In this document: in pieces, positions 1 to 64,000 of the stretch | Position numbering within the stretch: position 1 is the stretch's first letter | Layout of the letters: every line of letters begins with the position of its first letter | Source of the DNA: Actinomycetota bacterium | GTDB taxonomy: Bacteria; Actinomycetota; Acidimicrobiia; IMCC26256; PALSA-610 | Assembly (NCBI GenBank): GCA_003134555.1 | Contig: PLBO01000135.1 | Span: forward strand, 124,001 to 188,000 | DNA: 64,000 nt | Direction of reading: 5' to 3' | The notes under the pieces: generated by a model | What the model was told of the DNA's origin: nothing | Databases searched by the model: none | The model's input: only the letters and a program-made list of their open reading frames with translations | Program-made: the position numbers and the translations under genes

Positions 1-1303
1 CTTCGACACCGACCACGCGGCCGGTTCTCAGCTCGAGTTTGGGTTGGTAGTGCAACACGAGCTCGTCGGATGCGATCGCGCGGCGGAGCTGACTGACGAG
101 CGCGAGGCGGGCCGGGCTGAAGTGTTCGAGGGCGGAGCTGTATTCGACGATGCCGGCCCGCGACTCCTTGGCGGCGTACATCGCGAGATCTGCGCATTGC
201 AGGATCTCGTCCATCTCGCTGCCGTGGTCGGGCCACATCGCGAAGCCGATACTGGCTTCGGCGCTCACCGGGACGCCGCCGAGCTCGACCTCGACCGCGA
301 GCGCCTGCTCGAGTCGGTCGAGCACGTCGCGGGCGCCCAGTGAATCGACGCCATCGAGCACGAGGCCGAACTCGTCACCGCCGAGGCGAGCCACGGTATC
401 TCCCGGGCGAACAAGTCTTTCGAAACTGTCGGCGACGTGGCGAAGAAACGCGTCGCCGTTGTCATGTCCGAGCGTGTCGTTGACTTCTTTGAAGCGGTCG
501 AGGTCGACGACCACGACGGCGATGGTTGTCCCGGATCGACCCGCGGCTGCAATGGCGTGGCTCGCTCGATCGGCGAAAAGCATGCGGTTGGGCAGGCCGG
601 TCAGGCTGTCGTGCAACGCCAAGTGCTCGTTCGTGGCCGCGGTATGCCGCAGTCTGCGAGTCACCGACCAGGTGATCGCGCCGATCAGCGCCCACAACGC
701 GACAAGTCCGACGATGATCAACTCCAACATGAGACGCTCGGACGCGGCGACCGAACGAGCGATCGGCCCGTACGGCAGATAGATCTCCAACACTCCCAAG
801 ATCTGTCGCGACGATCCGCCGACATGCACCGGCAGGTACACCTCGACCGCGTGCGCGCCGACGTGATTGCGCGCATCGACCTGGTCGCTGTTGAGGTGCG
901 TCAGGCGCCGGACGACGAGGCCGGTCGCCGCTTCCTCGGCCTCTTCGTCGGTTCCCGCTTCCGTTCCCCGGTCCGGGTGAGCGGCGTCGAACACGACGTG
1001 CCCCGCGGTGTCACGCAACCGCAGACGCAACACGCTTCCCGAGTCGAGCAACGGAGTCGCAGTGGCAACCAGAGCCGCGCGTTCCGGCCCGAGCAAACCC
1101 GTCGAGAGAGCGCGACCACCCAAATGGGGTTCGATCCCTGCAGTGGCGAGCGCGTTGGCCTCGCTCACCGCCTGTTCCAACGCTCGACGATCCATCTGGG
1201 ACTGATACATCCGCCCCAGGCCCACGCCGAGCAACACGATCGGGAGCGCGGTAGCCAACGCGTACCAGCCGAAAAGGCGCAGACCACCGGTGCGAGCCGA
1301 CAC
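1..1303 (-). CDS. Membrane-bound GGDEF-EAL protein (3' end off the left edge)
   Basis: Predicted cyclic-di-GMP turnover enzyme. About 434 residues are visible from a GTG at 1303 preceded by GAGGAACGGGG. A membrane segment lies near residues 8-28 (WYALATALPIVLLG), followed by a probable extracytoplasmic sensor of about 160 residues and a second membrane segment near 190-212. The diguanylate cyclase domain follows, with HDSLTGLPNR and an intact RLGGDEF active-site motif near residue 304. At the window edge an EAL domain begins (LHYQPKLELRTG), so the phosphodiesterase half is mostly missing and its catalytic residues cannot be judged. An intact GGDEF suggests a working cyclase half; which activity dominates is unknown. 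The reading frame has no internal stop. It sits alone, about 75 bp downstream of the secreted lysyl-oxidase-like gene on the same strand. Confidence 0.9.
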   Translation of the reverse strand, partial: MSARTGGLRLFGWYALATALPIVLLGVGLGRMYQSQMDRRALEQAVSEANALATAGIEPHLGGRALSTGLLGPERAALVATATPLLDSGSVLRLRLRDTAGHVVFDAAHPDRGTEAGTDEEAEEAATGLVVRRLTHLNSDQVDARNHVGAHAVEVYLPVHVGGSSRQILGVLEIYLPYGPIARSVAASERLMLELIIVGLVALWALIGAITWSVTRRLRHTAATNEHLALHDSLTGLPNRMLFADRASHAIAAAGRSGTTIAVVVVDLDRFKEVNDTLGHDNGDAFLRHVADSFERLVRPGDTVARLGGDEFGLVLDGVDSLGARDVLDRLEQALAVEVELGGVPVSAEASIGFAMWPDHGSEMDEILQCADLAMYAAKESRAGIVEYSSALEHFSPARLALVSQLRRAIASDELVLHYQPKLELRTGRVVGVE

Positions 1304-1379
1304 CCCCGTTCCTCGTCAACCCGGCCCACCTGCTTGAGCAGCGTGTTCGACGGTTCGGGGCGACCGGCGAGTCGGGTTC

Positions 1380-4300
1380 TCAGGCGATAGGAGTCCCGGC
1401 GCGTCGGGGGAGGACGCAGAGGATTTCGTCGGTGCGGTCGGCGACGATGACGGTTCCGGTGCCACTGACAGTGACGCCGTACGCGCCGGGCCCGCAGTCG
1501 AGCACGCCGGCGATGTGTGCGGTTGCGGTATCGATCGCCGCCGCGCCGTGACCGGCGGTGGTCACGTAGGCGGTGCCACCTCGCGGATCGACTGCGATGC
1601 CGCGCGGCGAACCCGCGACGCGGATGCTCTTCACGACCGCGGCGGTGTGCCCGTCGATGACGCTGACCTTGGTCGACCCGCGGCCCGCGTGGGCGACGAA
1701 CGCTCGTCCGGTCGCGGTGTCGACGGCCACTGCGGTGGGTTCGTCGCCGACCGCGAGTGAGCGTTTCACCGTGTTCGTTGCGCCGTCGACGACGTAGACG
1801 GTTCCTTCGAGCGGGTTCGTCGCGTACACGGTGTCGGAGTGGGCGTCGACGGCGAGTCCCAACGGATTCTCGTAGTAACGCGCGTACCGACCCATCGGAA
1901 TCACGGCGATGTTCTTGCCCGTCGCGCCGTCGATCACCGCGAGGGCTTGGCCGGCGTCCATGCCGTTCTGGTCGGTGACGTAGACGCGGTTGGTCTTCGC
2001 GTTCACCGCGATCGACTTCGGACCGGGGCCCACCGCTATGCGGCGCACGATGCGGTTCGTGCGTCCGTCGATCACGACGACGACGCCGTGATCGCTGGTC
2101 GATCCCCACATCGCGGACGTGACGTAGACGAGGTGGCGGACGGGGTCGACTGCAAGAGAGCTCGGGCCCCAACGACCGGTCGTCACTTCCGCCACGACGC
2201 CGTGCGTTGTGGCGTCGATCACCGTGACGCCATTGCTGGCGGTTCGGCCCTCACCATGGTTGCGCGTGACGTACATGCGACCGAGCGTGTCGTCGACGCC
2301 GGTCGCGACCGGTGAGCTACCGGCCAGCGTGATCGCCGCAGGGGCCGAAACCGTGGAGCGCATTGCGGTCGTAACCGTCGTGCCCTTGGTGTAGTGGTTC
2401 GTGATCTTGGCGGGACTGAGCACCGCGGCGTACACGGCGGCCTCGTCGATGGTGCCGGCGAAGAACTCGGAGCTGCCGTTCCACGACGCGATGTTCAACG
2501 GGTTGGTATTGGTCGTGATCGCGCCGGTCAACGCGGCGGACGCGACCTGGGTTCCGTTGAGGTAGAGGCGTTGCGTGGTGCCGTCGTAGGTGCCGACGAT
2601 GTGGTACACGGAACCGGCGACGATCCGGCCGGCCGGTGCCTGCAGCCGGCGCCGCACGCCCGCCTGCGTGATCATGAATTCCAGCCTCGGCCCGTTGAAC
2701 TGCAACGAGTACGAGTCGGGTTTGCTCAGCACCGACGCGAACACCCCCGCGGCCGGAATCGACACCGGCTTGATCCAGGCCTCGAGCGAGACCGTCGTGC
2801 TGCGCGACAGGGCGCTCGTCGACCCGACACGCACGTACTGGTTGGAGCCGGAGAACGCGGTCGCGCGATCTACGTCACCTCGCACGAGGCCGGCCACCCA
2901 GTAGGTAACCGTTCCTTGATACGTGCCGGGATTGGCGCGCGTGTTGGAGCTGTCGGCCGCCGTCTTTCCGCCGCGCTCGTCGAGCCGCCAATAGGCCACG
3001 GGGGCGTCGGCCTTCACCGCCTGGAAATAGGCCGATGGTGGCGGGCTGAAGGTTGCGGTGACGGCCGTGTTGACGTTGAGGACAACCGTGCAGGTGCCCG
3101 TGCCGCTGCACCCGCCGCCCGACCAACCCGAGAACACCCAACCGGACAAGGGCGCGGCCGTGAGCGTGACGCTCGTACCGTGCGCGAACAATGACGTGCA
3201 CGTGGCGCCACAACTGATCCCGGCCGGCGCCGACGTCACCGAGCCGTTTCCGGTGCCGGCGCGCGTGGCGGTCAACCTGACCGGTGCCAGACCGAACGTC
3301 GCGGTGACGGCGGTGTTCGCGTTCATCGTGACCGTGCAGGTACTGATACCGCTACAGCCCCCGCCCGACCAACCGGAGAACATCGAACCAGCGGCAGCCG
3401 CGGCGGTGAGGGTGACGCTCGCTCCCGCGGCGAACGATGCCGCGCAGGTGACGCCGCAGTTGACGCCGGCCGGCGTGGAAGCCACGTTGCCGTTGCCGGC
3501 ACCGTTGCGAGTGACGGTCAGCGTGGAGGGCGCGGGAGCGAACGTTGCGGTGACGGTGGTGTTCGTGTTGAGCGTGAGCGTGCACGTGTTGGTACCGCTG
3601 CAGCCCCCGCCCGACCAACCCGAGAACACCGAACCCGAGGAGGGGGCGGCCGAGAGCGTGACGCTCGTTCCGTTGTTGAACGAGGCCGAGCAGGTGGCGC
3701 CACAGTTGACACCCGCCGGCGCCGAGGTGACGTTGCCCGACCCCGCGCCGCTACGCGAAACGGTGAGCTGCGACTGCGTGGGTGGAACGGTCCCGGTGGT
3801 GCCGGTCGAGTAGTGGTTCGCGATCTGCGTGGGGCTGAGCACGGCGGCGTAGACCGCGGCCTCGTCGACGGTGCCGGCCAGGAACTCGACGAGGCCGTCC
3901 CACGACGCGATGGTCAAGGCGTTGGTGTTGGTCGTGATCGCTCCGGTCAACGGCGCCGACGCGACCTGGGTGCCGTTGACGTACAGGCGTTGCGTCGTCC
4001 CGTCGTAGGTGCCGACGACGTGGTATGTCGAACCCGCGACGATCGTTCCGGCAGGGGCCAGGAGTCGACTCCGCGCGCCGGCTTGCATGATCGTGAATTC
4101 CATGTCGGGTCCGTTGAACTGCAACGAGTACGACTCGGGCTTTGTCAGCACCGACGCGAACGTGCCCGCGGCCGGCAGGGAGTCCGGTTTGATCCACGCC
4201 TCGAGCGACACGGTCGACGCCAACGCGAGCGACGCCGACGAAGCAACGGCAACGCTCTGGTTGGAACCGGAGAACGTGACCGCTTTGTCACCGTCGTTGG

Positions 4301-5618
4301 TCAACAAGCTCGCCGCGCCGAGCGTCGGGCCACCGGTGTAGACGCCGGGATTCGATCCGGCGGAATCGGCTGCGTTCGTGCCCGTCGATTCGTCGAGTCG
4401 CCAGTAGCTCATCGGACCATCGTTCGCGACCAGCTGCGCGTACGTCGACGGCGGCGGCGGCGGAGGTCCGCCCATCTGAAGATTGATGGTGTCGGTGAAC
4501 ACCGGACCCCATTGGCCGGCGTTGTCGTGCGCTTGCGCGTAGACGGTGTGGATGCCGTTCGTCGCCGATCCGCCGGTTGCGGCGTCGGCCAGATTCCACG
4601 CGACCGCCGTCGAATACGAGCCCGACGAGGTGTAGTTGAACGTCGTGAAGTGCACGCCGTCGTTCGACAGTCGGAACTGATTGACTCCGCTCACGTCGTC
4701 GCGCGCGACGACGTCGACGCTCACGTTCGCGTTCGGCGTCGTCGCGTCGACGTGGTTTATCGAAACTGTGCCCGTCGGCGGGTTGGAGTCGACGAGCGCG
4801 CCGCTCGCGACCGAGAAGGTGGTCGTCGCCTCGTTGTCGGCTGCGCCTTCGCGTGTCGTGTCGGTCTTGCTCGTGCTCTCGTACACGATGTTGTTGGGAT
4901 CGGCCACCGAGCGCAGGACATACGTGCCGTTGGCGAGCGTGTTCTGGTTGAGGTCGATCCACTGGTCCTGGCGATACCAGTCGTAGGTGTCGCCCCAACC
5001 GACCGACAGGCCCATATGGATCTGGTTCTGGCTGTCGACGTCGCAGCCACTGATTCCGTACGGACCCGGATACGGGGTGCCGGGAGCCGAGGCGACGAAC
5101 TCCTCGTCGATGACGCAGCTCGTCGTCTTGCCGCCCGTGTAGCTCGGCGTACCGCTGGTGCGGCCGCTCGCGATCCACGCGTCGTAGGCCGCCTTCGTCC
5201 ACAGCTCGTACTTGCCCCAGTGGTCGAAGTGATAGTGGTGATGGGCCTGGTGCCAGTAGATGTCGTTGTTCAGCGGGAAATCGGTGAACGTCCCGTCGCT
5301 GTTCATGACGCGTTGCGTCGCCGGCCCCGAGTTCGTAACGGGGTCGATCTGTCCCGTGATGATCAGCGGGCCCTCGCCGGTGTTGTACACGCTGTTCGTA
5401 AAGCGCAACACGTTGTGGAAGACACCGGTGAGGTCGGGCGTGACGTCGGCGCGGTCGAGCGTCAGCGAACGCGGCGCGAGCGTGTGCAGATTCGGATACA
5501 GCGGTACCACCGCCGCACTCGAACGCTCCGTCTCCACGCCGACGAGGAGGACGGTGGTGAGCAACGCCGCGAGTAGCGCGGTCGTGTGGCGTCCGGGAAG
5601 CGCGTGCACTCGGCCCAT
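1380..5618 (-). CDS. Secreted mosaic protein: lysyl-oxidase-like, LamG x2, Cys-rich repeats x3, YVTN propeller
   Basis: About 1412 residues from ATG 5618, which gives a clean signal peptide (ALLAALLTTVLLVGV). A GTG 36 bp upstream is the alternative start. Residues about 40-265 resemble bacterial lysyl oxidase (PF01186), including a His-rich copper-type segment (WHQAHHHYHFDHWGKYEL) and a CDVDSQNQIHMG region. An Ig-like stretch (about 280-385) follows, then a concanavalin/LamG-like domain (about 390-600), three 82-residue repeats each carrying FSGWSGGGCSG and two Cys pairs (about 614-861), and a second LamG-like domain (about 863-1076). The C-terminus is a YVTN-type beta-propeller (GITVDPRGGTAYVTT-like blades). 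The modules suggest an extracellular, carbohydrate- or surface-binding protein with an amine-oxidising head; the substrate is unknown. The gene stands alone. Confidence 0.88.
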   Translation of the reverse strand: MGRVHALPGRHTTALLAALLTTVLLVGVETERSSAAVVPLYPNLHTLAPRSLTLDRADVTPDLTGVFHNVLRFTNSVYNTGEGPLIITGQIDPVTNSGPATQRVMNSDGTFTDFPLNNDIYWHQAHHHYHFDHWGKYELWTKAAYDAWIASGRTSGTPSYTGGKTTSCVIDEEFVASAPGTPYPGPYGISGCDVDSQNQIHMGLSVGWGDTYDWYRQDQWIDLNQNTLANGTYVLRSVADPNNIVYESTSKTDTTREGAADNEATTTFSVASGALVDSNPPTGTVSINHVDATTPNANVSVDVVARDDVSGVNQFRLSNDGVHFTTFNYTSSGSYSTAVAWNLADAATGGSATNGIHTVYAQAHDNAGQWGPVFTDTINLQMGGPPPPPPSTYAQLVANDGPMSYWRLDESTGTNAADSAGSNPGVYTGGPTLGAASLLTNDGDKAVTFSGSNQSVAVASSASLALASTVSLEAWIKPDSLPAAGTFASVLTKPESYSLQFNGPDMEFTIMQAGARSRLLAPAGTIVAGSTYHVVGTYDGTTQRLYVNGTQVASAPLTGAITTNTNALTIASWDGLVEFLAGTVDEAAVYAAVLSPTQIANHYSTGTTGTVPPTQSQLTVSRSGAGSGNVTSAPAGVNCGATCSASFNNGTSVTLSAAPSSGSVFSGWSGGGCSGTNTCTLTLNTNTTVTATFAPAPSTLTVTRNGAGNGNVASTPAGVNCGVTCAASFAAGASVTLTAAAAAGSMFSGWSGGGCSGISTCTVTMNANTAVTATFGLAPVRLTATRAGTGNGSVTSAPAGISCGATCTSLFAHGTSVTLTAAPLSGWVFSGWSGGGCSGTGTCTVVLNVNTAVTATFSPPPSAYFQAVKADAPVAYWRLDERGGKTAADSSNTRANPGTYQGTVTYWVAGLVRGDVDRATAFSGSNQYVRVGSTSALSRSTTVSLEAWIKPVSIPAAGVFASVLSKPDSYSLQFNGPRLEFMITQAGVRRRLQAPAGRIVAGSVYHIVGTYDGTTQRLYLNGTQVASAALTGAITTNTNPLNIASWNGSSEFFAGTIDEAAVYAAVLSPAKITNHYTKGTTVTTAMRSTVSAPAAITLAGSSPVATGVDDTLGRMYVTRNHGEGRTASNGVTVIDATTHGVVAEVTTGRWGPSSLAVDPVRHLVYVTSAMWGSTSDHGVVVVIDGRTNRIVRRIAVGPGPKSIAVNAKTNRVYVTDQNGMDAGQALAVIDGATGKNIAVIPMGRYARYYENPLGLAVDAHSDTVYATNPLEGTVYVVDGATNTVKRSLAVGDEPTAVAVDTATGRAFVAHAGRGSTKVSVIDGHTAAVVKSIRVAGSPRGIAVDPRGGTAYVTTAGHGAAAIDTATAHIAGVLDCGPGAYGVTVSGTGTVIVADRTDEILCVLPRRAGTPIA
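2391..3030 (-). repeat. Second LamG-like module (copy of 3810-4450)
   Basis: DNA encoding the distal LamG-like domain of the mosaic exoprotein. It is a diverged direct duplicate of 3810-4450. Both copies share long stretches such as the segments encoding SLEAWIKP, YSLQFNGP, GTYDGTTQRLY and NGTQVAS. This points to intragenic duplication. Confidence 0.8.
3052..3785 (-). repeat. Three tandem 246-bp Cys-rich repeats
   Basis: Three consecutive units with a period of 246 bp (82 residues), starting near 3052, 3298 and 3543. Each encodes a stretch beginning with a G-N-G/V segment, a CGxxC pair, FSGWSGGGCSG and a closing TVTATF strand. They resemble the bacterial surface repeats seen with InlB-like B repeats. 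The two Cys pairs per unit probably form disulfides outside the cell. Confidence 0.85.
3810..4450 (-). repeat. First LamG-like module (copy of 2391-3030)
   Basis: DNA encoding the proximal LamG-like domain of the mosaic exoprotein, paralogous to 2391-3030. The two copies flank the three 246-bp repeats, giving an A-BBB-A arrangement. Confidence 0.8.
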
Positions 5619-5857
5619 CAGACCGCAAACCCCAGTTGAAAACTCATGCTCCACCCGCGTCCATGCAGTAGGTACCGACCGCGATTCCGCGCCGTGATCG
5701 GTTCATTTCGGGCACGCACACGAAGTCGTTGCCCTGGGCGATTCCGTTTCGGCCAGCGCACATATTGGCACGCGGAGTGACCAAAATGCCAGGCGTCTCT
5801 CGGCCGCGCGTCCGCAACAAAGCCGCGCGAAGCGGACGAAGCTATCCAGTAGCGCGC

Positions 5858-7009
5858 TCAGGCCTCGAGTTGCCGCTCGAGCAACTTCACGGCATCGATG
5901 TACTCGTCGATCATGTCGAACACCACCTGCGCGGAGGTCTTGGTCGCGTTCATGGTGCCGACGACCTGACCGACGAAGTAGTTGGTCAACTGCTCGGCGC
6001 CGGAGCCCTCGCGATACGCCGCGTGGTCGATGCGGGCCAGGGCCTCGTTTACGAGGATCGGCTGCAGCGGCATTCCCAACGGTGCGGGCGTCTCCGGGTT
6101 GTCCCATTCGTCGGTCCACGCCGTACGGAGTTGTCGCGCGGGTTTGCCGGTACGCGATCGTGAGCGCACGGTGTCGGACGACGTGGCCGCGAGGAACTTC
6201 CGTTTCACGATCGGGTGCGTCTCGGCCTCGTCGGTGGTGAGCCACACGGATCCGCACCACACGCCCTGCGCGCCGAGCGCCATGGCGGCTGCCATCTGGC
6301 GGCCGCGTCCGATACCGCCCGCGCCGAGCACCGGCACCGGGGCAACGGCGTCGACGATCTCGGGGATGAGCACCATCGAGCCGATGTCTCCGGTGTGGCC
6401 TCCGGCTTCGGCGCCCTGGGCGATGATCACGTCGACGCCGGCGTTGACATGGCGTTCGGCGTGCTGCGCCTTGCCCGCAAGGGCGCCGACCAAACGACCT
6501 TCTTGCTTGGCGCGTTCGATCATGTGTGCGGTGGGCGGCCCGAGCGCGTTGACCACGAGCGACGGTCGGTGGGCCAGTGCCACCTCGAGGAGCGGGTCGG
6601 CCTGATTGGCCGAGAACGGAACGGCCGCGTCGCCGCGCGCGGACCCGCTCAGGAGGGCGCGGTGTCCGTCGTCGTCGGCGAGCGGCGGCACGTCGTAACG
6701 GCGGAGGATGTCGTCGACGAACGCGATGTGCTCGGCCGGGATGAGCTTGCGGATGTCGTCGAGGGTGTAGCCGCCCTCGTCGGAGCCGGCGTACTTGGCC
6801 GGCACGATGACGTCGATGCCGTACGGCCGGCGGCCGACCTCGTTCTCGATCCAGGCGAGATCGATCTCGAGTTGTTCGGGCGAATGGGCCACTGCGCCGA
6901 GCACGCCCATACCGCCGGCCTTGGTCACTGCCGCGACGACATCGCGACAGTGCGAGAACGCGAGGATCGGAACGTCGATGCCGAACATCTCGGTGATAGC
7001 GGTCTTCAC
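5858..7009 (-). CDS. Nitronate monooxygenase / NPD-family FMN oxidoreductase
   Basis: A 383-residue TIM-barrel flavoprotein of the 2-nitropropane dioxygenase family. The start is GTG 7009, 15 bp after the upstream MpaB-like gene. Diagnostic features are the N-terminal ITEMFGIDVPILAF segment, the GAEAGGHTGD phosphate-binding loop in the middle and VPVLGAGGIGRGRQMAAAMALGAQGV, the FMN-phosphate region. The family oxidises nitronates with O2 or acts as enoyl/dehydrogenase-type flavoenzymes; the substrate here cannot be read. It is the last gene of a TetR-MpaB-NMO operon, so it probably shares control by the 28-bp operator at 8851-8878. Confidence 0.88.
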   Translation of the reverse strand: MKTAITEMFGIDVPILAFSHCRDVVAAVTKAGGMGVLGAVAHSPEQLEIDLAWIENEVGRRPYGIDVIVPAKYAGSDEGGYTLDDIRKLIPAEHIAFVDDILRRYDVPPLADDDGHRALLSGSARGDAAVPFSANQADPLLEVALAHRPSLVVNALGPPTAHMIERAKQEGRLVGALAGKAQHAERHVNAGVDVIIAQGAEAGGHTGDIGSMVLIPEIVDAVAPVPVLGAGGIGRGRQMAAAMALGAQGVWCGSVWLTTDEAETHPIVKRKFLAATSSDTVRSRSRTGKPARQLRTAWTDEWDNPETPAPLGMPLQPILVNEALARIDHAAYREGSGAEQLTNYFVGQVVGTMNATKTSAQVVFDMIDEYIDAVKLLERQLEA

Positions 7010-7024
7010 GACGCCAGTCTGCCC

Positions 7025-8257
7025 TTAATGACGTGTACCTGCGCTCGGTTCGCGCCCGGCGTACTCGGGCGCGTCGGCAATCGCCGCGAGGCGCTTGCGG
7101 GCTTCGGCGAGGTGGTGTTCGCGCGCGGCCTCCCACTTGGTGGGATTGCGGCGCAGCTTGCTCCGCCGCGCCCGCGTGGCCTGGATCGCCTTGTTGAGCG
7201 CGGCAGCAGCCGTTGCGGAGTGCGGAAGGCCGAGGTCGTCCGACAGCGTCTCCCCGTGGAACCGGCGCGCCAGCGTGCTCAGCGCCTTGGCGCCGAGGCC
7301 CGTGGGGATCGAGAGCGCCTCGTGGAGATCGGTCGAGATGGACGCCACGGTGGCGGCGGCGAGCTGCGCCGACTCGGGGATCGGCGGGCCGGTCACGGCC
7401 TGCAGGAGCTCGTCGACGCGGGCGGCCTGGTCGTTGCTTGCGATGCCCTCGACGAGCCGCGCGTCGATGCCCAGCAGGTGGGCGACGAGCCACCAGTACT
7501 TGTACAGCGTCGCCGACTCGTTGGTCGTGAGCCCGAAGCCCATCTGCGCTTCCGCGCGCAGCGACGTGAGCGTGAAGTCCATCCACGTGCGGGCGAGGTC
7601 GACCTGGTTGATGGGAGCACCGAACGCCGCCTCGTCATAGCCGCGGCGCCGGGCGACCTCACGCTTTTGCGCGTGGAGCAGGCGGACCTGCAACGTGGCG
7701 ACGTAGCCGGCTTCCCCGGCGCGGAGTGCGCCGGGAAGCATCGCAGTGGCGACCCACTGCCCGGTCTCGCGGATGCGGCGTTCGGCTCCGTCGATCAGCC
7801 GGCCCGTCGTGGTGAGCACGTTGGCGATCGACGGGGAGTCGTACACCCGGATGAGCGCACCGGCGCTGAGCGACACGAGGTGCACCGGCATCGGCGACGT
7901 GTAAAAGGGCGCGGAGCCGTGGTCGAAGAGATCGTCGTCGGCGTAGTCGGGAAGCGACTCGGCGCCGGCGAGCAGGGCGGCGACCGCGGGATGCGGATCG
8001 GGGACGGACGCCAGGCCGTTGGCGACTCCCTTGTTGAAGGCCGCGCGCACGGTCGCTCCGTCGGCGTGGATCGCGGCGGCGACGGCGTCGGCAAGTGGGT
8101 CGGCAGTAGTGAGCGCCCACTGCGCGAGGTCGGCGCGGTCGCCGCCGAATTGGGCGACGATCGCGGTGCGCCGGCTACGGGCGCTCGGCCAGGGTGCGAG
8201 CTCTCGAGCTGCTTCGTGTGCGGCGGCTGGTTCGATGGAGGTGCCGGTGCCGGTCAT
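7025..8257 (-). CDS. MpaB/DUF2236-type oxygenase-domain protein
   Basis: 410 residues from ATG 8257, placed by the ribosome site AGAGGAGCG and by a 4-nt ATGA overlap with the TetR gene upstream. The family (ER-bound oxygenase MpaB / rubber oxygenase-like, formerly DUF2236) contains haem-dependent or otherwise poorly characterised oxygenases. Recognisable parts are the N-terminal GSAPFYTSPMPVHLVSLSAGALIRVYDSP region and the helical core with RRRGYDEAAFGAPINQVDLARTW (split by family-typical helices) and KYWWLVAHLLGID. Co-transcription with a flavin oxidoreductase and a TetR regulator suggests inducible oxidation of a hydrophobic compound, which is inference. The homologous frame upstream of 8257 lies in the TetR gene and is not used. 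Confidence 0.82.
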   Translation of the reverse strand: MTGTGTSIEPAAAHEAARELAPWPSARSRRTAIVAQFGGDRADLAQWALTTADPLADAVAAAIHADGATVRAAFNKGVANGLASVPDPHPAVAALLAGAESLPDYADDDLFDHGSAPFYTSPMPVHLVSLSAGALIRVYDSPSIANVLTTTGRLIDGAERRIRETGQWVATAMLPGALRAGEAGYVATLQVRLLHAQKREVARRRGYDEAAFGAPINQVDLARTWMDFTLTSLRAEAQMGFGLTTNESATLYKYWWLVAHLLGIDARLVEGIASNDQAARVDELLQAVTGPPIPESAQLAAATVASISTDLHEALSIPTGLGAKALSTLARRFHGETLSDDLGLPHSATAAAALNKAIQATRARRSKLRRNPTKWEAAREHHLAEARKRLAAIADAPEYAGREPSAGTRH

Positions 8258-8853
8258 GGGAGCGCGCTCCTCTGAAGGCGGGAAGGGATGGTGGCGGTGA
8301 CGAAGCGGCGGATCTCGGCCGCAGAGACCGGGCTCGGCTGCGTGGCGGCGATGACTGCGAAGCCGTAGATCGCAGCGAACGTGGCCCGCGCTCGGTCCTC
8401 GTCGGCGCCGAAGGCCCTGATCATCGGGATGACCAGAGCTCCCGACAGCGAGCTCACCGAGAGCAGCTCGGGTCGTCGCGCAGCCGCGACGCCCAGCTCG
8501 ACGCCGGCCAGGAATTCGCGGCGCCGGGCGCCGAGCAGCTCCGCGAGGAAATCGCAGCATGCGTCGACGATCGACGCGCGCCGGCCCTTGGCGGCTCCGA
8601 GGAACGCGAGCAGGCGGGCATCGGACCGCTCCGTCAGGTGGCGCTGGACGGCTCGCAGCAGCGCGTCGACAGTGGGGAAGTGGTAAGTGGTCCGGGCGAG
8701 CGGCACACCGGCCTCCTCGGCGACGGCGCGGTGCGTGACGGCCGCGAGCCCGCGGGCGACGACCACGCGCCCGGCGGCCTCGACGATCGCCTGCCGGCTC
8801 GCGGCGCCGCGGGCGCGACGCCCGTCGGTGCGGGGGTCGACGGCTTGTTCCAC
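8254..8853 (-). CDS. TetR-family regulator of the MpaB/P450 locus
   Basis: About 199 residues with a standard TetR helix-turn-helix (RQAIVEAAGRVV, then AVTHRAVAEEAG and LARTTYHFPTVDALL) and a variable C-terminal ligand domain. I choose GTG 8853. A promoter with TTGCGC (8883-8888) and TAATGT (8861-8866), spaced 16 bp, would start transcription about 7 nt after the -10, exactly at this GTG, so the mRNA would be leaderless. An alternative GTG at 8895 would place the palindromic operator inside the coding region. The stop overlaps the start of the MpaB-like gene by 4 nt. Likely autorepressor that also controls the divergent P450 through the operator at 8851-8878. Confidence 0.85.
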   Translation of the reverse strand: MEQAVDPRTDGRRARGAASRQAIVEAAGRVVVARGLAAVTHRAVAEEAGVPLARTTYHFPTVDALLRAVQRHLTERSDARLLAFLGAAKGRRASIVDACCDFLAELLGARRREFLAGVELGVAAARRPELLSVSSLSGALVIPMIRAFGADEDRARATFAAIYGFAVIAATQPSPVSAAEIRRFVTATIPSRLQRSALP

Positions 8854-8878
8854 TATCTGTACATTAGTACAGATAGTG
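8851..8878. promoter_or_regulatory. Perfect 28-bp palindromic operator between TetR operon and P450
   Basis: CACTATCTGTAC-ATTA-GTACAGATAGTG, two perfect 12-bp arms around a 4-bp centre. It covers the predicted -10 and start codon of the TetR gene and lies 38 bp upstream of the P450 start, so one bound TetR dimer pair could block both directions. Size and position fit a TetR operator; binding is inferred. Confidence 0.85.
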
Positions 8879-8888
8879 GGCCGCGCAA
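8861..8888 (-). promoter_or_regulatory. Predicted promoter of the TetR-MpaB-NMO operon
   Basis: On the minus strand TTGCGC (8883-8888) and TAATGT (8861-8866) are separated by 16 bp. Seven bases separate the -10 from GTG 8853, the spacing of a leaderless transcript. The palindrome at 8851-8878 covers the -10. Confidence 0.5.
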
Positions 8889-8915
8889 GGCTCACCTTCG
8901 ATCGAGAGGCACGTC

Positions 8916-10145
8916 GTGACCGATCTGTTCACCAACCCACACCGCTACGGCGATCTCGACGCCTGGCGGCGCGAGGCCGTCGAGCTCCATGCCCGCGGCC
9001 CGATCCACCGGATCGATCAACCGGGCTACCAGCCGTTCTGGGCGGTGATCGGCCACGACGCGGTCCTCGACATCGAACGGCGGCCGGACGAGTTCACCAA
9101 CGCGCCGATCCCGATCCTCGGAAGCGACGCGCAGCTCTCGTTGCGCGCCGCGGGCGGCGCCGAGATCCGCACCCTCATCCACATGGACGAGCCCGACCAC
9201 GGCAAATACCGCAAGCTGACCAACGACTGGTTCAAGCCGGCGAGCATCCGCCGGTTGACCGACCGGCTCGACGAGCTCAGCCGTCAAGCCGTCGACAAGC
9301 TCGAGGCGCTCGGCGGCGAGGCCGACTTCTACAAGGACATCGCGCTTGCGTATCCCCTGCAGGTGATCCTGTCGATCCTCGGACTGCCGGAGGCCGACTA
9401 CCCGCGGATGATCAAGCTCACGCAGGAGATGTTCGGCGCCGAGGATCCCGACCTGCAACGCGACGTCATGTCGCCTGAGCAGACGGTCGAGGTCGTCACG
9501 GACTTCTACCGGTACTTCACCGAGCTGACCGCCGACCGCCAGGCCCATCCCACCGACGACCTGGCAACGCTCATCGCCAACGGCACCATCGACGACGCGC
9601 CCATGCCCGACCTCGAGAAGATGGGCTACTACGTCATCATCGCCACCGCCGGTCACGACACGACTGCCGCGGCGATGGCCGGCGGGCTACGCGCCCTCGC
9701 CGAACACCCCGACCAGCTGCGCGTCCTCCAGGACGACCCCGACCTGCTGTCCAACGCGGTCGACGAGATGATCCGCTGGACGGCGCCGGTCCGGCACTTC
9801 ATGCGGACCGCGCAGCTCGACACCGAGGTCGCCGGCGTCGAGATCGCCAAGGGCGACTGGCTGTACCTGTCCTACCTGGCTGGCAATCTCGACCCCGCGG
9901 TGTTCGACGACCCGCTGCGCTTCGACGTCACGCGTCACAACGCCGACCGGCACATCGCGTTCGGCTACGGCATCCACTTCTGCCTCGGCGCCCAGCTCGC
10001 GCGCGTGGAGCTCCGATCGCTGTTCGGCCAACTGGTGCCACGACTCCAGTCCCTCGAGCTGGCCGGCGAGCCCCAGACCGCGAAGACCACCTTCGTGGGT
10101 GGCCACAAGACGGTCCCGATCCGCTACTCCCTCACGGCGTCGTGA
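8916..10145 (+). CDS. Cytochrome P450 (class I bacterial type)
   Basis: 409 residues from GTG 8916, with GAGAGG 7 bp upstream. All P450 landmarks are present: the I-helix oxygen motif AGHDTT near residue 247, the K-helix ExxR (DEMIRW), and the haem loop FGYGIHFCLGAQLARVE near residue 348 with the proximal Cys. No membrane anchor, so it is a soluble enzyme needing separate ferredoxin and reductase, which are not encoded nearby. Related actinobacterial P450s hydroxylate terpenoids, steroids or alkyl chains; the substrate is not readable. It is transcribed away from the TetR/MpaB/NMO operon across a shared operator and ends 7 bp from the convergent Rieske gene. Confidence 0.93.
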   Translation: MTDLFTNPHRYGDLDAWRREAVELHARGPIHRIDQPGYQPFWAVIGHDAVLDIERRPDEFTNAPIPILGSDAQLSLRAAGGAEIRTLIHMDEPDHGKYRKLTNDWFKPASIRRLTDRLDELSRQAVDKLEALGGEADFYKDIALAYPLQVILSILGLPEADYPRMIKLTQEMFGAEDPDLQRDVMSPEQTVEVVTDFYRYFTELTADRQAHPTDDLATLIANGTIDDAPMPDLEKMGYYVIIATAGHDTTAAAMAGGLRALAEHPDQLRVLQDDPDLLSNAVDEMIRWTAPVRHFMRTAQLDTEVAGVEIAKGDWLYLSYLAGNLDPAVFDDPLRFDVTRHNADRHIAFGYGIHFCLGAQLARVELRSLFGQLVPRLQSLELAGEPQTAKTTFVGGHKTVPIRYSLTAS

Positions 10146-10152
10146 CGAGCCG

Positions 10153-11148
10153 TCACACGTAGAACTGCTTCGCCCACTTGCGGAAGGGCAGGATCGGTCC
10201 ATCGCCGTCGGCCAGCGCCGGATTCGCGATGTAGATCTTGTTGTCGAAGATCACGTTGTCCTCGGCCATCTGCTTCTGGAGATCGCGCACGAGCGCTTCG
10301 CCGACGCGCCGCGTCGTCTCGAGCGCGTCCGCGTCGCGGCCGAGCTTCTTGACCCTGTAGACCTTCATCGATTGCGTCCATTCCCAGTCGATGGGCGTGG
10401 TCGTCGCAAAGAACACCGTGTCGATGATCCCGCTGAATCGGGCCACGCCGAACCCCGGACCCCAGCTGTCGGTGTCGATGCGTCCGGCCTGCGGGCCGCG
10501 CGGCGTCGCGAAATCGACGCGGGCGCGAATGTGGTTGAACCAGCCGTCGTACGTGATGCTCTCGACCTCGGGAACGGTCGCGGCGCCGTGCACGGTCTTC
10601 AGGTGCACGAAGTCGGGTCCGTTCTCGGCGAGCTCCTGCCACGGGCAGCGCACGTTCCACTCGGCGACGATCGGCTCGGTCCACTCGTCGGTCACGTACT
10701 CCGTGAGCGCCGGGATGTTCCACAGCGGCCCCTGCTGCGGATCGGGGTGGTACCAGAACATCACGAACCCGTTGACGTCGACGGTGGGGTAGGAGCGCAC
10801 TCTCGCCTTCGCGTTCGTGCGGTCGCTGTACGGGATGCGCACGTTGCGCCCGTCGCCGTCGTACTCCCACCAGTGATACGGGCACACGAGGTTGCAGCCC
10901 TCGACCCGTCCGCCGAGCGCGAGGTTGGCGCCGAGGTGCGGACAGTATGCGTCCATCACGTGCGCGCGGCCTTGCTCGTCGCGCCAGATGACGAGATCGC
11001 GCGCCAGCAGTCGGATCGGCCGGACCGTGCCCGGCGCGAGGTCGGTGGTGTCGCACGCGCGGTACCACGAGAACGGGAACGATGTGTAGTACGGGAAGCG
11101 TTCCTGCGCGGTCATCGCGGTCGGTTGGTAATCGCCTTGCTTCGCCAT
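10153..11148 (-). CDS. Rieske non-haem iron oxygenase, KshA-like
   Basis: 331 residues. The Rieske [2Fe-2S] site is CPH near residue 69 paired with CPYH near 88. The mononuclear iron motif follows as NGPDFVHLKTVH, giving the Asp/His/His ligands. Overall length and the SFPFSWYRACDTTDL opening resemble the oxygenase component of 3-ketosteroid 9-alpha-hydroxylase (KshA) and its relatives. A matching ferredoxin reductase (KshB-like) is not in the window. The ATG at 11148 is the only normal start; in-frame sequence continues upstream as LTTKIRDFDGETPLQA without a start codon, so the N-terminus is uncertain. The coding region lies 70 bp downstream of a TetR gene on the same strand, probably co-transcribed. 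A steroid or terpenoid ring is a reasonable substrate guess only. Confidence 0.88.
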   Translation of the reverse strand: MAKQGDYQPTAMTAQERFPYYTSFPFSWYRACDTTDLAPGTVRPIRLLARDLVIWRDEQGRAHVMDAYCPHLGANLALGGRVEGCNLVCPYHWWEYDGDGRNVRIPYSDRTNAKARVRSYPTVDVNGFVMFWYHPDPQQGPLWNIPALTEYVTDEWTEPIVAEWNVRCPWQELAENGPDFVHLKTVHGAATVPEVESITYDGWFNHIRARVDFATPRGPQAGRIDTDSWGPGFGVARFSGIIDTVFFATTTPIDWEWTQSMKVYRVKKLGRDADALETTRRVGEALVRDLQKQMAEDNVIFDNKIYIANPALADGDGPILPFRKWAKQFYV

Positions 11149-11218
11149 CGCCTGCAGGGGCGTCTCGCCGTCGAAGTCGCGGATCTTCGTCGTCAGCTCC
11201 CGCGCGCCTTGCCGTCCG

Positions 11219-11815
11219 TCATCGTTCCCTCAGCAGCGTGCGCGCCGCGAGCTCGAGCTCGTCGGCGACGTCGCCGGGCGCGCGCCCGCCGGTCACGAGT
11301 CCGACCATGTTCGCGAACAGCACCGCCTCGAGGATGCGCACGATCGCGTCGCGGTCGCCGACCTCGCTCTCGCCCAACGCGAGATCGACCCAATGCCGCG
11401 TCGACGATTCCATCGCGACGCGCGCGTGCGCGACCTCGGGCGAACCGGAGATGTACGCGCGCGTCATCGCGACGTAGAGGTTCGGCGCCTTCTCGATGTT
11501 CTGTACCGCGCGCCGGAGTGTGGCGACCGCGCGTTCGACCGGTGACCGGCCCCGGCGCGGCCGCGACGACAGCGTTTCGGTGGTCTGGCCGACCAGATCG
11601 ATCAGCACGTCGACCAGCAGGTGATCCTTCGACGAGAAATAGAGGTACGCGGTCGGAGCCGAGACACCCGCGTGCGCGGCGACCTGGCGCATGCCTACGG
11701 CTTCGTAGCCGCCTTCGGTCGCGAGCTCGAGGGCGGCGTCGAGAAGCCGGCGCCGGGTGGCGGCCTGGGTCGGGGAAAGGGGACGCATCACGACCTCGGC
11801 CGGCAGGTTCGTCAC
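11219..11815 (-). CDS. TetR-family regulator upstream of the KshA-like gene
   Basis: About 198 residues. The N-terminal helix-turn-helix is typical (AATRRRLLDAALELA, MRQVAAHAGVSAPTAYLYFSSK), and the C-terminal half is a ligand-binding helical domain. I use GTG 11815 because a minus-strand promoter (TGGACA 11846-11851, CAGTAT 11823-11828, 17-bp spacer) would start transcription 7 nt after the -10, at that codon. ATG 11788 with GAGG just upstream is an equally possible start. It is divergent from the acyl-CoA dehydrogenase and probably precedes the Rieske oxygenase in one transcript. A perfect ACACGTGT palindrome at 11841-11848 overlaps the -35 and is a candidate operator half. Confidence 0.85.
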   Translation of the reverse strand: MTNLPAEVVMRPLSPTQAATRRRLLDAALELATEGGYEAVGMRQVAAHAGVSAPTAYLYFSSKDHLLVDVLIDLVGQTTETLSSRPRRGRSPVERAVATLRRAVQNIEKAPNLYVAMTRAYISGSPEVAHARVAMESSTRHWVDLALGESEVGDRDAIVRILEAVLFANMVGLVTGGRAPGDVADELELAARTLLRER

Positions 11816-11822
11816 GTCCCGG

Positions 11823-11851
11823 ATACTGACATGGCTCTTTACACGTGTCCA
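11823..11851 (-). promoter_or_regulatory. Candidate promoter/operator between TetR and acyl-CoA dehydrogenase
   Basis: Minus-strand TGGACA (11846-11851) and CAGTAT (11823-11828) with a 17-bp spacer. The 8-bp palindrome ACACGTGT (11841-11848) lies across the -35. ACTGACA and the reverse complement of TGTCCAGT form loose flanking arms. The intergenic space is small and shared by both genes, so dual control is plausible. Confidence 0.4.
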
Positions 11852-11865
11852 GTTTTTGTGCTGGG

Positions 11866-13057
11866 ATGAGATTCGTGACCGCCGCGCTTTCCGACCAGAC
11901 GTTCCGGGCCGAGGCCGCATCGTGGCTCGAGAAGCAGGCGCCCGCGACGCGCGCCGGGATCGAGGCGGCCGCGACGGACCGCGAGCACTTTGACGCCGGT
12001 CGCGCCTGGCAACGGCTGCTGTTCGACGCCGGTTGGGCGGGCATCGCTTGGCCTACCGAATACGGCGGTCGGGGCGCGACGCCCGCCCAGGCCACGATCT
12101 TCGCCGAGGAACAGTCGCGGTTCGGCGTGAGCGCCGGCTTCGTCGCGTCGACGATCGGGATGGTCGGTCCGGTGCTGCTGCGCCATGGAGACGAAGCACA
12201 ACGCGCGCGCTATCTCCGGCCGCTGCTGCGCGCGGACGAGACCTGGTGTCAGTTGTTCAGCGAGCCGTCGGCGGGGAGTGACCTCGCGAACCTCGCGACC
12301 CGCGCGGAGCGGTACGGAGACGAGTTCGTCGTCAACGGGCAGAAGGTGTGGACGTCGAACGCGCTTCTGTGCGACTTCGCGATCCTGCTGACCCGCACGA
12401 ATCTCGACGCGCCCAAGCACCACGGGATCACGTTCCTGCTGCTCGATCTGCGCACGCCCGGCGTCGAAGTTCGTCCCTTGCGTCAGATCACCGGCGCCTC
12501 GCACTTCAACGAGGTGTTCTTCACCGACGTTCGCGTTCCGGTCGAGAACGTCGTCGGCGAGATCGACGGCGGTTGGGCGCCGGCTCGATCCGTGCTCGCG
12601 CACGAAGCGGCCGTGATCGGCGGCGGGAACGGTGCCGCCCTCGGTTATACGGCGCTCGCGGCCCTCGCGCGCGCGCGACCGTGAGCGCGACCCGGTAGTT
12701 CGCCAGCAACTCGCGCGCGCGTTCACGCGCGAGCAGATCATGAATTACCTGAAGCGGCGCGTGCAGACGTCGGTGCGTGACGGCGGACGGCCCGAGGTCG
12801 ACGGTTCGGTCATGAAAGTGTTGTGGTCGGAAGCGCGCCGCGAGCGGGCGGAGCTGGGCGTCGCGCTCCTCGGGGCTGCGGGTGCGCTCGACGACGCGTG
12901 GCCACTCCAACTGCTCGAACAGTTCTCGAGCACGATCGGTGGGGGTACGAACGAAGTGCACCGAACCATGATCGGCGAACGCGTGCTCGGGCTCCCGCCG
13001 GAACCACGCATCGATCGCGACGTCTCGTACCGCGAGTTGGCAGCCCGCCGTGGTTGA
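11866..13057 (+). pseudogene. Acyl-CoA dehydrogenase, frameshifted at a CG-dinucleotide run
   Basis: Flavin acyl-CoA dehydrogenase in two frames. The first part runs from ATG 11866 (or GTG 11875, preceded by GGGATGAG) to a stop at 12684, and contains WPTEYGGRG, QLFSEPSAGSDLA and NGQKVWTS, the N-terminal and FAD-binding sections. The second part, in another frame, continues without overlap in content from RDRERDPVVRQQL through FTREQIMNYL to the conserved STIGGGTNEVHRTMIGERVLG near the C-terminus. The break is in (CG)6 at 12666-12677. Adding one CG unit restores a 397-residue protein of normal family length. No other damage is visible, so this is a recent slip or an assembly error rather than an old pseudogene. 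The stop overlaps the methyltransferase start by 8 nt, which argues for a functional parent gene. Confidence 0.85.
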
Positions 13058-13850
13058 CGAGAGCGCGTCGTACCGCATCAACGAAGATCCCGACCAGGTG
13101 CGGCGGGAGCAGGACCGTCTGCGCATGCTCTCCCGCGTCGCCGACGGCCGGACGCACCGAGCCCTGACCGAGGTCGGCATCGCGCCCGCCTGGCACTGCT
13201 GCGACATCGGCTCCGGCGCGGGCACGGTTGCGGCGTGGATGGCCGTGCAGGTCGGGTCGTCGGGTCGCGTCGTATCGCTCGACGTCGACACGCGCTTCCA
13301 GCCACCGAGCAGTGGCGTCATCGAGGTGCGCACCGCCGACGTGACGCGCGATGCGATCGGTACCGAGCTGTTCGACCTCGTCCACGCGCGCGCGGTCCTC
13401 CAGCATCTCGCGCAGCGGGAAGCGATCCTCGACAAGATGATCGCGGCCGCGAAGCCGGGCGGGTGGATCGTCGTGAACGACGTCGACTGGATCCAGTACG
13501 ACGCACAGCCCGTACCCGAGCCGTTCGCAACGCTCTCGCGCGTACTCCGCGAGCTCAGTAGCAGCCAGCACGGATACGACGGCACGTGGGGTCGCATGTT
13601 GGTCGACGCCTTCACCACACGCGGACTCCGCGAGGTGAACGGCCGAGGTGAAGTGTGGACGATGCGCGGCGGCACCGATTCGGCCGAGTGGTACGTCTCC
13701 GCCCTCGATCGCGCGCTCGCCGTCCTTCCCGCCGAGGTGTTCCCGGCGGGCTTCGACCCGCATGCCGCGATCGCACAAGCGCGAGAGCCCGCGTTCGCGA
13801 TCCTGTCTCCGATCTCGATCACCGCGTGGGGGCGCAAGCCGGAGCGCTGA
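13050..13850 (+). CDS. Class I SAM-dependent methyltransferase
   Basis: 266 residues from GTG 13050, overlapping the end of the acyl-CoA dehydrogenase by 8 nt. The Rossmann SAM-binding motif I is CDIGSGAGTVAAWMA near residue 50, followed by an acidic strand end (SLDVDTRF) and a motif-IV-like FDLVHARAVLQHL. The long C-terminal part carries WIQYDAQPVPEPF and SPISITAWGRKP, a pattern of small-molecule methyltransferases. The substrate is unknown. Placement between an acyl-CoA dehydrogenase and an acyl-CoA ligase suggests action on a lipid-like acid or its precursor, which is inference. Confidence 0.85.
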   Translation: MVDESASYRINEDPDQVRREQDRLRMLSRVADGRTHRALTEVGIAPAWHCCDIGSGAGTVAAWMAVQVGSSGRVVSLDVDTRFQPPSSGVIEVRTADVTRDAIGTELFDLVHARAVLQHLAQREAILDKMIAAAKPGGWIVVNDVDWIQYDAQPVPEPFATLSRVLRELSSSQHGYDGTWGRMLVDAFTTRGLREVNGRGEVWTMRGGTDSAEWYVSALDRALAVLPAEVFPAGFDPHAAIAQAREPAFAILSPISITAWGRKPER

Positions 13851-13875
13851 CGGCGCGACCTGGGAAGATAAGGCG

Positions 13876-15528
13876 ATGCAGACGATCGGAGATCTCGTGC
13901 GCGCTCGCGCCGGCGACACGAACGTTGGTCTGCGGTTCGAGGATTCCTCGTGGACATGGGCGGAGGTGGTCGAAGTCGCCGCGCAACGCGCCGCCTTCTT
14001 CCGCGCGCTCGCGCCGCCGGACGTTCCGTTCCACGTCGGAGTCCTGCTCGACAACGTCCCCGAGTTCTGGTTCACGCTCTGCGGAGCGGCACTCGCGGGA
14101 GCGACCGTCGTCGGCATCAACCCGACGCGCCGCGGAGCCGAGTTGGCGCGCGACATCGCGCACACCGACTGCGCGTTCGTGCTCACGGAATCAGCGCATC
14201 TCCATCTCTTCGAAGCCGCGGGCAATGCGGATGAGCCCGGGCGTCTTCATGTGATCGACGGACCAGAGTGGTCGGACGCGCTGGCGCCGTTCGCGCGTGC
14301 GCCGATGCCGGAGACCGGCCCGGCGCCCGCCGACCCGTTCATGCTCATCTTCACTTCGGGAACCACGGGTGCGCCCAAGGCCGTGCGAATGGGACACGCG
14401 CGGTTGGCCGCATACGGCGGCAAGCTCGCCGAGATGTTCGGTCTGGCCCCGCCCGACGTGTGCTATTCGGTGATGCCACTTTTCCACTCCAACGCCGCGG
14501 TCTCCGGATTCGCGAACGTGCTGGCCTCGGGTGCAACCGGTGTCCTGCGCCGGCGTTTCTCGGCGACGAACTTTCTGCCCGACGTCCGTCGCTACGGCGT
14601 CACGTTCTTCAATTACGTCGGCAAGCCACTGAGCTACATCCTTGCGACCGCGGAACGCGCCGACGATGCCGACAATCCGCTGCGAATCGCGTTCGGCAAC
14701 GAGGCCGCGCCGCTCGACATCGATCGGTTCGCACAGCGGTTCGACTGCATCGTCGCCGACGGCTATGGATCCACCGAAGGCGGCTTGAACATGAGCCGGA
14801 CGCCCGAAACGCCACCGGGGTCTCTCGGGTTACCGGTCGCGCCGATACGGGCGAGGATCGTCGACCCCGACACCGGCGAGGAGTGCCCGACCGCGGAGTT
14901 CGACGAGCACGGACGACTGCTGAACGCCGATACCGCGATCGGCGAGATCGTGAACCCCGACGGCGGCGGCGGGTTCGAGGGCTACTACAACAATCCCGAA
15001 GCCGACGCCGAACGCGTGCGCGACGGCGTGTACTGGACCGGCGACCTCGGCTACCGCGACGAGAACGGCTTCTTCTACTTCGCGGGGCGCTCCGGTGACT
15101 GGCTGCGAGTGGATGGCGAGAACTTCGCTGCGACACCGGTGGAGCTCGTGCTCGCACGTCACCCCGATGTGGTCGTGGCCGCGGTCTACGCCGTGCCCGC
15201 CTTTGACGTCGGCGACGAAGTCATGGCCGCGCTCCATGTGCGCGACGACGCCGACTTCGATTCGCTTCGTTTCCCGTCGTTCCTCGCGACGCAGTCCGAC
15301 CTCTCGCCGAAGTGGATCCCGCGCTTCGTGCGGGTCACGCACGAACTGCCGTCGACCGCGACTCAGAAGGTGTTGAAGCGCGTCCTCCGCCACGAACACT
15401 GGGAATGCGACGATCCCGTCTGGTGGCGACCGGATCGCGAACCGGAGTATCGACGATTGACCGCACCCGACGTCGCAGCATTGCGAGCACGCTTTGTCGA
15501 GCGGGGCCGGGAGTATCTCATCGGCTGA
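13876..15528 (+). CDS. Acyl-CoA synthetase (FadD17-like AMP-forming ligase)
   Basis: 550 residues from ATG 13876, preceded by GGGAAGATAAGG. This is an ANL-superfamily adenylating enzyme: P-loop FTSGTTGAPKAV near residue 160, A5 motif DGYGSTEGG, A7 motif YWTGDLGYRDENG and A8 hinge GRSGDWLRVDGENF. It would activate a fatty, steroid side-chain or similar carboxylic acid to its CoA thioester with ATP. Order and length resemble the mycobacterial FadD17 group. A catalytic-lysine region is present near the C-terminus (STATQKVLKRVL). It follows the methyltransferase by 25 bp and probably shares its operon with the acyl-CoA dehydrogenase. Confidence 0.9.
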   Translation: MQTIGDLVRARAGDTNVGLRFEDSSWTWAEVVEVAAQRAAFFRALAPPDVPFHVGVLLDNVPEFWFTLCGAALAGATVVGINPTRRGAELARDIAHTDCAFVLTESAHLHLFEAAGNADEPGRLHVIDGPEWSDALAPFARAPMPETGPAPADPFMLIFTSGTTGAPKAVRMGHARLAAYGGKLAEMFGLAPPDVCYSVMPLFHSNAAVSGFANVLASGATGVLRRRFSATNFLPDVRRYGVTFFNYVGKPLSYILATAERADDADNPLRIAFGNEAAPLDIDRFAQRFDCIVADGYGSTEGGLNMSRTPETPPGSLGLPVAPIRARIVDPDTGEECPTAEFDEHGRLLNADTAIGEIVNPDGGGGFEGYYNNPEADAERVRDGVYWTGDLGYRDENGFFYFAGRSGDWLRVDGENFAATPVELVLARHPDVVVAAVYAVPAFDVGDEVMAALHVRDDADFDSLRFPSFLATQSDLSPKWIPRFVRVTHELPSTATQKVLKRVLRHEHWECDDPVWWRPDREPEYRRLTAPDVAALRARFVERGREYLIG

Positions 15529-15764
15529 ATCCGACCGGGAACGTCGGTTTCGAGGTGAGAAGTCGTTCACAAGTGCCCAAGCGGGCGATCTGAGTGGTCA
15601 TGTGGTGGTCGGCAGCCGCTCGGCCCTCGATGTCGTCGACCCGTCGCATCGAGTCGGCGTCACCGAGCGCTCAGCGCGCAGGGCGGCCTTTGCGGCCCGA
15701 CGGCGTTGCCCGCCGCGTTGGAACGGTTTACCGTCGCGGCAAGCCCGACTCAGGAGGTCACGGC

Positions 15765-16058
15765 ATGGGTTTCGTTCAGATCATCGAGTTCCGCACGTCA
15801 AAGTTCGACGAGATGCGCAAGGTCGGTAACGAGTGGGAGGCGGCGGCCGGCAGCGACGGCAGAGCGCGCCGACGGGTCATGTGCGAGGACCGCGACAACC
15901 CCGGTCGATACTTCAACATCGTCTTCTTCGACTCGTACGAGTCGGCGATGGAGAACTCGAAGCTTCCGGTCACGGCGAAGTTCTCACAGCGAATGATGGC
16001 CCTCGGTGACGGGCCGCCCACCTTCTACAACCTCGACGTCGTCGAGGACGTCAGCTGA
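15765..16058 (+). CDS. Small conserved-looking protein, function unknown (first of a pair)
   Basis: 97 residues from ATG 15765 behind an excellent ribosome site, AGGAGGT (15752-15758). The sequence begins GFVQIIEFRTSKFDEM and has YFNIVFFDSYESAMENS, alternating strand and helix elements like a dimeric alpha-beta barrel (ABM/EthD-like) fold. No catalytic motif is apparent, and I do not recognise a named family. Its stop is immediately followed by the ATG of the next small gene (TGAATG), so translation is coupled. Confidence 0.8.
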   Translation: MGFVQIIEFRTSKFDEMRKVGNEWEAAAGSDGRARRRVMCEDRDNPGRYFNIVFFDSYESAMENSKLPVTAKFSQRMMALGDGPPTFYNLDVVEDVS

Positions 16059-16244
16059 ATGCCCACTTACCGGATGGTCTACGGAGACTCCGAACAGGTC
16101 GTGCAAGAGACCTTCGACGACGTCGAGGTGCAACGAGAAGACGGGTGGGTCGTGCTGTTCCGCGGGCCGGACGCAATCCTTCGCGTCCAAGAAGATCACG
16201 TACAGGCCCTCGACCTGGTGGAAGGGCCCGACGCATCTCGCTGA
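16059..16244 (+). CDS. Small acidic protein, function unknown (second of a pair)
   Basis: 61 residues. The ATG at 16059 directly follows the TGA of the upstream gene, with no intergenic base. The product is strongly acidic (FDDVEVQRED, VQEDHVQALDLVEGPD) and beta-rich, lacking signal peptide or membrane segments. The abutting arrangement suggests the two small proteins are made together, perhaps as a complex; that is inference. No family recognised. Confidence 0.7.
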   Translation: MPTYRMVYGDSEQVVQETFDDVEVQREDGWVVLFRGPDAILRVQEDHVQALDLVEGPDASR

Positions 16245-16332
16245 CGGCCCGGCCGGCCCAAGAGGGGTCCACCCGCGGGCTTCAAGGGCGACTGATCCGA
16301 GCCTCGGTTCCGAATTTCAGGGTCACGCAGGT

Positions 16333-16653
16333 TCACCCCCCGGGAGCGCGCCAGCCGCTCTTCTTTCCTCGCGCGCCGTCGATCTCCTCGGGCGTGACGA
16401 GCACACTTGTCGACACGGCGACGCGGCCCGACGCGGAGGTTTCCATTGCGAAGGCGGCGGCGGTCTCGTTGTCGGGCAGCTCACAGATGACGATGACGTC
16501 GTCGTCGCCGAAGGCGAAGTAGAACGACTCGAGCGCGCCACCCAGTGACTCGATTGCGCGTTTGACGACGGTACGACGCGTGGTGCCGCCTTCGGTCAGG
16601 ACTCCTGCGATTCCTTCGGGGCTGAGCGACGCCTTGAAGAGGTACTTCGCCAT
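16333..16653 (-). CDS. GYD-domain protein
   Basis: 106 residues from ATG 16653, with CCAGGAGGG upstream. The pattern MAKYLFKASLSPEG, then TRRTVVKRAIESLGG and AFGDDDVIVICELPDN, fits the GYD domain, a small alpha-beta-barrel family of unknown activity. A basic, Gly/Pro-rich tail ends the protein. It converges on the small-gene pair from the other strand and lies about 75 bp upstream of the P450 stop, so it is probably a separate unit. Confidence 0.82.
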   Translation of the reverse strand: MAKYLFKASLSPEGIAGVLTEGGTTRRTVVKRAIESLGGALESFYFAFGDDDVIVICELPDNETAAAFAMETSASGRVAVSTSVLVTPEEIDGARGKKSGWRAPGG

Positions 16654-16729
16654 CGGGACCCTCCTGGTTCGCGGCTGATAAACCGCACCTTCGCGCCGAG
16701 ACACCTCGCGCGCAACCCTTCGCGAGGGC

Positions 16730-17854
16730 TCAGCGTGCGGTGAGCCGCACGGGCAACGCGGCGAATCCGCGGATGGCGGCGGAGTCGGTTCGCTCGGCTC
16801 CGCGCAGCACCTCGATCGAGCACACGCGCTCGGCGAGAGTGCGGAACACTGATGCCCCTTCGATTCGGGCGAGGGGCGCGCCCAGACAGAGGTGAATGCC
16901 GGAACCGAACGCGAGGTGGGCCGAGGTATCGCGATCGATCACGAATCGATGCGGCGCTTCGAAGACTCGTTCGTCGCGGTTCGCGGATCCGAAGAGCACC
17001 ACGACTGACCTGCCATCGTCGGTGCGCCGGAGAAAGAAGCGCACCGGGGCGTCGAAGCGCAGGATCTCCTCGACTGCGGCGGGCGCTCGGCCGGAGGGAT
17101 CGTCGATCAGAGAAGCGAGTTGATCGGGGTTGGCGGCCAGCGCCGCCACGCCGTTGCCGATCAGGTGCACCGTGGTGTCCAGCCCGGCGATGATGATCGA
17201 GGCGAGAGCAACGAAGCGTTCGTCGTCGTGCAAGCGCTCGTCGTCACCGCCGGAAAGGATCGCCTCGGCGAAACCGTTGGTGCGGACGCTCGCGAAGCCG
17301 TCGCCCAGCGCCCATTCGAGGAAGCCCGCGAAGTGCTCGGCGGAAGCCTCGGGCGGTTCGGGCGCACCCAGCCGGAACGACGCGTCGGCCCACGTTGCCG
17401 CCGCGTCGGGCAAGTCGAGGCCGAGCCATTCGCTCATCACCCGAAGCGGTACGCGACGGGCCAGCGTGCTCATGACTTCGCCACCACCGGTCGCGACCAG
17501 ACCGTCGAAAATTTCCTCGACGATTCCGTCGACGACGTCGACCATGTCGGCCATCGCCCGCGGCGTGCACCACTTCTGCACGGCTCGCCGCACACGCGTG
17601 TGAACCGGCGGGTCGTTCTCGATGAACGTCGCGCGGATACCCGCCTGATCGACCGGGATCCATTGCACACCCAATCCCGAGCGGTAGGTCGTGTGGTCGC
17701 GGAGCACGGCGCGGGCAACGTCGTGTCGGGCCGCCACGAAGACTCCGCGTTCGGGGATCTCGATCAGATCCGACGGCTGGGTACGGAGGTACGCGTAGAA
17801 CGGGTACGGGTCGTCGAGATGGCGCCGCTCGAACGGATCGTCGGCTTCCGCCAC
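16730..17854 (-). CDS. Cytochrome P450 (second, cupin-linked)
   Basis: 374 residues if it starts at GTG 17854, just inside the end of the cupin gene; the frame upstream is shadow sequence of the cupin. Landmarks are the N-terminal DDPYPFYAYLRTQ, I-helix IIAGLDTTVHLIG, ExxR in EEILRFDAPVRFF and haem loop FGSGIHLCLGAPLARIE. It is slightly short but complete for a soluble bacterial P450. The I-helix has AGLDTT, keeping the Asp-Thr pair needed for oxygen activation. Overlap with the cupin gene implies a two-gene operon. Redox partners and substrate are not evident. This P450 is clearly different in sequence from the one at 8916-10145. Confidence 0.88.
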   Translation of the reverse strand: MAEADDPFERRHLDDPYPFYAYLRTQPSDLIEIPERGVFVAARHDVARAVLRDHTTYRSGLGVQWIPVDQAGIRATFIENDPPVHTRVRRAVQKWCTPRAMADMVDVVDGIVEEIFDGLVATGGGEVMSTLARRVPLRVMSEWLGLDLPDAAATWADASFRLGAPEPPEASAEHFAGFLEWALGDGFASVRTNGFAEAILSGGDDERLHDDERFVALASIIIAGLDTTVHLIGNGVAALAANPDQLASLIDDPSGRAPAAVEEILRFDAPVRFFLRRTDDGRSVVVLFGSANRDERVFEAPHRFVIDRDTSAHLAFGSGIHLCLGAPLARIEGASVFRTLAERVCSIEVLRGAERTDSAAIRGFAALPVRLTAR

Positions 17855-17861
17855 GACGTCG

Positions 17862-18404
17862 TCAGCCCACGTTGTGATGGTTGGCGCCGACCAACACCAC
17901 GGCGATGACCGCGGGGACGGTGCCGGTGTTGGACCAACGGTGCCGCGTGCCGTTCTGAACGTATGTATCCCCCGGACGGAGGGTGACCTTGGCCCCGTCG
18001 TCGAGTTCGAGGATCGCTTCCCCCGACAACACGACGCCGTAGTCGACCGTCGCCGTTGTGTGCATGCCCGGGTTGTCGACCTCGAGGTGCTCCGCCATGC
18101 CCGGCAGCTTCTGCTCGAACTCCGCGAGCGCGGCCCCGAGGTCGAGGTCGGCGGGCGCGCCCACGCCGCCGTCGGGCGGGATGGTGAAAAACGAAAAGCG
18201 CGACCCACCGACGGGCGGGAAGTAGCGCTCCGCGCCGGGCCTCGATCCGTCGTCGGGGAACGTGACCGTCGAGTCGGCACCCCAGAGTCGATGGAACTCG
18301 CTCCCCGGCAGCAAGGCCAACGTCACCGGCGGGACCAACTCGTCACTGACGAACACCGCCTTGCCCGCGGCATCGTGTCCGGTCACCACACACCTTGCGT
18401 CCAT
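17862..18404 (-). CDS. Cupin-domain protein
   Basis: 180 residues from ATG 18404, chosen because GAGGGAGG lies just upstream; an earlier ATG at 18428 would add 8 residues. The C-terminal half is a cupin barrel: GMHTTATVDYGVVLSGEAIL (the His/Glu-bearing first motif in reduced form), then LRPGDTYVQNGTRHRWSNTG (second motif with His). Related actinobacterial proteins are annotated only as cupin-domain proteins. The next gene, a P450, starts inside its last codons, so the two are likely translated together and may act on the same compound. Confidence 0.82.
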   Translation of the reverse strand: MDARCVVTGHDAAGKAVFVSDELVPPVTLALLPGSEFHRLWGADSTVTFPDDGSRPGAERYFPPVGGSRFSFFTIPPDGGVGAPADLDLGAALAEFEQKLPGMAEHLEVDNPGMHTTATVDYGVVLSGEAILELDDGAKVTLRPGDTYVQNGTRHRWSNTGTVPAVIAVVLVGANHHNVG

Positions 18405-18464
18405 ACGCCCTCCCTCGGATCGTTCCATATTTGCTCAGTGCCGACTGCCCACCAACACGCGCCG

Positions 18465-19331
18465 TCACCCTTCGACGAGCGCAGTGGCGAGCTCGCGCCA
18501 ATCCTCGCGTGGGATCTCGTCGTCGGGCCTGATCACCTGGATGCACACCTGGTCGGCGCCCGCGTCGCGCATCGCCGAGACCCGGCGCCCGATCGTGTCG
18601 AGGTCTCCCCACGCCACGATCGCGTCGACGAGGCGGTCGCTGCCGTTCTCGGCGAAGTCGTCGTCGCCGAAACCGAAGTCGCGCAGATTGTTCGTGTAAT
18701 TCGGCAAGTTCACGTAGGTCGCGGTGTGGCGGCGGGCGGTTGCGCGCGCGGTCGAGGGATCTCGGTCGCGTACTACCGCCTGCTCAACGGCGATCATCGC
18801 GTCGGGGCCGAGAATCTCGCGCGCCCTCGCGACGTGCTCGGGTGGGACGAAGTACGGATGCACTCCCGCGGCGCGATCGCGGGCGAGGCCGAGCATTCTC
18901 GGGCGTAACGCGGCGAGCACGCGCGCGTCGGAGGGGAACGGAACCTCGGCACCGTCGAGAGCGTCGAGGAACTCGACCATCTTCGAGAACGGCTTCTCGT
19001 AGCGACCGGGATGCCCATGGTCGATCAGCGGTGCGTGGCTCACTCCGAGACCGAGTACGAAGCGGCGCTGCCAATCGGCGGTCCATGACGCGCGACGACC
19101 TGCAACCTCCGCCGGGTCTTGCATCCAGACGTTGAGAATGCCCGTCGCGACGACGAGGCGCGGGGTCGAGCGCAACAGCGTCTCGACGGACCCGAGGACG
19201 TCGCCGCCGACGTCGGGTATCCAGATCGCGTTGTACCCGAGCTCGTCGAGCTCGGCGGCCGCCTCCGCGATCAGGGCCGCGTCGCCGTAGCGCAATTGTG
19301 GCGACCAGATTCCGGTACCGGTAAGTCGCAT
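18465..19331 (-). CDS. LLM-class F420-dependent oxidoreductase
   Basis: 288 residues. Luciferase-like monooxygenase fold with the actinobacterial F420-type pattern: GIWSPQLRYGD start, LGYNAIWIPDVGGD, RLVVATGILNVWMQDP and RFVLGLGVSHAPLID. The C-terminal DQVCIQVI strand closes the TIM barrel. F420 rather than FMN is favoured by the family, but the cofactor is not proven from sequence. It is followed on the plus-strand coordinates by SnoaL-like and DinB-like genes on the same strand with short gaps, suggesting one transcript that runs from 20360 down to 18465. Confidence 0.87.
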   Translation of the reverse strand: MRLTGTGIWSPQLRYGDAALIAEAAAELDELGYNAIWIPDVGGDVLGSVETLLRSTPRLVVATGILNVWMQDPAEVAGRRASWTADWQRRFVLGLGVSHAPLIDHGHPGRYEKPFSKMVEFLDALDGAEVPFPSDARVLAALRPRMLGLARDRAAGVHPYFVPPEHVARAREILGPDAMIAVEQAVVRDRDPSTARATARRHTATYVNLPNYTNNLRDFGFGDDDFAENGSDRLVDAIVAWGDLDTIGRRVSAMRDAGADQVCIQVIRPDDEIPREDWRELATALVEG

Positions 19332-19347
19332 GTGTGGTCCGATCGCG

Positions 19348-19788
19348 TCAGTTGGCCGGCTTCATCCGTTCGAGCGTCGCCGCCATCTGCCGATGCACGA
19401 GGTTGACTGCCTGCAGAGGACGGATCATCACGCGGAACTCGACGATGCGACCCGCGTCGTTGCAGCGGATGATGTCGACGCCGTTGACGTATTTTCCTTC
19501 CACGGTGGTTTCGAACTCGAGGACGGCCGTGTCGCCGGCGAGCACGCTCTTCGTGTAGCGGAATCCGCCACTCGGAACTGCGTCGTCGGTGGCTGCCGAT
19601 GCGGGCTGATCGCCGGGAAGGGTCTGACCGGCCGCCTGCAGATACAGCATCGTGATCGCCTTGCCTCTTTGGGGTGTGTAGACGATCGGCGAGTAGAAAA
19701 CGACGTCGTCATCGAGCAGTTCGTCGAGTCCGCCGGCGAGCCGACCCCGCAGATGCTCGTGCCAGCGTTCGATCACGCGTTCGATCAC
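19348..19788 (-). CDS. SnoaL-like / NTF2-fold protein
   Basis: 146 residues with a cone-shaped NTF2-like pattern: N-terminal helices (IERVIERWHEHL), DDDVVFYSPIVY, then beta strands ending VDIIRCNDAGRIVEFRVMIRP. This is the typical nuclear-transport-factor-2/SnoaL domain used for small hydrophobic ligands, sometimes as isomerase or cyclase. No specific catalytic residues can be assigned. It lies 16 bp upstream of the LLM oxidoreductase gene, in the same direction, and 14 bp downstream of the DinB-like gene. Confidence 0.8.
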   Translation of the reverse strand: MIERVIERWHEHLRGRLAGGLDELLDDDVVFYSPIVYTPQRGKAITMLYLQAAGQTLPGDQPASAATDDAVPSGGFRYTKSVLAGDTAVLEFETTVEGKYVNGVDIIRCNDAGRIVEFRVMIRPLQAVNLVHRQMAATLERMKPAN

Positions 19789-19802
19789 CGGTCCTCCGCG
19801 AC

Positions 19803-20360
19803 TCAGACCTTGCGGCCGAGGAACGCGGCGAGCTGGTCGGCGTTGGACGCGCCTGCCGGTGCCGGCTGTTCTGGGCCGAACACTGTTCCCTCAGGGGAGC
19901 GAAATGCCGGCGAGATCGCCTTCCGTGCGCCGGTCAGCAACTCCCCGGCGAGCTCAGGCGCGAGGTTGGTGTTCTGTCCGGTCGCCTTGGCGAGATCCCA
20001 TCCGTGCGTGAACGTGTCGGTCGCCGCGAGACCCACGAAGGCCGCGCCCGGCATCTGGCCGAACGGCAACGTCAGCATCTTCTCCATGACACCGTCGGTA
20101 CGAAACGCCGCGAGACAGCGCTGCGCGCCCTCGTCGAACGCGGAGACGAAATCGGTTGCGGAGAAATCGGTCTCGCCCCCGGACGGCGGCTCACCTTTGG
20201 CGCCCGCCTCGAAGAAGTACTGCCCACCAACGATGTGATTGATCAGATCGCTGACCTTCCATGTCGCACAGGGCGTGCTGGCGCCAAGTTGCTCCTTCGA
20301 CACACCAGTGAGGACAGCGCGGGTGGATGCGATTGCCTGCTCGAGGGGCTCAGTCGCCAT
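19803..20360 (-). CDS. TIGR03086-type DinB-like protein
   Basis: 185 residues from ATG 20360 with AAAGGAGATCACC upstream. The pattern is of the actinobacterial TIGR03086 group within the DinB / mycothiol-dependent maleylpyruvate isomerase superfamily: TPCATWKVSDLINHIVGGQYFF near the N-terminus and DTFTHGWDLAKATGQ in the middle, supplying the metal-ligand His residues. The function is unknown; some relatives are thiol-dependent enzymes. Probably first gene of the DinB-SnoaL-LLM group. Its start is 38 bp from the end of the PhyH-like gene upstream on the same strand. Confidence 0.85.
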   Translation of the reverse strand: MATEPLEQAIASTRAVLTGVSKEQLGASTPCATWKVSDLINHIVGGQYFFEAGAKGEPPSGGETDFSATDFVSAFDEGAQRCLAAFRTDGVMEKMLTLPFGQMPGAAFVGLAATDTFTHGWDLAKATGQNTNLAPELAGELLTGARKAISPAFRSPEGTVFGPEQPAPAGASNADQLAAFLGRKV

Positions 20361-20397
20361 GGTGATCTCCTTTGTGAGTTCTTCTGTTGGCCGCACC

Positions 20398-21270
20398 CTA
20401 TGACGCGGAGCCGGGCCAGCCTTCTTGGAACAGTTCGATCGGGTCGCGCAGTTCGAGCATTCCGAGATAGCCGCCGCCGCGCTCGATCGCATCGTGCACG
20501 GCGTAGCCCAAGACTTCCTGGCACTGTCGGGGCAGCCGGCAGGCCACCTCCGGCGGGACTGCGAGATAGTTGTTCTCCTCGGTGCGCAACCAACCCAATG
20601 TGTACGACAGGTGGACGCCGCGGCGCGGCTGCGAGCCGGAGTGAGCGCCTCCGCCATGGAACGTCGATCCGAGATACACGATCGCCGAGCCGGCCGGCAT
20701 CTCCGCGGCGACGGCTTCGGCGCCGGTCGGGTAGCGCCCGGCCTCCCATTGGTGGCTTCCCGGAAAGACGCGGGTCGCACCGTTGTCAGCGGTGAAGTCG
20801 ACCAGAGCGATCACGCTGGCCAACTGCAGCTCGGGTTTGGGTTCGGGCACGAGGTTCCACACGATCTCGTCCTGATGCCAGAACTGATCCCCGGCGCCGG
20901 GCAGGCGTTCCAGTAGGTGGGCCAGGTTGAGCTGGTAGCGCGCACACGACGGTCCGAGGATGCTGTCGCACAGGGCCATCAGCAGGGGATGGATCATGAC
21001 CTCCGTGGCGAAGGTGGGCGACTTGCCGGCCAGTCCGGAGACGTGACGGGTCTGCGCATGGAAGATCTGCACGCCCGGGTTGAGGTGGCGCATGTCGGGG
21101 TCGGCCACGTCGACGAACGGCTGGACCTCCGCGTTGATCGCGGCGACGACCTCGGGGGACACGAGATCGTGGACGATGACCGCGCCGTCCTGCCGGAGCG
21201 CGTCGACGACTTGGCCAGCCGGCGCATCAGCCTCAATTCGTTGAAGTCGACCGACGCGAATGCGTGACAT
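20398..21270 (-). CDS. Phytanoyl-CoA dioxygenase (PhyH) family protein
   Basis: 290 residues from ATG 21270 with GAGAGGGACCAC upstream. A non-haem Fe(II)/2-oxoglutarate oxygenase: the HxD iron ligands are in FWHQDEIVW near residue 130, and the distal His plus the 2-oxoglutarate-binding Arg are in QPRRGVHLSYTLGW near 215. The N-terminal LRQDGAVIVHDLVSPEVV segment is characteristic of the family. Substrates in this family range from phytanoyl-CoA to antibiotics and halogenation targets and cannot be assigned. It is divergent from the nucleotide cyclase, with a short shared upstream region containing a perfect palindrome. Confidence 0.88.
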   Translation of the reverse strand: MSRIRVGRLQRIEADAPAGQVVDALRQDGAVIVHDLVSPEVVAAINAEVQPFVDVADPDMRHLNPGVQIFHAQTRHVSGLAGKSPTFATEVMIHPLLMALCDSILGPSCARYQLNLAHLLERLPGAGDQFWHQDEIVWNLVPEPKPELQLASVIALVDFTADNGATRVFPGSHQWEAGRYPTGAEAVAAEMPAGSAIVYLGSTFHGGGAHSGSQPRRGVHLSYTLGWLRTEENNYLAVPPEVACRLPRQCQEVLGYAVHDAIERGGGYLGMLELRDPIELFQEGWPGSAS

Positions 21271-21319
21271 GTGGTCCCTCTCCGCTTCACTACATGCGGC
21301 CGAGCGGTAGTCGGCCAAG

Positions 21320-21336
21320 ACTGCAATGATTGCAGT
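21320..21336. promoter_or_regulatory. Perfect 17-bp palindrome abutting the cyclase start codon
   Basis: ACTGCAAT-G-ATTGCAGT, 8-bp perfect arms with one central base, ending directly before ATG 21337 and lying about 50 bp upstream of the divergent PhyH start. An AATGAT hexamer six bases before the ATG could serve as the -10 of a leaderless transcript, in which case a bound protein would sit on the promoter. The cognate regulator is not known. Confidence 0.6.
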
Positions 21337-22083
21337 ATGGCGAAGCCGCTCGATTGGCAGGCGTTGCTCGTCGACGGCTACGAGCCGCTCAAGCGGGCGC
21401 AGCGCGTCTTTCGCCGGCTCCCGCGCGATCCGCGATGCAAGCTGTGCCAGAACCCGTTCGCCGGTATCGGCGGCAAGATCGTCGGCCTGATGGGGCGCAA
21501 GCCGTCGCGCAAGAACCCCAACTTGTGCCAGGCATGCTTCGACAAGCTTCCGCCCGGCGGCATCGAGATCGACGTCGGCGTGGTGTTCGCCGACGTGCGG
21601 GGCTCGACGACGATGGGCGAACAGTCCACCGCGACCGAGTTCGCCGCGCGTCTCAACCGGTTCTACGAGACCGCGACCGAAGTGCTGATCCATCACGACG
21701 GATTGATCGACAAGCTGATCGGCGACGAGGTGATGGCGCTCTTCATCCACGGGTTCGCCGGCCCCGACTACCGCCGCAATACCGCCCTCGCCGCGCTCGA
21801 CCTCGCCGCCGCGGTCGACGACCTCTCCGTCGGCGTGGCCGCCAACGCGGGCATCGCGTTCGTCGGCAATGTCGGGTCGGGAACGGTCATGGACTTCACT
21901 GCGCTCGGCGACGCGGTGAACATCGGCGCCCGCCTGCAGTCGTACGCGTCCGCGGGTGAAGTCGTGCTCGCCTCGGAGCTCTACGCCCTCGTCGCCGACG
22001 ACCATCCCGGCGCCCGATCCGAGCGTGTCGAGGTGCGCGGCCGCGACGAGCCGGTCGACGTGCGCGTGCTGGCCGTGGCTTGA
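21337..22083 (+). CDS. Class III adenylate/guanylate cyclase with N-terminal four-Cys motif
   Basis: 248 residues. The C-terminal two thirds form a class III nucleotide cyclase domain: VVFADVRGSTTMGEQ supplies the first metal-binding Asp, DKLIGDEVMALF the substrate Lys and second Asp, and LGDAVNIGARLQS the transition-state Asn and Arg, so it looks catalytically complete. The N-terminal 75 residues are basic and carry two pairs of Cys (CKLC at 34-37, CQAC at 64-67), a possible zinc or redox site. No membrane segment is present. The start codon is fixed by the palindrome and possible leaderless promoter immediately upstream. It ends 5 bp from the convergent rhodanese gene. Confidence 0.9.
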   Translation: MAKPLDWQALLVDGYEPLKRAQRVFRRLPRDPRCKLCQNPFAGIGGKIVGLMGRKPSRKNPNLCQACFDKLPPGGIEIDVGVVFADVRGSTTMGEQSTATEFAARLNRFYETATEVLIHHDGLIDKLIGDEVMALFIHGFAGPDYRRNTALAALDLAAAVDDLSVGVAANAGIAFVGNVGSGTVMDFTALGDAVNIGARLQSYASAGEVVLASELYALVADDHPGARSERVEVRGRDEPVDVRVLAVA

Positions 22084-22088
22084 CCGCC

Positions 22089-22484
22089 CTACGTTCCGGC
22101 TTCAGTCGTCGGAAGTCCGGCGGCCTTCCACTCTTGAAACCCGCCGATCAGGTCGGTGGCGCGATGCAGACCTAACTGCTGCAGCGACCGCGCCGCGAGG
22201 CTCGATGCATATCCCTCGTTGCAGACGACGATGACGACCTCGTCGGGCGATCTCACTTCCGGTATGCGGTGCGCGCCGGCCGGATCGAGCCGCCACTCGA
22301 GGACGTTGCGGTCGATGATCAACGCGCCGGGGATCGTGCCGTCGCGCGAACGCTGTTCCGACGGCCGGATGTCGACGATCAACGCGCCGTCTGCCGCGGC
22401 GCGTTCGGCCTCGATCGGGGTGACGCGCCGCAGTGACGCGCGCGCGTCGTCGAGCAGCTCGTCAACTGTGTGCACTCGGCTCAT
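22089..22484 (-). CDS. Rhodanese-domain protein
   Basis: 131 residues with a single rhodanese domain. The active-site loop is VVCNEGYASSLAA with the catalytic Cys; earlier elements LIVDIRPSEQRSRDGTIPGALII and later DLIGGFQEWKAAGLP are classical. Predicted thiosulfate:cyanide or persulfide sulfurtransferase. Its ATG overlaps the stop of the cysteine dioxygenase gene (ATGA), so the two are translationally coupled. That pairing suggests handling of the sulfur released from cysteine or of persulfides, an inference supported by known sulfur-oxidation gene clusters. Confidence 0.9.
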   Translation of the reverse strand: MSRVHTVDELLDDARASLRRVTPIEAERAAADGALIVDIRPSEQRSRDGTIPGALIIDRNVLEWRLDPAGAHRIPEVRSPDEVVIVVCNEGYASSLAARSLQQLGLHRATDLIGGFQEWKAAGLPTTEAGT

Positions 22485-22981
22485 GGGGTCGCAAACGTAT
22501 CCAGCTCGATTACCTCGCGACGCATCATGCGGAGTTGGGACTCGTCGGTCAACTCGTAGTGGTGCATCGTCTCGAGCGGCGGCGAGTACACGTGAACGCT
22601 TGCCGCGGCGACAATCGAATCGTTGGCTATCTCGTGCACATGCGACGGGGACATCGGGCGGTGATCCTGCGCGCGCAGGGTGCGCCGGATCGGGGGACCG
22701 ACTCCTGTGGGATTCGGCCGGTGCTCGACGAGCTCGCCCGCAACGACATAGAGCGCGCCGGCCGAGCCGCCGTGGTCGTGCAGCACCGTACGGCTGCCCG
22801 ATCCCCAGCGAATGAGCCAGATGTCGTGCGTCGCGCTGCGATGGATCCGCGTCGACATGCGTTCGCCCGGTCGTGGTTCGCCAACCATCTCGAAGCTCGC
22901 GGAGAACGAGTAGTCGATGGCGATCGCCGCGAGCACCCGTGTCGGCAGCGGAGTTGGGGCTGCCGCCTCGATGATTTGCAA
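22481..22981 (-). CDS. Cysteine dioxygenase type I family protein
   Basis: 166 residues from TTG 22981, selected because GGAGCAAC lies just upstream. An ATG in frame at 23173 would add a low-complexity Arg/Pro-rich 64-residue extension and is less likely. Cupin motif 1 is LHDHGGSAGALYVVAGEL (two His ligands near residue 65) and motif 2 is SHVHEIAN (third His near 115); HVYSPPL near the end is typical of bacterial CDO. It would oxidise cysteine to cysteine sulfinate with O2 and Fe(II); related thiol dioxygenases use other thiols. Coupled with the downstream rhodanese. A 350-bp leader with promoter, uORF and stem-loop precedes it. Confidence 0.87.
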   Translation of the reverse strand: MQIIEAAAPTPLPTRVLAAIAIDYSFSASFEMVGEPRPGERMSTRIHRSATHDIWLIRWGSGSRTVLHDHGGSAGALYVVAGELVEHRPNPTGVGPPIRRTLRAQDHRPMSPSHVHEIANDSIVAAASVHVYSPPLETMHHYELTDESQLRMMRREVIELDTFATP

Positions 22982-23021
22982 AGTTGCTCCTTCAGCAGAC
23001 GTGCGGCCGAGCAGAACCGAA

Positions 23022-23066
23022 CGAACAGCAGGACCGCCGACGGGGGAGGCGGCGTCCTGCTGTTCG
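23022..23066 (-). promoter_or_regulatory. 17-bp stem-loop 40 bp upstream of the cysteine dioxygenase
   Basis: On the minus strand CGAACAGCAGGAC pairs perfectly with GTCCTGCTGTTCG; one bulged base is followed by four more pairs (GCCG/CGGC) around a 10-nt loop. No T-run follows, so it is not a classical intrinsic terminator. Position between the uORF and the gene suggests an attenuator or an RNA-processing or ribosome-access element. Confidence 0.6.
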
Positions 23067-23231
23067 CCGGCTCGTCGGCGGTTGATCGGTGCGAGTGGGG
23101 GTGTCCCGCGTCCTGGCGGTCGCGCAGTGAAGGTGTCGGTGGAGCCAAGGGGGGAGCCGGCGCCACGTCGCATACCTCGACGCGATCGCAACCTCGGGCG
23201 CGAGACGTCGCAGCGATTCAGCCGCGGACAG

Positions 23232-23336
23232 TCATGCGCGCGTACACAGTTCGTCGAAGCTGAGCCTCGTGAGCTCGCCCCACTGATCGTTCATCGATCG
23301 ACGGAGCAGCTGCGCGAGTCGGTGCCGGAACTGCAT
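23232..23336 (-). CDS. Putative leaderless 34-residue leader peptide
   Basis: Short ORF MQFRHRLAQLLRRSM... ending ...ELCTRA. The ATG at 23336 lies seven bases after the TATGCT -10 box, so it would be translated as a leaderless mRNA; an in-frame ATG at 23348 falls inside the -10 and is unlikely to be transcribed. It is basic with a single Cys four codons from the end. Its stop overlaps a second tiny ORF (ATGA). Cysteine-responsive leaderless uORFs are known upstream of sulfur genes in mycobacteria, but those carry Cys runs, which this lacks. It may be a regulatory leader peptide; existence as a protein is unproven. Confidence 0.45.
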   Translation of the reverse strand: MQFRHRLAQLLRRSMNDQWGELTRLSFDELCTRA

Positions 23337-23343
23337 GTTTTTC

Positions 23344-23371
23344 AGCATAGATTCAAATCCCGACCTGTCAA
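23344..23371 (-). promoter_or_regulatory. Strong sigma-70-type promoter for cysteine dioxygenase-rhodanese
   Basis: Minus-strand consensus TTGACA (23366-23371) and TATGCT (23344-23349) separated by 16 bp, one of the best promoter matches in the window. Transcription would begin about 23336, at the uORF ATG, roughly 355 nt before the cysteine dioxygenase start. Confidence 0.7.
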
Positions 23372-23422
23372 GTCATATTTTCGGATCGGGACTCGGACTT
23401 GTGGATTTGGGAGACTGCGCTC

Positions 23423-24904
23423 ATGACGCTTGTCCATCGGGTGCTGTACCCGACGCCGATCGCCTCGCTCGACGAATACCTGAAGGCGCGCGGGGGAACC
23501 GGTCTTTCCGCGGCGCGGAATCTCAGCGCCGAAGAGATCATCTCCGAGCTCGAGGCATCAGGACTCCGCGGCCGGGGTGGCGCGGGATTTCCGACGGGGC
23601 GCAAGTGGCGCACGGTGCGCGACTACTGCTCCAACTTCGAACGCACGTCGGTCGTCGTCAACGCGGCCGAAGGCGAACCCGGCACGTTCAAGGACCGAAC
23701 GATCCTTCGCAACGATCCGTACCAGGTTCTCGAGGGCGCACTCATTGCGGCCCGCGCGGTCGACGCCGACCAGATCATCGTCGCGACCAAGCAGTCCTTC
23801 GCGGTCGAGGTCGATCGCTTGCGGAAGGCGATCGACGAAGTCAAGGGCGCGGGCTGGTTCGACGGCATCGAGATCGAGGTGTTCGAAGGTCCGAAGGAGT
23901 ATCTGTACGGCGAAGAGACCGCGCTCCTGGAAACCATCGACGGGCGCTACCCGTTTCCCCGCATCGCGCCGCCATACCGGCGCGGTGTCCGCGAAGTAGT
24001 CGAGTCGGCCGCCGATCTCGAGTCGGAGAGTGGATTGTCGGCCCATGTCGAGATGGCCGGGCCCGGCGACGACACCGAGGCGCCGCCGGCGCTGGTCGAC
24101 AATGTCGAGACGCTCGCGAACGTTGCGCGGATCATCGCCCGCGGCGCGGAGTGGTTCCGCACCGAAGGAACGCCCGAGTCTCCCGGAACGACCGTGTGCA
24201 CCGTGACCGGCTCTACCCGCCGTAGCGGCGTCGGCGAAGTCATCATGGGCACGCCGCTGCGGGAAGTGATCGATCTGATCGGCGGCGGCCCCCGACCCGG
24301 CCGCACGATCCGGGCTGTCCTCCCCGGTGTGTCGAACCGGTTCATCGACGGTGCCGCGCTCGACACCCCCGTGAGCTACGAGGCGCTCGCCGCGATCGGC
24401 AGCGGTCTCGGCTCGGCCGGCTTCATCGTCTTCGACGATTCCGACGATCTCGTCGCGGTTGCGGCCGGAGTCGCCCGGTTCCTCGCGGTCGAATCGTGCG
24501 GCCAGTGCTCACCGTGCAAGCTCGATGGGCTGCGCATCGCGGAGCTCCTCGACGCGGCGACGCGAGGCGAGGCCGCAACGAACAATCTCGATGACCTGCG
24601 ATCGCGCATCGCGAAGGTTGCCGAGGGCGCGCGCTGTTCGCTGGCCACCCAACAGCAAGTCGTCGCCGCGGGCCTGCTCGAAGAGTTCCCCGCCGACGTC
24701 GCCGCACATCTCGAACGTAAGGCGCCGGCGGCGGCGCCTTACGTCGTCGCCGAGCTCGTCGACATCGATGACGACGGGGTCGCGCGCATCGACGAACATC
24801 ATGCCGACAAACAGCCCGACTGGACCTACGACGCGGTCGATTCCGGCAAGTCTCCGGCCGCGCGTCTGGGCGAGCACCGAGAACCGCATGCCCTCGACGA
24901 ATGA
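23423..24904 (+). CDS. NuoF-like NADH-binding flavoprotein (orphan)
   Basis: 493 residues from ATG 23423. It has the 51-kDa complex I subunit signature: GLRGRGGAGFPTGRKW (NADH/FMN loop near residue 50), NAAEGEPGTFKDR, YLYGEETALLE, an SLBB-like domain (GGGPRPGRTIRAVLPG), and the 4Fe-4S site SCGQCSPCKLDG near 358 with the fourth Cys in GARCSL near 404. Genuine NuoF sits in a nuo operon; here no other Nuo gene is present. About 80 extra residues follow the iron-sulfur domain, rich in Ala/Asp. It may be the NADH-input module of another complex (formate dehydrogenase- or hydrogenase-like diaphorase) or a stand-alone reductase. Both possibilities are inference. Confidence 0.87.
   Translation: MTLVHRVLYPTPIASLDEYLKARGGTGLSAARNLSAEEIISELEASGLRGRGGAGFPTGRKWRTVRDYCSNFERTSVVVNAAEGEPGTFKDRTILRNDPYQVLEGALIAARAVDADQIIVATKQSFAVEVDRLRKAIDEVKGAGWFDGIEIEVFEGPKEYLYGEETALLETIDGRYPFPRIAPPYRRGVREVVESAADLESESGLSAHVEMAGPGDDTEAPPALVDNVETLANVARIIARGAEWFRTEGTPESPGTTVCTVTGSTRRSGVGEVIMGTPLREVIDLIGGGPRPGRTIRAVLPGVSNRFIDGAALDTPVSYEALAAIGSGLGSAGFIVFDDSDDLVAVAAGVARFLAVESCGQCSPCKLDGLRIAELLDAATRGEAATNNLDDLRSRIAKVAEGARCSLATQQQVVAAGLLEEFPADVAAHLERKAPAAAPYVVAELVDIDDDGVARIDEHHADKQPDWTYDAVDSGKSPAARLGEHREPHALDE
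24715..24744 (+). repeat. Perfect 13-bp inverted repeat inside the NuoF-like coding region
   Basis: ACGTAAGGCGCCG-GCGG-CGGCGCCTTACGT: 13 perfect pairs around a GCGG tetraloop. It encodes the ERKAPAAAPYVV stretch at the junction between the NuoF core and its C-terminal extension. No T-run follows. Confidence 0.75.
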
Positions 24905-24977
24905 GTATCGGGCTCCGACCTGAACTCACACGAGCGAACTCGTTGCCGGAACTTCGCACCCGATTCGGGTGAGGCCG

Positions 24978-25520
24978 TTACACCGGTTGCAGCGGTGTGT
25001 GGGGCGGCGACGGCAATTCGACAGTGATCGCATCGCCCGGTCGCACCTCTCCGTCGGCGACGACGATGCCCATGATCCCCGCAAGGCGCACGAGATCGCC
25101 TCGTTCGTCGCGGCCGAGCGTTGCGGCCATGAGGCCGGACTGGATGCCGTCGAGTTGCCGACACGGGTTGCGCAATCCCGTTACCTCGACGACCGCCGAG
25201 TCGCCGAGACAGAGCCGCGACCCGGTCGGAAGCGCGAGTAGCTCGAGCCCTTTCGTCGTGATGTTCTCGCCCATCTGACCCGGAGCGACGCCGAACCCGG
25301 CGCCGTGTAGGTCGTCGTGGAGCTCCGAGTGGATCAGGTGCACCTGTCGAAGGTTCGGCTGACCCGGGTCGCGCGCCACGCGGGAGCGATGCTTCACGGT
25401 GACGCCCATGTGCGCATCGTTCTCGACGCCCAGCCCGGCCTTCAACCGGATCGCGTCGACGTTCGGCTTGCTCATCGAATGGACCGCGCTATTGCTGACC
25501 GCGGTGACGATTCCGGCCAT
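24978..25520 (-). CDS. MOSC-domain protein
   Basis: 180 residues. Molybdenum cofactor sulfurase C-terminal-type domain: VHSMSKPNVDAIRLKAGLGVENDAHMG start, QVHLIHSELHDDL, GQMGENITTKGLELLALP and the conserved Cys in LRNPCRQLDG. Stand-alone MOSC proteins transfer or carry sulfur, or reduce N-hydroxylated compounds with Mo cofactor. The substrate is unknown. It is convergent with the NuoF-like gene, 73 bp apart, and there is a second, larger MOSC protein at 28418-29290. Confidence 0.87.
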   Translation of the reverse strand: MAGIVTAVSNSAVHSMSKPNVDAIRLKAGLGVENDAHMGVTVKHRSRVARDPGQPNLRQVHLIHSELHDDLHGAGFGVAPGQMGENITTKGLELLALPTGSRLCLGDSAVVEVTGLRNPCRQLDGIQSGLMAATLGRDERGDLVRLAGIMGIVVADGEVRPGDAITVELPSPPHTPLQPV

Positions 25521-25647
25521 CGCGCGTAGAGGCTAGCTAGGCCCGCGCACCGGCGCTGAAGCTTTTTTCGGCTTGTTCCGCTCATCCCTGTAGGCGCGGC
25601 GCGACTTGTCGCTTCACCTTCGTCCCTCGCCCGCCGACGACTTGGAG

Positions 25648-25890
25648 GTGAATCTCACGCAGTGCCCCTACGACGGCGCCATGGTGGAAGTCGAGGCTTC
25701 CTCCGGAGGCTCGCTCCTGCTCACCTGCGTCGCGTGCGACGCCGTCTGGGAACGGCATGGCGCGTGGACGGGCCGGGTCAGTGCGCCGAATCGCGAGAAA
25801 CTGCTCGCCGCGCGTCGCCATAGCCTGTCGCTCGCGCTTTCGGAGCCCTCCGCGCTGGCGCAGGCCGAGCTGGTCACACGGCCCGACTGA
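25648..25890 (+). CDS. Small zinc-ribbon-like protein
   Basis: 80 residues from GTG 25648; a TTG at 25606 would add 14 residues and cannot be excluded. Two Cys pairs (CPYDG near the start and CVACDAVW after 25 residues) have the spacing of a treble-clef or zinc ribbon. The rest is a helical tail with Arg/Leu (LLAARRHSLSLAL). No domain name can be given. It is a stand-alone gene between the MOSC protein and the H1-like protein. Confidence 0.65.
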   Translation: MNLTQCPYDGAMVEVEASSGGSLLLTCVACDAVWERHGAWTGRVSAPNREKLLAARRHSLSLALSEPSALAQAELVTRPD

Positions 25891-25949
25891 GACTTCGGCT
25901 CGAGCCTGCGCGCCGGAAGGTTCTTGCTGAGGGCAGGTGTTCGAATTTC

Positions 25950-25977
25950 TTGTCGCGTGCTGCCGGTCGTTTACGGT
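25950..25977 (+). promoter_or_regulatory. Predicted promoter of the H1-like gene
   Basis: TTGTCG (25950-25955) and TACGGT (25972-25977) with a 16-bp spacer. Transcription near 25984 leaves a 28-nt leader that includes the GAAGGGA ribosome site before ATG 26012. Confidence 0.5.
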
Positions 25978-26011
25978 GTTACCAGTCGACCAAGCCCGAA
26001 GGGATTTCCAA

Positions 26012-26374
26012 ATGCCGCGATACCGAGTCACTTTGAGACGTTCGTCAATTGAGATAGTCGAGGCGAGCAACCAATATCAGGCGGCGATCGTCGCACGCGA
26101 CCTCTTCGGTGACAGTGTCGAAGTCGCCGATGTGGCACCTGCAGTGGGCCGACCGCCGGCGGGCAAGGCGAGCCGGAAGACGGGTGCGTCGAAGGCGACG
26201 AAGAAGGTCGCAAAGAAGCGGCGCCCGCTGTCGCCGGAAGCTCGCGCCAAGCTCGCGCAAAACCTCGTGAAGGCACGTGCGGCTCGCGCCGCGAAGGGCC
26301 GGGCCGCAAAGCGGGCGGCAAAGGCCACGAAGGTCGCAAAGAAGGCTACGAAGCGCGTCGCCAAGAAGCGCTGA
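26012..26374 (+). CDS. Histone-H1-like basic DNA-binding protein
   Basis: 120 residues from ATG 26012 with GAAGGGA upstream. The first 45 residues form a small neutral domain (MPRYRVTLRRSSIEIVEA, YQAAIVARDLFGDSVEVADV). The remainder is a Lys/Ala/Arg-rich tail with repeated KKVAKK, AAKATKVAKK and TKRVAKK modules, separated by a short SPEARAKLAQNLVKARA helix. This tail strongly resembles histone H1-type and actinobacterial HupB-like C-termini, suggesting a nucleoid-associated protein. The N-terminal domain is not recognisably HU. Abundant expression would fit the good promoter and ribosome site. Confidence 0.8.
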   Translation: MPRYRVTLRRSSIEIVEASNQYQAAIVARDLFGDSVEVADVAPAVGRPPAGKASRKTGASKATKKVAKKRRPLSPEARAKLAQNLVKARAARAAKGRAAKRAAKATKVAKKATKRVAKKR

Positions 26375-26548
26375 GCCTTCACGAACACAATCTGATCTCC
26401 GGGGCGCTTCGGGGGATCGGCCGCGATGTGTGACAGCGGCCACACTCATGCGCCGATCTTTCAGCGACGTGTGAGTCCGTCCGATGCATGGGTACCGCCG
26501 GTTCTCGGTGGTGGACCACGTGTTGACCTGCCGCCTGGAAAATCGTCG

Positions 26549-27055
26549 ATGCTGGAGCTTCGTCTCACCACCGATGCAAAGCGTGTCACCGCGATGCGCA
26601 AAGCGATCGGTCGCGAGTGCCGGCGTTCGAACGCCCGCGCGGAGCACGCGGAGACCGTGGCGTTCGTTGCCGAGCAGCTCGTCGGCGAGGACGACGGCGC
26701 ACGGCGGCGCGGGCGTAGGGCGGAACGACCGTCCGAGGTGCTCGTGATCGTCACCGTGCAATCGGACGCGACGATGTTGATGGTGCGCGTCGCGCGGCCG
26801 GCGCAGCCGGAGCTCGGGGATCGCCGGGAGCGGGTGCTGCAGAGCCACACATCGCGTTGGTCGACGATGTCGGGCCGCGACGGTCGAACCATCTGGGCCG
26901 AGATCACTCGGACAGCTGCCGCGGGGTCGGCGCGAGCGCCGCGCGCGTCGGGCCGAAGTGTGGCTGCGCCGGAGCCCGTGACACACGCCGTCCGAAAAAG
27001 TCGACCCGGCCGGCTGCGAGTGGAAGCCTTGTTCGCGTCGGCTCCCTCGGACTAA
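26549..27055 (+). CDS. Degenerate anti-sigma-factor-type ATPase domain protein
   Basis: 168 residues from ATG 26549. Residues 1-120 follow the layout of HATPase_c_2 (RsbW-like) domains: MLELRLTTDAKRVTAMRKAI, then ETVAFVAEQLV, a strand VLVIVTVQSDATMLMVRV and GRDGRTIWAEI near the end of the fold. The usual N-box Asn in the ELVTNAV-type motif is absent, so ATP binding is doubtful. A basic, low-complexity tail follows. The start is uncertain since the ribosome site is weak. Without a visible sigma factor or STAS partner nearby, a role in sigma regulation is a guess. Confidence 0.55.
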   Translation: MLELRLTTDAKRVTAMRKAIGRECRRSNARAEHAETVAFVAEQLVGEDDGARRRGRRAERPSEVLVIVTVQSDATMLMVRVARPAQPELGDRRERVLQSHTSRWSTMSGRDGRTIWAEITRTAAAGSARAPRASGRSVAAPEPVTHAVRKSRPGRLRVEALFASAPSD

Positions 27056-27138
27056 TCGGCTCGGCTCAGGATCGGACCGGATACGACCGAAGAACTCTTG
27101 TGGGCGCCGGCTGCGGGCCGCGAGGGGGAGTCGATTCA

Positions 27139-28410
27139 TTGCGAGCGAAGCGGCGGTGGGCGGCTGTCGTCGGGGCAGTCGCGTTTGCAGTCGCGACGTT
27201 CGCGACCGCCTCCCCCACGGCTGCACAGGCCGCGGCCGTGCCGCTACCACCGGGACCGATGCCGGTTCTCCCGGCCCCGCCCGGGTTCCCGGTACCCGCA
27301 CCCGTGTTCGGCGCCCCGGTTCCTCCGCCGCTCGACTGGCTCACCGCGGCCAAGACCGCCGGGACCGCGGTCACGGCCAAGCAGGGAGCGATACAACAGC
27401 TCGCCGCGGCGCGGGACGCGGTTCGCCGGGCCCAGAGGAGCGTGCGGACCTCGCGCGCGCACCTGGCCGAGGTTCGCGAAGGGATCACAGGTGCGCGTGC
27501 GCGGATCGCGCAGCTCGAGCGTTCGCGGGCCACCGTGATCGCGCGCGAACGTGACCGCGCCGTCCGTGCGTACATGAGTGGCGACGATGCGGTCATGATC
27601 GCCGATCTCATCTCGGCGTCGTCGATCAACGATCAGGCGCGCCGCGCGATCTACGCGAACGCCGGTCAGGACGTCGACGCGCACAACGTCGAGGCGATCG
27701 AAGCCGACCTGCATCACGACAAGGCGATCCTCGTCGCGCTCGAGAGCAACGAACGCGCCGCCGCTCGTGCACTGCGCGTCGCAAGTGACGGACTCTCCGA
27801 GGCGTCACAGAACGTTGTGGTGCTGACCGCTGTCCTCACCGATGCATCTCACGGCGGGCGAGTGTTCCCCGTCGACGGACCGTTCGAATTCGACGATTCG
27901 TGGGGCAATTTCCGCGCCGATCTCGCGGTCGACACGCAGAGCCACGGCCACGACGCGACCGACATCATGGCCGCGGGCGGCACTCCTGTCGTTGCAATCG
28001 AATCGGGGACGCTCGATCGCGTCGGTTGGAATGCGCTCGGCGGCTGGCGGTTGTGGATCAAGGGCGTATCGGGAACGAGCTACTACTACGCGCACCTCAG
28101 CTCGTACGGACCGAACCTCATGGAGGGCGTACCGGTGCTCGCGGGGCAGTACCTCGGGACCGTCGGGAACACCGGTAATGCCGCGGGCGGTCCGACGCAC
28201 CTGCACATCGAGGTGCATCTTCCGAACAACCCGTGGATCATTCCGCCGCCGGGGACGCTCCCGGGTGCGGACGGCATCGTCGTCAATCCGTATCCGCTCC
28301 TGTGCCTGCTCGCGGGCGCGCCGGTTCCGGTGATCCCACCGTCGGACCCGCTGCCACCGCCCGAGCCGAGCACGACGACGACCTCGACGGTTCCGCCGCG
28401 CGCGACCTAA
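27139..28410 (+). CDS. Secreted M23-family (LytM) peptidase with coiled coil
   Basis: 423 residues from TTG 27139, placed by GGGGGAG 8 bp upstream and an immediate signal peptide (RRWAAVVGAVAFAVATFATA). A Pro-rich segment and a long helical coiled coil (AVTAKQGAIQQLAAARDAVRR to LSEASQNVV) precede the C-terminal peptidase. The zinc site reads HDATD near residue 270 and HLHIE near 354, so the His, Asp and His ligands are present. The arrangement matches murein hydrolase activators (EnvC/NlpD-like or actinobacterial cell-separation endopeptidases) that cut or activate cutting of peptidoglycan. The extreme C-terminus is a Pro/Thr tail. Confidence 0.88.
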   Translation: MRAKRRWAAVVGAVAFAVATFATASPTAAQAAAVPLPPGPMPVLPAPPGFPVPAPVFGAPVPPPLDWLTAAKTAGTAVTAKQGAIQQLAAARDAVRRAQRSVRTSRAHLAEVREGITGARARIAQLERSRATVIARERDRAVRAYMSGDDAVMIADLISASSINDQARRAIYANAGQDVDAHNVEAIEADLHHDKAILVALESNERAAARALRVASDGLSEASQNVVVLTAVLTDASHGGRVFPVDGPFEFDDSWGNFRADLAVDTQSHGHDATDIMAAGGTPVVAIESGTLDRVGWNALGGWRLWIKGVSGTSYYYAHLSSYGPNLMEGVPVLAGQYLGTVGNTGNAAGGPTHLHIEVHLPNNPWIIPPPGTLPGADGIVVNPYPLLCLLAGAPVPVIPPSDPLPPPEPSTTTTSTVPPRAT

Positions 28411-28417
28411 TTGGTCG

Positions 28418-29290
28418 TCACGCGATCTGCACCGGATCGCCCTGGCGCGCGGTGCCGCCGGTCGTGACGAGGGCGTAGACGCCGACGCACGAGCTCGGGC
28501 CGAGACCCGGGACGTCGAACCGGTTGTGTCGAGCAATCGTCTGTAGGACGGCCGGATCACGCGGGAGGTCGGGCTGGGCGAGCGTGGTCATCACGCACCT
28601 CGGCGCGGCGATGAACACCGAGGCTCGCACTTCGGCGCCCAAGGCCACGGAGTGGTCGACCCATTCGTTCTCGAGGAACCCGGGTTCGTCGGCGACGGCG
28701 ACGACGACATTCGGGCGGAAGCGTTGCGCGGGGAAGCTGCTCTCGGGAGCCAGCTCGCCGAGTCGCGCGAGAGTGGCGGTGGTGACGACGTGCAAGGGCG
28801 CGGCGTCGAAGAACGTCCCGGGCGCGACGATCGCGAAGGGTTCGTCGGTGACGGTCTCGCGTTCCGCTTCGGGAATGCCTTCGATGTCGGGCCGGTAGAC
28901 CTCCATGACGGCACCCTCGCGCGATTCCGTCTCCAACCGAACCGGCCGGCCGACGACGCGCGACAGCGACTCGTGCACCCGCGAGTCGTCGCTGTCGATC
29001 ACTCCGCCGTCGGGAAGTGTGATCCGAACGGGCGGCAGCTCGGCGCCATCGCGCGGTGGCTCGACGTACTCCGCTCGGCAGTGGAACAGCACTCCCCAGC
29101 GGCGCGGGTTCTTCGCACTCGCGACCTTCCCGGTCTCCGCGTCGACCAGCGCGTACGCCCGGTCGCCGAGCAACCCGCGCTCGCCGACGACTGTCGTGTC
29201 GACCCGCTCGCCCAGCATCGACTTCACCGGATACCGAAGCAGTGCGTCGATGTGCGCGGATGCGTTGTTGCCAGTCGACATAGCGAGCAT
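28418..29290 (-). CDS. MOSC protein with N-terminal beta-barrel (YcbX-like)
   Basis: 290 residues; ATG 29290 or 29281 may be the start. It opens with IDALLRYPVKSMLGE, GLLGDRAYALVD and SAKNPRRW, the MOSC N-terminal beta-barrel, and continues to the MOSC core with FRPNVVVAV, RCVMTTLAQPDLPRDP and the Cys of GPSSCVGVYA. This two-domain type includes YcbX, which with a reductase partner reduces N-hydroxylated compounds using molybdenum cofactor. No partner is adjacent. It converges on the M23 peptidase with a 7-bp gap. Confidence 0.87.
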   Translation of the reverse strand: MLAMSTGNNASAHIDALLRYPVKSMLGERVDTTVVGERGLLGDRAYALVDAETGKVASAKNPRRWGVLFHCRAEYVEPPRDGAELPPVRITLPDGGVIDSDDSRVHESLSRVVGRPVRLETESREGAVMEVYRPDIEGIPEAERETVTDEPFAIVAPGTFFDAAPLHVVTTATLARLGELAPESSFPAQRFRPNVVVAVADEPGFLENEWVDHSVALGAEVRASVFIAAPRCVMTTLAQPDLPRDPAVLQTIARHNRFDVPGLGPSSCVGVYALVTTGGTARQGDPVQIA

Positions 29291-29392
29291 GTTCGCCTGA
29301 TTGACAGCGGGCGAGCAAGCACGGAGGCCGGAACGTGGGCTCTTTGCGAAGTCGCCGACGACTGACCCGGATCGTCTCTACATTTGCTCGTC

Positions 29393-30019
29393 ATGACCTC
29401 TGAATCCGACGGCCTCGGCTTTCCGAAAGGTTTCTTCACACGAGACGACGAGTCGGACGACGCGGAGTTCTATTCGTACCCTCGCTACGTCACGCACATC
29501 GACGACGGCGCGATCGATGCGGTGGGCGTGCTCTATGCGGAGCTCGGAGTGCGCGGTGCAGTACTCGACCTCATGAGCTCGTGGGTCTCGCATTTCCGGC
29601 AGGAGCCGGATGCGCTCACGGTGCTCGGGATGAACGCCGACGAGCTCGCGGCGAACGGTCAAGCGCGGTCGTGGGTCGTGCACGACCTGAACGCCGACCC
29701 TTCGCTTCCCTTCGGCGACGATTCCTTCGATCACGCGACGTGCTGCGTCTCGGTCGACTACCTCACCCGGCCGGTCGACGTGTTCCGCGACGTGGCGCGC
29801 GTCGTGCGCCGCGGCGGTCTGTTCGTGTGCACGTTCTCGAACCGGTTGTTTCCCACCAAGGCGATTCGAGGCTGGCTCCTCTCCGAGAGTGGAACGCACC
29901 AGCAGATCGTCGGCGGATACTTCGACAGTGCCGGCGGCTACGACGGCGCGCGCACTCGCCAATGCCCGACGCCACCTGGTGGCGATCCGTTGTACGCGGT
30001 CTGGGCAAGAGTGTCGTGA
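29393..30019 (+). CDS. SAM methyltransferase-like protein with unusual motif I
   Basis: 208 residues from ATG 29393. A TACATT hexamer 8 bp upstream might give a leaderless start. The protein has a methyltransferase type-11 core (LPFGDDSFDHATCCVSVDYL, then VFRDVARVVRRGGLFVCTFSNRLFP), but the glycine-rich motif I is replaced by GAVLDLMSSWVSHF, lacking the usual GxGxG. Such variants exist in actinobacterial proteins annotated as methyltransferase-domain. Substrate and activity are uncertain. It converges on the next methyltransferase, which is clearly typical. Confidence 0.78.
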   Translation: MTSESDGLGFPKGFFTRDDESDDAEFYSYPRYVTHIDDGAIDAVGVLYAELGVRGAVLDLMSSWVSHFRQEPDALTVLGMNADELAANGQARSWVVHDLNADPSLPFGDDSFDHATCCVSVDYLTRPVDVFRDVARVVRRGGLFVCTFSNRLFPTKAIRGWLLSESGTHQQIVGGYFDSAGGYDGARTRQCPTPPGGDPLYAVWARVS

Positions 30020-30038
30020 GCGACACGGCTCGGCGCGG

Positions 30039-30857
30039 CTACGCGCGGCGAGCCTCGAAGATCTGGAGCGCGAGCGGGAAGCGGGAGACCTCGGGACTCA
30101 GCCGGAATTGGGCCATGTGCTCGTCCATCGCCCGGCGCGCGGCGGGCATGTCGGAGTCGGCGACGCCCATGAACGCGAGCTGTTCGTCGTCGACGATCAC
30201 GTCCTCGGGAAGGTCGACCGTGAACTCGATCGCGGTGCGCCGGATATCCGCGAAGCCGGCCTCGCCCAGGATGCCGGCGGTGCGCTCCGGGTCGGCGAGC
30301 GCGAACGGGCCGGTCGGCGACTTTCCCTCGGCCGGCGGTGGCATCGGTTGCAGGAAGGGCGCGAGTGCGAGCGCGAAGAACCAGGGGTTGCGCTCGGCCG
30401 CTTGCCAGCAAGCGAAGCCGATGCGCCCGTCCTCGCGCAGATGGCGGGCGATGTTGACGAACGCGGTGACCGGTTCGTCGAAGAACATCACACCGAACTG
30501 GCTCATCGCGACGTCGAACGGTGCGCCCGGCACCTTTTCGTTCTGCATGTCGACGACGTGAAACGAGAGGTTGCCGGCAGATGCCTCGCGGGCTCGCTGC
30601 CGCGCGAGCTCGACGAGCGGGATCGAGAGATCCGCGCCGGCCACCGACCCTTCCGGTAACACTCGCCGGCCGGCTTCGATCGAGGCGATGCCCCCGCCGC
30701 AACCGACGTCGAGCACGCGCTCGCCCGGTGTCAGCGCAAGCGCGTCGAGCAGCCGCGGGGTGACGGCGTTGGTGAACCGCTCGCGCTTCGGCCAGACCGC
30801 AATCCAACGCTCGTCGTTCCAGCGGCGGCGTTCGGCGGCGTTGGTCTCGTCACTCAT
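30039..30857 (-). CDS. Class I SAM-dependent methyltransferase (UbiE/COQ5-like)
   Basis: 272 residues from ATG 30857. Motif I is VLDVGCGGGIASIEAG near residue 50, followed by GADLSIPLVELARQRA and the ubiE-type FDVAMSQFGVMFFDEP. The C-terminal half contains GFACWQAAERNPWFF, common in actinobacterial class I methyltransferases of unknown small-molecule substrate. It is divergent from the ATP-grasp operon and convergent with the smaller methyltransferase gene. Confidence 0.88.
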   Translation of the reverse strand: MSDETNAAERRRWNDERWIAVWPKRERFTNAVTPRLLDALALTPGERVLDVGCGGGIASIEAGRRVLPEGSVAGADLSIPLVELARQRAREASAGNLSFHVVDMQNEKVPGAPFDVAMSQFGVMFFDEPVTAFVNIARHLREDGRIGFACWQAAERNPWFFALALAPFLQPMPPPAEGKSPTGPFALADPERTAGILGEAGFADIRRTAIEFTVDLPEDVIVDDEQLAFMGVADSDMPAARRAMDEHMAQFRLSPEVSRFPLALQIFEARRA

Positions 30858-30951
30858 GGCCTCACGCTAGCGGCGCCGTCAGATAGCAGGCACGAAGTCG
30901 ATATCGGTGCTTCATACCGGAGACACGCCGTGGAACACCTCCTCGGCGAGG

Positions 30952-32514
30952 GTGAACGAGGTGGGCGATCTCCTCGACGCGTACGAACCCATCGACGCCT
31001 GGGACGAGATGTTCGACGCGGCCGGCGACACCCGGCTCGACTACCGCGCGCTCTACGAGCACGTACAGACCCTCTCGAAGCACGATTTCGACGAGCGCTG
31101 CGCGACGCGGGACCGCGTCTTTCGTGACCAGGGCATCACCTTCGCGCACTCGGGCGAGGAGCGACCCTTCCCCCTCGACCTCGTTCCGCGCGTCATCTCC
31201 GCGACGGAGTGGTCGCAGATCGAGCGCGGGGTCGCGCAGCGGGTGCGCGCGCTCGAGCGGTTCCTCGACGACGTCTACGGCCCGGGCGAGATCATGCGCG
31301 CCGGGGTGGTTCCCCGGCGGTTGGTGGTCACCTCCTCGCACTTCCATCGGGCCGCGTGCGGTGGAATCTCTCCGCCCGGCGGCGTTCGGGTGCACGTGGC
31401 CGGAATAGATCTCGTACGAGACGCGGCCGGGAAGATGTGCGTGCTCGAGGACAACCTCCGCATCCCGTCGGGGGTCTCGTACGTCGTCGAGAACCGGCGC
31501 GCGATGACGCACGTGTTCCCCGAGCTGTTCGCCGCGCATCGGGTGCAACCGGTGTCCGACTACCCGGCGCGGCTGCTGCAGGCACTCAGCGCGACCGCGC
31601 CTCGCGGCGTCGACGACCCTCGCGTCGTACTCCTCACTCCGGGCGTGCACAACCCCGCCTACTTCGAGCATTCGTTCCTGGCGCGCCAGATGGGAGTCGA
31701 GCTCGTCGAGGGTCGTGATCTCGTATGTCGCGACAACGTGCTCTACATGCTGACGACGAGCGGTGAAGAGCGCGTCGACGTGGTCTACCGGCGAGTCGAC
31801 GACGAGTTTCTCGACCCGCTCCACTTCCTTCCCACCTCGATGTTGGGGTGCCCGGGGATCGTGAACGCGGCACGCGCCGGGAACGTCACCATTGCGAACT
31901 TCCTCGGCAACGGAGTGGCCGACGACAAGGCCGTGTATCCGTACGTCCCGGCGATGATCGAGTTCTATCTCGGCGAGCGCGCGCTTCTCTCGAACGTCGA
32001 GACGTTCATGCTCGACGACGAGGACGTGCGATCCTGGGCGCTCGATCGTCTCGACCAACTCGTCTGGAAGCCGGCCGACGGATCGGGCGGGAAGGGCATC
32101 GTGATCGGTCCGCGCGCGGAGGCGGATGCGCTCGAAGCCGTGCGCGTCGCGGTCGAGGCCGCGCCGCGCTCGTGGATCGCCCAGCAGCCGGTCGCGCTTT
32201 CGACCGCGCCCACATACGTGGGAACCGAGATGAAGCCGCGGCACCTCGATCTCCGACCGTTCGCGCTCAACGACGGTGAGAACGTGTGGGTCGTGCCCGG
32301 TGGTCTCACGCGCGTCGCGTTGGGGGAGGGAAGCCTCGTCGTGAACTCGAGCCAGGGAGGCGGGTCGAAGGACACCTGGGTGCTCGCTCCGCACGGCGCG
32401 GACGTCGAGCACGAGGCCACAGCCGTCGCCGACGGGATGGAGTGCGAACCACTCGCCCGCCAACCGTTCGACATGTTGCCCGCAGCTACCGAGCAGGCGG
32501 CCCAACAGCAGTGA
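30952..32514 (+). CDS. Circularly permuted type 2 ATP-grasp protein (COG2308)
   Basis: About 520 residues from GTG 30952 (GGCGAGG adjacent; other in-frame starts at 30907 and 30961). Typical family features are LDAYEPIDAWDEMFDA at the N-terminus, DNLRIPSGVSYVVENRR, KPADGSGGKGIVIG (ATP-grasp core) and GGLTRVALGEGSLVVNSSQGGGSKD. The family belongs to amidoligase-like ATP-grasp enzymes thought to make peptide bonds on a still unidentified peptide or metabolite. It is first of the conserved three-gene set with the alpha-E and transglutaminase proteins and is separated from the alpha-E gene by only 7 bp. Confidence 0.92.
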   Translation: MNEVGDLLDAYEPIDAWDEMFDAAGDTRLDYRALYEHVQTLSKHDFDERCATRDRVFRDQGITFAHSGEERPFPLDLVPRVISATEWSQIERGVAQRVRALERFLDDVYGPGEIMRAGVVPRRLVVTSSHFHRAACGGISPPGGVRVHVAGIDLVRDAAGKMCVLEDNLRIPSGVSYVVENRRAMTHVFPELFAAHRVQPVSDYPARLLQALSATAPRGVDDPRVVLLTPGVHNPAYFEHSFLARQMGVELVEGRDLVCRDNVLYMLTTSGEERVDVVYRRVDDEFLDPLHFLPTSMLGCPGIVNAARAGNVTIANFLGNGVADDKAVYPYVPAMIEFYLGERALLSNVETFMLDDEDVRSWALDRLDQLVWKPADGSGGKGIVIGPRAEADALEAVRVAVEAAPRSWIAQQPVALSTAPTYVGTEMKPRHLDLRPFALNDGENVWVVPGGLTRVALGEGSLVVNSSQGGGSKDTWVLAPHGADVEHEATAVADGMECEPLARQPFDMLPAATEQAAQQQ

Positions 32515-32521
32515 ACCCAAC

Positions 32522-33457
32522 ATGTTGAGCCGCATCGCGGAGTCGCTCTACTGGCTCGGGCGCTACGCCGAGCGCGCCGAAGTCACCGCCCGCATCCTCG
32601 ACGTCTACTCCCACGCTCTCCTGGAAGACCGGGTCGGCGGTGAAGAGTCGGCATGTCGTCGGCTCGTCGAGGCGATGGGTGCGACCGAACCGGCCGCGCT
32701 CGTGGAGGTCGGGACGAACGTCGAGTCGCTCGTCGGATTCTTCGTCGACGATCCCCGCTTCGACGGGTCGGTCGTTCGCTCCCTCGAAGCCATGTGGGAG
32801 AACGCCCGCGGTGCCCGCGAGGCGATGTCGTCGGAGATGTGGGGAAGCATCAACGCGACCCACAGCGCTCTCGACGCGCGACGTGGGCGATCGGTCTACG
32901 CCCAGCACGGGTTCCTGGGTTGGGTGCGCGACCGCGCTGCGATCGTGTCGGGACTCGCCGACGCGACGATGAGCCACGACGACACCTGGCGTTTCATCGT
33001 GCTCGGCCGTTCGCTCGAGCGCGTCGACCTCACGGTCCGTCTGTTGTCGACGCGTCTGGGCGACGCGTGGGGCACCGCGGGATGGGTCGCGACGCTGCGG
33101 TGCTGCGCGGCGTACGAGTCGTATCTCCGCACCTACCGGCGAGGCGTCGAGGGCTCCAAGGCGCTCGAGTTCCTGTTGCTCGACCGACTGTTCCCGCGCT
33201 CGGTCTTCCACGCACTCGGTGCCGCGGAGACGGCACTGTTCGACCTCGATCCCACCTCCGATCGACACGGCGCAGGAAGCGAGCCGCGTCGCGTCGTCGG
33301 CCGCGCGTGTGCAGACCTCGAGTTCATTCGCGTCGCGGAGCTCGAGCGATCGCTGCCGGAGCATCTCGCTCGGATCGAGCGTGCATGCTCGCACGCGCAC
33401 GATGTCATCGCGAAGCGCTTCTTCAACAACGCAATCGCGATCCGGTGGAGCGCGTAA
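32522..33457 (+). CDS. Alpha-E domain protein (COG2307)
   Basis: 311 residues from TTG/ATG at the annotated start (ATG 32522). All-helical alpha-E protein beginning MLSRIAESLYWLGRYAERAE, the hallmark of the family, with RFIVLGRSLERVDLTVRLL in the middle and a C-terminal RFFNNAIAIRW. No catalytic residues are known. In the comparative-genomics work on ATP-grasp amidoligases (Iyer and Aravind) this family always accompanies COG2308 and a transglutaminase. Its TAA stop overlaps the ATG of the following gene by one base. Confidence 0.92.
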   Translation: MLSRIAESLYWLGRYAERAEVTARILDVYSHALLEDRVGGEESACRRLVEAMGATEPAALVEVGTNVESLVGFFVDDPRFDGSVVRSLEAMWENARGAREAMSSEMWGSINATHSALDARRGRSVYAQHGFLGWVRDRAAIVSGLADATMSHDDTWRFIVLGRSLERVDLTVRLLSTRLGDAWGTAGWVATLRCCAAYESYLRTYRRGVEGSKALEFLLLDRLFPRSVFHALGAAETALFDLDPTSDRHGAGSEPRRVVGRACADLEFIRVAELERSLPEHLARIERACSHAHDVIAKRFFNNAIAIRWSA

Positions 33458-34299
33458 TGGCCTGGAGGCTCTCGATCGAACACGTCACCAGCTACGAGTA
33501 CGAAGGGGAGGTTCTCGCGTCGTACAACGAGGCGCGCATGAGTCCGGCCCGCGACGCCACGCAGATGGTTCTCGATCATCGCGTCGACGTTCGCCCGAGC
33601 GTTCCCGTCATGCACTACATCGACTACTGGGGTACCGAAGTGAGCGCGTTCGACGTTCACGAGCCGCACGACCGGCTCATCGTCGCGGCGCGCTCGCTGG
33701 TCGAAACCGTTGCTGCCTTTCCCGACGTCACTGATACCGACTGGGAGGTCTTGTGCGATGAAAATGTTCGCGACCAGTTCTACGAATACCTCCACCCATC
33801 TCCCTATGTTCCGATCGACGAACCGTTTCGTGATGTCGCGGTCTCGATCGCCGATGGTCGCACACCTCGCGAGACGGTCGAGGCCGTCAGCGCGTGGGTC
33901 CGCGAGAGCCTTGCGTACGAGGCCGGCGCGACCGACGTCTCGACGAACGCGCGGTCCGCCCTCGAACTGGGTCGCGGCGTCTGCCAGGACTTCGTCCATG
34001 TCGCGCTGGCGTTGCTGAGAGCCGCCGGCATACCGGCTCGGTATGCCTCCGGTTATCTGCATCCCGACGTCGACGCGTCGATCGACACGGCGGTGACCGG
34101 CCAGAGTCACGCCTGGCTCGAAGCGTGGACGGGGTCCTGGCAGCGCATCGACCCGACCAGTGGCGCCGACGTGGGCGAACAGCACGTGCTGGTCGCGCGC
34201 GGGCGCGACTACGCCGACGTCGCGCCGCTCAAGGGCGTCTACAACGGGCCGGCCGCGCGCTCGAGCGACGTGCGGGTCACGATCCGCCGCGTTGCCTGA
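33457..34299 (+). CDS. Transglutaminase-like protease of the ATP-grasp cluster
   Basis: 280 residues. An N-terminal beta-rich domain (WRLSIEHVTSYEYEGEV, the bacterial transglutaminase N-terminal motif) is followed by a papain-fold transglutaminase with Cys in GRGVCQDFVH near 175, His in QSHAWLEAW near 217 and Asp in WQRIDPTSG near 231, a complete triad. Family members are usually cysteine peptidases rather than cross-linkers. Translation is coupled to the alpha-E gene (TAATG), supporting a common complex or pathway that ligates and cleaves a peptide-like product. Confidence 0.93.
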   Translation: MAWRLSIEHVTSYEYEGEVLASYNEARMSPARDATQMVLDHRVDVRPSVPVMHYIDYWGTEVSAFDVHEPHDRLIVAARSLVETVAAFPDVTDTDWEVLCDENVRDQFYEYLHPSPYVPIDEPFRDVAVSIADGRTPRETVEAVSAWVRESLAYEAGATDVSTNARSALELGRGVCQDFVHVALALLRAAGIPARYASGYLHPDVDASIDTAVTGQSHAWLEAWTGSWQRIDPTSGADVGEQHVLVARGRDYADVAPLKGVYNGPAARSSDVRVTIRRVA

Positions 34300-34327
34300 C
34301 TGCCCACCACGGCTCGCCGCTTGCCGC

Positions 34328-35824
34328 TCAGATCTTGACCCGGGCGGCCTCGGCGAGGATCGCGGCGCGATCCGCCGGGAGGAGATAGCCGCTCGCGATC
34401 GCCTTGTCGGTCGCCCGGCGGAACGCCGTGAGGTACGCCGCCTTGTTCGGATAGAGCCGTTCGAGAGTTGCTTGGTCGAAGGGACGGGTGCTTCCGAATA
34501 CCACGCAGATGACGCTGGACGTGTCGGTTGCGGTACCGGACAGCGCGGCGACGGGTACGTCGTTCGCCGCGGTACGGACGCCGCCGATCGCATTGCCGAG
34601 ACTGTCGCGTTGCACGGTGACCGAGCCCTTGACCGTCGCAATCTTCATGCGCGGCGCCGGTGGAGGCGGTGTACCCGTTCGGATCCATCGATCGAGTTGG
34701 TCGAGCGCGGACGCGACGATGTAGTGCGTCGGTGCCGTGTTGATCCCCCCCTTGCACGGCAGGATGCTCGCGTTCCCGCCGAGGAGATACGCGTCGGCGT
34801 GCGCGGCGCCGGCTACATCCCACAGCCGGATGTGCGCGGAATCGGGCTGGCGCGCGGCGAAATAGCCCAGGAACGTCTCGTCGGTCTCCGTCTCCAGCAG
34901 GAAGACAGGGACGTCGACGTCGTCACGAATGCGAATGCCACCCGTGATGCCGCTCGAGATGTCGCCACCGGAGATCGGAATCGCGCCGCCGCCGCGGCTG
35001 TGCACGAAGAAGCCGTCGAAGATGCGCGCGGTAGGTTGGATCGCGTCGATGTAGGTCGTCAGCTCGAACGCGGATTGCGACTCGCCGATGGCGACGATGC
35101 GTTGCGGTCGCAGTGCGCCGAGTGCACGGGCACCGGGCGCAAGGAGCGAGCGACCGACCTGCGAGAAGATGTCGAGCGCGTACTCATCTCCGGGATGGTG
35201 CAGCGAGGCGTAGCGCACCGGGTCGGCGCCGCGGAGTCCTCCGGTCGGGAGCCCGGCGACGGCGACCACGCCCGTGCCGCCCTCCACGCCGATCTTTTGC
35301 ACCGACACTCCCACCCACGCGTAGCCGCTCCGCGTGATCTCGGTGCCGGCATAGGAGAAATCCGGCGCCGCGTCCGACCCGCTGCTGACGTTCAACCACT
35401 CGACGAGCAGCGTCCCGTTGAAGTGTTTCGCGTCGCGTGGCCGGCGAACGATGATGCGCGTGCGGTAGGGCGCGCTCGCCTTGGGGGCGACCGACCAACG
35501 CCCGTCCTTCCCCTGGGCTCCGACACCGCGGAACGACTCTGCCGTTCCCGACGCGAAGTATTCGGTATCGGAGTAGCCCGCCTTCGCCAGATCGAGGCTC
35601 GTCGCCGACAACAGGTTGGCACCCTTCCCCGCGGTGATCGGGCCGCTGAGCCGGGCCGCCGGCCCTTTCGGCGCGGGGGCCCGGGTCGACGGTGGTGTCG
35701 GCGTCGACCGTGGCGCGGTTGTCGACGAAGCCGGTGACGACGTATGCGACGACGACGAGCAGCCGGCGAGCGCGGTGACCGCAGCCACGGCGACGCCGAT
35801 GATGACGCATCTCTTGCCGGCCAT
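34328..35824 (-). CDS. Lipoprotein with alpha/beta hydrolase domain (PF20091-like)
   Basis: 498 residues with a lipoprotein signal (VAAVTALAGC, Cys near 22) and a Ser/Thr/Pro linker. The hydrolase domain has a nucleophile elbow GESQSA near residue 247, HSRGGGAIPI after it, and a late GAAHADAY likely carrying the catalytic His; an acid residue sits in FLLETETDE. The family (alpha/beta hydrolase domain-containing proteins, PF20091) has unknown substrates, some of them esters or lactones. Exported and anchored outside the membrane. It is divergent from the PPOX-class gene with about 55 bp between starts, which probably share promoters. Confidence 0.86.
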   Translation of the reverse strand: MAGKRCVIIGVAVAAVTALAGCSSSSHTSSPASSTTAPRSTPTPPSTRAPAPKGPAARLSGPITAGKGANLLSATSLDLAKAGYSDTEYFASGTAESFRGVGAQGKDGRWSVAPKASAPYRTRIIVRRPRDAKHFNGTLLVEWLNVSSGSDAAPDFSYAGTEITRSGYAWVGVSVQKIGVEGGTGVVAVAGLPTGGLRGADPVRYASLHHPGDEYALDIFSQVGRSLLAPGARALGALRPQRIVAIGESQSAFELTTYIDAIQPTARIFDGFFVHSRGGGAIPISGGDISSGITGGIRIRDDVDVPVFLLETETDETFLGYFAARQPDSAHIRLWDVAGAAHADAYLLGGNASILPCKGGINTAPTHYIVASALDQLDRWIRTGTPPPPAPRMKIATVKGSVTVQRDSLGNAIGGVRTAANDVPVAALSGTATDTSSVICVVFGSTRPFDQATLERLYPNKAAYLTAFRRATDKAIASGYLLPADRAAILAEAARVKI

Positions 35825-35879
35825 TCGGCGAGTCTCGCGCGTCGTCGCGTTCTCGGCGGTGCGGCTCTACGGTGTCCAG

Positions 35880-36284
35880 ATGCACCAGCAGGAGATGCGG
35901 CGCCGGGTGACCGGCGCTCGCGTGGCTCGTCTGGCTACCGTCACGGTCGACGGGCGACCCCACCTCGTGCCGTGTTGCTTCGTGCTCTCCGGTGACGTCG
36001 TGTATTCCGCGATCGATGCGAAGCCGAAGTCGACGATCGCCTTGCGGCGGCTCGAGAACCTGCGAGCGAATCCGCACGCGGCACTCCTCGTCGACCACTA
36101 CTCGGACGACTGGTCGACGTTGTGGTGGGTACGAATGGACGGCGAGGGACGCGTCCTCGAGGGGGGTGACGAACGCGCCGCCGCGATCGTGCTCCTCACG
36201 CAGAAGTACTCCGTGTACGCGGCCGAGCCACCGCCGGGCGCGGTCGTGGCGATCGACCTCGTCGGATGGAGAGGCTGGCCGTAA
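35880..36284 (+). CDS. PPOX-class F420-dependent oxidoreductase (TIGR03668-like)
   Basis: 134 residues from ATG 35880. A TACGGT hexamer ending 6 bp before the ATG suggests a leaderless transcript. The split-barrel flavin/F420-binding fold is evident from ARLATVTVDGRPHLVPCCFVLSGDVVYSAID (several short motifs) and ALLVDHYSDDWSTLWWVRMDGEGRVLE. The TIGR03668 group (Rv0121-like) binds F420 and probably reduces quinones or haem-derived compounds; activity is unproven. No operon partner is obvious, although the next gene begins 62 bp later. Confidence 0.85.
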   Translation: MHQQEMRRRVTGARVARLATVTVDGRPHLVPCCFVLSGDVVYSAIDAKPKSTIALRRLENLRANPHAALLVDHYSDDWSTLWWVRMDGEGRVLEGGDERAAAIVLLTQKYSVYAAEPPPGAVVAIDLVGWRGWP

Positions 36285-36348
36285 TCGACCGGTCGCGACA
36301 CGTTTGCCGCGTGCCGAGACGGCCGGGCGGCGCCCTACGCTGCTCATG

Positions 36349-37164
36349 GTGACCGAGTACGCCGACCCCGATCTCCAGACCGTCGCGCCGCTACCGCCCG
36401 ATCCGCGGCCGGCCCCCGGCTTTCGGCGCGCGACGCGACGACCCGATCGTGGACCGCTGGCGGCACTGGTCGCCGCGTTGGTGGTCGTTTCGCTCGTCGT
36501 CGGTTTCGGCATCGCAACGATCGTCGTGAACGCGCGCGATTCGAGTCCGAAGCGCGCGGTCAACTTGGTGCCCGACGACAGCGTTCTCGGCGAGCTCATT
36601 CTTCGCCAGAGCGACGTTCCCGCGGGCGACAACGTGACGCTTCTACGCCAAGGTGCGTCGCTCACCGTCGCCACGCTCGATCTCTGCAACGGGCGCTTTG
36701 CCAGCGAGACGCAGCGCATCGCACGGCGCCAGGTCGCGCTCACCGGCGGTCCGGGTCTGCTCATGAGCACCGAGGCGATTCTGTATCGCGGTCCTTCCAC
36801 GGGCGCGCAGGCGCTCGGCGAGCTGCAATCGGTCGCGGCACACTGCCCCTCGACTCCTGTGAAGAGCCCAGTCGGTGACGATACGGTCACGACCAAATTT
36901 CGGTCGGCGCCCGATGGCTCATGGTCGCGAACCCCGTCGGTCCAGCGACTCGCGTACGACTTCGTGACGACCGACGCGGCGACGGGCGAGGCGGTGCACT
37001 CGGTCGCGGTTTACCTGCGGAGGGGTCGGGTGCTGATGGGCATCTACTTCGCGCGACCCGACGGACCGCAGGATGCCGTCGCCGGTCGCACCACGCTCGC
37101 CGGCGTCGTCGCAGTGTTCGAGGCGCGCCTGGCGAAGGTCCCGGCGGGCGTCGCGGGCGACTGA
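36349..37164 (+). CDS. Membrane-anchored protein of unknown function
   Basis: 271 residues from GTG 36349; ATG 36346 is one codon earlier. A TACGCT hexamer seven bases before the GTG fits a leaderless start. A Pro/Arg-rich cytoplasmic head is followed by one strong membrane helix (ALVAALVVVSLVVGFGIATIVV, near residues 40-62), and the rest is outside. The outer domain has two Cys (LDLCNGRF and AAHCPSTP) that may form a disulfide and a beta-rich end (VHSVAVYLRRGRVLMGIYF). It resembles mycobacterial sensor-domain/lipoprotein-like folds only in outline; no family is claimed. Confidence 0.72.
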   Translation: MTEYADPDLQTVAPLPPDPRPAPGFRRATRRPDRGPLAALVAALVVVSLVVGFGIATIVVNARDSSPKRAVNLVPDDSVLGELILRQSDVPAGDNVTLLRQGASLTVATLDLCNGRFASETQRIARRQVALTGGPGLLMSTEAILYRGPSTGAQALGELQSVAAHCPSTPVKSPVGDDTVTTKFRSAPDGSWSRTPSVQRLAYDFVTTDAATGEAVHSVAVYLRRGRVLMGIYFARPDGPQDAVAGRTTLAGVVAVFEARLAKVPAGVAGD

Positions 37165-37290
37165 TCGGCCGCGCTCGCTGCGTCGGGGACGATTCCGTTC
37201 CCGAACCCGATCGGCGTGCCTCCTGCAAGCACCGACTGACCGATCGCCGCGCCCGTCGACAGTCGTGCGCCCAAGTGCGATCATTCGGCC

Positions 37291-38427
37291 ATGGCGACCA
37301 CTCCACGTGCGCACGACGACCTCGAAGCGATCCTCTCGCAGGTTGCGGTCGACGACGGCGCGGCCACGCACACCATCGCCTCGGACTTCGACGCGACGTT
37401 CACCTGGAACTACGCGAAGGGCGAACGCCCTGCCCTCGACAAGCTCTACGAGAAGGCGAAGACCTCGCAGTGGAACGGAGCGACCGATCTCGACTGGTCG
37501 ACCGAGGTCGATCCCGAACGAACCGCGGTCGAGCTCTCCCGGAACGATCGCCGCATGCAGTACGTGCGGTCTCTCGTCGACGAGCCCGGTTCGCCGGTGC
37601 GGAGTTGGGGTGAGCGCGAGATCACGCGCTACGCGATGGAGAATACCGCCCATCGAGTGAGTCAGTTCCTGCACGGCGAGCAGGGCGCGTTGATCTGCAC
37701 CGCCCGAATCGTCGAGACGGTGCCGTGGATCGACGCCAAGTACTACGCGTCGACTCAGGTGCTCGACGAGGCGCGCCACGTCGAGGTGTTCGGACGGTAT
37801 CTCGACGAAAAGCTGGAGACGCGCTACCCGATGAACGCGCACCTGGGAGCGCTCATCGACGACGTTCTCTCCGATTCGCGTTGGGACATCACGTACCTCG
37901 GGATGCAGATCCTGATCGAGGGTCTCGCGCTGGCCGCCTTCGGAACCATCTACCGGACGAGCTCCGAGCCCTTGCTGCGCCAGCTCATCCGCTACGTCAT
38001 GAGCGACGAAGCTCGGCACGTGGCGTTCGGCGTGCTGTCACTGCAGGAGGCGTACGCGGAGTTGTCGGGGCCGGAGCTGCGGGAACGCCAGGAGTTCGTG
38101 TACGAGGGTTCTCTGCGGATGCGCGACCGCTTCCTGCATCAGGAGGTCTGGGAACGTCTCGGCGTGTCGGCTCGGGCAATCGTTCCCTATTTCATTCGCC
38201 AGAACCGCGACGAGGAGATCCTCTTCCAGCGCATGTTGTTCGCGAAGATCGTGCCGAACTGCAAGAAGCTGGGTCTGCTCGACCCCCGCACGCCGTGGCT
38301 CCGCGAGCGGTTCACCGAGATGGGCGTGCTCGAGTACGAAGACTTCGTCGACACGAGTGTCGAGTACACCGAGCTCAACGCGATCGAGCAGGAACGGTCG
38401 ACCACCGAGGCGGCGGTGGGCCAGTGA
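37291..38427 (+). CDS. Ferritin-like diiron-carboxylate protein
   Basis: 378 residues from ATG 37291. Two E-x(29-30)-DEARH motifs form the diiron site: HGEQGAL with LDEARHVEVF near residue 160, and IEGLALA with SDEARHVAFG near 239. This is the layout of ferritin-like oxygenases and related AurF/ribonucleotide-reductase-type proteins. Length and helical content fit an oxygenase, not a ferritin. The next gene, an SDR, starts inside its stop (GTGA), and a kinase-like gene follows with ATGA overlap, so the three form a tightly coupled operon. The substrate is unknown. Confidence 0.85.
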   Translation: MATTPRAHDDLEAILSQVAVDDGAATHTIASDFDATFTWNYAKGERPALDKLYEKAKTSQWNGATDLDWSTEVDPERTAVELSRNDRRMQYVRSLVDEPGSPVRSWGEREITRYAMENTAHRVSQFLHGEQGALICTARIVETVPWIDAKYYASTQVLDEARHVEVFGRYLDEKLETRYPMNAHLGALIDDVLSDSRWDITYLGMQILIEGLALAAFGTIYRTSSEPLLRQLIRYVMSDEARHVAFGVLSLQEAYAELSGPELRERQEFVYEGSLRMRDRFLHQEVWERLGVSARAIVPYFIRQNRDEEILFQRMLFAKIVPNCKKLGLLDPRTPWLRERFTEMGVLEYEDFVDTSVEYTELNAIEQERSTTEAAVGQ

Positions 38428-39203
38428 AGTTGTCCGGTGCCAGGGTGGTCGTGACCGGTGCGTCGCGCGGGATCGGCGCGGCGCTGGCAACGGAGTTGGC
38501 GGCGCGGGGCGCTCGTGTCGTGCTCGTCGCGCGATCGGTCGAGCCGCTCGAGAAGCTCGCGGCCGAGCTCGGGGGCGAGGCCTTTCCCGCCGATCTCGCC
38601 GTCGCGTCCGGCATCGAGCCGCTGGTGCGGCGGATCGAGGCCGACGGTCCGATCGACGTGCTGGTCAACAACGCGGGCCTCGACCTCACCGGCGATCTCG
38701 TCGCCCTCCCGACCGACGAGATCGCGCGCCTGCTCGCGGTCAACCTCTGTGCACCGATGCTGTTGTGCCGGGCGGTGCTCCCGGGCATGCGGAGCCGGCG
38801 CCGGGGACACATCGTCAACGTGTCGTCGATCGCGGGCACCAATGCGCTGCCCGGTCTCGCGCCGTATTCCGCCTCGAAGGCCGGGCTCAGTCACTTCACG
38901 GCGGCGCTTCGGGCCGAGCTGAAGGGGACGCCGATCACGACGACGCTCGCGCAGGTCGGTCCCGTCGAGAGCACGATGATCGATTCCCTGCGCGCGCACC
39001 AGCCGACGCGTCGCGCGCTCGCCCGGCTCGAACGATTGCACGTCTCGTTCGATCTGCAAATGCCCGTCGTGGTCGACGCGCTCGTCGACGCGATTCAGCG
39101 GGACAAGCGCCATGTCCGCCTACCAAGGCGCGACGCGCTCTTCCCCTTGATCGTCGAGGTGCCGCGCCGCGTCACCGAGTTCCTCTTGGCGGGTGTGAGA
39201 TGA
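38424..39203 (+). CDS. Short-chain dehydrogenase/reductase
   Basis: 259 residues from GTG 38424, overlapping the diiron gene by 4 nt. Classical SDR: VVVTGASRGIGAALA cofactor loop near residue 12, NNAG in DVLVNNAGLDLTG, Ser in NVSSIAG, and the YSASK catalytic Tyr-Lys pair near 150. The C-terminal LFPLIVEVPRRVTEFLL segment is hydrophobic and may give membrane association. It probably oxidises or reduces the product of the upstream diiron protein, as the genes are coupled; this is inference. Confidence 0.9.
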   Translation: MKLSGARVVVTGASRGIGAALATELAARGARVVLVARSVEPLEKLAAELGGEAFPADLAVASGIEPLVRRIEADGPIDVLVNNAGLDLTGDLVALPTDEIARLLAVNLCAPMLLCRAVLPGMRSRRRGHIVNVSSIAGTNALPGLAPYSASKAGLSHFTAALRAELKGTPITTTLAQVGPVESTMIDSLRAHQPTRRALARLERLHVSFDLQMPVVVDALVDAIQRDKRHVRLPRRDALFPLIVEVPRRVTEFLLAGVR

Positions 39204-40243
39204 CGATTCCGAAGACGATCGACGACATCACCCCCGAATGGCTGAGCGACACACTCGGACGGTCGGTGACGCAGGTGACGAAGGAACCCGTAGGTGTCGG
39301 TGTCGGTCTCGTGGGCCAGCTGTTCCGGCTCCGGATGGAAGGTGACGGCGAACCCTCGACCGTCATCGCGAAACTCGCCGCGCCCACCGAAGAGGGTCGC
39401 TTCGTCGCCACCGTCCTCAACATGTACGGCCGTGAGGTCGGCTTCTACACCGAGCTGTCACCACGCACTTCGATCGCGCATCCGGTCTGCTATTTCGCCG
39501 CGCACGATCCGGCAACTCAGGACACGGTGCTGCTGCTCGAGGACGTCTCGGTCCGAGGACGCGGCGGCGACCAGGTGGCGGGCTGTTCGCTCGTCGAGGC
39601 GCGTCCCGCGATCCGCACCCTCGCCCGGTTGCATGCCTGCTTCTGGGACGACCCGTCGTTGGCGTCGTCGTCGTTCCTCCTGCGATTGGCCGACGATCCG
39701 TATCCCGCCGCGGTGGCGATGGCGTACGAGATGGCATGGCCGCGCGTGCAGGAGTTCTTCGGCGACATGATCGACGAGCGAGTCCGCGACTTCGGCGACG
39801 GATACGCGAAGCTGATTCCCGCGATGTTCGCCAAGCTGTGCGACGGGCCGCTCGTGCTGTCGCACTCCGACTGGCGGCTCGACAATCTCTTCTTCACCGA
39901 CGACGACGTGATCGCGGTCGACTGGCAGCTCATCGACCGGTCGGTCGGTCCGCGTGATCTCTCCTATCACGTGAGCCAGAGCGTCAACATCGACCATCCG
40001 GCGGGTTACGAGCACGCGTTCGACACGTACGTCTCCGACCTCGACGAGCTCGGAGTCGAGGTCGACCCGACGTGGGCCTGGGAGATGTACCGCTACGGCA
40101 CGATGCTCGGATTCGTGTACCCGGTAATCGCCACGGGTGCGCTGACGATCGAGGACCCTCGGCATGTCGAGCTCACCCGGGCGCTCTTCCGGCGCAGCCT
40201 GGCGGCACTGGACGCGCTCGACGCATTCGCGCTGGCGCTGTAG
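39200..40243 (+). CDS. Phosphotransferase-family (APH/EcK-like) kinase
   Basis: 347 residues from ATG 39200, overlapping the SDR stop (ATGA). The protein-kinase-like fold of the aminoglycoside phosphotransferase / ecdysteroid-kinase family: GVGLVGQLFRLRM (glycine-rich loop), VIAKLAAP (ATP-Lys), catalytic HSDWRLDNLFF near residue 222 and VIAVDWQLIDR carrying the metal Asp near 237. Such enzymes phosphorylate small hydroxylated molecules, or in acyl-CoA dehydrogenase-linked forms (ACAD10-like) 4-hydroxy acids. Coupling to SDR and diiron genes hints at kinase action on a hydroxylated lipid or terpenoid; inference. Confidence 0.88.
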   Translation: MTIPKTIDDITPEWLSDTLGRSVTQVTKEPVGVGVGLVGQLFRLRMEGDGEPSTVIAKLAAPTEEGRFVATVLNMYGREVGFYTELSPRTSIAHPVCYFAAHDPATQDTVLLLEDVSVRGRGGDQVAGCSLVEARPAIRTLARLHACFWDDPSLASSSFLLRLADDPYPAAVAMAYEMAWPRVQEFFGDMIDERVRDFGDGYAKLIPAMFAKLCDGPLVLSHSDWRLDNLFFTDDDVIAVDWQLIDRSVGPRDLSYHVSQSVNIDHPAGYEHAFDTYVSDLDELGVEVDPTWAWEMYRYGTMLGFVYPVIATGALTIEDPRHVELTRALFRRSLAALDALDAFALAL

Positions 40244-40392
40244 CGGCCGTCGGAGCCGCGCGCGAGCCGGTGTGTCGGCTGGCCTATGCTCGAAGTGCCG
40301 TGCGCGCCACGCCCGGCGCCTGGCGACCCTCCTGGACCCCGGGGCTGGTCGGAGCAACGACTTTTCTCCCTTTCCAGAGAGCCGAGACGCCC

Positions 40393-41337
40393 ATGACAAC
40401 GCTGTTGGATCCCCCTGCTGCGCCTCAACGCGCGCCGGAAACCGTACCGAGCCGAGCCAGTGTGCGGGCCGGGCGATTGGTCACCGGAGTGCTCATGATC
40501 AGTCCGCCGCTGGCGCTCGGAATCGCGGTTCCCATGCTCTGGGGGCATGCGGTGAGCCTGCTCGACATCGTCCTCGCGGCGATCTTCTACGTCGTGACCG
40601 GCTTCGGGATCGCGGTCGGCTATCACCGGCTGTTCACGCACCGCAGCTTTCAGGCGGTGCGTTGGCTCAAGATCCTGCTCGCGTCGACCGGCTCGATGGC
40701 GGTCGAAGGTTCCGTCGTCGGTTGGGTCGCCATCCATCGTCGCCATCACGTGTTCAGTGACAAGCCCGGTGATCCGCACTCGCCCCACGAGTACGGTCCC
40801 GGACCGGGTGCGCAGCTCCGCGGGTTCGTCCACGCGCATGTCGGCTGGTTGTTCAAGGTCGACCCGACCTCGGCGGAGCGCTACGCACCCGACCTCCTGG
40901 CCGACGCCGACACGGTGATCATCAGCCGGCTGTTCCCGATCTTCGCGGTGCTGTCGCTCGCCGCGCCGTTCTTCTTGGGCTGGACGATCACCGGCGCGCT
41001 CAGCGGTGCACTGACTGCGTTCTTGTGGGCGGGCCTGGCGCGCATGATGCTGCTGCATCACGTGACCTGGAGTGTGAACTCCATCTGCCACATGTTCGGG
41101 AGCAAGCCCGCGACGCAGAAGGACTGCAGCACCAACTTCGCGCCGCTCGGTGTGATCTCGTTCGGGGAGGCATGGCACAACTTCCATCACGCCTTCCCGC
41201 GTTCTGCTCGCCACGGCGCGCTCGCGCATCAGGTCGACCCGGGCGCGGCGCTCATCCGGCTCTTCGAGCGTGCGGGCTGGGCGACCGACGTGCATTGGCC
41301 GACCCCGGCCCAGCTCGCGATCTGCAGGTCGGACTAG
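40393..41337 (+). CDS. Acyl-CoA (delta-9 type) fatty acid desaturase
   Basis: 314 residues from ATG 40393. A membrane di-iron desaturase with His boxes HRLFTH near residue 78, HRRHH near 115 and HNFHH near 262, and four hydrophobic segments around them (GIAVPMLWG, IVLAAIFYVVTGFGIAVG, LFPIFAVLSLAAPFFLG, GALSGALTAFLW). Closest in plan to stearoyl-CoA desaturases (DesA3-like). It would introduce a cis double bond in a fatty acyl chain, using a separate ferredoxin/reductase. It follows the kinase gene by 149 bp, with a TATGCT hexamer upstream, so it may have its own promoter. Confidence 0.92.
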   Translation: MTTLLDPPAAPQRAPETVPSRASVRAGRLVTGVLMISPPLALGIAVPMLWGHAVSLLDIVLAAIFYVVTGFGIAVGYHRLFTHRSFQAVRWLKILLASTGSMAVEGSVVGWVAIHRRHHVFSDKPGDPHSPHEYGPGPGAQLRGFVHAHVGWLFKVDPTSAERYAPDLLADADTVIISRLFPIFAVLSLAAPFFLGWTITGALSGALTAFLWAGLARMMLLHHVTWSVNSICHMFGSKPATQKDCSTNFAPLGVISFGEAWHNFHHAFPRSARHGALAHQVDPGAALIRLFERAGWATDVHWPTPAQLAICRSD

Positions 41338-41341
41338 ACCA

Positions 41342-42016
41342 ATGTGCTTTTCCCCCGGCGCCGACGCGGTCGTCGGGGGAATCGTCGTCGTCGTGGGCGC
41401 GGACGCGTTGCGGCAGGTGCGCGAGCCGAAGCAGATCCTGATTGCTTCGCTCCCGGTGCTGTTCGGCCTGCATCAGCTCGACGAGGCCTTCGTGTGGTTG
41501 GGCCTGCAGGGCCGTGTCGCGGAGTCGATCGAACGGATCAGCATCTGGGGCTATCTCCTGTTCGCGTTGGCGTTACTGCCGGCACTCGTGCCGCTCGCGG
41601 TTCTCGCGGTCGAGCGATCACCTTTGCGCAGGCGCGTCATCGGCCTGCTCGCGCTGCTCGGAATCGGCGTGGGTGTCTCGCTCGGGGTCTCGCTCTTCCA
41701 GGGCTCCGTCAACGCCGCGATCGACGGTCGCTACGTCGCATACGACGTGAGCGCGTTGAGTCAGGGCCGTCAGCTCACTGCGCTCTACGTGGTGGCGGCG
41801 TGCGGCGCGCTCGTGGCGTGCAGCTATCGCGATCTTTTCGCGCTCGGCCTGATGAATCTCGTCGCGGTCCCGGTGCTGATGTGGTTGACCGTGAGTGGAT
41901 TCGTTTCGTTGTGGTGCTTCTGGGCGGCGATCGTGAGCGTCGTGATCGACTTTCACCTGAGGCGGACGGCGCGCGATCAGGAGTCGCACGCCGTCGGCGT
42001 ACTGAACGTAACGTGA
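41342..42016 (+). CDS. Integral membrane protein, DUF6629-like
   Basis: 224 residues from ATG 41342, 4 bp after the desaturase stop. The opening MCFSPGADAVVGGIVVVVGADALRQ is characteristic of a little-studied actinobacterial membrane family that begins MCFSA/P and contains FGLHQLDEAFVWLGL. About six to seven hydrophobic helices follow (GYLLFALALLPALVPLA, VIGLLALLGIGVGV, LGLMNLVAVPVLMW, VSLWCFWAAIVSVV). Function unknown. Close linkage to the desaturase suggests co-transcription only. Confidence 0.8.
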   Translation: MCFSPGADAVVGGIVVVVGADALRQVREPKQILIASLPVLFGLHQLDEAFVWLGLQGRVAESIERISIWGYLLFALALLPALVPLAVLAVERSPLRRRVIGLLALLGIGVGVSLGVSLFQGSVNAAIDGRYVAYDVSALSQGRQLTALYVVAACGALVACSYRDLFALGLMNLVAVPVLMWLTVSGFVSLWCFWAAIVSVVIDFHLRRTARDQESHAVGVLNVT

Positions 42017-42020
42017 GCCC

Positions 42021-43244
42021 GTGCGTGTTCTCGTGGTCGGAGCCGGCGGCGTCGGGGCCGCGATCGCGCGCGCGGCCGCCGACTCCGAGGTTCTGGAACG
42101 GGTCGTCGTCGCCGATGTCGATCCGGGCCGCGCCGCGGCCGCCGTCGATCGGTGCGCCGACGCAAGATTCGTAGCGCACCCGCTCGATGCATCGAACGTG
42201 GCCGCGATCACCGAGCTCGCGCAGCACGAGCGGGTCGATCTCGTGCTCAATGCTTGCGACCCGCGCCTCAATCCTTCGATCTTCGCCGCGGCATTCGATG
42301 CCGGCTGTCACTACGTCGACATGGCGATGACCCTGTCGGAACCTCACCCGGAGCGTCCCTATGAGGTGCCCGGCGTGCTGTTGGGTGCGGAACAGTTCGC
42401 GGCCTCCGAACGCTTCCGGGAGCGCGGGCTCCTCGCGCTGGTCGGCATGGGTGTGGAGCCCGGCCTCTCCGACGTCTTCGCCCGGTACGCAGCCGACCAT
42501 CTGTTCTCCGACATCGACCAGATCGGTGTTCGAGACGGGAGCGACCTGGTCATCGACGGCTACGACTTCGCGCCGACGTTCTCGGCCTGGACCACGATCG
42601 AGGAGTGCCTCAACCCGCCGCTCGTATGGGAGCACGATCGCGGCTTGTTCACCACGCCGCCGTTCTCGGAACCGGAGACGTTCGTGTTCCCCGAGGGCAT
42701 CGGTCCGATCGAATGCGTGAACGTCGAACACGAGGAAGTGCTTCTCATCCCTCGTTGCGTGACGTGCCGCCGGGTCACGTTCAAGTACGGGCTCGGCGAC
42801 GAGTTCATCGAGGTCTTGCGCGTGCTCGACAAGACCGGCCTCGCCTCGACGAAACCCGTACGCGTGCGCGGCGTCGATGTGTCACCGCGCGATCTGGTGG
42901 CCGCAGTACTGCCCGACCCCGCATCGCTCGGTGATCGCATGCACGGACGTACGTGCGCGGGAACCTGGGTGACCGGCACCGGCGCCGACGGCCGGCCGCG
43001 CGAGGTGTACCTGTATCACGTCTCCGACAATGCCGAGACGATGGCGCGGCACGGCGCTCAGGCCGTCGTGTGGCAGACCGCCGTCAATCCTGTCGTCGCG
43101 CTCGAGCTGCTCGCGACGAACGTGTGGCAAGGTGCGGGTGTGCTCGGACCCGAAGCGTTCGACGCAGTGCCCTTTCTCGATCGCCTGCGCGAACGCGGCG
43201 AGGAGTGGCGCGTCGACGAGCGTCGAAGCTCGCGCCTTCCCTAG
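42021..43244 (+). CDS. Saccharopine dehydrogenase-like reductase
   Basis: 407 residues from GTG 42021, 4 bp after the previous stop. An N-terminal Rossmann fold with VLVVGAGGVGAAIARAA, followed by LVLNACDPRLNPSIFAAAFDAG and MGVEPGLSDVFARYAADHLF as in lysine-forming and spermidine-related saccharopine-type enzymes such as Lys9/carboxynorspermidine synthase relatives. The C-terminal part has HVSDNAETMARHGAQAVVWQT. It may work in lysine or polyamine metabolism, in keeping with the amine oxidase next door. The exact reaction is not readable. Confidence 0.87.
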   Translation: MRVLVVGAGGVGAAIARAAADSEVLERVVVADVDPGRAAAAVDRCADARFVAHPLDASNVAAITELAQHERVDLVLNACDPRLNPSIFAAAFDAGCHYVDMAMTLSEPHPERPYEVPGVLLGAEQFAASERFRERGLLALVGMGVEPGLSDVFARYAADHLFSDIDQIGVRDGSDLVIDGYDFAPTFSAWTTIEECLNPPLVWEHDRGLFTTPPFSEPETFVFPEGIGPIECVNVEHEEVLLIPRCVTCRRVTFKYGLGDEFIEVLRVLDKTGLASTKPVRVRGVDVSPRDLVAAVLPDPASLGDRMHGRTCAGTWVTGTGADGRPREVYLYHVSDNAETMARHGAQAVVWQTAVNPVVALELLATNVWQGAGVLGPEAFDAVPFLDRLRERGEEWRVDERRSSRLP

Positions 43245-43268
43245 GGCATCGAGTACGGTGCGGCCCCG

Positions 43269-44627
43269 ATGCCCGAGCGAATCGATGCGGACGTCTGCGT
43301 CGTCGGCGCCGGATACGCCGGACTCACGGCCGCCCGGCGGCTGAGCCAGGGCGCGAAGTCGGTTGTCGTCCTCGAGGCGCGTGACCGCGTCGGGGGCCGG
43401 ATCTGGACGCAACATCTGTCCGATGGTGCTGCGGTCGACCGCGGCGGCGCGTGGCTGGGCCCAAAGCACGATGCGATCTTCGGGCTCGCGCGGGAGGTCG
43501 GCGTCTCGACGTACAAGACGTGGGTCAAGGGTGCTCACCTCCTCGTCGACGGTGAACGAACGCGCCGCTACACGGGCCTCATTCCGAAGATCAGCCCACT
43601 CGCAGTCGTCACGATCGCCCTCGCGCAGGTGCGACTCGATCGGATGGCCAAGAAGGTTCCACTCGAGACCCCGTGGACGGCGAAGCGCGCCGCTGAGTGG
43701 GACGCGCGTTCGGTGGCGTGGTGGATCGAGCGTTCCGGCATCACTGCCGGCATCGGGCGCGACCTGTTCGAGATGGCGGTCCGCGGCCTGTTCACCGGCG
43801 ACCTCAACGACACGTCATTCCTCCATCTGCTGTTCCTGGTGCGCGCGCACGGAAGTATCAACACGCTGTTCTCGATCGAAGGCGGCTCGCAGGAGAACAT
43901 GGTCGAAGGCGGCGCCGGGTCGATCGCTCGGCGCGTCGCCGACGACCTGGGCGACTCGATGCGGCTGAGCTCACCGGTCCGGTCGATCACGCAAGGCGAC
44001 GATCACGTGCTCGTCGACACGGGCGCGCTCACGGTGTCGGCTCGCCACGCGGTTGTCACGGTCCCGCCCGCGCTCGCCGTCGACATCGCGTTCGATCCCG
44101 TCCTCCCCGACGACCGTCTGACGCTGTACCGCAGCGCCGTCGCCGGCCCGGAGAGCAAGACGCTCGTGGTCTACGACGAGCCGTTCTGGCGAGCCGACGG
44201 CTTCAGCGGCCAAACGTCGCAGCCCGGCTCGGCATGCGAAGTGACTCTCGACGCGTCGCCCGCGACCGGTTCCCCCGGGGTCATCGCATCGTTCGCGTTC
44301 GGAGCGGTTGCTGAGCGCTTCGACGCACTCGACCCCGCGGAGCGCCGGCGCGCGGTGCTCGACGCGCTGACGCGCCGGCTCGGGCCGCGCGCGGCATCAC
44401 CCGTCGAATTCATCGAGACGGCGTGGTGGGCGGAGGAGTGGACCCGCGGCTGCTCGATGGCGCACCTTCCGCCGGGGATCCTCACGCGCTACGGACCGCT
44501 GCTCCGGGAGCCGTTCGGACGCGTGCACTGGGCCGGGACGGAAACGTCGACCACGTCGCACGGCGCGATCGACGGCGCGGTTCGTTCGGGCGAACGCGCC
44601 GCGGCCGAAATCCTCGATCGCAGCTAA
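43269..44627 (+). CDS. Flavin monoamine/putrescine oxidase family protein
   Basis: 452 residues. FAD-binding dinucleotide fold VCVVGAGYAGLTAARRL near residue 12 with VVVLEARDRVGGRIWT, and a C-terminal flavin clamp VHWAGTETSTTSHGAIDGAVRSGERAA (short motifs). The substrate domain between resembles bacterial monoamine and putrescine oxidases. Product would be an aldehyde plus H2O2 and ammonia. It follows the saccharopine-dehydrogenase-like gene by 24 bp and is near the polyamine uptake and degradation genes at 46-54 kb, so putrescine or a related amine is the likely substrate; inference. Confidence 0.9.
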   Translation: MPERIDADVCVVGAGYAGLTAARRLSQGAKSVVVLEARDRVGGRIWTQHLSDGAAVDRGGAWLGPKHDAIFGLAREVGVSTYKTWVKGAHLLVDGERTRRYTGLIPKISPLAVVTIALAQVRLDRMAKKVPLETPWTAKRAAEWDARSVAWWIERSGITAGIGRDLFEMAVRGLFTGDLNDTSFLHLLFLVRAHGSINTLFSIEGGSQENMVEGGAGSIARRVADDLGDSMRLSSPVRSITQGDDHVLVDTGALTVSARHAVVTVPPALAVDIAFDPVLPDDRLTLYRSAVAGPESKTLVVYDEPFWRADGFSGQTSQPGSACEVTLDASPATGSPGVIASFAFGAVAERFDALDPAERRRAVLDALTRRLGPRAASPVEFIETAWWAEEWTRGCSMAHLPPGILTRYGPLLREPFGRVHWAGTETSTTSHGAIDGAVRSGERAAAEILDRS

Positions 44628-44632
44628 CGGGG

Positions 44633-45307
44633 CTACTGCGGTCCGAGCTCGACGAGTCCGCTCTCTCGTGCGAACTGGACCAGCTCGGCTCGCGTCCGCA
44701 GACCGAGCTTGCGGTGAATGTGCGCGCGATGCGATTCGATGGTGCGAAGACTCACGTTGCAAAGGCGCGCGACCTCGACGTTGGTGTGGCCGAGCGCGAT
44801 CAACTGCAGGACCTGCTCCTCGCGGGGCGAGAGTCCGAGTGTCGCGTCGCGAGGGCGATGCCAGCGCGCCAGCTCGACGCCGAGCGACGGTTGCAGATAG
44901 GTCCGGCCATCGGCGACGGCGCGTATCCCGGTGAGCAGATCCGAGGTCGCGGCCGTCTCGAGCACGTACCCGGCGGCGCCGGCGGCAAGCACCGACTGGA
45001 CCTCGGTGGGATGGCCGATCGGCGTGAACACCAAGATCGAGCTCTGGGCGAAGTACCCGCGCAGCGCGCTGATCACGTCGCCGTGTTTGGCGTCCGGCAG
45101 GTCGATGTCGGTGACGATGACGTCGGGCCGCACGTCGAGACTTCCTGCGTCATGGACGCTCCCGGCTTGGGCCACGACGACGAGATCGGATTGCTGGTCG
45201 ATCACGGCGGAGAGACCTTCTCGCACCACCGCGCGGCTGTCGACGAGCATGACGCGTATTGCCGGACCCAACGGTGAAGTCCCGTCGAATCCGCTGGTCA
45301 GAGACAT
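44633..45307 (-). CDS. NarL/LuxR-type response regulator with atypical receiver
   Basis: 224 residues. The C-terminal LuxR helix-turn-helix is intact (LSPREEQVLQLIALGHTNVEVA, RTIESHRAHIHRKLGL). The receiver retains a phosphorylatable Asp (D67 in VTDIDLPD) and Thr95, but the acidic pair VDD is VDS (D23, S24), and the conserved Lys of GYLLK is Glu117 in GYVLET. This predicts weak or no phosphorylation switching. No histidine kinase lies nearby. Its ribosome site is CAGGAGAAG, and the start region faces the TetR gene with a shared palindromic operator in between. Confidence 0.9.
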   Translation of the reverse strand: MSLTSGFDGTSPLGPAIRVMLVDSRAVVREGLSAVIDQQSDLVVVAQAGSVHDAGSLDVRPDVIVTDIDLPDAKHGDVISALRGYFAQSSILVFTPIGHPTEVQSVLAAGAAGYVLETAATSDLLTGIRAVADGRTYLQPSLGVELARWHRPRDATLGLSPREEQVLQLIALGHTNVEVARLCNVSLRTIESHRAHIHRKLGLRTRAELVQFARESGLVELGPQ

Positions 45308-45348
45308 CTTCGTACGCTTCTCCTGCTAGTCAGACCGTCCTTTCTACT

Positions 45349-45378
45349 GTAGCAACAGACCGGTCTGTCTGCTACATT
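45349..45378 (+). promoter_or_regulatory. TetR operator inside a leaderless promoter
   Basis: Perfect palindrome ACAGACC-GGTCTGT (45355-45368) with outer GTAGCA...TGCTAC arms (45349-45354 and 45370-45375, one base out of register). TACATT (45373-45378) ends seven bases before ATG 45386, the leaderless spacing used elsewhere here. On the other strand TACAGT points toward the NarL-type gene, so a bound repressor would cover both promoters. Confidence 0.7.
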
Positions 45379-45385
45379 TCCGACC

Positions 45386-46015
45386 ATGGTCGCGACTTCG
45401 CCGGATCGCCTGGGATCACCGTCGAGCGCCCGGGAACGCATTCTGGACACCGCGTACGACCTCTTCTCGCAGCGAGGCATCCGCGGAGTCGGGGTCGACG
45501 AGGTGGTCGAGCGGTCGGGCGTCGCCAAGGCGACGCTCTACCGACATTTCCCGGCGAAGGACGATCTCGTGGTCGCCTTCTTGGAGCTGCGCGAACAGCG
45601 CTGGAGCCGTGGTCTGGAGATGGAAGCCAAGCGCCGCGGCACCTCCCCCGAAGATCAGCTCCTTGCCATCTTCGATGTTTTCGAGGAGTGGTTTCGCCGC
45701 GACGACTTCGAGGCCTGCTCCTTCGTCAACACGCTCCTCGAGCTCGGGCCGCAGCACCCCGCGGCCCGGGCCGCGGCCGTCCACCTCGCGAACATCAGAT
45801 CGATCCTGCGCGAGCTTGCCGAGGCTGCGGGCCTACGCGACCCCGCTGGCTTTACGCACTCTTTGCAACTCGTGATGAAGGGCTCGATCATCGCCGCCGC
45901 AGAGGGCGACGCCAACGCGGCGAAGCGCGGCCGTTCGATCGCTCGCCTCCTCGTCGACGACTACCGCTGCCAGTCGGCGATGCCGGTCGCTAGATGCGGG
46001 ACCACGCTTCGGTGA
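45386..46015 (+). CDS. TetR-family regulator near the polyamine genes
   Basis: 209 residues. Helix-turn-helix in RILDTAYDLFSQRGIRGVGVDEVVERSGVAKATLYRHFPAK (short pieces), then an all-helical ligand domain with RRDDFEACSFVNTLLELG (a TetR_C pattern close to YcdC/AcrR-like members). The ATG is fixed by a leaderless promoter. The last 26 bp overlap tail-to-tail with the aminotransferase gene. Likely represses itself and perhaps the divergent NarL-type gene; its ligand may be an amine or aldehyde, which is a guess. Confidence 0.9.
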   Translation: MVATSPDRLGSPSSARERILDTAYDLFSQRGIRGVGVDEVVERSGVAKATLYRHFPAKDDLVVAFLELREQRWSRGLEMEAKRRGTSPEDQLLAIFDVFEEWFRRDDFEACSFVNTLLELGPQHPAARAAAVHLANIRSILRELAEAAGLRDPAGFTHSLQLVMKGSIIAAAEGDANAAKRGRSIARLLVDDYRCQSAMPVARCGTTLR

Positions 46016-47333
46016 GCACCGTACGCAGCACCTGTTCGATGTAGTCGAACTCGGGCGGGCCGATGATGAGCGGCGGGGCGAGCTGTACGACAGGATCGCC
46101 GCGGTCGTCGGCGCGGCAGATCAGCCCGGCGTCGTACAGCGCGCGCGAGAGAAAGCCGCGCAGGAGGCGTTCACTCTCCTCCGCGTTGAAGGACGTGCGG
46201 GTGGCTTTGTCCTTGACGAGCTCGATGCCGTAGAAGTAGCCCGCGCCCCGAACGTCGCCGACGATCGGCAGGTCGCGCAGCTTGTCGAGCGTCGCACGGA
46301 ACGTGCCCTCGTTGGCGCGCACGTGTTCGAGCAGACCTTCACGCTCCATGAGATCGAGGTTCGCGAGCGCGACCGCGCAGCTCACCGGATGACCGCCGAA
46401 CGTGATGCCCTGCAGGAACGTCGAGTGGTCTCTCAGGAACGGCTCGACGAGATAGGGGCGCGCGATCATCCCGCCGATTGGCGAGTAGCCCGACGTCATG
46501 CCTTTGGCCATCGTGATGATGTCGGGCTGATAGTCGTAGCGCTGCGAGCCGAACCAGTGACCGAGCCGTCCGAACGCGCAGATCACCTCGTCCGACACGA
46601 GCAGCACGCCCGTCTCGTCGCAGATCTCGCGGACACGCTGGAAGTAACCGTCGGGCGGCGGGAAGCAACCGCCGGAATTCTGCACCGGCTCGAGGAACAC
46701 GGCGGCGACGCTTTCCGGCCCCTCCATCTCGATCGCGAGGGCGATCGCCTCCGCCGGGTCGATCGGCGCGGGCCGGTACGGGTTGGTGTTGACGACGCGT
46801 ATGGCCCCGGGCACGAGGGGTTCGAAGGGCGTCTTGATCGACGGGACACCGGTGATCGACAGCGCGCCCATGGTCGTGCCGTGATACGCGATGTGGCGAC
46901 CGATCACCTTGTAGCGATGCGGTTGACCGATGGCTTGGAAGTACTGCCGGGCGAGCTTCCACGCGGACTCGACCGCTTCACCGCCGCCCGTCGTGAAGAA
47001 GACGCGTTCGAGATCGCCGGGCGCCAGGTCGGCGAGGCGCTCGGCCAGCTCGATAGCGCCGGGGTGCGCGTAACTCCAGACCGGGAAATACGCGAGCTTG
47101 CGGGCCTGCTCGGCCGCGGCGTCGGCGAGCTCGTTGCGACCGTGACCCACCTGCGACACGAAGAGCCCGGCGAGGCCGTCGAGATAGCGCTTGCCGTTCT
47201 GGTCGTAGACCCATGCGCCTTCGCCGCGCACGATCACGGGAATGCTGGCCGTCGGATCGGACATCGGCGTGAAATGCATCCACAGATAACGCTGTGCGGC
47301 TGCGGTAAGCGTGTCGGGCGATGTCGTTGTCAT
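45990..47333 (-). CDS. Class III omega-amino acid/diamine aminotransferase (SpuC-like)
   Basis: 447 residues from ATG 47333, which overlaps the Lrp stop by one base (TGATG). PLP enzyme fold type I: YLDGLAGLFVSQVGHGR, FFTTGGGEAVESAWKLAR, HGTTMGALSITG, DEVICAFGRLG and the PLP lysine in ITMAKGMTSGYSPIGG near residue 276. Closest in plan to putrescine or omega-amino acid:pyruvate aminotransferases. With Lrp, aldehyde dehydrogenase and PotABCD next to it, it would convert putrescine to 4-aminobutanal. The substrate is inferred from context. Confidence 0.9.
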   Translation of the reverse strand: MTTTSPDTLTAAAQRYLWMHFTPMSDPTASIPVIVRGEGAWVYDQNGKRYLDGLAGLFVSQVGHGRNELADAAAEQARKLAYFPVWSYAHPGAIELAERLADLAPGDLERVFFTTGGGEAVESAWKLARQYFQAIGQPHRYKVIGRHIAYHGTTMGALSITGVPSIKTPFEPLVPGAIRVVNTNPYRPAPIDPAEAIALAIEMEGPESVAAVFLEPVQNSGGCFPPPDGYFQRVREICDETGVLLVSDEVICAFGRLGHWFGSQRYDYQPDIITMAKGMTSGYSPIGGMIARPYLVEPFLRDHSTFLQGITFGGHPVSCAVALANLDLMEREGLLEHVRANEGTFRATLDKLRDLPIVGDVRGAGYFYGIELVKDKATRTSFNAEESERLLRGFLSRALYDAGLICRADDRGDPVVQLAPPLIIGPPEFDYIEQVLRTVLTEAWSRI

Positions 47334-47815
47334 CAGGTTCCCCAGGAATAGGTCTGCTTTTCGAGCCGGAGGTAGACGAATGTCTCCGTCGAACGGATCC
47401 CCGGGATCGATCGGATCTGGGTATTGATCACTTCGAGCAGATGCTCGTCGTCGCGCGCGGTCAGCTCGACGAGGAGGTCGTAGGTGCCCGAGCAGATGAC
47501 GACGTAGTCGATCTCCGCGTTGGCGCTCAGCTTGGCCGCCAGCTCCCGCACGTCGCCGTCGACCTTGATGCCCACCATGGCCTGACGATGGAGCCCGACC
47601 CGCAGCGGATCGGTCACGGCGACGATCTGCATCACGCCGGCGTCGAGGAGCCGCTGGACCCGCTGGCGGACGGCGGCCTCGGACAGCCCGATCGTCTTTG
47701 CAATCGAGGTGTAGGGGCGGCGACCATCGCGCTGGAGCTCCCGGATGATCCGCATCGACACGTCGTCGAGCAGGGGAGCGGATGTGCGAATATCGTCGTC
47801 AGAAACCTGTGCCAC
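47333..47815 (-). CDS. Lrp/AsnC-family regulator
   Basis: 160 residues. AsnC-type helix-turn-helix near residues 20-65 (DDVSMRIIRELQRDGRRPY, IGLSEAAVRQRVQRLLDAGV) followed by the RAM ligand domain (VGIKVDGDVRELAAKL, YDLLVELTARDDEHLLEVI). It precedes the aminotransferase in one transcript, with overlapping start and stop, and is divergent from the aldehyde dehydrogenase across an 83-bp gap. Likely senses an amino acid such as GABA or a diamine and controls both neighbours. Confidence 0.92.
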   Translation of the reverse strand: MAQVSDDDIRTSAPLLDDVSMRIIRELQRDGRRPYTSIAKTIGLSEAAVRQRVQRLLDAGVMQIVAVTDPLRVGLHRQAMVGIKVDGDVRELAAKLSANAEIDYVVICSGTYDLLVELTARDDEHLLEVINTQIRSIPGIRSTETFVYLRLEKQTYSWGT

Positions 47816-47898
47816 AACGATCTACTTGTCTAGACAGCGGTTGATCTGCGGATACTAGCCTTCAACGGGCAGCAGATCGCGCAGAGAGGGGTCCCCCG

Positions 47899-49323
47899 AT
47901 GGAAGTCGTGCAGAACCTGGTGAACGGCAAGCCGGTCGACGCCCGAGACGGCGCCACCACCCCCCTCGTCGACCCGTGTACCGGCGAGACCTACGGGTCG
48001 GCCCCCCTGTCGAGCGCGGCCGACGTCGACGAGGCCGTCGCGGCCGCGAACGCCGCGTTCGGCGGCTGGCGCTCGAGCACACCGTCCGAGCGCAGCCTCG
48101 CCCTGTTGCGAATCGCGGACGCGCTCGAAAAGGACGCGGATCGCTTCGTCGATGCCGAGTGCCGCAGCACCGGCAAGCCCAAAGTGTTGATGGCCGGCGA
48201 CGAGATCCCGCCCGCGGTCGACCAGTTGCGCTTCTTCGCCGGCGCGGCGCGCATGCTCGAAGGGCGCGGCGCGGGCGAATACATGGCGGGCCTCACGTCG
48301 TTCATCCGGCGTGAACCGATCGGCGTGGTCGCGCAGGTGTCGCCGTGGAATTACCCGCTGATGATGGCGATCTGGAAGATCGCGCCCGCGCTCGCCGCGG
48401 GCAACGCAGTCGTGCTGAAGCCGGCTGAGAGCACCCCCGAGACAACGGTGATGCTCGCCGAGCTCGCGGCCGAGTTCCTCCCGGCCGGCGTGTTCAACGT
48501 CGTGTGCGGCGACCGCGACACCGGGCGCGCGTTGATGGCGCATCCGGTGCCCGGGCTCGTCTCGATCACCGGCAGTGTGCGCGCGGGCATGGAGGTCGCG
48601 GCGGCAGCTGCCAGTGACCTGAAGCGCGTGCACCTCGAGCTCGGCGGCAACGCCCCCGTCATTGTCTGCGACGACGCCGACCTGGAAGCAGCCGCGGAAG
48701 GTATCGCCGCGGCCGGTTTCTACAACGCGGGCCAGGACTGCACCGCCGCGACGCGCGTGCTCGCCGCGGCATCGGTCTACGACCGCTTCGTCGACCTGCT
48801 CGTCGCCCAGGCATTGAACAAGACCGTCGGCGGGCTCGACGTTCCCGACGCCGATCTCGGTCCGCTCAACAACCCGAGTCAGCTCGAACGCGTGCAGGGC
48901 TTCATCGGGCGTCTGCCGGCCCACGCACAAGTGCTGTGCGGTGGCAAGCGGGTCGGTGACTCCGGATACTTCTTCGCGCCGACGGTCGTCGCGGGGTTGA
49001 AGCAGGACGACGAGATCGTGCAGCAGGAGGTGTTCGGCCCCGTGATCACGGTGCAGCGTTTCGGCGAGGTCGACGAAGGGCTGCGCGACGCGAACGGCAC
49101 CGACTACGGGCTGTCGTCGAGTGTCTGGACGCGCGACCACGGCAACGCCATGCGTCTGTCGGCCGCGCTCGACTTCGGCTGCGTGTGGATCAACACTCAC
49201 ATCCCGCTCGTCGCCGAGATGCCGCACGGCGGATTCAAGCACTCCGGCTACGGCAAGGACCTCTCGATCTACGCGCTCGACGATTACACGCGCGTCAAGC
49301 ACGTCATGAGCTCGATCGACTGA
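47899..49323 (+). CDS. Aldehyde dehydrogenase, aminobutyraldehyde dehydrogenase-like
   Basis: 474 residues from ATG 47899 behind AGAGAGGGG. NAD-dependent ALDH with QVSPWNYPLMMAIWKIAPALAAGN, catalytic Glu in LELGGNAP near 250 and Cys in FYNAGQDCTAATR near 280, plus the late EVFGPVITV and PHGGFKHSGYGKDLS. The GQDC form and KHSGYGKD tail match the PatD/YdcW-type gamma-aminobutyraldehyde dehydrogenases. It would make GABA from 4-aminobutanal. It sits between two aminotransferases, giving the middle step of a putrescine-to-succinate route. Confidence 0.92.
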   Translation: MEVVQNLVNGKPVDARDGATTPLVDPCTGETYGSAPLSSAADVDEAVAAANAAFGGWRSSTPSERSLALLRIADALEKDADRFVDAECRSTGKPKVLMAGDEIPPAVDQLRFFAGAARMLEGRGAGEYMAGLTSFIRREPIGVVAQVSPWNYPLMMAIWKIAPALAAGNAVVLKPAESTPETTVMLAELAAEFLPAGVFNVVCGDRDTGRALMAHPVPGLVSITGSVRAGMEVAAAAASDLKRVHLELGGNAPVIVCDDADLEAAAEGIAAAGFYNAGQDCTAATRVLAAASVYDRFVDLLVAQALNKTVGGLDVPDADLGPLNNPSQLERVQGFIGRLPAHAQVLCGGKRVGDSGYFFAPTVVAGLKQDDEIVQQEVFGPVITVQRFGEVDEGLRDANGTDYGLSSSVWTRDHGNAMRLSAALDFGCVWINTHIPLVAEMPHGGFKHSGYGKDLSIYALDDYTRVKHVMSSID

Positions 49324-49343
49324 CCTCGCCCGGATTTAGGATT

Positions 49344-50636
49344 TCAGCCGCGCACCGCTTTTTCGAGGGCATCGAGGCCCTCGTCGAGGAGCGATTCGTC
49401 GAGCACGAGCGGCGGGAGCAGCCGCACGACGTTGCCGGACGTTCCGGCGGTGAGGACGATCACGCCCTGGGTGTGGCAGTCGGCGCAGACGCGCTTGGCG
49501 CGCTCCGCGTCGGGCGTGCCGTCGTCGTTGACGAGCTCGATCGCAACCATCGCACCCCGGCCCCGGACGTCGCCGATACCGGTGGTGTCGTGCTGCAGCG
49601 CCACCAGCCGCTCGAGCATGCGGTTGCCCAGCATCTGCGCGCGCTCCACGAGCTGTTCCTTCTCGATCACGTCGATCGCCGCCAGCGCCGCGGCGCACGA
49701 CACCGGGTTCCCGCCGAAGGTGCTGCCGAGGCCGCCGGCGTGGACGGCGTCCATGATCTCGGCGCGGCCCGTCACGCCGGCGATCGGCATGCCGCCACCG
49801 AGACCCTTCGCGGTCGCGACGAGATCGGGCACGACACCTTCGTGCTCGCTCGCGAACCACGCGCCCGTGCGCCCGAAGCCGGTTTGCACCTCGTCGGCGA
49901 CGAAGACCACTCCGTTGGACCGGCACCACTGCGCGATCCCCTCGAGCCATCGGGGTTCGGGTACGACGAATCCACCCTCACCGGCGATGGGTTCGACGAC
50001 GACGCACGCGATCTGCGAGACGTCGACGCTCGCCTCGATCCACTCGAGCGTCTCCGCAAGACGCCCGGTACCGCGGAACGGGTACGAGAACGGCGCCCGG
50101 TAGATCTCGGGCGCGTACGGACCGAACGACTTCTTGTACGGCACCACCTTGGCGGTGAGCGAGAGCCCGAGCAGCGTGCGACCGTGGAAGGCCTGATCGA
50201 ACGCGATCACCGCGGGCCGCCCGGTGGCCGCCCGTGCGATCTTCACCGCGTTCTCGACGGCCTCGGCCCCCGAGTTCACGAGCACCGAGCGCTTCTCGTG
50301 ATTTCCGGGCGTGCGGGCCGCGAGCTGCTCGCAGACCGCGACGTAGCCCTCGTAGGGCGTCACCTGGAAACACGTGTGGACGAAGTTCGCGGCCTGCTGC
50401 GCGATCGCCTCGACGACCGCGGGATGCGCATGCCCGACGTTCACCACCGCGATGCCGGAGCCGAGGTCGATCAACCGGTTGCCGTCGACGTCCTCGACGA
50501 TGCCGCCCTGCGCGCGCTGGACGAAGATCGGCAGGGTCGTGCCCACTGCGGCCGGTACCGCACGCGTGCGGCGCTCCCACAGGGCGCGCGAGCGCGGACC
50601 CGGGATCTCCGTGACGAGCTTGCGTTTCTGTTTCAT
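49344..50636 (-). CDS. gabT: 4-aminobutyrate aminotransferase
   Basis: 430 residues from ATG 50636. Class III aminotransferase of the GabT type: LWERRTRAVPAAVG, DLGSGIAVVNVGHAHP, NSGAEAVENAVKIARAATGRP, FHGRTLLGLSLTAK, EPIAGEGGF, DEVQTGFGRTG and the PLP Lys in ATAKGLGGGMPIAG near residue 277. It transfers the amino group of GABA to 2-oxoglutarate giving succinate semialdehyde. It ends 20 bp from the convergent aldehyde dehydrogenase and begins 6 bp downstream of the PotC gene stop, so it is probably the last gene of the polyamine transport operon. Confidence 0.92.
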   Translation of the reverse strand: MKQKRKLVTEIPGPRSRALWERRTRAVPAAVGTTLPIFVQRAQGGIVEDVDGNRLIDLGSGIAVVNVGHAHPAVVEAIAQQAANFVHTCFQVTPYEGYVAVCEQLAARTPGNHEKRSVLVNSGAEAVENAVKIARAATGRPAVIAFDQAFHGRTLLGLSLTAKVVPYKKSFGPYAPEIYRAPFSYPFRGTGRLAETLEWIEASVDVSQIACVVVEPIAGEGGFVVPEPRWLEGIAQWCRSNGVVFVADEVQTGFGRTGAWFASEHEGVVPDLVATAKGLGGGMPIAGVTGRAEIMDAVHAGGLGSTFGGNPVSCAAALAAIDVIEKEQLVERAQMLGNRMLERLVALQHDTTGIGDVRGRGAMVAIELVNDDGTPDAERAKRVCADCHTQGVIVLTAGTSGNVVRLLPPLVLDESLLDEGLDALEKAVRG

Positions 50637-50642
50637 CCTGAC

Positions 50643-51470
50643 CTACCCCAGTGCTGTTGCATCGATGGCCCCGGCGCCGCGCCGCGCGGCCCTCACGCTG
50701 AAGTATCCGCCGATGGCCAGCAGTACGAGCGAAGAGAGCAGCACGATCGTCGACAGAGCGTTGATCGAAGGCGAGACCCCGAACCTGAGCTGACCGAAGA
50801 TATAAAGCGGCAGGGTCGTGGAACCGGGGCCGGCAGTGAACGACGTGATCACGACGTCGTCGAGCGAGATCGTGAACGCGAGCATCGCACCCGCGAAGAT
50901 CCCCGGCGCCGCGAGCGGCAGCACGACCCGGAGGAAGGCTTGGAACGGAGTGGCACCGAGGTCGGCCGCCGCCTCGACGAGCCGGTTGTCGAACGCGGTC
51001 AAACGTGCCTTCACGACGACGACGACGAAAGCAATGCAGAACGTGATGTGCGCGGCGATCACCGTTCGGATGCTCAGGTCGACGTGGGCAAATCGCCGGA
51101 AGAAGGCGGTGAGCGAGATTCCCATGACGATCTCGGGCATGACCAAGGAGATGAAGATCAGTGTCGAGTAGGCGGAGCGACCGCGGAACCGGAATCGAGT
51201 GAGCGCGAACGCCGCGAGGGTGCCGATCACAGTTGCGAAGAGCGTTGCTATGAAGGCGACCTTCAGGGTGTTGCGGAAGGCCTGCAGCGCGTCGTGATTG
51301 TGGGCGAGGGAGCTGTACCAACGGGTGGAGAAGCCCGACCAGGAGGTGCCGCTCTTTGCCTTGTTGAAGCTGAACACCACGAGCACGACGATCGGCGCGA
51401 ACAAGAAGGCGAACACGAGAGCCGCGTGCAGCTTGAGGTACCGCGGGCGCAGCGCGCTCTTGGTGCTCAC
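50643..51470 (-). CDS. potC: Polyamine ABC transporter permease, PotC-like
   Basis: 275 residues from GTG 51470, overlapping the PotB stop (GTGA). Six membrane helices starting with LHAALVFAFLFAPIVVLVVFSF and an EAA loop VEAADLGATPFQAFLRVVLPLAAPGI (short parts) for contact with the ATPase. The ISLDDVVITSFTAGPGSTTLPLYI section is the classic PotC/PotI signature. It forms the channel with PotB. Overlapping genes and common strand show it belongs to a PotA-D-B-C operon. Confidence 0.93.
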   Translation of the reverse strand: MSTKSALRPRYLKLHAALVFAFLFAPIVVLVVFSFNKAKSGTSWSGFSTRWYSSLAHNHDALQAFRNTLKVAFIATLFATVIGTLAAFALTRFRFRGRSAYSTLIFISLVMPEIVMGISLTAFFRRFAHVDLSIRTVIAAHITFCIAFVVVVVKARLTAFDNRLVEAAADLGATPFQAFLRVVLPLAAPGIFAGAMLAFTISLDDVVITSFTAGPGSTTLPLYIFGQLRFGVSPSINALSTIVLLSSLVLLAIGGYFSVRAARRGAGAIDATALG

Positions 51471-52387
51471 AGCGCTTCCTCGCCGACGCGCCACAGGTAC
51501 ACGAAGACGCCCAGAAGGATGAGCATCATGAGCAGCACCGACATCGCCGAACCCAACGGCCAGTTGTTGCCGCTCCCGAACTGGTCGTAGACCGTGTTGC
51601 CGAACATCTGGGTTTTCACGCCGCCGAGCAGCTCGGGCGTCACGAAGTCGCCGACCGCCGGAATGAAGACCAGGAGGATCCCGGCGATGAGTCCGGGCGA
51701 GACCGTCGGAATGATCACGCGGAACAGGGTCGACGTCTTGCCGTGGCCGAGGTCGTAACTCGCCTCGACCAGCGACTTGTCCATGCGCTCGATCGATGCG
51801 TACAGCGGCAGGATCATGAACGGCAGGAAACCGTATGTCAGGCCGAGGATGACCGCGAAATGTGTGTTGAGGAACGTGTGGTCGTTGCCGAGCCCGATCG
51901 CGCCCAACACCGAGTTCAGCAAACCGTTGCGCTGCAGTATGAACTGCCACGCGTACATACGGATGAGATAACTCGTCAGGAACGGGATGATGACGAGTAC
52001 GAGGTACACGTTGCGGAAGCGGCCCCCGAACCTGGCTATCCAGTACGCGAGCGGGAACCCGAGGAGCACACATGCGATCGTCGATACCAGTGCGTATGCG
52101 ATCGATCGGGTGAAGATCGGCAGGAACAGGGGGTTCAACGCGAGGTTGTAGTTCGAGAAGTTCAGGTGTCCCCACGAGAAGCGAACGGGCGTGATGACGC
52201 CGCGTTGGCCCAAGCTGTACGCGACCACGAGAAGCGTCGGGATCACGAGCAGGAACAGGAACCACACGCTCGTAGGCAGCAGCAGAAGATTCCCCGTGAT
52301 CCAATCGGGGAGTCTTCGCCGTCTCGGCGGCGGCGGCGGCCTCGCCTCGACCTCGATCTCGCTCAAGCCGTCTTGACCTTCGTCCAC
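51467..52387 (-). CDS. potB: Polyamine ABC transporter permease, PotB-like
   Basis: 306 residues from ATG 52387, overlapping the substrate-binding gene by 25 bp. A TTG inside the N-terminus is an alternative start. Six transmembrane helices (LLLLPTSVWFLFLLVIPTLLVV at the start) and an EAA motif in VEASYDLGHGKTSTLFRVIIPTVSPGLIAG, with GDFVTPELLGG typical of PotB/PotH. The N-terminal 30 residues are Pro/Arg-rich and cytoplasmic. It pairs with PotC. Confidence 0.93.
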   Translation of the reverse strand: MDEGQDGLSEIEVEARPPPPPRRRRLPDWITGNLLLLPTSVWFLFLLVIPTLLVVAYSLGQRGVITPVRFSWGHLNFSNYNLALNPLFLPIFTRSIAYALVSTIACVLLGFPLAYWIARFGGRFRNVYLVLVIIPFLTSYLIRMYAWQFILQRNGLLNSVLGAIGLGNDHTFLNTHFAVILGLTYGFLPFMILPLYASIERMDKSLVEASYDLGHGKTSTLFRVIIPTVSPGLIAGILLVFIPAVGDFVTPELLGGVKTQMFGNTVYDQFGSGNNWPLGSAMSVLLMMLILLGVFVYLWRVGEEAL

Positions 52388-53517
52388 CGGTCGGAGTACT
52401 TGATCTCGTCTTCCCCGATGTCCTTTTGGAAGGGGAGCTTCGCGAGCACATCAGCGGGCGGGTAGATCAGCGGGTTGGTCAGGATGTCCTTGCTAATGAA
52501 CGGCTGCGCGGCCTTGTTGGGGCTGCCGTAGTTCACGAAGTTCGTCAGCGCGGCGCCGACCTTGGGCTCGAGGATGTAGTTCATGAACGCCTCCGCGTTC
52601 TTCGGGTGCCCGGCTCCTTTGGGTATGGCCATCGAGTCGACCCACGAGAACGCGCCCGACGTCGGGATCACGTACTCGATATTCGGTTTGTCGGCCTGGA
52701 TCGTGAACACGTCGCCGGAGTACGCCTGCGAGAGCAGGAGCTCGCCGCTCTTGAGCGGGTCCTGGTAGTCGGAGGTGATCGACTTGATCTTCTTCTTCAG
52801 ATCGGTCAGATACTTCTCGGCGTCGTCGAGATCGGTGTCGTTGGTGCTGTTGGGATCGCGCTTCAACGCGAACAGCGCCATCGCGAAGGCGTCGCGCGCC
52901 TCGTCGAGGAAGGACGACTTGCCTTTGACGTTCGGAAGTTGGAAGGCATCCCAGTCGGTCACGGCGCCTCCGACCTTCTTTTTGTCGAAACCGATCCCGG
53001 TCGTGCCCCACTGCCAGGGAATCGCGTACTGGTTGCCGGGGTCGTAGGCCGCGTTGCGAAAGCGCGGGTCGAGGTTCTTCACATTGGGAATCAGCGAGAG
53101 ATCCAGAGGCTGGATCAAGTTGGCGTGCTTCATCTTCACGAGGGTGGCGTCGGTGGGAACGATGATGTCGTAGCCCGTGCTCCCCGCCGTCAACTTCGCG
53201 AACAGCTCGTCGTTCGAGCTGTAGTTGTCGTACACCACCTTGATTCCGGTCTGCTTCTGGAAGTTCGGGATGGTCTTGTCGTCGATGTAGTCGGTCCAGT
53301 TGTAGAAGTTGAGGAGCTTGGCCTCGGGCTTGCTCGAGAACGTGGGCCGGGTCGTCGACCCGCTGCTGCCGGTGCCGATCTTGCTGCTGCTGCCACACGC
53401 GGCCACGAATCCCGCGGCAGAGGCGAACGCCATCGTCCTCATGAAGGTGCGACGGCTGAAGTGGGGTGAAGCTGTGTCCCAGATGAACGCCAACGAAACG
53501 CGGTCCGGATCGCTCAT
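52363..53517 (-). CDS. potD: Polyamine-binding lipoprotein, PotD-like
   Basis: 384 residues from ATG 53517 with AAGGAGC upstream; the start overlaps the PotA stop (ATGA). The N-terminus looks like a Tat signal (SRRTFMRTMAF) ending in a lipobox VAACG, so it is a lipid-anchored binding protein. The mature part has LLNFYNWTDYIDDKTIPNFQKQTG, YDIIVPTDATLVKM and PWQWGTTGIGFDKKKV, standard for spermidine/putrescine-binding proteins of the extracellular solute-binding family 1. Binding-residue identity (spermidine versus putrescine) cannot be settled. Confidence 0.92.
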   Translation of the reverse strand: MSDPDRVSLAFIWDTASPHFSRRTFMRTMAFASAAGFVAACGSSSKIGTGSSGSTTRPTFSSKPEAKLLNFYNWTDYIDDKTIPNFQKQTGIKVVYDNYSSNDELFAKLTAGSTGYDIIVPTDATLVKMKHANLIQPLDLSLIPNVKNLDPRFRNAAYDPGNQYAIPWQWGTTGIGFDKKKVGGAVTDWDAFQLPNVKGKSSFLDEARDAFAMALFALKRDPNSTNDTDLDDAEKYLTDLKKKIKSITSDYQDPLKSGELLLSQAYSGDVFTIQADKPNIEYVIPTSGAFSWVDSMAIPKGAGHPKNAEAFMNYILEPKVGAALTNFVNYGSPNKAAQPFISKDILTNPLIYPPADVLAKLPFQKDIGEDEIKYSDRWTKVKTA

Positions 53518-54689
53518 GAAATCAGCTCCTTGTCGAGGGTGGGCTCGTCGGCGAGCACCACGTTGAACTCTGGGTCCCATACGATCCGGGCGCGCGTGCC
53601 GGGCACACCGGCGTCGCTCACCCGCTCGCTGTTCTGGCGGAACACGACGAGGGTCGTCCCCGCGTCGGTGCGGATGACGAGTTGGGTCGAGACGCCCTGG
53701 TAGACGACGTCGACGACCGTGCCCGCGATCGTGCAGAGCCGGTCGGCGACGGGTTCGTTCTCGGCGACGATGCGCAGCTTCTCCGGGCGGACGGTGAACG
53801 CCAGCACATCGCCGGGGCTGATCGCGCGGCCTTCCGGCGCACCGACGAGCAGGCGGTCGCCCGGCGCCGCTTCGACCTGCAGCAGATCTCCCACTCGACC
53901 CGTCACCACGGCCTCGATGATGTTCGAGGTTCCGATGAACCCGGCGACGAATCGCGTGGCGGGTCGCTCGTAGATGTCCTCGGGGTAGCCGATCTGCTCG
54001 ATCCGGCCCTGCGACATCACCGCGAGGCGATCACTCATCACGAGCGCCTCTTCTTGGTCGTGCGTGACGTACACGAACGTGACACCGACCTCGCGCTGGA
54101 TGCGCATGAGCTCGAGTTGCATCTGCTTGCGCAGCTTGAGGTCGAGGGCGCCGAGGGGCTCGTCGAGCAGGAGCACGGCCGGTTCGTTCACCAACGCCCG
54201 CGCCAGTGCGACTCGCTGCTGTTGCCCACCGGAGAGCTGCGAGGGGCGCCGTTCGTCGTAGCCAGGCAGCTGCACGAGGTCGAGGTAACGCTTGACCCGG
54301 TCGCGGATATCGCCTTTCGAGACCTTCTTACGCCGGAGCCCGAAGGCGACGTTTTCGGCGACGGTCAGGTGCGGGAACAGCGCGTACGACTGGAACACGG
54401 TGTTGACGTTGCGCTTGTAGGGCGCGACGCCGACGATGTCGCGCCCGGTCAACTCGACCCGCCCGGAGTCGGGCTCTTCGAATCCCGCGATCATGCGCAG
54501 CGAAGTCGTCTTGCCGCATCCTGACGGCCCGAGCATCGAGAAGAACTCACCGCGTCCGACCTCGATGGTCACGTCGTCGACCGCCACCATGTCGCCAAAG
54601 CGCTTCGTCACGCCGTAGAGGCCGACCTCGACCTTTCGTTCGGGATCCGGCACCCGGCCTCCTGCGAGCAGTTGTGGATTGTCGGGCAC
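53514..54689 (-). CDS. potA: Polyamine ABC transporter ATPase, PotA-like
   Basis: 391 residues from ATG 54689. ATPase with Walker A GPSGCGKTTS, Q-loop FQSYALFPHLT, signature LSGGQQQRVALARAL, Walker B LLLDEPLGALD and H-loop THDQEEALVMSD. The C-terminal TOBE domain (VRPEKLRIVAENEP, GVSTQLVIRTDAGTTL) is present. First gene of the operon that continues through PotD, PotB and PotC to GabT. Together they import putrescine or spermidine driven by ATP. Confidence 0.94.
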   Translation of the reverse strand: MPDNPQLLAGGRVPDPERKVEVGLYGVTKRFGDMVAVDDVTIEVGRGEFFSMLGPSGCGKTTSLRMIAGFEEPDSGRVELTGRDIVGVAPYKRNVNTVFQSYALFPHLTVAENVAFGLRRKKVSKGDIRDRVKRYLDLVQLPGYDERRPSQLSGGQQQRVALARALVNEPAVLLLDEPLGALDLKLRKQMQLELMRIQREVGVTFVYVTHDQEEALVMSDRLAVMSQGRIEQIGYPEDIYERPATRFVAGFIGTSNIIEAVVTGRVGDLLQVEAAPGDRLLVGAPEGRAISPGDVLAFTVRPEKLRIVAENEPVADRLCTIAGTVVDVVYQGVSTQLVIRTDAGTTLVVFRQNSERVSDAGVPGTRARIVWDPEFNVVLADEPTLDKELIS

Positions 54690-54824
54690 CCTCGCAGATG
54701 CGGGGGGCGCGCTGCAACCAACATGATGCCCCGCCGCGGCCGTCGCCGCAGTGCGCGGGCCTCGCGCGTGTTGCAGTGGTCCGTCGGCCGCCGAACGCGC
54801 TGCGATATTCGTAGCCGCGCCGGT

Positions 54825-55331
54825 CTACGAGTCGCGTGAGAGCCGGAACGCCTCCTCGGGGAACGCGAACACCTCGCCCCGGCCGGTGCGCGCCAGCGAC
54901 TGGTAGTCGCGCCGCGCGAACCACCAGCGGCCGTCGACCCGGCGGTAGTCGTCGAGATACACGCCGAACGCTTGCGAGGAATGGCCCGATGCCGCGTCCT
55001 GACGAAGCTCGCAGATGTAGAGGCGGGCAGTGGCGCGGTCGGGATCTCCTCCGGCCCGCAGCGCCACCCGCGTGCTCAACGGAACGAACTCGAAGAACTC
55101 GAAGCGCTCCACCGCCGTGCCGATGAAGTCGCCGACCTGCTGCGGTCCGAGGAGCTCGATGAGGGGATTGGTGACGGTGTCGACCCGCACGGGCGCGTCG
55201 GCGAGGAACATGTCGTGGAACTCCGCCCACGCCCGGCGCGTCACCGCGTCGGCGTATGCGTTTTGCAGACGCGTGATCGCGACGTAGTCGATCGTCTCCT
55301 GCAGCGTGTCATCCATTCGTGCGTCAGGCAT
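54825..55331 (-). CDS. SnoaL-like protein (first of tandem pair)
   Basis: 168 residues from ATG 55331 (or ATG 55316), overlapping the next gene's stop by 8 bp. NTF2/SnoaL fold: helical start DDTLQETIDYVAITRLQNAYADAV, FHDMFLADAPVRVD, then long strands ending VYLDDYRRVDGRWWFARRDYQSL. It resembles ring-hydroxylating dioxygenase beta or ketosteroid-isomerase-like polypeptides of the SnoaL-4 group. No catalytic residue is certain. It follows its partner gene in the same operon. Confidence 0.8.
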   Translation of the reverse strand: MPDARMDDTLQETIDYVAITRLQNAYADAVTRRAWAEFHDMFLADAPVRVDTVTNPLIELLGPQQVGDFIGTAVERFEFFEFVPLSTRVALRAGGDPDRATARLYICELRQDAASGHSSQAFGVYLDDYRRVDGRWWFARRDYQSLARTGRGEVFAFPEEAFRLSRDS

Positions 55332-55809
55332 TCGGACGGGAGAAGTCGCGGTTGGGATGCTTGGGCGGCATCGCGACGTCGGGGACCTTGCACTTGCTCT
55401 CGCGCATTTCCTCGAGCACATGGACCATGTTGAGGAGGTCTTCCTCGTACCGGAACTTCCCGTCGCCCGCGTAGATCAAGGTCGAGACTCCGGACTGCTC
55501 GTACGGACGCCCGTCGGCGCGCTTCCCGGGAAGCAGCTGCTTCCATTTGATGATCACGTTGTCGCCGTCGATCGCATAGAACTCGACGGGGAACTTCCAC
55601 TCCTCCAGCCCGACCATCGCGTCGCCGAACACGGTCGCCTTCATCTCGTCAATACCGACCACGCGTCCCCACGCGGGGTCGATGAAGACGGCATCGTCGG
55701 TGAAGTACTGGGCGAGCGCGCTCCAGCCGGCGCCCCCGGCGTCGATCACCTTGCGCGTCTCCACGTAGCGCTCGACGGTGGCCTGAACTTCTTCGCGGGG
55801 ATGGGGCAT
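55324..55809 (-). CDS. SnoaL-like protein (second of tandem pair)
   Basis: 161 residues from ATG 55809 with AGAGGCG upstream. NTF2-like: ATVERYVETRKVIDAGG, YFTDDAVFIDPAWGRVVGIDEM (with the typical Asp and Trp), then strands IIKWKQLLPGKRADG and TLIYAGDGKFRYEEDLLNM. It is translated just before the other SnoaL-like gene with an 8-bp overlap. The pair may form a heterodimer; no ligand can be given. Confidence 0.83.
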   Translation of the reverse strand: MPHPREEVQATVERYVETRKVIDAGGAGWSALAQYFTDDAVFIDPAWGRVVGIDEMKATVFGDAMVGLEEWKFPVEFYAIDGDNVIIKWKQLLPGKRADGRPYEQSGVSTLIYAGDGKFRYEEDLLNMVHVLEEMRESKCKVPDVAMPPKHPNRDFSRPNA

Positions 55810-55905
55810 CGGCGCGCCTCTCTGGATGATGGCCGTCGGAGATGTTCGACTCCAGACGATGATCCGATCGGGACGGTTCATGCAAACGCGCCGAGGACGG
55901 GACTC

Positions 55906-58767
55906 CTAGGTAATTGCGGGTGGTGAGTCGGCGATCACCGCGATGATCTCGTCGCCGTAGCGCTCGAGCTTGGTCGGTCCGATGCCGGTGCAGCGCGCGA
56001 GCTCGGCCAGCGATTCCGGGCGACGATCGGCGATGCCCTCCAGGTGTGCGTCGCTGAGCACGATGTACGCGGGCATGCCGTCGTTGCTCGCCCGTTGCTT
56101 GCGCCACGCTTTCAGCGCGGTGACGACCTCGGGTGAGGCGTGGGTGATGTCGAGCGACGCGCCGCGCGTGAGCTGAGCGCGGCGGCCGTCGCGTTCCACG
56201 CGCTCGCCGTAGGGGATCACGAGGCGCGCGCCGTTGGTGTCTTCCATCACGGCCGCGTCGGTGCGCAGCTCGACGATCGGACCGCTCGATCCGGCAAACG
56301 TGACAAGCATGCCGAGCTCGGCCGTGAACGTGGTGCGGCCCCGGCCCGGCGCGGACGGCGTTGCCGCCGCGGCTACCGCGCGGGCGGGCTTGGCCGCCTC
56401 GGGCGGCGCGGGCTCGCGGAGCTCGTCGAGGAACGGCCGGGGCGATCCCGCGTCGGCCACGACGTGTACCGCGGTGTCGCCGCGCGTGATCGCGACGTGG
56501 AAGATGCGACGTTCCTCCTCGATGTCGTCGGCGAGGGCATGCGGCATGAGACCGTCGTGCGCGCCCAGGACGACGACATAAGGCCACTCCATGCCCTTCA
56601 CCCGGTGCACCGTCGACAGCGCGACGCCGTCGTCGCGTGCGGGCTCGTTCGCGGCCCGGAGCCGGGCACGCAACCACGGCTCGAACGCCGCGGGATCGGG
56701 TTCGAAGGTGGCGACCGCGATGAGCGCGTTCAGGTCGTCGCGGTGGCTGGCGTCGGGAGCCTTGCCCGACAGGTCGAGGGTTGCGAGCGCGGCGCCGAGG
56801 CCGATGTCGTCGCGGATCCGCATGAGGAGCTGGTCGGTTGTCGCGCCGCCGTCGAACGCGCGACCGAGCGACTCGAGGTCGTCGCAGAACGCCTCGAACT
56901 TGCCGGAGGCGGACGAGTTCAACCCGTCCGCCTCGCGGCGCAGCTGGGGTAGGCGCCATTGCCGGCGGCGCTCGAGTCGTTGCAGCACTTCTCGCCGCAG
57001 CGAGCGGCTCGGGCGCCGGGCCGCGAGCGCGAGGTCGCCGCCGTGGAAACCCGTGCCGTTGCCGGCCGCGAGCGCGAGGCGGAGGTACGCGAGGGCGGTG
57101 CGGGTTCCGGTTCGGTTGAGCACGGCAACGCTGACCGGAGTCCAACACGGCACGTTCGCCTCGCCGAGGAGCAGTTGCGCGGGAAGCAGCACTGAGTTCA
57201 CTCGGCTGAGCACTGCGATATCGGCGGGCGCCGCGCCGCCTTCGAGCCACGCGGCGACCTGGTCGACCGCGGCGCGCGCGACGCGTTCCGGGGGAGAGGT
57301 GACGATCGAGAGCGAGTCGGGCGCGCCGCCGTCATCTTCCTTGGCCGCAACGATCTGCTTGTCGATGCGCCGCCGGTTGTACGAGAGGAGGTTGCGGGTC
57401 GCGGCGACGACCCGCGCCGGGCAGCGGTAGTTCGTGGCGAGCGCGTGGTGTGTTCCGCCGGGGAAGTAGCGGTCGTAGTTGATGAGGAATTCCGGATCGG
57501 CGCCCGCGTAGCCGTAGATGACCTGATCGTCGTCGCCGACCCCGAAGACGTCGTAGGCGGGCGCGGCGACCAGGCGCAGGAGTAGGAGTTGCGCGGGCGT
57601 GAGGTCTTGGAACTCGTCGACCAGGAGATGCCGGGCCTCCCGCTGGAACTCACGGCGGATCTCGGGCGCGCGGAGGAGGGCCTCGATCGCGCCGTAGATC
57701 TGCTCGTCGTGGTCGATCGCACGGTCTGCGTGCAACTTGTCGCGATACTCGTCGAACATGGCGCCGAAGCCGGCGACGTCGTCGCGTTGCGCCTCGATCA
57801 CGTTCGGGTCGACCAGCCCGAGCCGAACTTCGCCCAGCGCTTCCAGGTAAGGGGCGTACATGTCGGTGTTCGCTCGGGGCTTCACGGGCACGAGCGCTTC
57901 GATGCGCCGGCGCATGTCCCACTCGTCGATGAGCGTGCTGTTTCCACCCGCCCGCCGCAGGACGTCGTTGCCCAGCGCGTGCAGCGTGCGGACCCGGCGA
58001 CGCGCGCCTTCGGGCATGTCGGCCAGACGCGCCCGCATCGTGTCCTTGGCCCGGACGTTGTACGCGACCGCCGTGATCGAGCGGGGGCTCCAGCCGCGGT
58101 CGACCAGCAGTCGGAAGCGCTCGGTGAGAACCCGGGTCTTGCCCGAGCCCGCGGGCGCGATGACGCGCGCCGCGCCGGTGTCGTGGACGACGGCCGCGAG
58201 CTGATCGGCCGCAAGCTCCGCGTTCGTGGTCACGGCGCGATCCGGATCGAGCAATTGCTGTTCGAGACTGTTGCGGTGCACCAGCACATGACCGTTGGGC
58301 ACCGCGGTTGCGCCCGCGCGCGGACCACCGTCGCACCACGCCGGTGTACCGCCGTCGAGGACGACGTCGGCTTCGTCGGACGCGACGGCACCGAGCCGTT
58401 GCGCTTCGAGGCCCGGACCCCAAACCATGCGGCCGGCCCGGTCGTCGTAGTTGTTGGCGCGTGCGAGGAAGTAGAGGCGCTCGCGCCCGAACTCGAAGCG
58501 GGGCGAGAGCGCGTACGGCGGCTTGACCGGTTCGGACTCGGGCGTTCGGAGCTCGGCGGCCGAACATTGCAGCTCGACCGCAACCGGAATCCGCTGCGAC
58601 CAATGGTGGTGCAGCGCGTCGAGCGCGGACGCGGGGTCGCGCAGCACGTCGTCATCGATGACGATCCGTTCCGCCTCCGTCCAGGGCTCGCGCGCGGGCG
58701 CGGCCGGGCCGACGATGATGCCCCGCCCAAGGCGGGTGACGACTCCCGGCGGAGCGAGATCGGACAC
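55906..58767 (-). CDS. UvrD/PcrA-type helicase with unknown N-terminal domain and HRDC
   Basis: 953 residues from ATG 58767. The first 185 residues are an unrecognised domain (RLYFLARANNYDDRAGRMVWGPGLE). The superfamily 1 helicase follows: Walker A VIAPAGSGKTRVLTERF near residue 207, Walker B LLVDEFQDLTPAQ, motif III VFGVGDDDQVIYGYAGAD, motif IV TNYRCPARVV, motif V LSTVHRVKGMEW and motif VI FHVAITRGD with its Arg. A C-terminal HRDC domain (PEVVTALKAWRKQRASNDGMPAYIVL) ends the protein. Predicted DNA repair helicase. It is alone, divergent from the phosphoesterase. Confidence 0.92.
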   Translation of the reverse strand: MSDLAPPGVVTRLGRGIIVGPAAPAREPWTEAERIVIDDDVLRDPASALDALHHHWSQRIPVAVELQCSAAELRTPESEPVKPPYALSPRFEFGRERLYFLARANNYDDRAGRMVWGPGLEAQRLGAVASDEADVVLDGGTPAWCDGGPRAGATAVPNGHVLVHRNSLEQQLLDPDRAVTTNAELAADQLAAVVHDTGAARVIAPAGSGKTRVLTERFRLLVDRGWSPRSITAVAYNVRAKDTMRARLADMPEGARRRVRTLHALGNDVLRRAGGNSTLIDEWDMRRRIEALVPVKPRANTDMYAPYLEALGEVRLGLVDPNVIEAQRDDVAGFGAMFDEYRDKLHADRAIDHDEQIYGAIEALLRAPEIRREFQREARHLLVDEFQDLTPAQLLLLRLVAAPAYDVFGVGDDDQVIYGYAGADPEFLINYDRYFPGGTHHALATNYRCPARVVAATRNLLSYNRRRIDKQIVAAKEDDGGAPDSLSIVTSPPERVARAAVDQVAAWLEGGAAPADIAVLSRVNSVLLPAQLLLGEANVPCWTPVSVAVLNRTGTRTALAYLRLALAAGNGTGFHGGDLALAARRPSRSLRREVLQRLERRRQWRLPQLRREADGLNSSASGKFEAFCDDLESLGRAFDGGATTDQLLMRIRDDIGLGAALATLDLSGKAPDASHRDDLNALIAVATFEPDPAAFEPWLRARLRAANEPARDDGVALSTVHRVKGMEWPYVVVLGAHDGLMPHALADDIEEERRIFHVAITRGDTAVHVVADAGSPRPFLDELREPAPPEAAKPARAVAAAATPSAPGRGRTTFTAELGMLVTFAGSSGPIVELRTDAAVMEDTNGARLVIPYGERVERDGRRAQLTRGASLDITHASPEVVTALKAWRKQRASNDGMPAYIVLSDAHLEGIADRRPESLAELARCTGIGPTKLERYGDEIIAVIADSPPAIT

Positions 58768-58847
58768 GGGCGCATCATGCCCGAGCGGTGAGACGCCCGA
58801 GCGACGGCACGTGCACTCGGAGTCACTTGGTGCGAGGGTTCCGGCCC

Positions 58848-60161
58848 ATGGAACAAATGACCCGCCGACAGTTCCTCTCGACCGCGACGGGTGCCGCGGC
58901 GGCCGGGGTGGTGTTGGCGGCCTGTTCGAGCAGTTCGAAGCGATCCGCGCCGGCGCCGCGGCCGAGGCCGGGCATCGGCAACCCGGACGAGGCGCCGTTC
59001 GACACCGTCGTCGTCTTGATGTTGGAGAACCGTTCGTTCGACCACGTGCTGGGCTGGCTCCCGGGCGCGGACGGAAAGCAAGCCGGCCTCAGTTACGTCG
59101 ACGCCGCGGGGAAATCGCATCCGACGTGGCCGATCGCGCCCGACTGGCAGGGATGGCACTACGACGACCCGTCGCACGATTGGCAGTCGGTGGCGCGCCA
59201 GCTGAACCACGGCGCGAGCGACGGATTCTTGAAGACCCAAAAGCTCGGCGACGTGTACCCGATCAGCTACTACACCGAGGAGGATCTTCCGATCATCGCG
59301 AAGCTCGCGCGGAACTACACCACCCTCGACCATTACTTCTGCTCGATCGCGGGCGCGACCTGGCCCAATCGGTTCTACATGCACTGCGCGGCCACAGATG
59401 TCGACGAGACGGACATCTGGCCGGATCTTGCGCACCCGAACGAGGTGTTGGGCCCGAAGTTCGTGCGGCCGTCGAAGCTCCAGCTTGCGATCTGGGACCG
59501 CCTCGCGGCCAAGGACGTGAGCGGCGGTTACTACTTCTCCTCGGAACCGATGACGGGACTGTTCGCGAGTCGCAAGTACGACGCCATCAGCTATCGGTAC
59601 GACAAGTTCAAGACCGACGCGGCCGCGGGCAAGCTCCCCAACGTGACGTTTCTCGACCCGGAGTACGGAGCGATCGCCGAGTTCACGGGCACATCGAACG
59701 ACTTCCATCCGCACGGAAGCGTGAAGGTCGGCGACGCGTACATCGGCGAGGTGTACGACATCCTGCGCCGGAGCCCGCAGTGGGAACGCATGGTGTTCGT
59801 CCTGACGTTCGACGAGCACGGCGGTTTCTACGACCACGTCACGCCGCCTCTCGTGCGCGACGACAACGTCAACCCGAATCCGGGCCTGCATCCGAACTAC
59901 AAGCAGCTCGGCTTCCGGGTGCCGTGCATTGTGATGGGCCCGTTCGCACCGGCGCGGATCGTGAGCGCCGGCCCCTACGAGCACTGCTCGATCCTGCGCA
60001 TGATCGAATGGCGCTGGGGACTGGAACCGATGCACGCGCGCGACCGCTACGCGAAGAACCTCGCCGAGGCGCTCGACTTCTCGGCCAAACGGGTGCCCGT
60101 CGACATTCCGAAGGTCGTCGTACCGGCGACGCTGCCGCGCCCGGCGAACGCAGGCGCGTGA
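58848..60161 (+). CDS. Tat-exported phospholipase C / acid phosphatase-type phosphoesterase
   Basis: 437 residues from ATG 58848 (or 58857), preceded by GCGAGGG. The N-terminus has a Tat signal (TRRQFLSTATGAAAAGVVLAAC) and a possible lipobox. The mature enzyme belongs to the phosphoesterase family (PF04185): DTVVVLMLENRSFDHVLGWLP with the metal ligands Glu and Asn, a mid-section DHYFCSIAGATWPNRFYM, and FDEHGGFYDHVTPP near residue 325. Members are phospholipases C or acid phosphatases. It may release phosphate or diacylglycerol from lipids outside the cell. Confidence 0.92.
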   Translation: MEQMTRRQFLSTATGAAAAGVVLAACSSSSKRSAPAPRPRPGIGNPDEAPFDTVVVLMLENRSFDHVLGWLPGADGKQAGLSYVDAAGKSHPTWPIAPDWQGWHYDDPSHDWQSVARQLNHGASDGFLKTQKLGDVYPISYYTEEDLPIIAKLARNYTTLDHYFCSIAGATWPNRFYMHCAATDVDETDIWPDLAHPNEVLGPKFVRPSKLQLAIWDRLAAKDVSGGYYFSSEPMTGLFASRKYDAISYRYDKFKTDAAAGKLPNVTFLDPEYGAIAEFTGTSNDFHPHGSVKVGDAYIGEVYDILRRSPQWERMVFVLTFDEHGGFYDHVTPPLVRDDNVNPNPGLHPNYKQLGFRVPCIVMGPFAPARIVSAGPYEHCSILRMIEWRWGLEPMHARDRYAKNLAEALDFSAKRVPVDIPKVVVPATLPRPANAGA

Positions 60162-60173
60162 CGGCGGGTACCG

Positions 60174-61370
60174 CTATCCGAGCTCGTTGCCGACGATCGA
60201 GACGAACGAGACCATCTCGCCGGGGTAGCCGCCGAGGTTGTGGGTGAGTGCGAGGCCGCGATCGGCGTGGGCGATCGTGCGCTCCGGCGGCGCCTCGCCG
60301 CGCAGCTGCAGCCACGCCTCGAACACCATGCGCAATCCCGACGCGCCGACCGGGTGTCCGAAGCTCTTCAAGCCGCCGTCGGGATTGACCGGCAGCGCGC
60401 CCTCGAGATCGAACGTGCCGTCGAGCACTTCCTTCCACGCGGTTCCGCGCTCGGCGAACTGTAGGTCTTCGTAGATGAGGAGCTCGGCCGGTGTGAAGCA
60501 GTCGTGGACCTCGGCCATCGCGAGCTGTTCGCGCGGGTTGGTGACTCCGGCCTGCGCGTACGCGTCGCGTCCGGTCGCCGCGATCTCCGGGAACGTGGTG
60601 TAGTCGTAGTGGGGGTCGGCGTTGCCGGAGCAGTTGCCGGCCACGAGCGACAGGGCCTTGATGTAGATCGGCTTGTCGGTGTAGCGGTGCGCGTCTTCCG
60701 CGCGGACGAGGATCGCCGCGGCCGAACCGTCGGCGACGCCCGAGCAGTCGTATACCCCGAGCCCGCCTGCCATCAGCGGCGCGTTGCAGATGGTCTCCAT
60801 CGAAACTTCTTTGCGGAACTGGGCCCTCGGGTTGCGCGCGCCGTTGTAGTGGTTCTTCCACGCGATGCGGGCGAGCACTTCACGCATCTGCGCGTCGTCG
60901 AGTCCGTACTTCTTGCCGTAGCCGGGTGAGCACATCGCGAACATCGCCGCGGCGGTGAGGGTGCGGCCCGTGCCGTCGGTCGGCGTCTTCGCGGCACCGA
61001 CGAGTCCTTGGTAGCCGCTGTCCTTCACCTTCTCGACGCCGATCGCCATCGCGACGTCGTACGCGCCGCTCGCGACCGAGTACGCGGCGTTGCGCATCGC
61101 CTCGGAGGCGGTTGCGCAGAAATTCTCGACGTGCGTGACCGGCTTGTCGTGCAGCTGCAGCGGACGCGCGAGCGCCATGCCGCTCATGCCCGACATCGCG
61201 GTGCCGAGCCAGTACGCGTCGACGTCGTCCTTGGTGATGCCGGCCGACGCGAACGTGGCCTCGGCGGCATCGACGAGGAGGTCGTCGGTGCCCTTGTTCC
61301 ACTGCTCACCGAAGTTCGTGCAACCCATCCCGACGATGGCGACCCGGTCCTTGATGCCGTGCGAACCCAT
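60174..61370 (-). CDS. Thiolase / lipid-transfer (Ltp/SCPx-like) thiolase
   Basis: 398 residues from ATG 61370. Thiolase fold with active-site Cys in ENFCATASEAMRNA near residue 87, HDCFTPAE (His) near 296 and GHPVGASGLRMVFEAWLQLRG (His) near 341. The opening RVAIVGMGCTNFGEQWNKG is characteristic of the SCPx/lipid-transfer thiolases used in steroid and branched-chain beta-oxidation or retro-aldol reactions. The 25-bp gap to the upstream OB-fold/ketosynthase gene suggests a complex, as known thiolases of this type pair with DUF35 proteins. Confidence 0.9.
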   Translation of the reverse strand: MGSHGIKDRVAIVGMGCTNFGEQWNKGTDDLLVDAAEATFASAGITKDDVDAYWLGTAMSGMSGMALARPLQLHDKPVTHVENFCATASEAMRNAAYSVASGAYDVAMAIGVEKVKDSGYQGLVGAAKTPTDGTGRTLTAAAMFAMCSPGYGKKYGLDDAQMREVLARIAWKNHYNGARNPRAQFRKEVSMETICNAPLMAGGLGVYDCSGVADGSAAAILVRAEDAHRYTDKPIYIKALSLVAGNCSGNADPHYDYTTFPEIAATGRDAYAQAGVTNPREQLAMAEVHDCFTPAELLIYEDLQFAERGTAWKEVLDGTFDLEGALPVNPDGGLKSFGHPVGASGLRMVFEAWLQLRGEAPPERTIAHADRGLALTHNLGGYPGEMVSFVSIVGNELG

Positions 61371-61395
61371 AGCTCTCTCCGTCTCCGTGGTCGAC

Positions 61396-62805
61396 TCAGT
61401 TTCTTACCGGGCGGGCTTTCCAGAAATAGTTGTGGATCTCGTCCGACGTGAACAGCTTGCGGAACGTCATCTCGACGCGGTCACCCATCTGCAACGTCGC
61501 GGCATCGACGTCGGTGAGCTCAACCGGGAGGCGGCCGCCGCCGTCCCAGTCGACCACCGCGAACGCGACCGGCGGACTCGGTGAGTACGCGATGCGGTCG
61601 ATGGTCAGCAGTGCGATCGTGCCCTGCACGTCGGCCATCGGCGCGGGCTGCATGTCGTCGACCGCGTCGCCGACGCGGGAGATACGCGCGGGCGGCATGT
61701 GCAACTCGCCGCTTCCCCGGTCGCGCGAGCCGACGAACGCGTACTTCCACTCTTCGGTGCGGCCCGACACCGACGCCGAGATGCGGTCGGGTTCGGGGCG
61801 CCGGGGCGGCTCGAGCCGCGCCTCGCCGCGCCAGCTGAGGAACTTGCCGTAGGGAAGGTCGGCGGCGCCTTCGACCTGGGCGGCGACCGTGCGCGCGGGC
61901 AAGTACGACGCGATCGCGTCGGTGACGCGGAACAGCAACACGTCGGCGCCGTCGGCGAGCACGACCAGCGCGATCACCTGACCGGGTTGCGCGGACTCGA
62001 GCGTGTCGGCGAGCAGCAGTGCTGCGTGCGCGCTGCCGGTGTTGCCGACGGTTGCCGAGCGGTCGTCGACGAGCGCTTCCTTCGCGGTTCCGAGCCGGCC
62101 GCTCACGGCGCGCACCGCGCGCGCGTGCATGCCGGTGACGATCACCCGGTCGACCTGGTCGGCCGAGATCTCGGCCGACTTCAGTGCCGCGTTCCACGCC
62201 TGCTCGACGAGTGGGCCGTACTTCACCTCGCCGAATCGTTCCTCCCACACGCGCGACCGGGACGAGCCGGGCGTGCGCCAGCGCTCGAGGAACTCTTCGG
62301 TCGAGCTCGCGGCGCCGATGTACTCGGCGATGACGGGGCCATTGGTGTCGTTGCCCACGAGCAGCGCGCCCGCACCGTCGCCCGATGCCGACTCGTCGCC
62401 GCTCGTAGGGAGCCCGCCCCGAATGTCGGAGGTGACGACCAGGACGGAGCCGGCGCCTTCCAGCGCGGCGCGCAACGCGCCGACTCCCGACCGCAGGGCG
62501 CCACCGAAGTCGAACGCCGAGACGTCGGTGTCGAGCCGCAACGCGGCGTGGAGGGTGGACGCATTGTTCTTGTCGAGGTACGCGGGCGACGCGGTCGCGA
62601 ACCAGAGGGCGTCGGGCGTGGCGCCGGAGGGCGCGCCGCGCAGTGCGAGGCGCGCGGCTTCGACGCCCATCGTCGTCGTGTCCTCGTCGTAAGAGGCGAC
62701 CGAACGGGTTCCCTTGCCGCCACCGCTCCCGAACGTCTTCGCGATCTCTGCTCGTTGGAGGCGTCGGAACGGCACGTAGCCGCCGGCGCTGATGATGCCG
62801 CGCAT
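61396..62805 (-). CDS. KAS-III/HMG-CoA-synthase-like and OB-fold (DUF35) fusion
   Basis: 469 residues from ATG 62805. Residues 1-310 are a thiolase-fold hydroxymethylglutaryl-CoA synthase/ketoacyl synthase III domain (GIISAGGYVPFRRL, TTMGVEAARLAL, GDGAGALLVG, GNTGSAHAALLLAD). The position of the catalytic Cys in the ACFGG-type motif is Asp99 in FDFGG, so condensation chemistry is unlikely. The C-terminal part (about 340-469) is a DUF35 OB-fold, with GTIALLTIDRIAYSPSPPVAFAVVDW and MGDRVEMTFRKLF. It lacks the usual Cys-rich rubredoxin-like zinc ribbon. It precedes the thiolase gene by 25 bp. Confidence 0.87.
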   Translation of the reverse strand: MRGIISAGGYVPFRRLQRAEIAKTFGSGGGKGTRSVASYDEDTTTMGVEAARLALRGAPSGATPDALWFATASPAYLDKNNASTLHAALRLDTDVSAFDFGGALRSGVGALRAALEGAGSVLVVTSDIRGGLPTSGDESASGDGAGALLVGNDTNGPVIAEYIGAASSTEEFLERWRTPGSSRSRVWEERFGEVKYGPLVEQAWNAALKSAEISADQVDRVIVTGMHARAVRAVSGRLGTAKEALVDDRSATVGNTGSAHAALLLADTLESAQPGQVIALVVLADGADVLLFRVTDAIASYLPARTVAAQVEGAADLPYGKFLSWRGEARLEPPRRPEPDRISASVSGRTEEWKYAFVGSRDRGSGELHMPPARISRVGDAVDDMQPAPMADVQGTIALLTIDRIAYSPSPPVAFAVVDWDGGGRLPVELTDVDAATLQMGDRVEMTFRKLFTSDEIHNYFWKARPVRN

Positions 62806-62865
62806 GACCCGCAGTCTATGACGCCGACGTCAGCTCCGGTCCTGCTCGGAAGCGGTCCGGTTCGA

Positions 62866-63051
62866 CTACGTACGGACCCGTGGCTTGCCCGAGAGGATGA
62901 GCCAGACGCCGCCGAGCGGGAAGAGAATCGCCCCCGTGAGCTGGCCGATCCCGTAGGAGTTCGTCCCGGAGCCGACCCCCGCGAGCAACTGCAGGAAGCC
63001 GAGGACACCGAACGCGACGAGCATCCACCCGACGGTCTTCTTCCAGTCCAT
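62866..63051 (-). CDS. Small two-helix membrane protein
   Basis: 61 residues from ATG 63051. Two hydrophobic segments, KTVGWMLVAFGVLGFLQLLAG and QLTGAILFPLGGVWLILSG, are linked by a short polar loop; a basic tail ends the protein. No family recognised. It may be transcribed with the following gene toward the thiolase genes. Confidence 0.7.
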   Translation of the reverse strand: MDWKKTVGWMLVAFGVLGFLQLLAGVGSGTNSYGIGQLTGAILFPLGGVWLILSGKPRVRT

Positions 63052-63103
63052 GCGCGCGTTATCGGCGCCCCCGGACTCGCCCCTTGAGTACTTTGGGCGG
63101 TTC

Positions 63104-63730
63104 CTAGTCGAGACCTCGCGCGACGATCGCAAGTCCCGCGTCCCATCCAGGCGCTCGGCCGTCGGCCGGTGGGCGGATCGTCTCGACGCGGGCTCCGCTG
63201 CGCGCGAGGACCCACGCAACAACTGAGTTCGAGTTCCACATCTCGCCCGTGTCGAAGTCGTCACGGCCCCACACGGGCGTCGGTATGGATGGCAGTAGGT
63301 CGAGGATTCGTTCGGCGACTTCGACATCGTCTGTCAACCTGACCGGGCTCCCGATCGCCTGGTCGATGTCGGGAATCTCCCCGTCTCGCCAGCGCCGTAT
63401 CTCGTAGCGGAAGACTCGAAAACGACCGAGCCATCGCATTCCGACAGGACCCTCCGCCACAACACCGCGCCGTTCGCCGTGCAGGTCAGGAACCGGAGCT
63501 TGCTCAATCACGAAGCGACCTGTCGGCGCGGAGATCACGAGCGCCGAATGGTAGAGATCGAAGCGAGGACGCCGTTCAACGAGGGCCGATGCTGCCTCGA
63601 AGAGCTTGCCGCTGATCCGCACAACGTGCGCGCCCGCGCCCAACGGGATCCAGTAGAGATCGACAGCCGCGCCGCGTCCAGCCGCGTGTTCGGTGTCGCG
63701 TACTTCCTTCGCGTCAGTCATGGTTCGCAC
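63104..63730 (-). CDS. Hypothetical protein, possible substrate-binding or enzyme fold
   Basis: 208 residues from ATG 63730 (or 63721). The protein has a predominantly beta-strand middle (FDLYHSALVISAPTGRFVIEQAPVPD, VGMRWLGRFRVFRYEIRRW) and a helix-rich end with WGRDDFDTGEMWNSNSVVAWVLARSG. The Asn-Ser-Asn-Ser motif and lone His (YHSAL) give a papain-like or peptidase-like impression, but a full active site is not evident. It does not match a family I can name. Orientation and 50-bp spacing suggest an operon with the small membrane protein. Confidence 0.7.
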   Translation of the reverse strand: MRTMTDAKEVRDTEHAAGRGAAVDLYWIPLGAGAHVVRISGKLFEAASALVERRPRFDLYHSALVISAPTGRFVIEQAPVPDLHGERRGVVAEGPVGMRWLGRFRVFRYEIRRWRDGEIPDIDQAIGSPVRLTDDVEVAERILDLLPSIPTPVWGRDDFDTGEMWNSNSVVAWVLARSGARVETIRPPADGRAPGWDAGLAIVARGLD

Positions 63731-63797
63731 CGCATAATGCCTGATCCTGAACCCGGTAGTTACGAAGGAGTAGGCCTTGCGTCCGCCGCTTCGATCA

Positions 63798-64000
63798 CTA
63801 CGCGGCGCGGGCTTGGGCGTCGTTTGTGTGTCGTTCGCGGTGGTGGTTCCAACACAAGAGTTGGAGATTTTCGAGGTTGGTTGGTCCGCCGCGCGTCCAG
63901 TGCACGACGTGATGGGCCTCGCAGGAGTCTGGTGGTCGGTCGCAGCCGGGGGCTTGGCAGTGTTGGTCGCGTACGACGAGCGCTTTCCAGATTGCGGGTG
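63798..64000 (-). CDS. HNH endonuclease, C-terminal end (5' part off the right edge)
   Basis: The last 66 codons of a gene whose start lies beyond the window. The visible sequence carries an HNH nuclease: QHCQAPGCDRPPDSCEAHHVVHW with paired Cys and the His-His of the first motif, N in GGPTNLENLQLLCW, and NHHRERH at the end. Such domains terminate the actinobacterial DUF222/13E12-type proteins, often multicopy and of mobile-element ancestry. The 5' part is needed to confirm DUF222. The stop codon is TAG at 63798-63800. Confidence 0.82.
   Translation of the reverse strand, partial: PAIWKALVVRDQHCQAPGCDRPPDSCEAHHVVHWTRGGPTNLENLQLLCWNHHRERHTNDAQARAA

Follow-up and report, generated by a model that had tools for sequence, protein, structure and literature searches.

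A conserved diiron protein, SDR and EcKL kinase gene trio in Acidimicrobiia with a possible role in small-molecule modification

Three adjoining genes in an acidimicrobial genome, which encode a ferritin-like diiron protein, a classical SDR oxidoreductase and a kinase, raise the question whether they form a functional unit and what the three enzymes might do together. They lie in a 64,000-nt stretch of DNA, which was analysed as a whole and is called the window below (Table 1). The initial annotation had pointed to 4-nt overlaps of all three genes, and these are present at both junctions as a chain of two. It had also remarked that it was aware of no described pathway with this gene order, and none was found in the literature searched, which was largely open-access. 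The trio is real, conserved, apparently undescribed and built from known families. As such it is worth a biochemist's time; as long as it lacks a substrate, it ranks among many other orphan operons.

Table 1. The three-gene unit and the downstream desaturase-like gene in the window.
Feature	Position	Strand	Remarks
Diiron protein, ferritin-like, 378 aa	37291..38427	+	ATG 37291 to TGA 38427
Diiron-SDR overlap, 4 nt, GTGA	38424..38427	+	diiron stop / SDR start
Classical SDR oxidoreductase, 259 aa	38424..39203	+	GTG 38424 to TGA 39203
SDR-kinase overlap, 4 nt, ATGA	39200..39203	+	SDR stop / kinase start
EcKL-family small-molecule kinase, 347 aa	39200..40243	+	ATG 39200 to TAG 40243
Membrane fatty-acid desaturase-like protein, 314 aa	40393..41337	+	PF00487 56.5 bits (Pfam)

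Conservation and history of the gene trio

The diiron type of the window, defined at E <= 1e-150, occurs in 9 of 58 genomes searched in its order. These genomes represent three families: the first comprises the genus of the window (G000-G003) together with G007 and G010, the second is represented by G045, and the third by G051 and G040, which belong to one genus. An SDR gene adjoins the diiron gene in all nine, and in seven the kinase gene is also adjacent on the same contig. In the remaining two (G003, G010) the contig ends at this point and the kinase gene or its tail starts at the edge of another contig; the two contigs likely join there. G051 and G040 differ in layout: kinase and SDR flank a diiron gene that runs on the other strand, and the first part of the G040 diiron gene is in another frame, perhaps owing to a frameshift. 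Overlaps of 4 nt are found in other genera, at both junctions in G045, between diiron and SDR genes in G007 and between SDR and kinase genes in G048, and they also recur within the genus (G001). Other spacings are a 33-nt gap before the kinase in G007, 1 nt in G009, and abutting diiron and SDR genes in G010. Because the linkage extends over three families and the 4-nt overlaps recur in other genera, the coupling is more than chance: the diiron, SDR and kinase genes are a conserved unit. The suspicion that the genes might stand apart in most relatives, which would have made their coupling accidental, does not hold for the orthologues of the window's genes and applies to the wider families only. 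Diiron homologues are common, being present in 56 of 61 relatives, mostly in several copies per genome, and, at E <= 1e-20, in 29 of the 198 genomes that represented the phylum; EcKL homologues occur in 38 of the 61 relatives, and both are mostly found apart from the partner genes. That each family stands alone in many relatives would suit three genes that share a transcript but no pathway. This is very improbable given linkage in three families and two orientations, combined with conflicting gene trees.

The kinase type, defined at E <= 1e-55, is present in 11 of the 58 genomes, and three of these have it without an adjacent diiron gene. G048 and G009 contain an SDR-kinase pair, and G011 has the kinase without SDR or diiron gene. 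No diiron gene of this type was found elsewhere in the three genomes at E <= 1e-150 (they are 95-98% complete). The gene preceding the SDR in G009 encodes pentapeptide repeats according to Pfam and not a PAP2 phosphatase. Across the phylum, kinase matches at E <= 1e-45 were obtained in 8 of 396 genomes, with the best outside the class at 39% (G238) and 36% (G273), and tblastn detected no diiron or SDR gene beside the kinase match in G238, G273 and G079.

The initial annotation had further drawn a desaturase, placed about 150 bp downstream, into the shared scheme. The gene is there, 149 nt after the kinase stop as measured to the chosen start codon at 40393. It is linked to the trio in the four genomes of the genus, and none was seen in the examined stretches of G045, G007, G051, G040 and G010. 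With its linkage confined to the genus, the desaturase was rejected as a fourth member of the unit.

The diiron and kinase genes of the unit have different phylogenies. Of the nine diiron genes, seven are united in a clade (100/100); the placement of G007 and G010 outside this clade lacks firm support, and the AU test does not reject a single clade of all nine (p 0.163). The kinase tree joins G007 with the window's genus, G045, G048, G009 and G011 (100/99), leaving the G051 and G040 kinases outside that clade. Forcing the kinase tree to the diiron grouping is rejected (AU p 5e-5), as is the reverse constraint (AU p 0.00072), with p values that are optimistic since the groups were chosen after the trees were seen. 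The conflict between the trees implies that the trio was assembled anew on at least one occasion. Its simplest reading would be that one member was exchanged or independently recruited, by which the trio was then reunited.

The three protein families

As initially annotated, the diiron protein has two complete DEARH motifs, located at residues 159-163 and 239-243. Together with E130 and E210 they make up a complete 4-Glu/2-His set of putative ligands (E130, E160, H163, E210, E240, H243), all of which are invariant in an alignment of 26 homologues. The predicted structure (pLDDT 77.3, pTM 0.80) shows an R2/R2lox/AurF-like fold. It matches R2lox (7qbp) with Z 21.9 over 246 aligned residues and AurF (2jcd) with Z 21.0 over 289, and R2, R2lox and AurF are tied as matches (Z 20-22), so that the fold cannot separate them. 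The top Foldseek match is R2lox (E 2e-4), and structures of ADO (aldehyde-deformylating oxygenase) are among the best. In profile searches, the protein scores 27.2 bits against the AurF Pfam family (PF11583), under the gathering cut-off of 29.6, and its counterpart in G045 reaches 28.5 bits. The best NCBIfam match is R2lox at 39.9 bits, far under the cut-off of 194, and a weak match to the Pfam family Ald_deCOase (16.3 bits) is likewise below the curated cut-off.

AurF-type enzymes possess a third His, which precedes the last Glu ligand by four residues; in AzoC the ligands are Glu102, Glu137, His140, Glu198, His225, Glu229 and His232 (PMC6783550, PMC9478400). This His is absent from the diiron protein, which has V236 at that place, nearly invariant among the 26 homologues. 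R2lox is characterized by a Tyr-Val cross-link formed by Y162 with V72 as partner (PMC4118035). The protein shares the 4-Glu/2-His pattern of R2lox in R2 order, but M205, invariant in the 26 homologues, is aligned with the cross-linking Tyr, and judging by spacing A133, three residues past the first Glu ligand, would take the place of V72. Membership in AurF was rejected on the Pfam score and the V236 replacement, and membership in R2lox on the NCBIfam score and M205. Lacking the AurF His and the R2lox Tyr, the diiron protein is related to R2lox and AurF but outside both as defined. It is probably an iron-dependent oxygenase of an uncharacterised ferritin-like subfamily; no characterised close member was found.

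Alternatively, the protein could be an AurF-type N-oxygenase or an ADO, and the operon might then modify an amine or a fatty aldehyde. The weak matches to the AurF and Ald_deCOase families, the similarity to 2jcd and the ADO structures among the Foldseek matches agree with this idea. However, every one of these profile scores is below its curated cut-off, V236 occupies the site where the third His of AurF and of the related N-oxygenases CmlI and AzoC would be expected, and ADO has about 220-245 residues as compared to 378 here, all of which makes this alternative unlikely. Next to the diiron gene of the window, neither a reductase nor a ferredoxin gene could be recognised, which counts against the operon function favoured below; in its favour, the gene of a distant diiron relative in R. 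opacus is followed by the ferredoxin gene fdxA. On named contigs, diiron genes adjoin a gene from two clusters at 50 of 82 places (80 loci), and one sampled member of each cluster scores as TetR.

The SDR is a clear member of its family (PF00106, 169.6 bits). The classical signature (TGxxxGxG, NNAG, Ser, YxxxK) is complete, with TGASRGIG at 11, NNAG at 82 and YSASK at 148; the alignment comprised 11 orthologues, one of them partial. An Arg in an SDR motif such as VARS, here at 35, points to NADP(H), which is probably the cofactor of this enzyme as well.

The third protein, initially called kinase-like, belongs to the EcKL family (PF02958) with 49.7 bits at a cut-off of 22, and its counterparts in G051, G040 and G007 reach 67.8, 59.1 and 54.2 bits, respectively. 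Pfam also gives a weaker match to APH (25.2 bits), which comprises phosphotransferases of the aminoglycoside type. All elements of the kinase signature are there, namely the catalytic Lys (K58), the HxDxxxxN loop at 222-229 (H222-x-D224-x4-N229) and the metal-binding Asp (D241), and these residues are invariant in the five of five rows aligned. A predicted model based on 5 sequences was poor (pLDDT 58.9) and found no Foldseek match at E <= 0.001, so that the kinase assignment rests on Pfam and the motifs; phmmer searches against solved structures returned a single chance match. Insect EcKLs act on ecdysteroids (PMC12117438). The kinase of the window differs in being bacterial and in sharing an operon with a diiron protein, and the literature searched contained no function for bacterial EcKL kinases.

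Possible joint function

The three genes probably act together on one compound. Our main reading, to which we assign a probability of roughly 0.45, is a tailoring or detoxification operon for one hydrophobic small molecule that the diiron protein oxidises, the SDR adjusts and the EcKL kinase phosphorylates. From motifs, fold and linkage we infer that the diiron protein would activate O2 and put oxygen on a carbon of a single shared substrate. The SDR, with its presumed cofactor, would determine whether this carbon or one beside it is a ketone or an alcohol, and the kinase would phosphorylate the hydroxyl, by which the presumed product would become soluble, trapped or activated. The order of the steps is equally presumptive. 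The initial annotation had suggested hydroxylation, oxidoreduction and phosphorylation of one small molecule in this sequence. An SDR that turned the new hydroxyl into a ketone, however, would deprive the kinase of that site unless the substrate had another one; a reducing SDR or a different order of steps is therefore at least as likely. Intact motifs in all three proteins, linkage kept through rearrangement, the 4-nt overlaps, the conflicting trees of a trio assembled anew, and the LLM, P450 and SDR genes near other EcKL genes (see below) argue for the scheme. So does the lack of this diiron type elsewhere in G048, G009 and G011. Against it stand the SDR-kinase pairs without a diiron gene, the lone kinase of G011, and the trees, which allow a single origin of the nine diiron genes. 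By tying one branch of the diiron family to a reductase and a kinase, the operon narrows the chemistry to one that leaves or uses a hydroxyl.

An SDR-kinase pair might instead be the core of the system, in which a ketone is reduced and the alcohol phosphorylated, and the diiron protein would be an optional feeder of oxygenated substrate in some lineages. G048 and G009 retain exactly such a pair, and the difference between the diiron and kinase trees is also in line with it. Furthermore, the G051 and G040 kinases also show similarity to DUF1679, a Pfam family that takes its name from the nematode 'oxidoreductase dhs-27'. Nematode dhs-27 is itself an SDR-kinase fusion. However, the diiron gene adjoins the SDR gene in every genome with this diiron type and is thus part of the unit where present, and the G011 kinase does without an SDR, too. 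An SDR-kinase core is possible but doubtful, and the three-enzyme operon is the reading preferred here.

Neighbourhoods of other EcKL genes

Neighbours within 3 kb were recorded at 52 other EcKL loci of the class, which consisted of 49 of the 54 non-triple rows and 3 others; of the five rows outside this count, two lay inside stretches already covered and three were without sequence in the set. In total 272.5 kb were scanned, with some flanks shortened by contig ends. As background served 109 random tiles from 7 genomes with long contigs (40 stretches, 3 of them overlapping and dropped, gave 111 tiles, of which 2 were skipped). An LLM-type flavoenzyme or P450 gene is close to the EcKL gene at 24 of 52 loci, a total counted by eye, versus 10 of 109 tiles (Fisher p 2.4e-7). 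The LLM genes alone are enriched (19/52 vs 5/109, Fisher p 4e-7), and the P450 genes alone are marginal (7/52 vs 5/109, p 0.057). Several of the 14 neighbour queries were drawn from EcKL loci themselves, and without the query-supplying loci L200, L202 and L204 the proportion is 21 of 49. The loci are also related, forming 21 clusters at 50% identity, 8 of which have LLM or P450 genes. In a second background, taken around diiron paralogues, LLM genes were found at 3, P450 at 1 and SDR at 8 of 71 places. The neighbour calls were checked with Pfam for P450 at three loci and for LLM at one. The LLM family includes F420-dependent oxidoreductases too, so the term oxygenase is not assured for these partners.

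SDR genes are likewise more frequent near EcKL genes (14/52 vs 11/109, p 0.0095), which again speaks for an SDR-kinase core. The closest described SDR-kinase pairs are LvaD and LvaA, an SDR and a phosphotransferase encoded side by side in lva operons (PMC6692424, PMC12440821). A route of this kind, as in the lva operon and ACAD10/ACAD11, would have the SDR form a 4-hydroxyacyl-CoA, the kinase phosphorylate it and an acyl-CoA dehydrogenase eliminate the phosphate, and the diiron protein might supply the hydroxy acid. AMP-binding ligase genes are indeed enriched near EcKL genes (9/52 vs 3/109, p 0.002), one of them directly after the G010 kinase, and on a Sphingobium plasmid the genes for P450, rubredoxin, EcKL and acyl-CoA dehydrogenase follow one another. 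However, acyl-CoA dehydrogenase genes are not enriched near EcKL genes (1/52 vs 6/109), and the elimination step was rejected on this count. None occurs in the examined stretches of the triple loci of G001, G002, G045, G007, G051 and G040 or within 20 kb of the trio in the window, where the nearest is at 11890-13039. The kinase matches EcKL better than APH and is not best matched by the LvaA type, and the diiron protein is an additional component. A levulinate or 4-hydroxy-acid route is accordingly quite improbable.

A diiron gene is present within 3 kb at 0 of the 52 loci. The proposed three-enzyme scheme would represent, in bacteria, a metabolism that first oxidises and then phosphorylates, with an oxidising enzyme that differs from locus to locus: an LLM flavoenzyme, a P450 or, here, a diiron protein. 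Extending it, one may speculate that the EcKL kinases of Actinomycetota provide the later step of a general oxidise-and-phosphorylate module with interchangeable oxidising partners (LLM, P450, or in the window an uncharacterised R2lox-like diiron C-H oxygenase with the SDR as a bridge). We regard this generalization as tentative and more doubtful than the function proposed for the trio. If it is true, these bacteria would possess a phase-I/phase-II system that uses phosphate for conjugation, and a function would be at hand for a large orphan diiron family that has several copies in most of the Acidimicrobiia examined. If the link between EcKL and oxidase genes holds, it gives the bacterial EcKL kinases a testable role, and the recurrent EcKL-oxidase neighbourhood is a more general and more surprising lead than the trio itself.

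More distant EcKL genes are found on plasmids, and the four of 20 plasmid matches that were inspected have comparable neighbours. Besides the Sphingobium plasmid mentioned above, these are a plasmid of M. avium with an LLM gene near the EcKL gene, one of Paraburkholderia with SDR genes and a phytanoyl-CoA dioxygenase gene nearby, and one of Rhodococcus, where an arylsulfatase and an SDR are encoded in the vicinity.

Kinase phylogeny and the first position of the cassette

In the kinase tree, the kinases of two genomes of family f12, one carrying the full diiron-SDR-kinase triple (G045) and the other an SDR-kinase pair lacking an adjacent diiron gene (G048), are sister to those of the window genus and nested within the kinases of family f1. 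This placement suggests that the cassette moved between families by transfer. In another relative with the SDR-kinase pair (G009), the position held elsewhere by the diiron gene is occupied by a pentapeptide-repeat gene, which overlaps the SDR gene by 4 nt.

A further neighbor of EcKL kinases

At two loci from distant genomes (L203 and L205), the gene after an EcKL kinase encodes a protein of approximately 370 aa, similar in look between the two. In Pfam searches, one of the two proteins weakly resembled DUF7065 (26.7 bits, below the cut-off) and the other had no match. This protein is a putative second conserved partner of EcKL kinases.

Diiron relatives and other window regions

In two marine-type genomes, a TetR-cluster gene is directly followed by a tandem pair of diiron paralogues. 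A distant diiron relative (48% identical) on a Rhodococcus opacus plasmid is flanked by a molybdopterin oxidoreductase and the ferredoxin fdxA, hinting at the electron donor.

The window also contains a common gene trio whose second member, judged by eye, encodes an alpha-E domain protein and whose third, judged likewise, encodes a transglutaminase-like protein. Another region looks like one of polyamine catabolism: downstream of its amine oxidase and saccharopine-dehydrogenase-like protein lie genes that, again by eye, were taken to encode an aminotransferase, an aldehyde dehydrogenase, and a polyamine-type ABC transporter.

Coordinates of the features discussed
Feature	Location	Strand	Pfam
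Three genes in a row	window 30952-34299	+	
Amine oxidase	within window 43269-54653		PF01593
Saccharopine-dehydrogenase-like protein	within window 43269-54653		
EcKL kinase and ~370-aa protein	L203:3995-6248		
EcKL kinase and ~370-aa protein	L205:2780-4996		
Pentapeptide-repeat gene (G009)	L127:11150-11764		
Tandem pair of diiron paralogues	L070:4668-7062		
Tandem pair of diiron paralogues	L077:4633-7062		
R. opacus plasmid locus	L167:4411-8462
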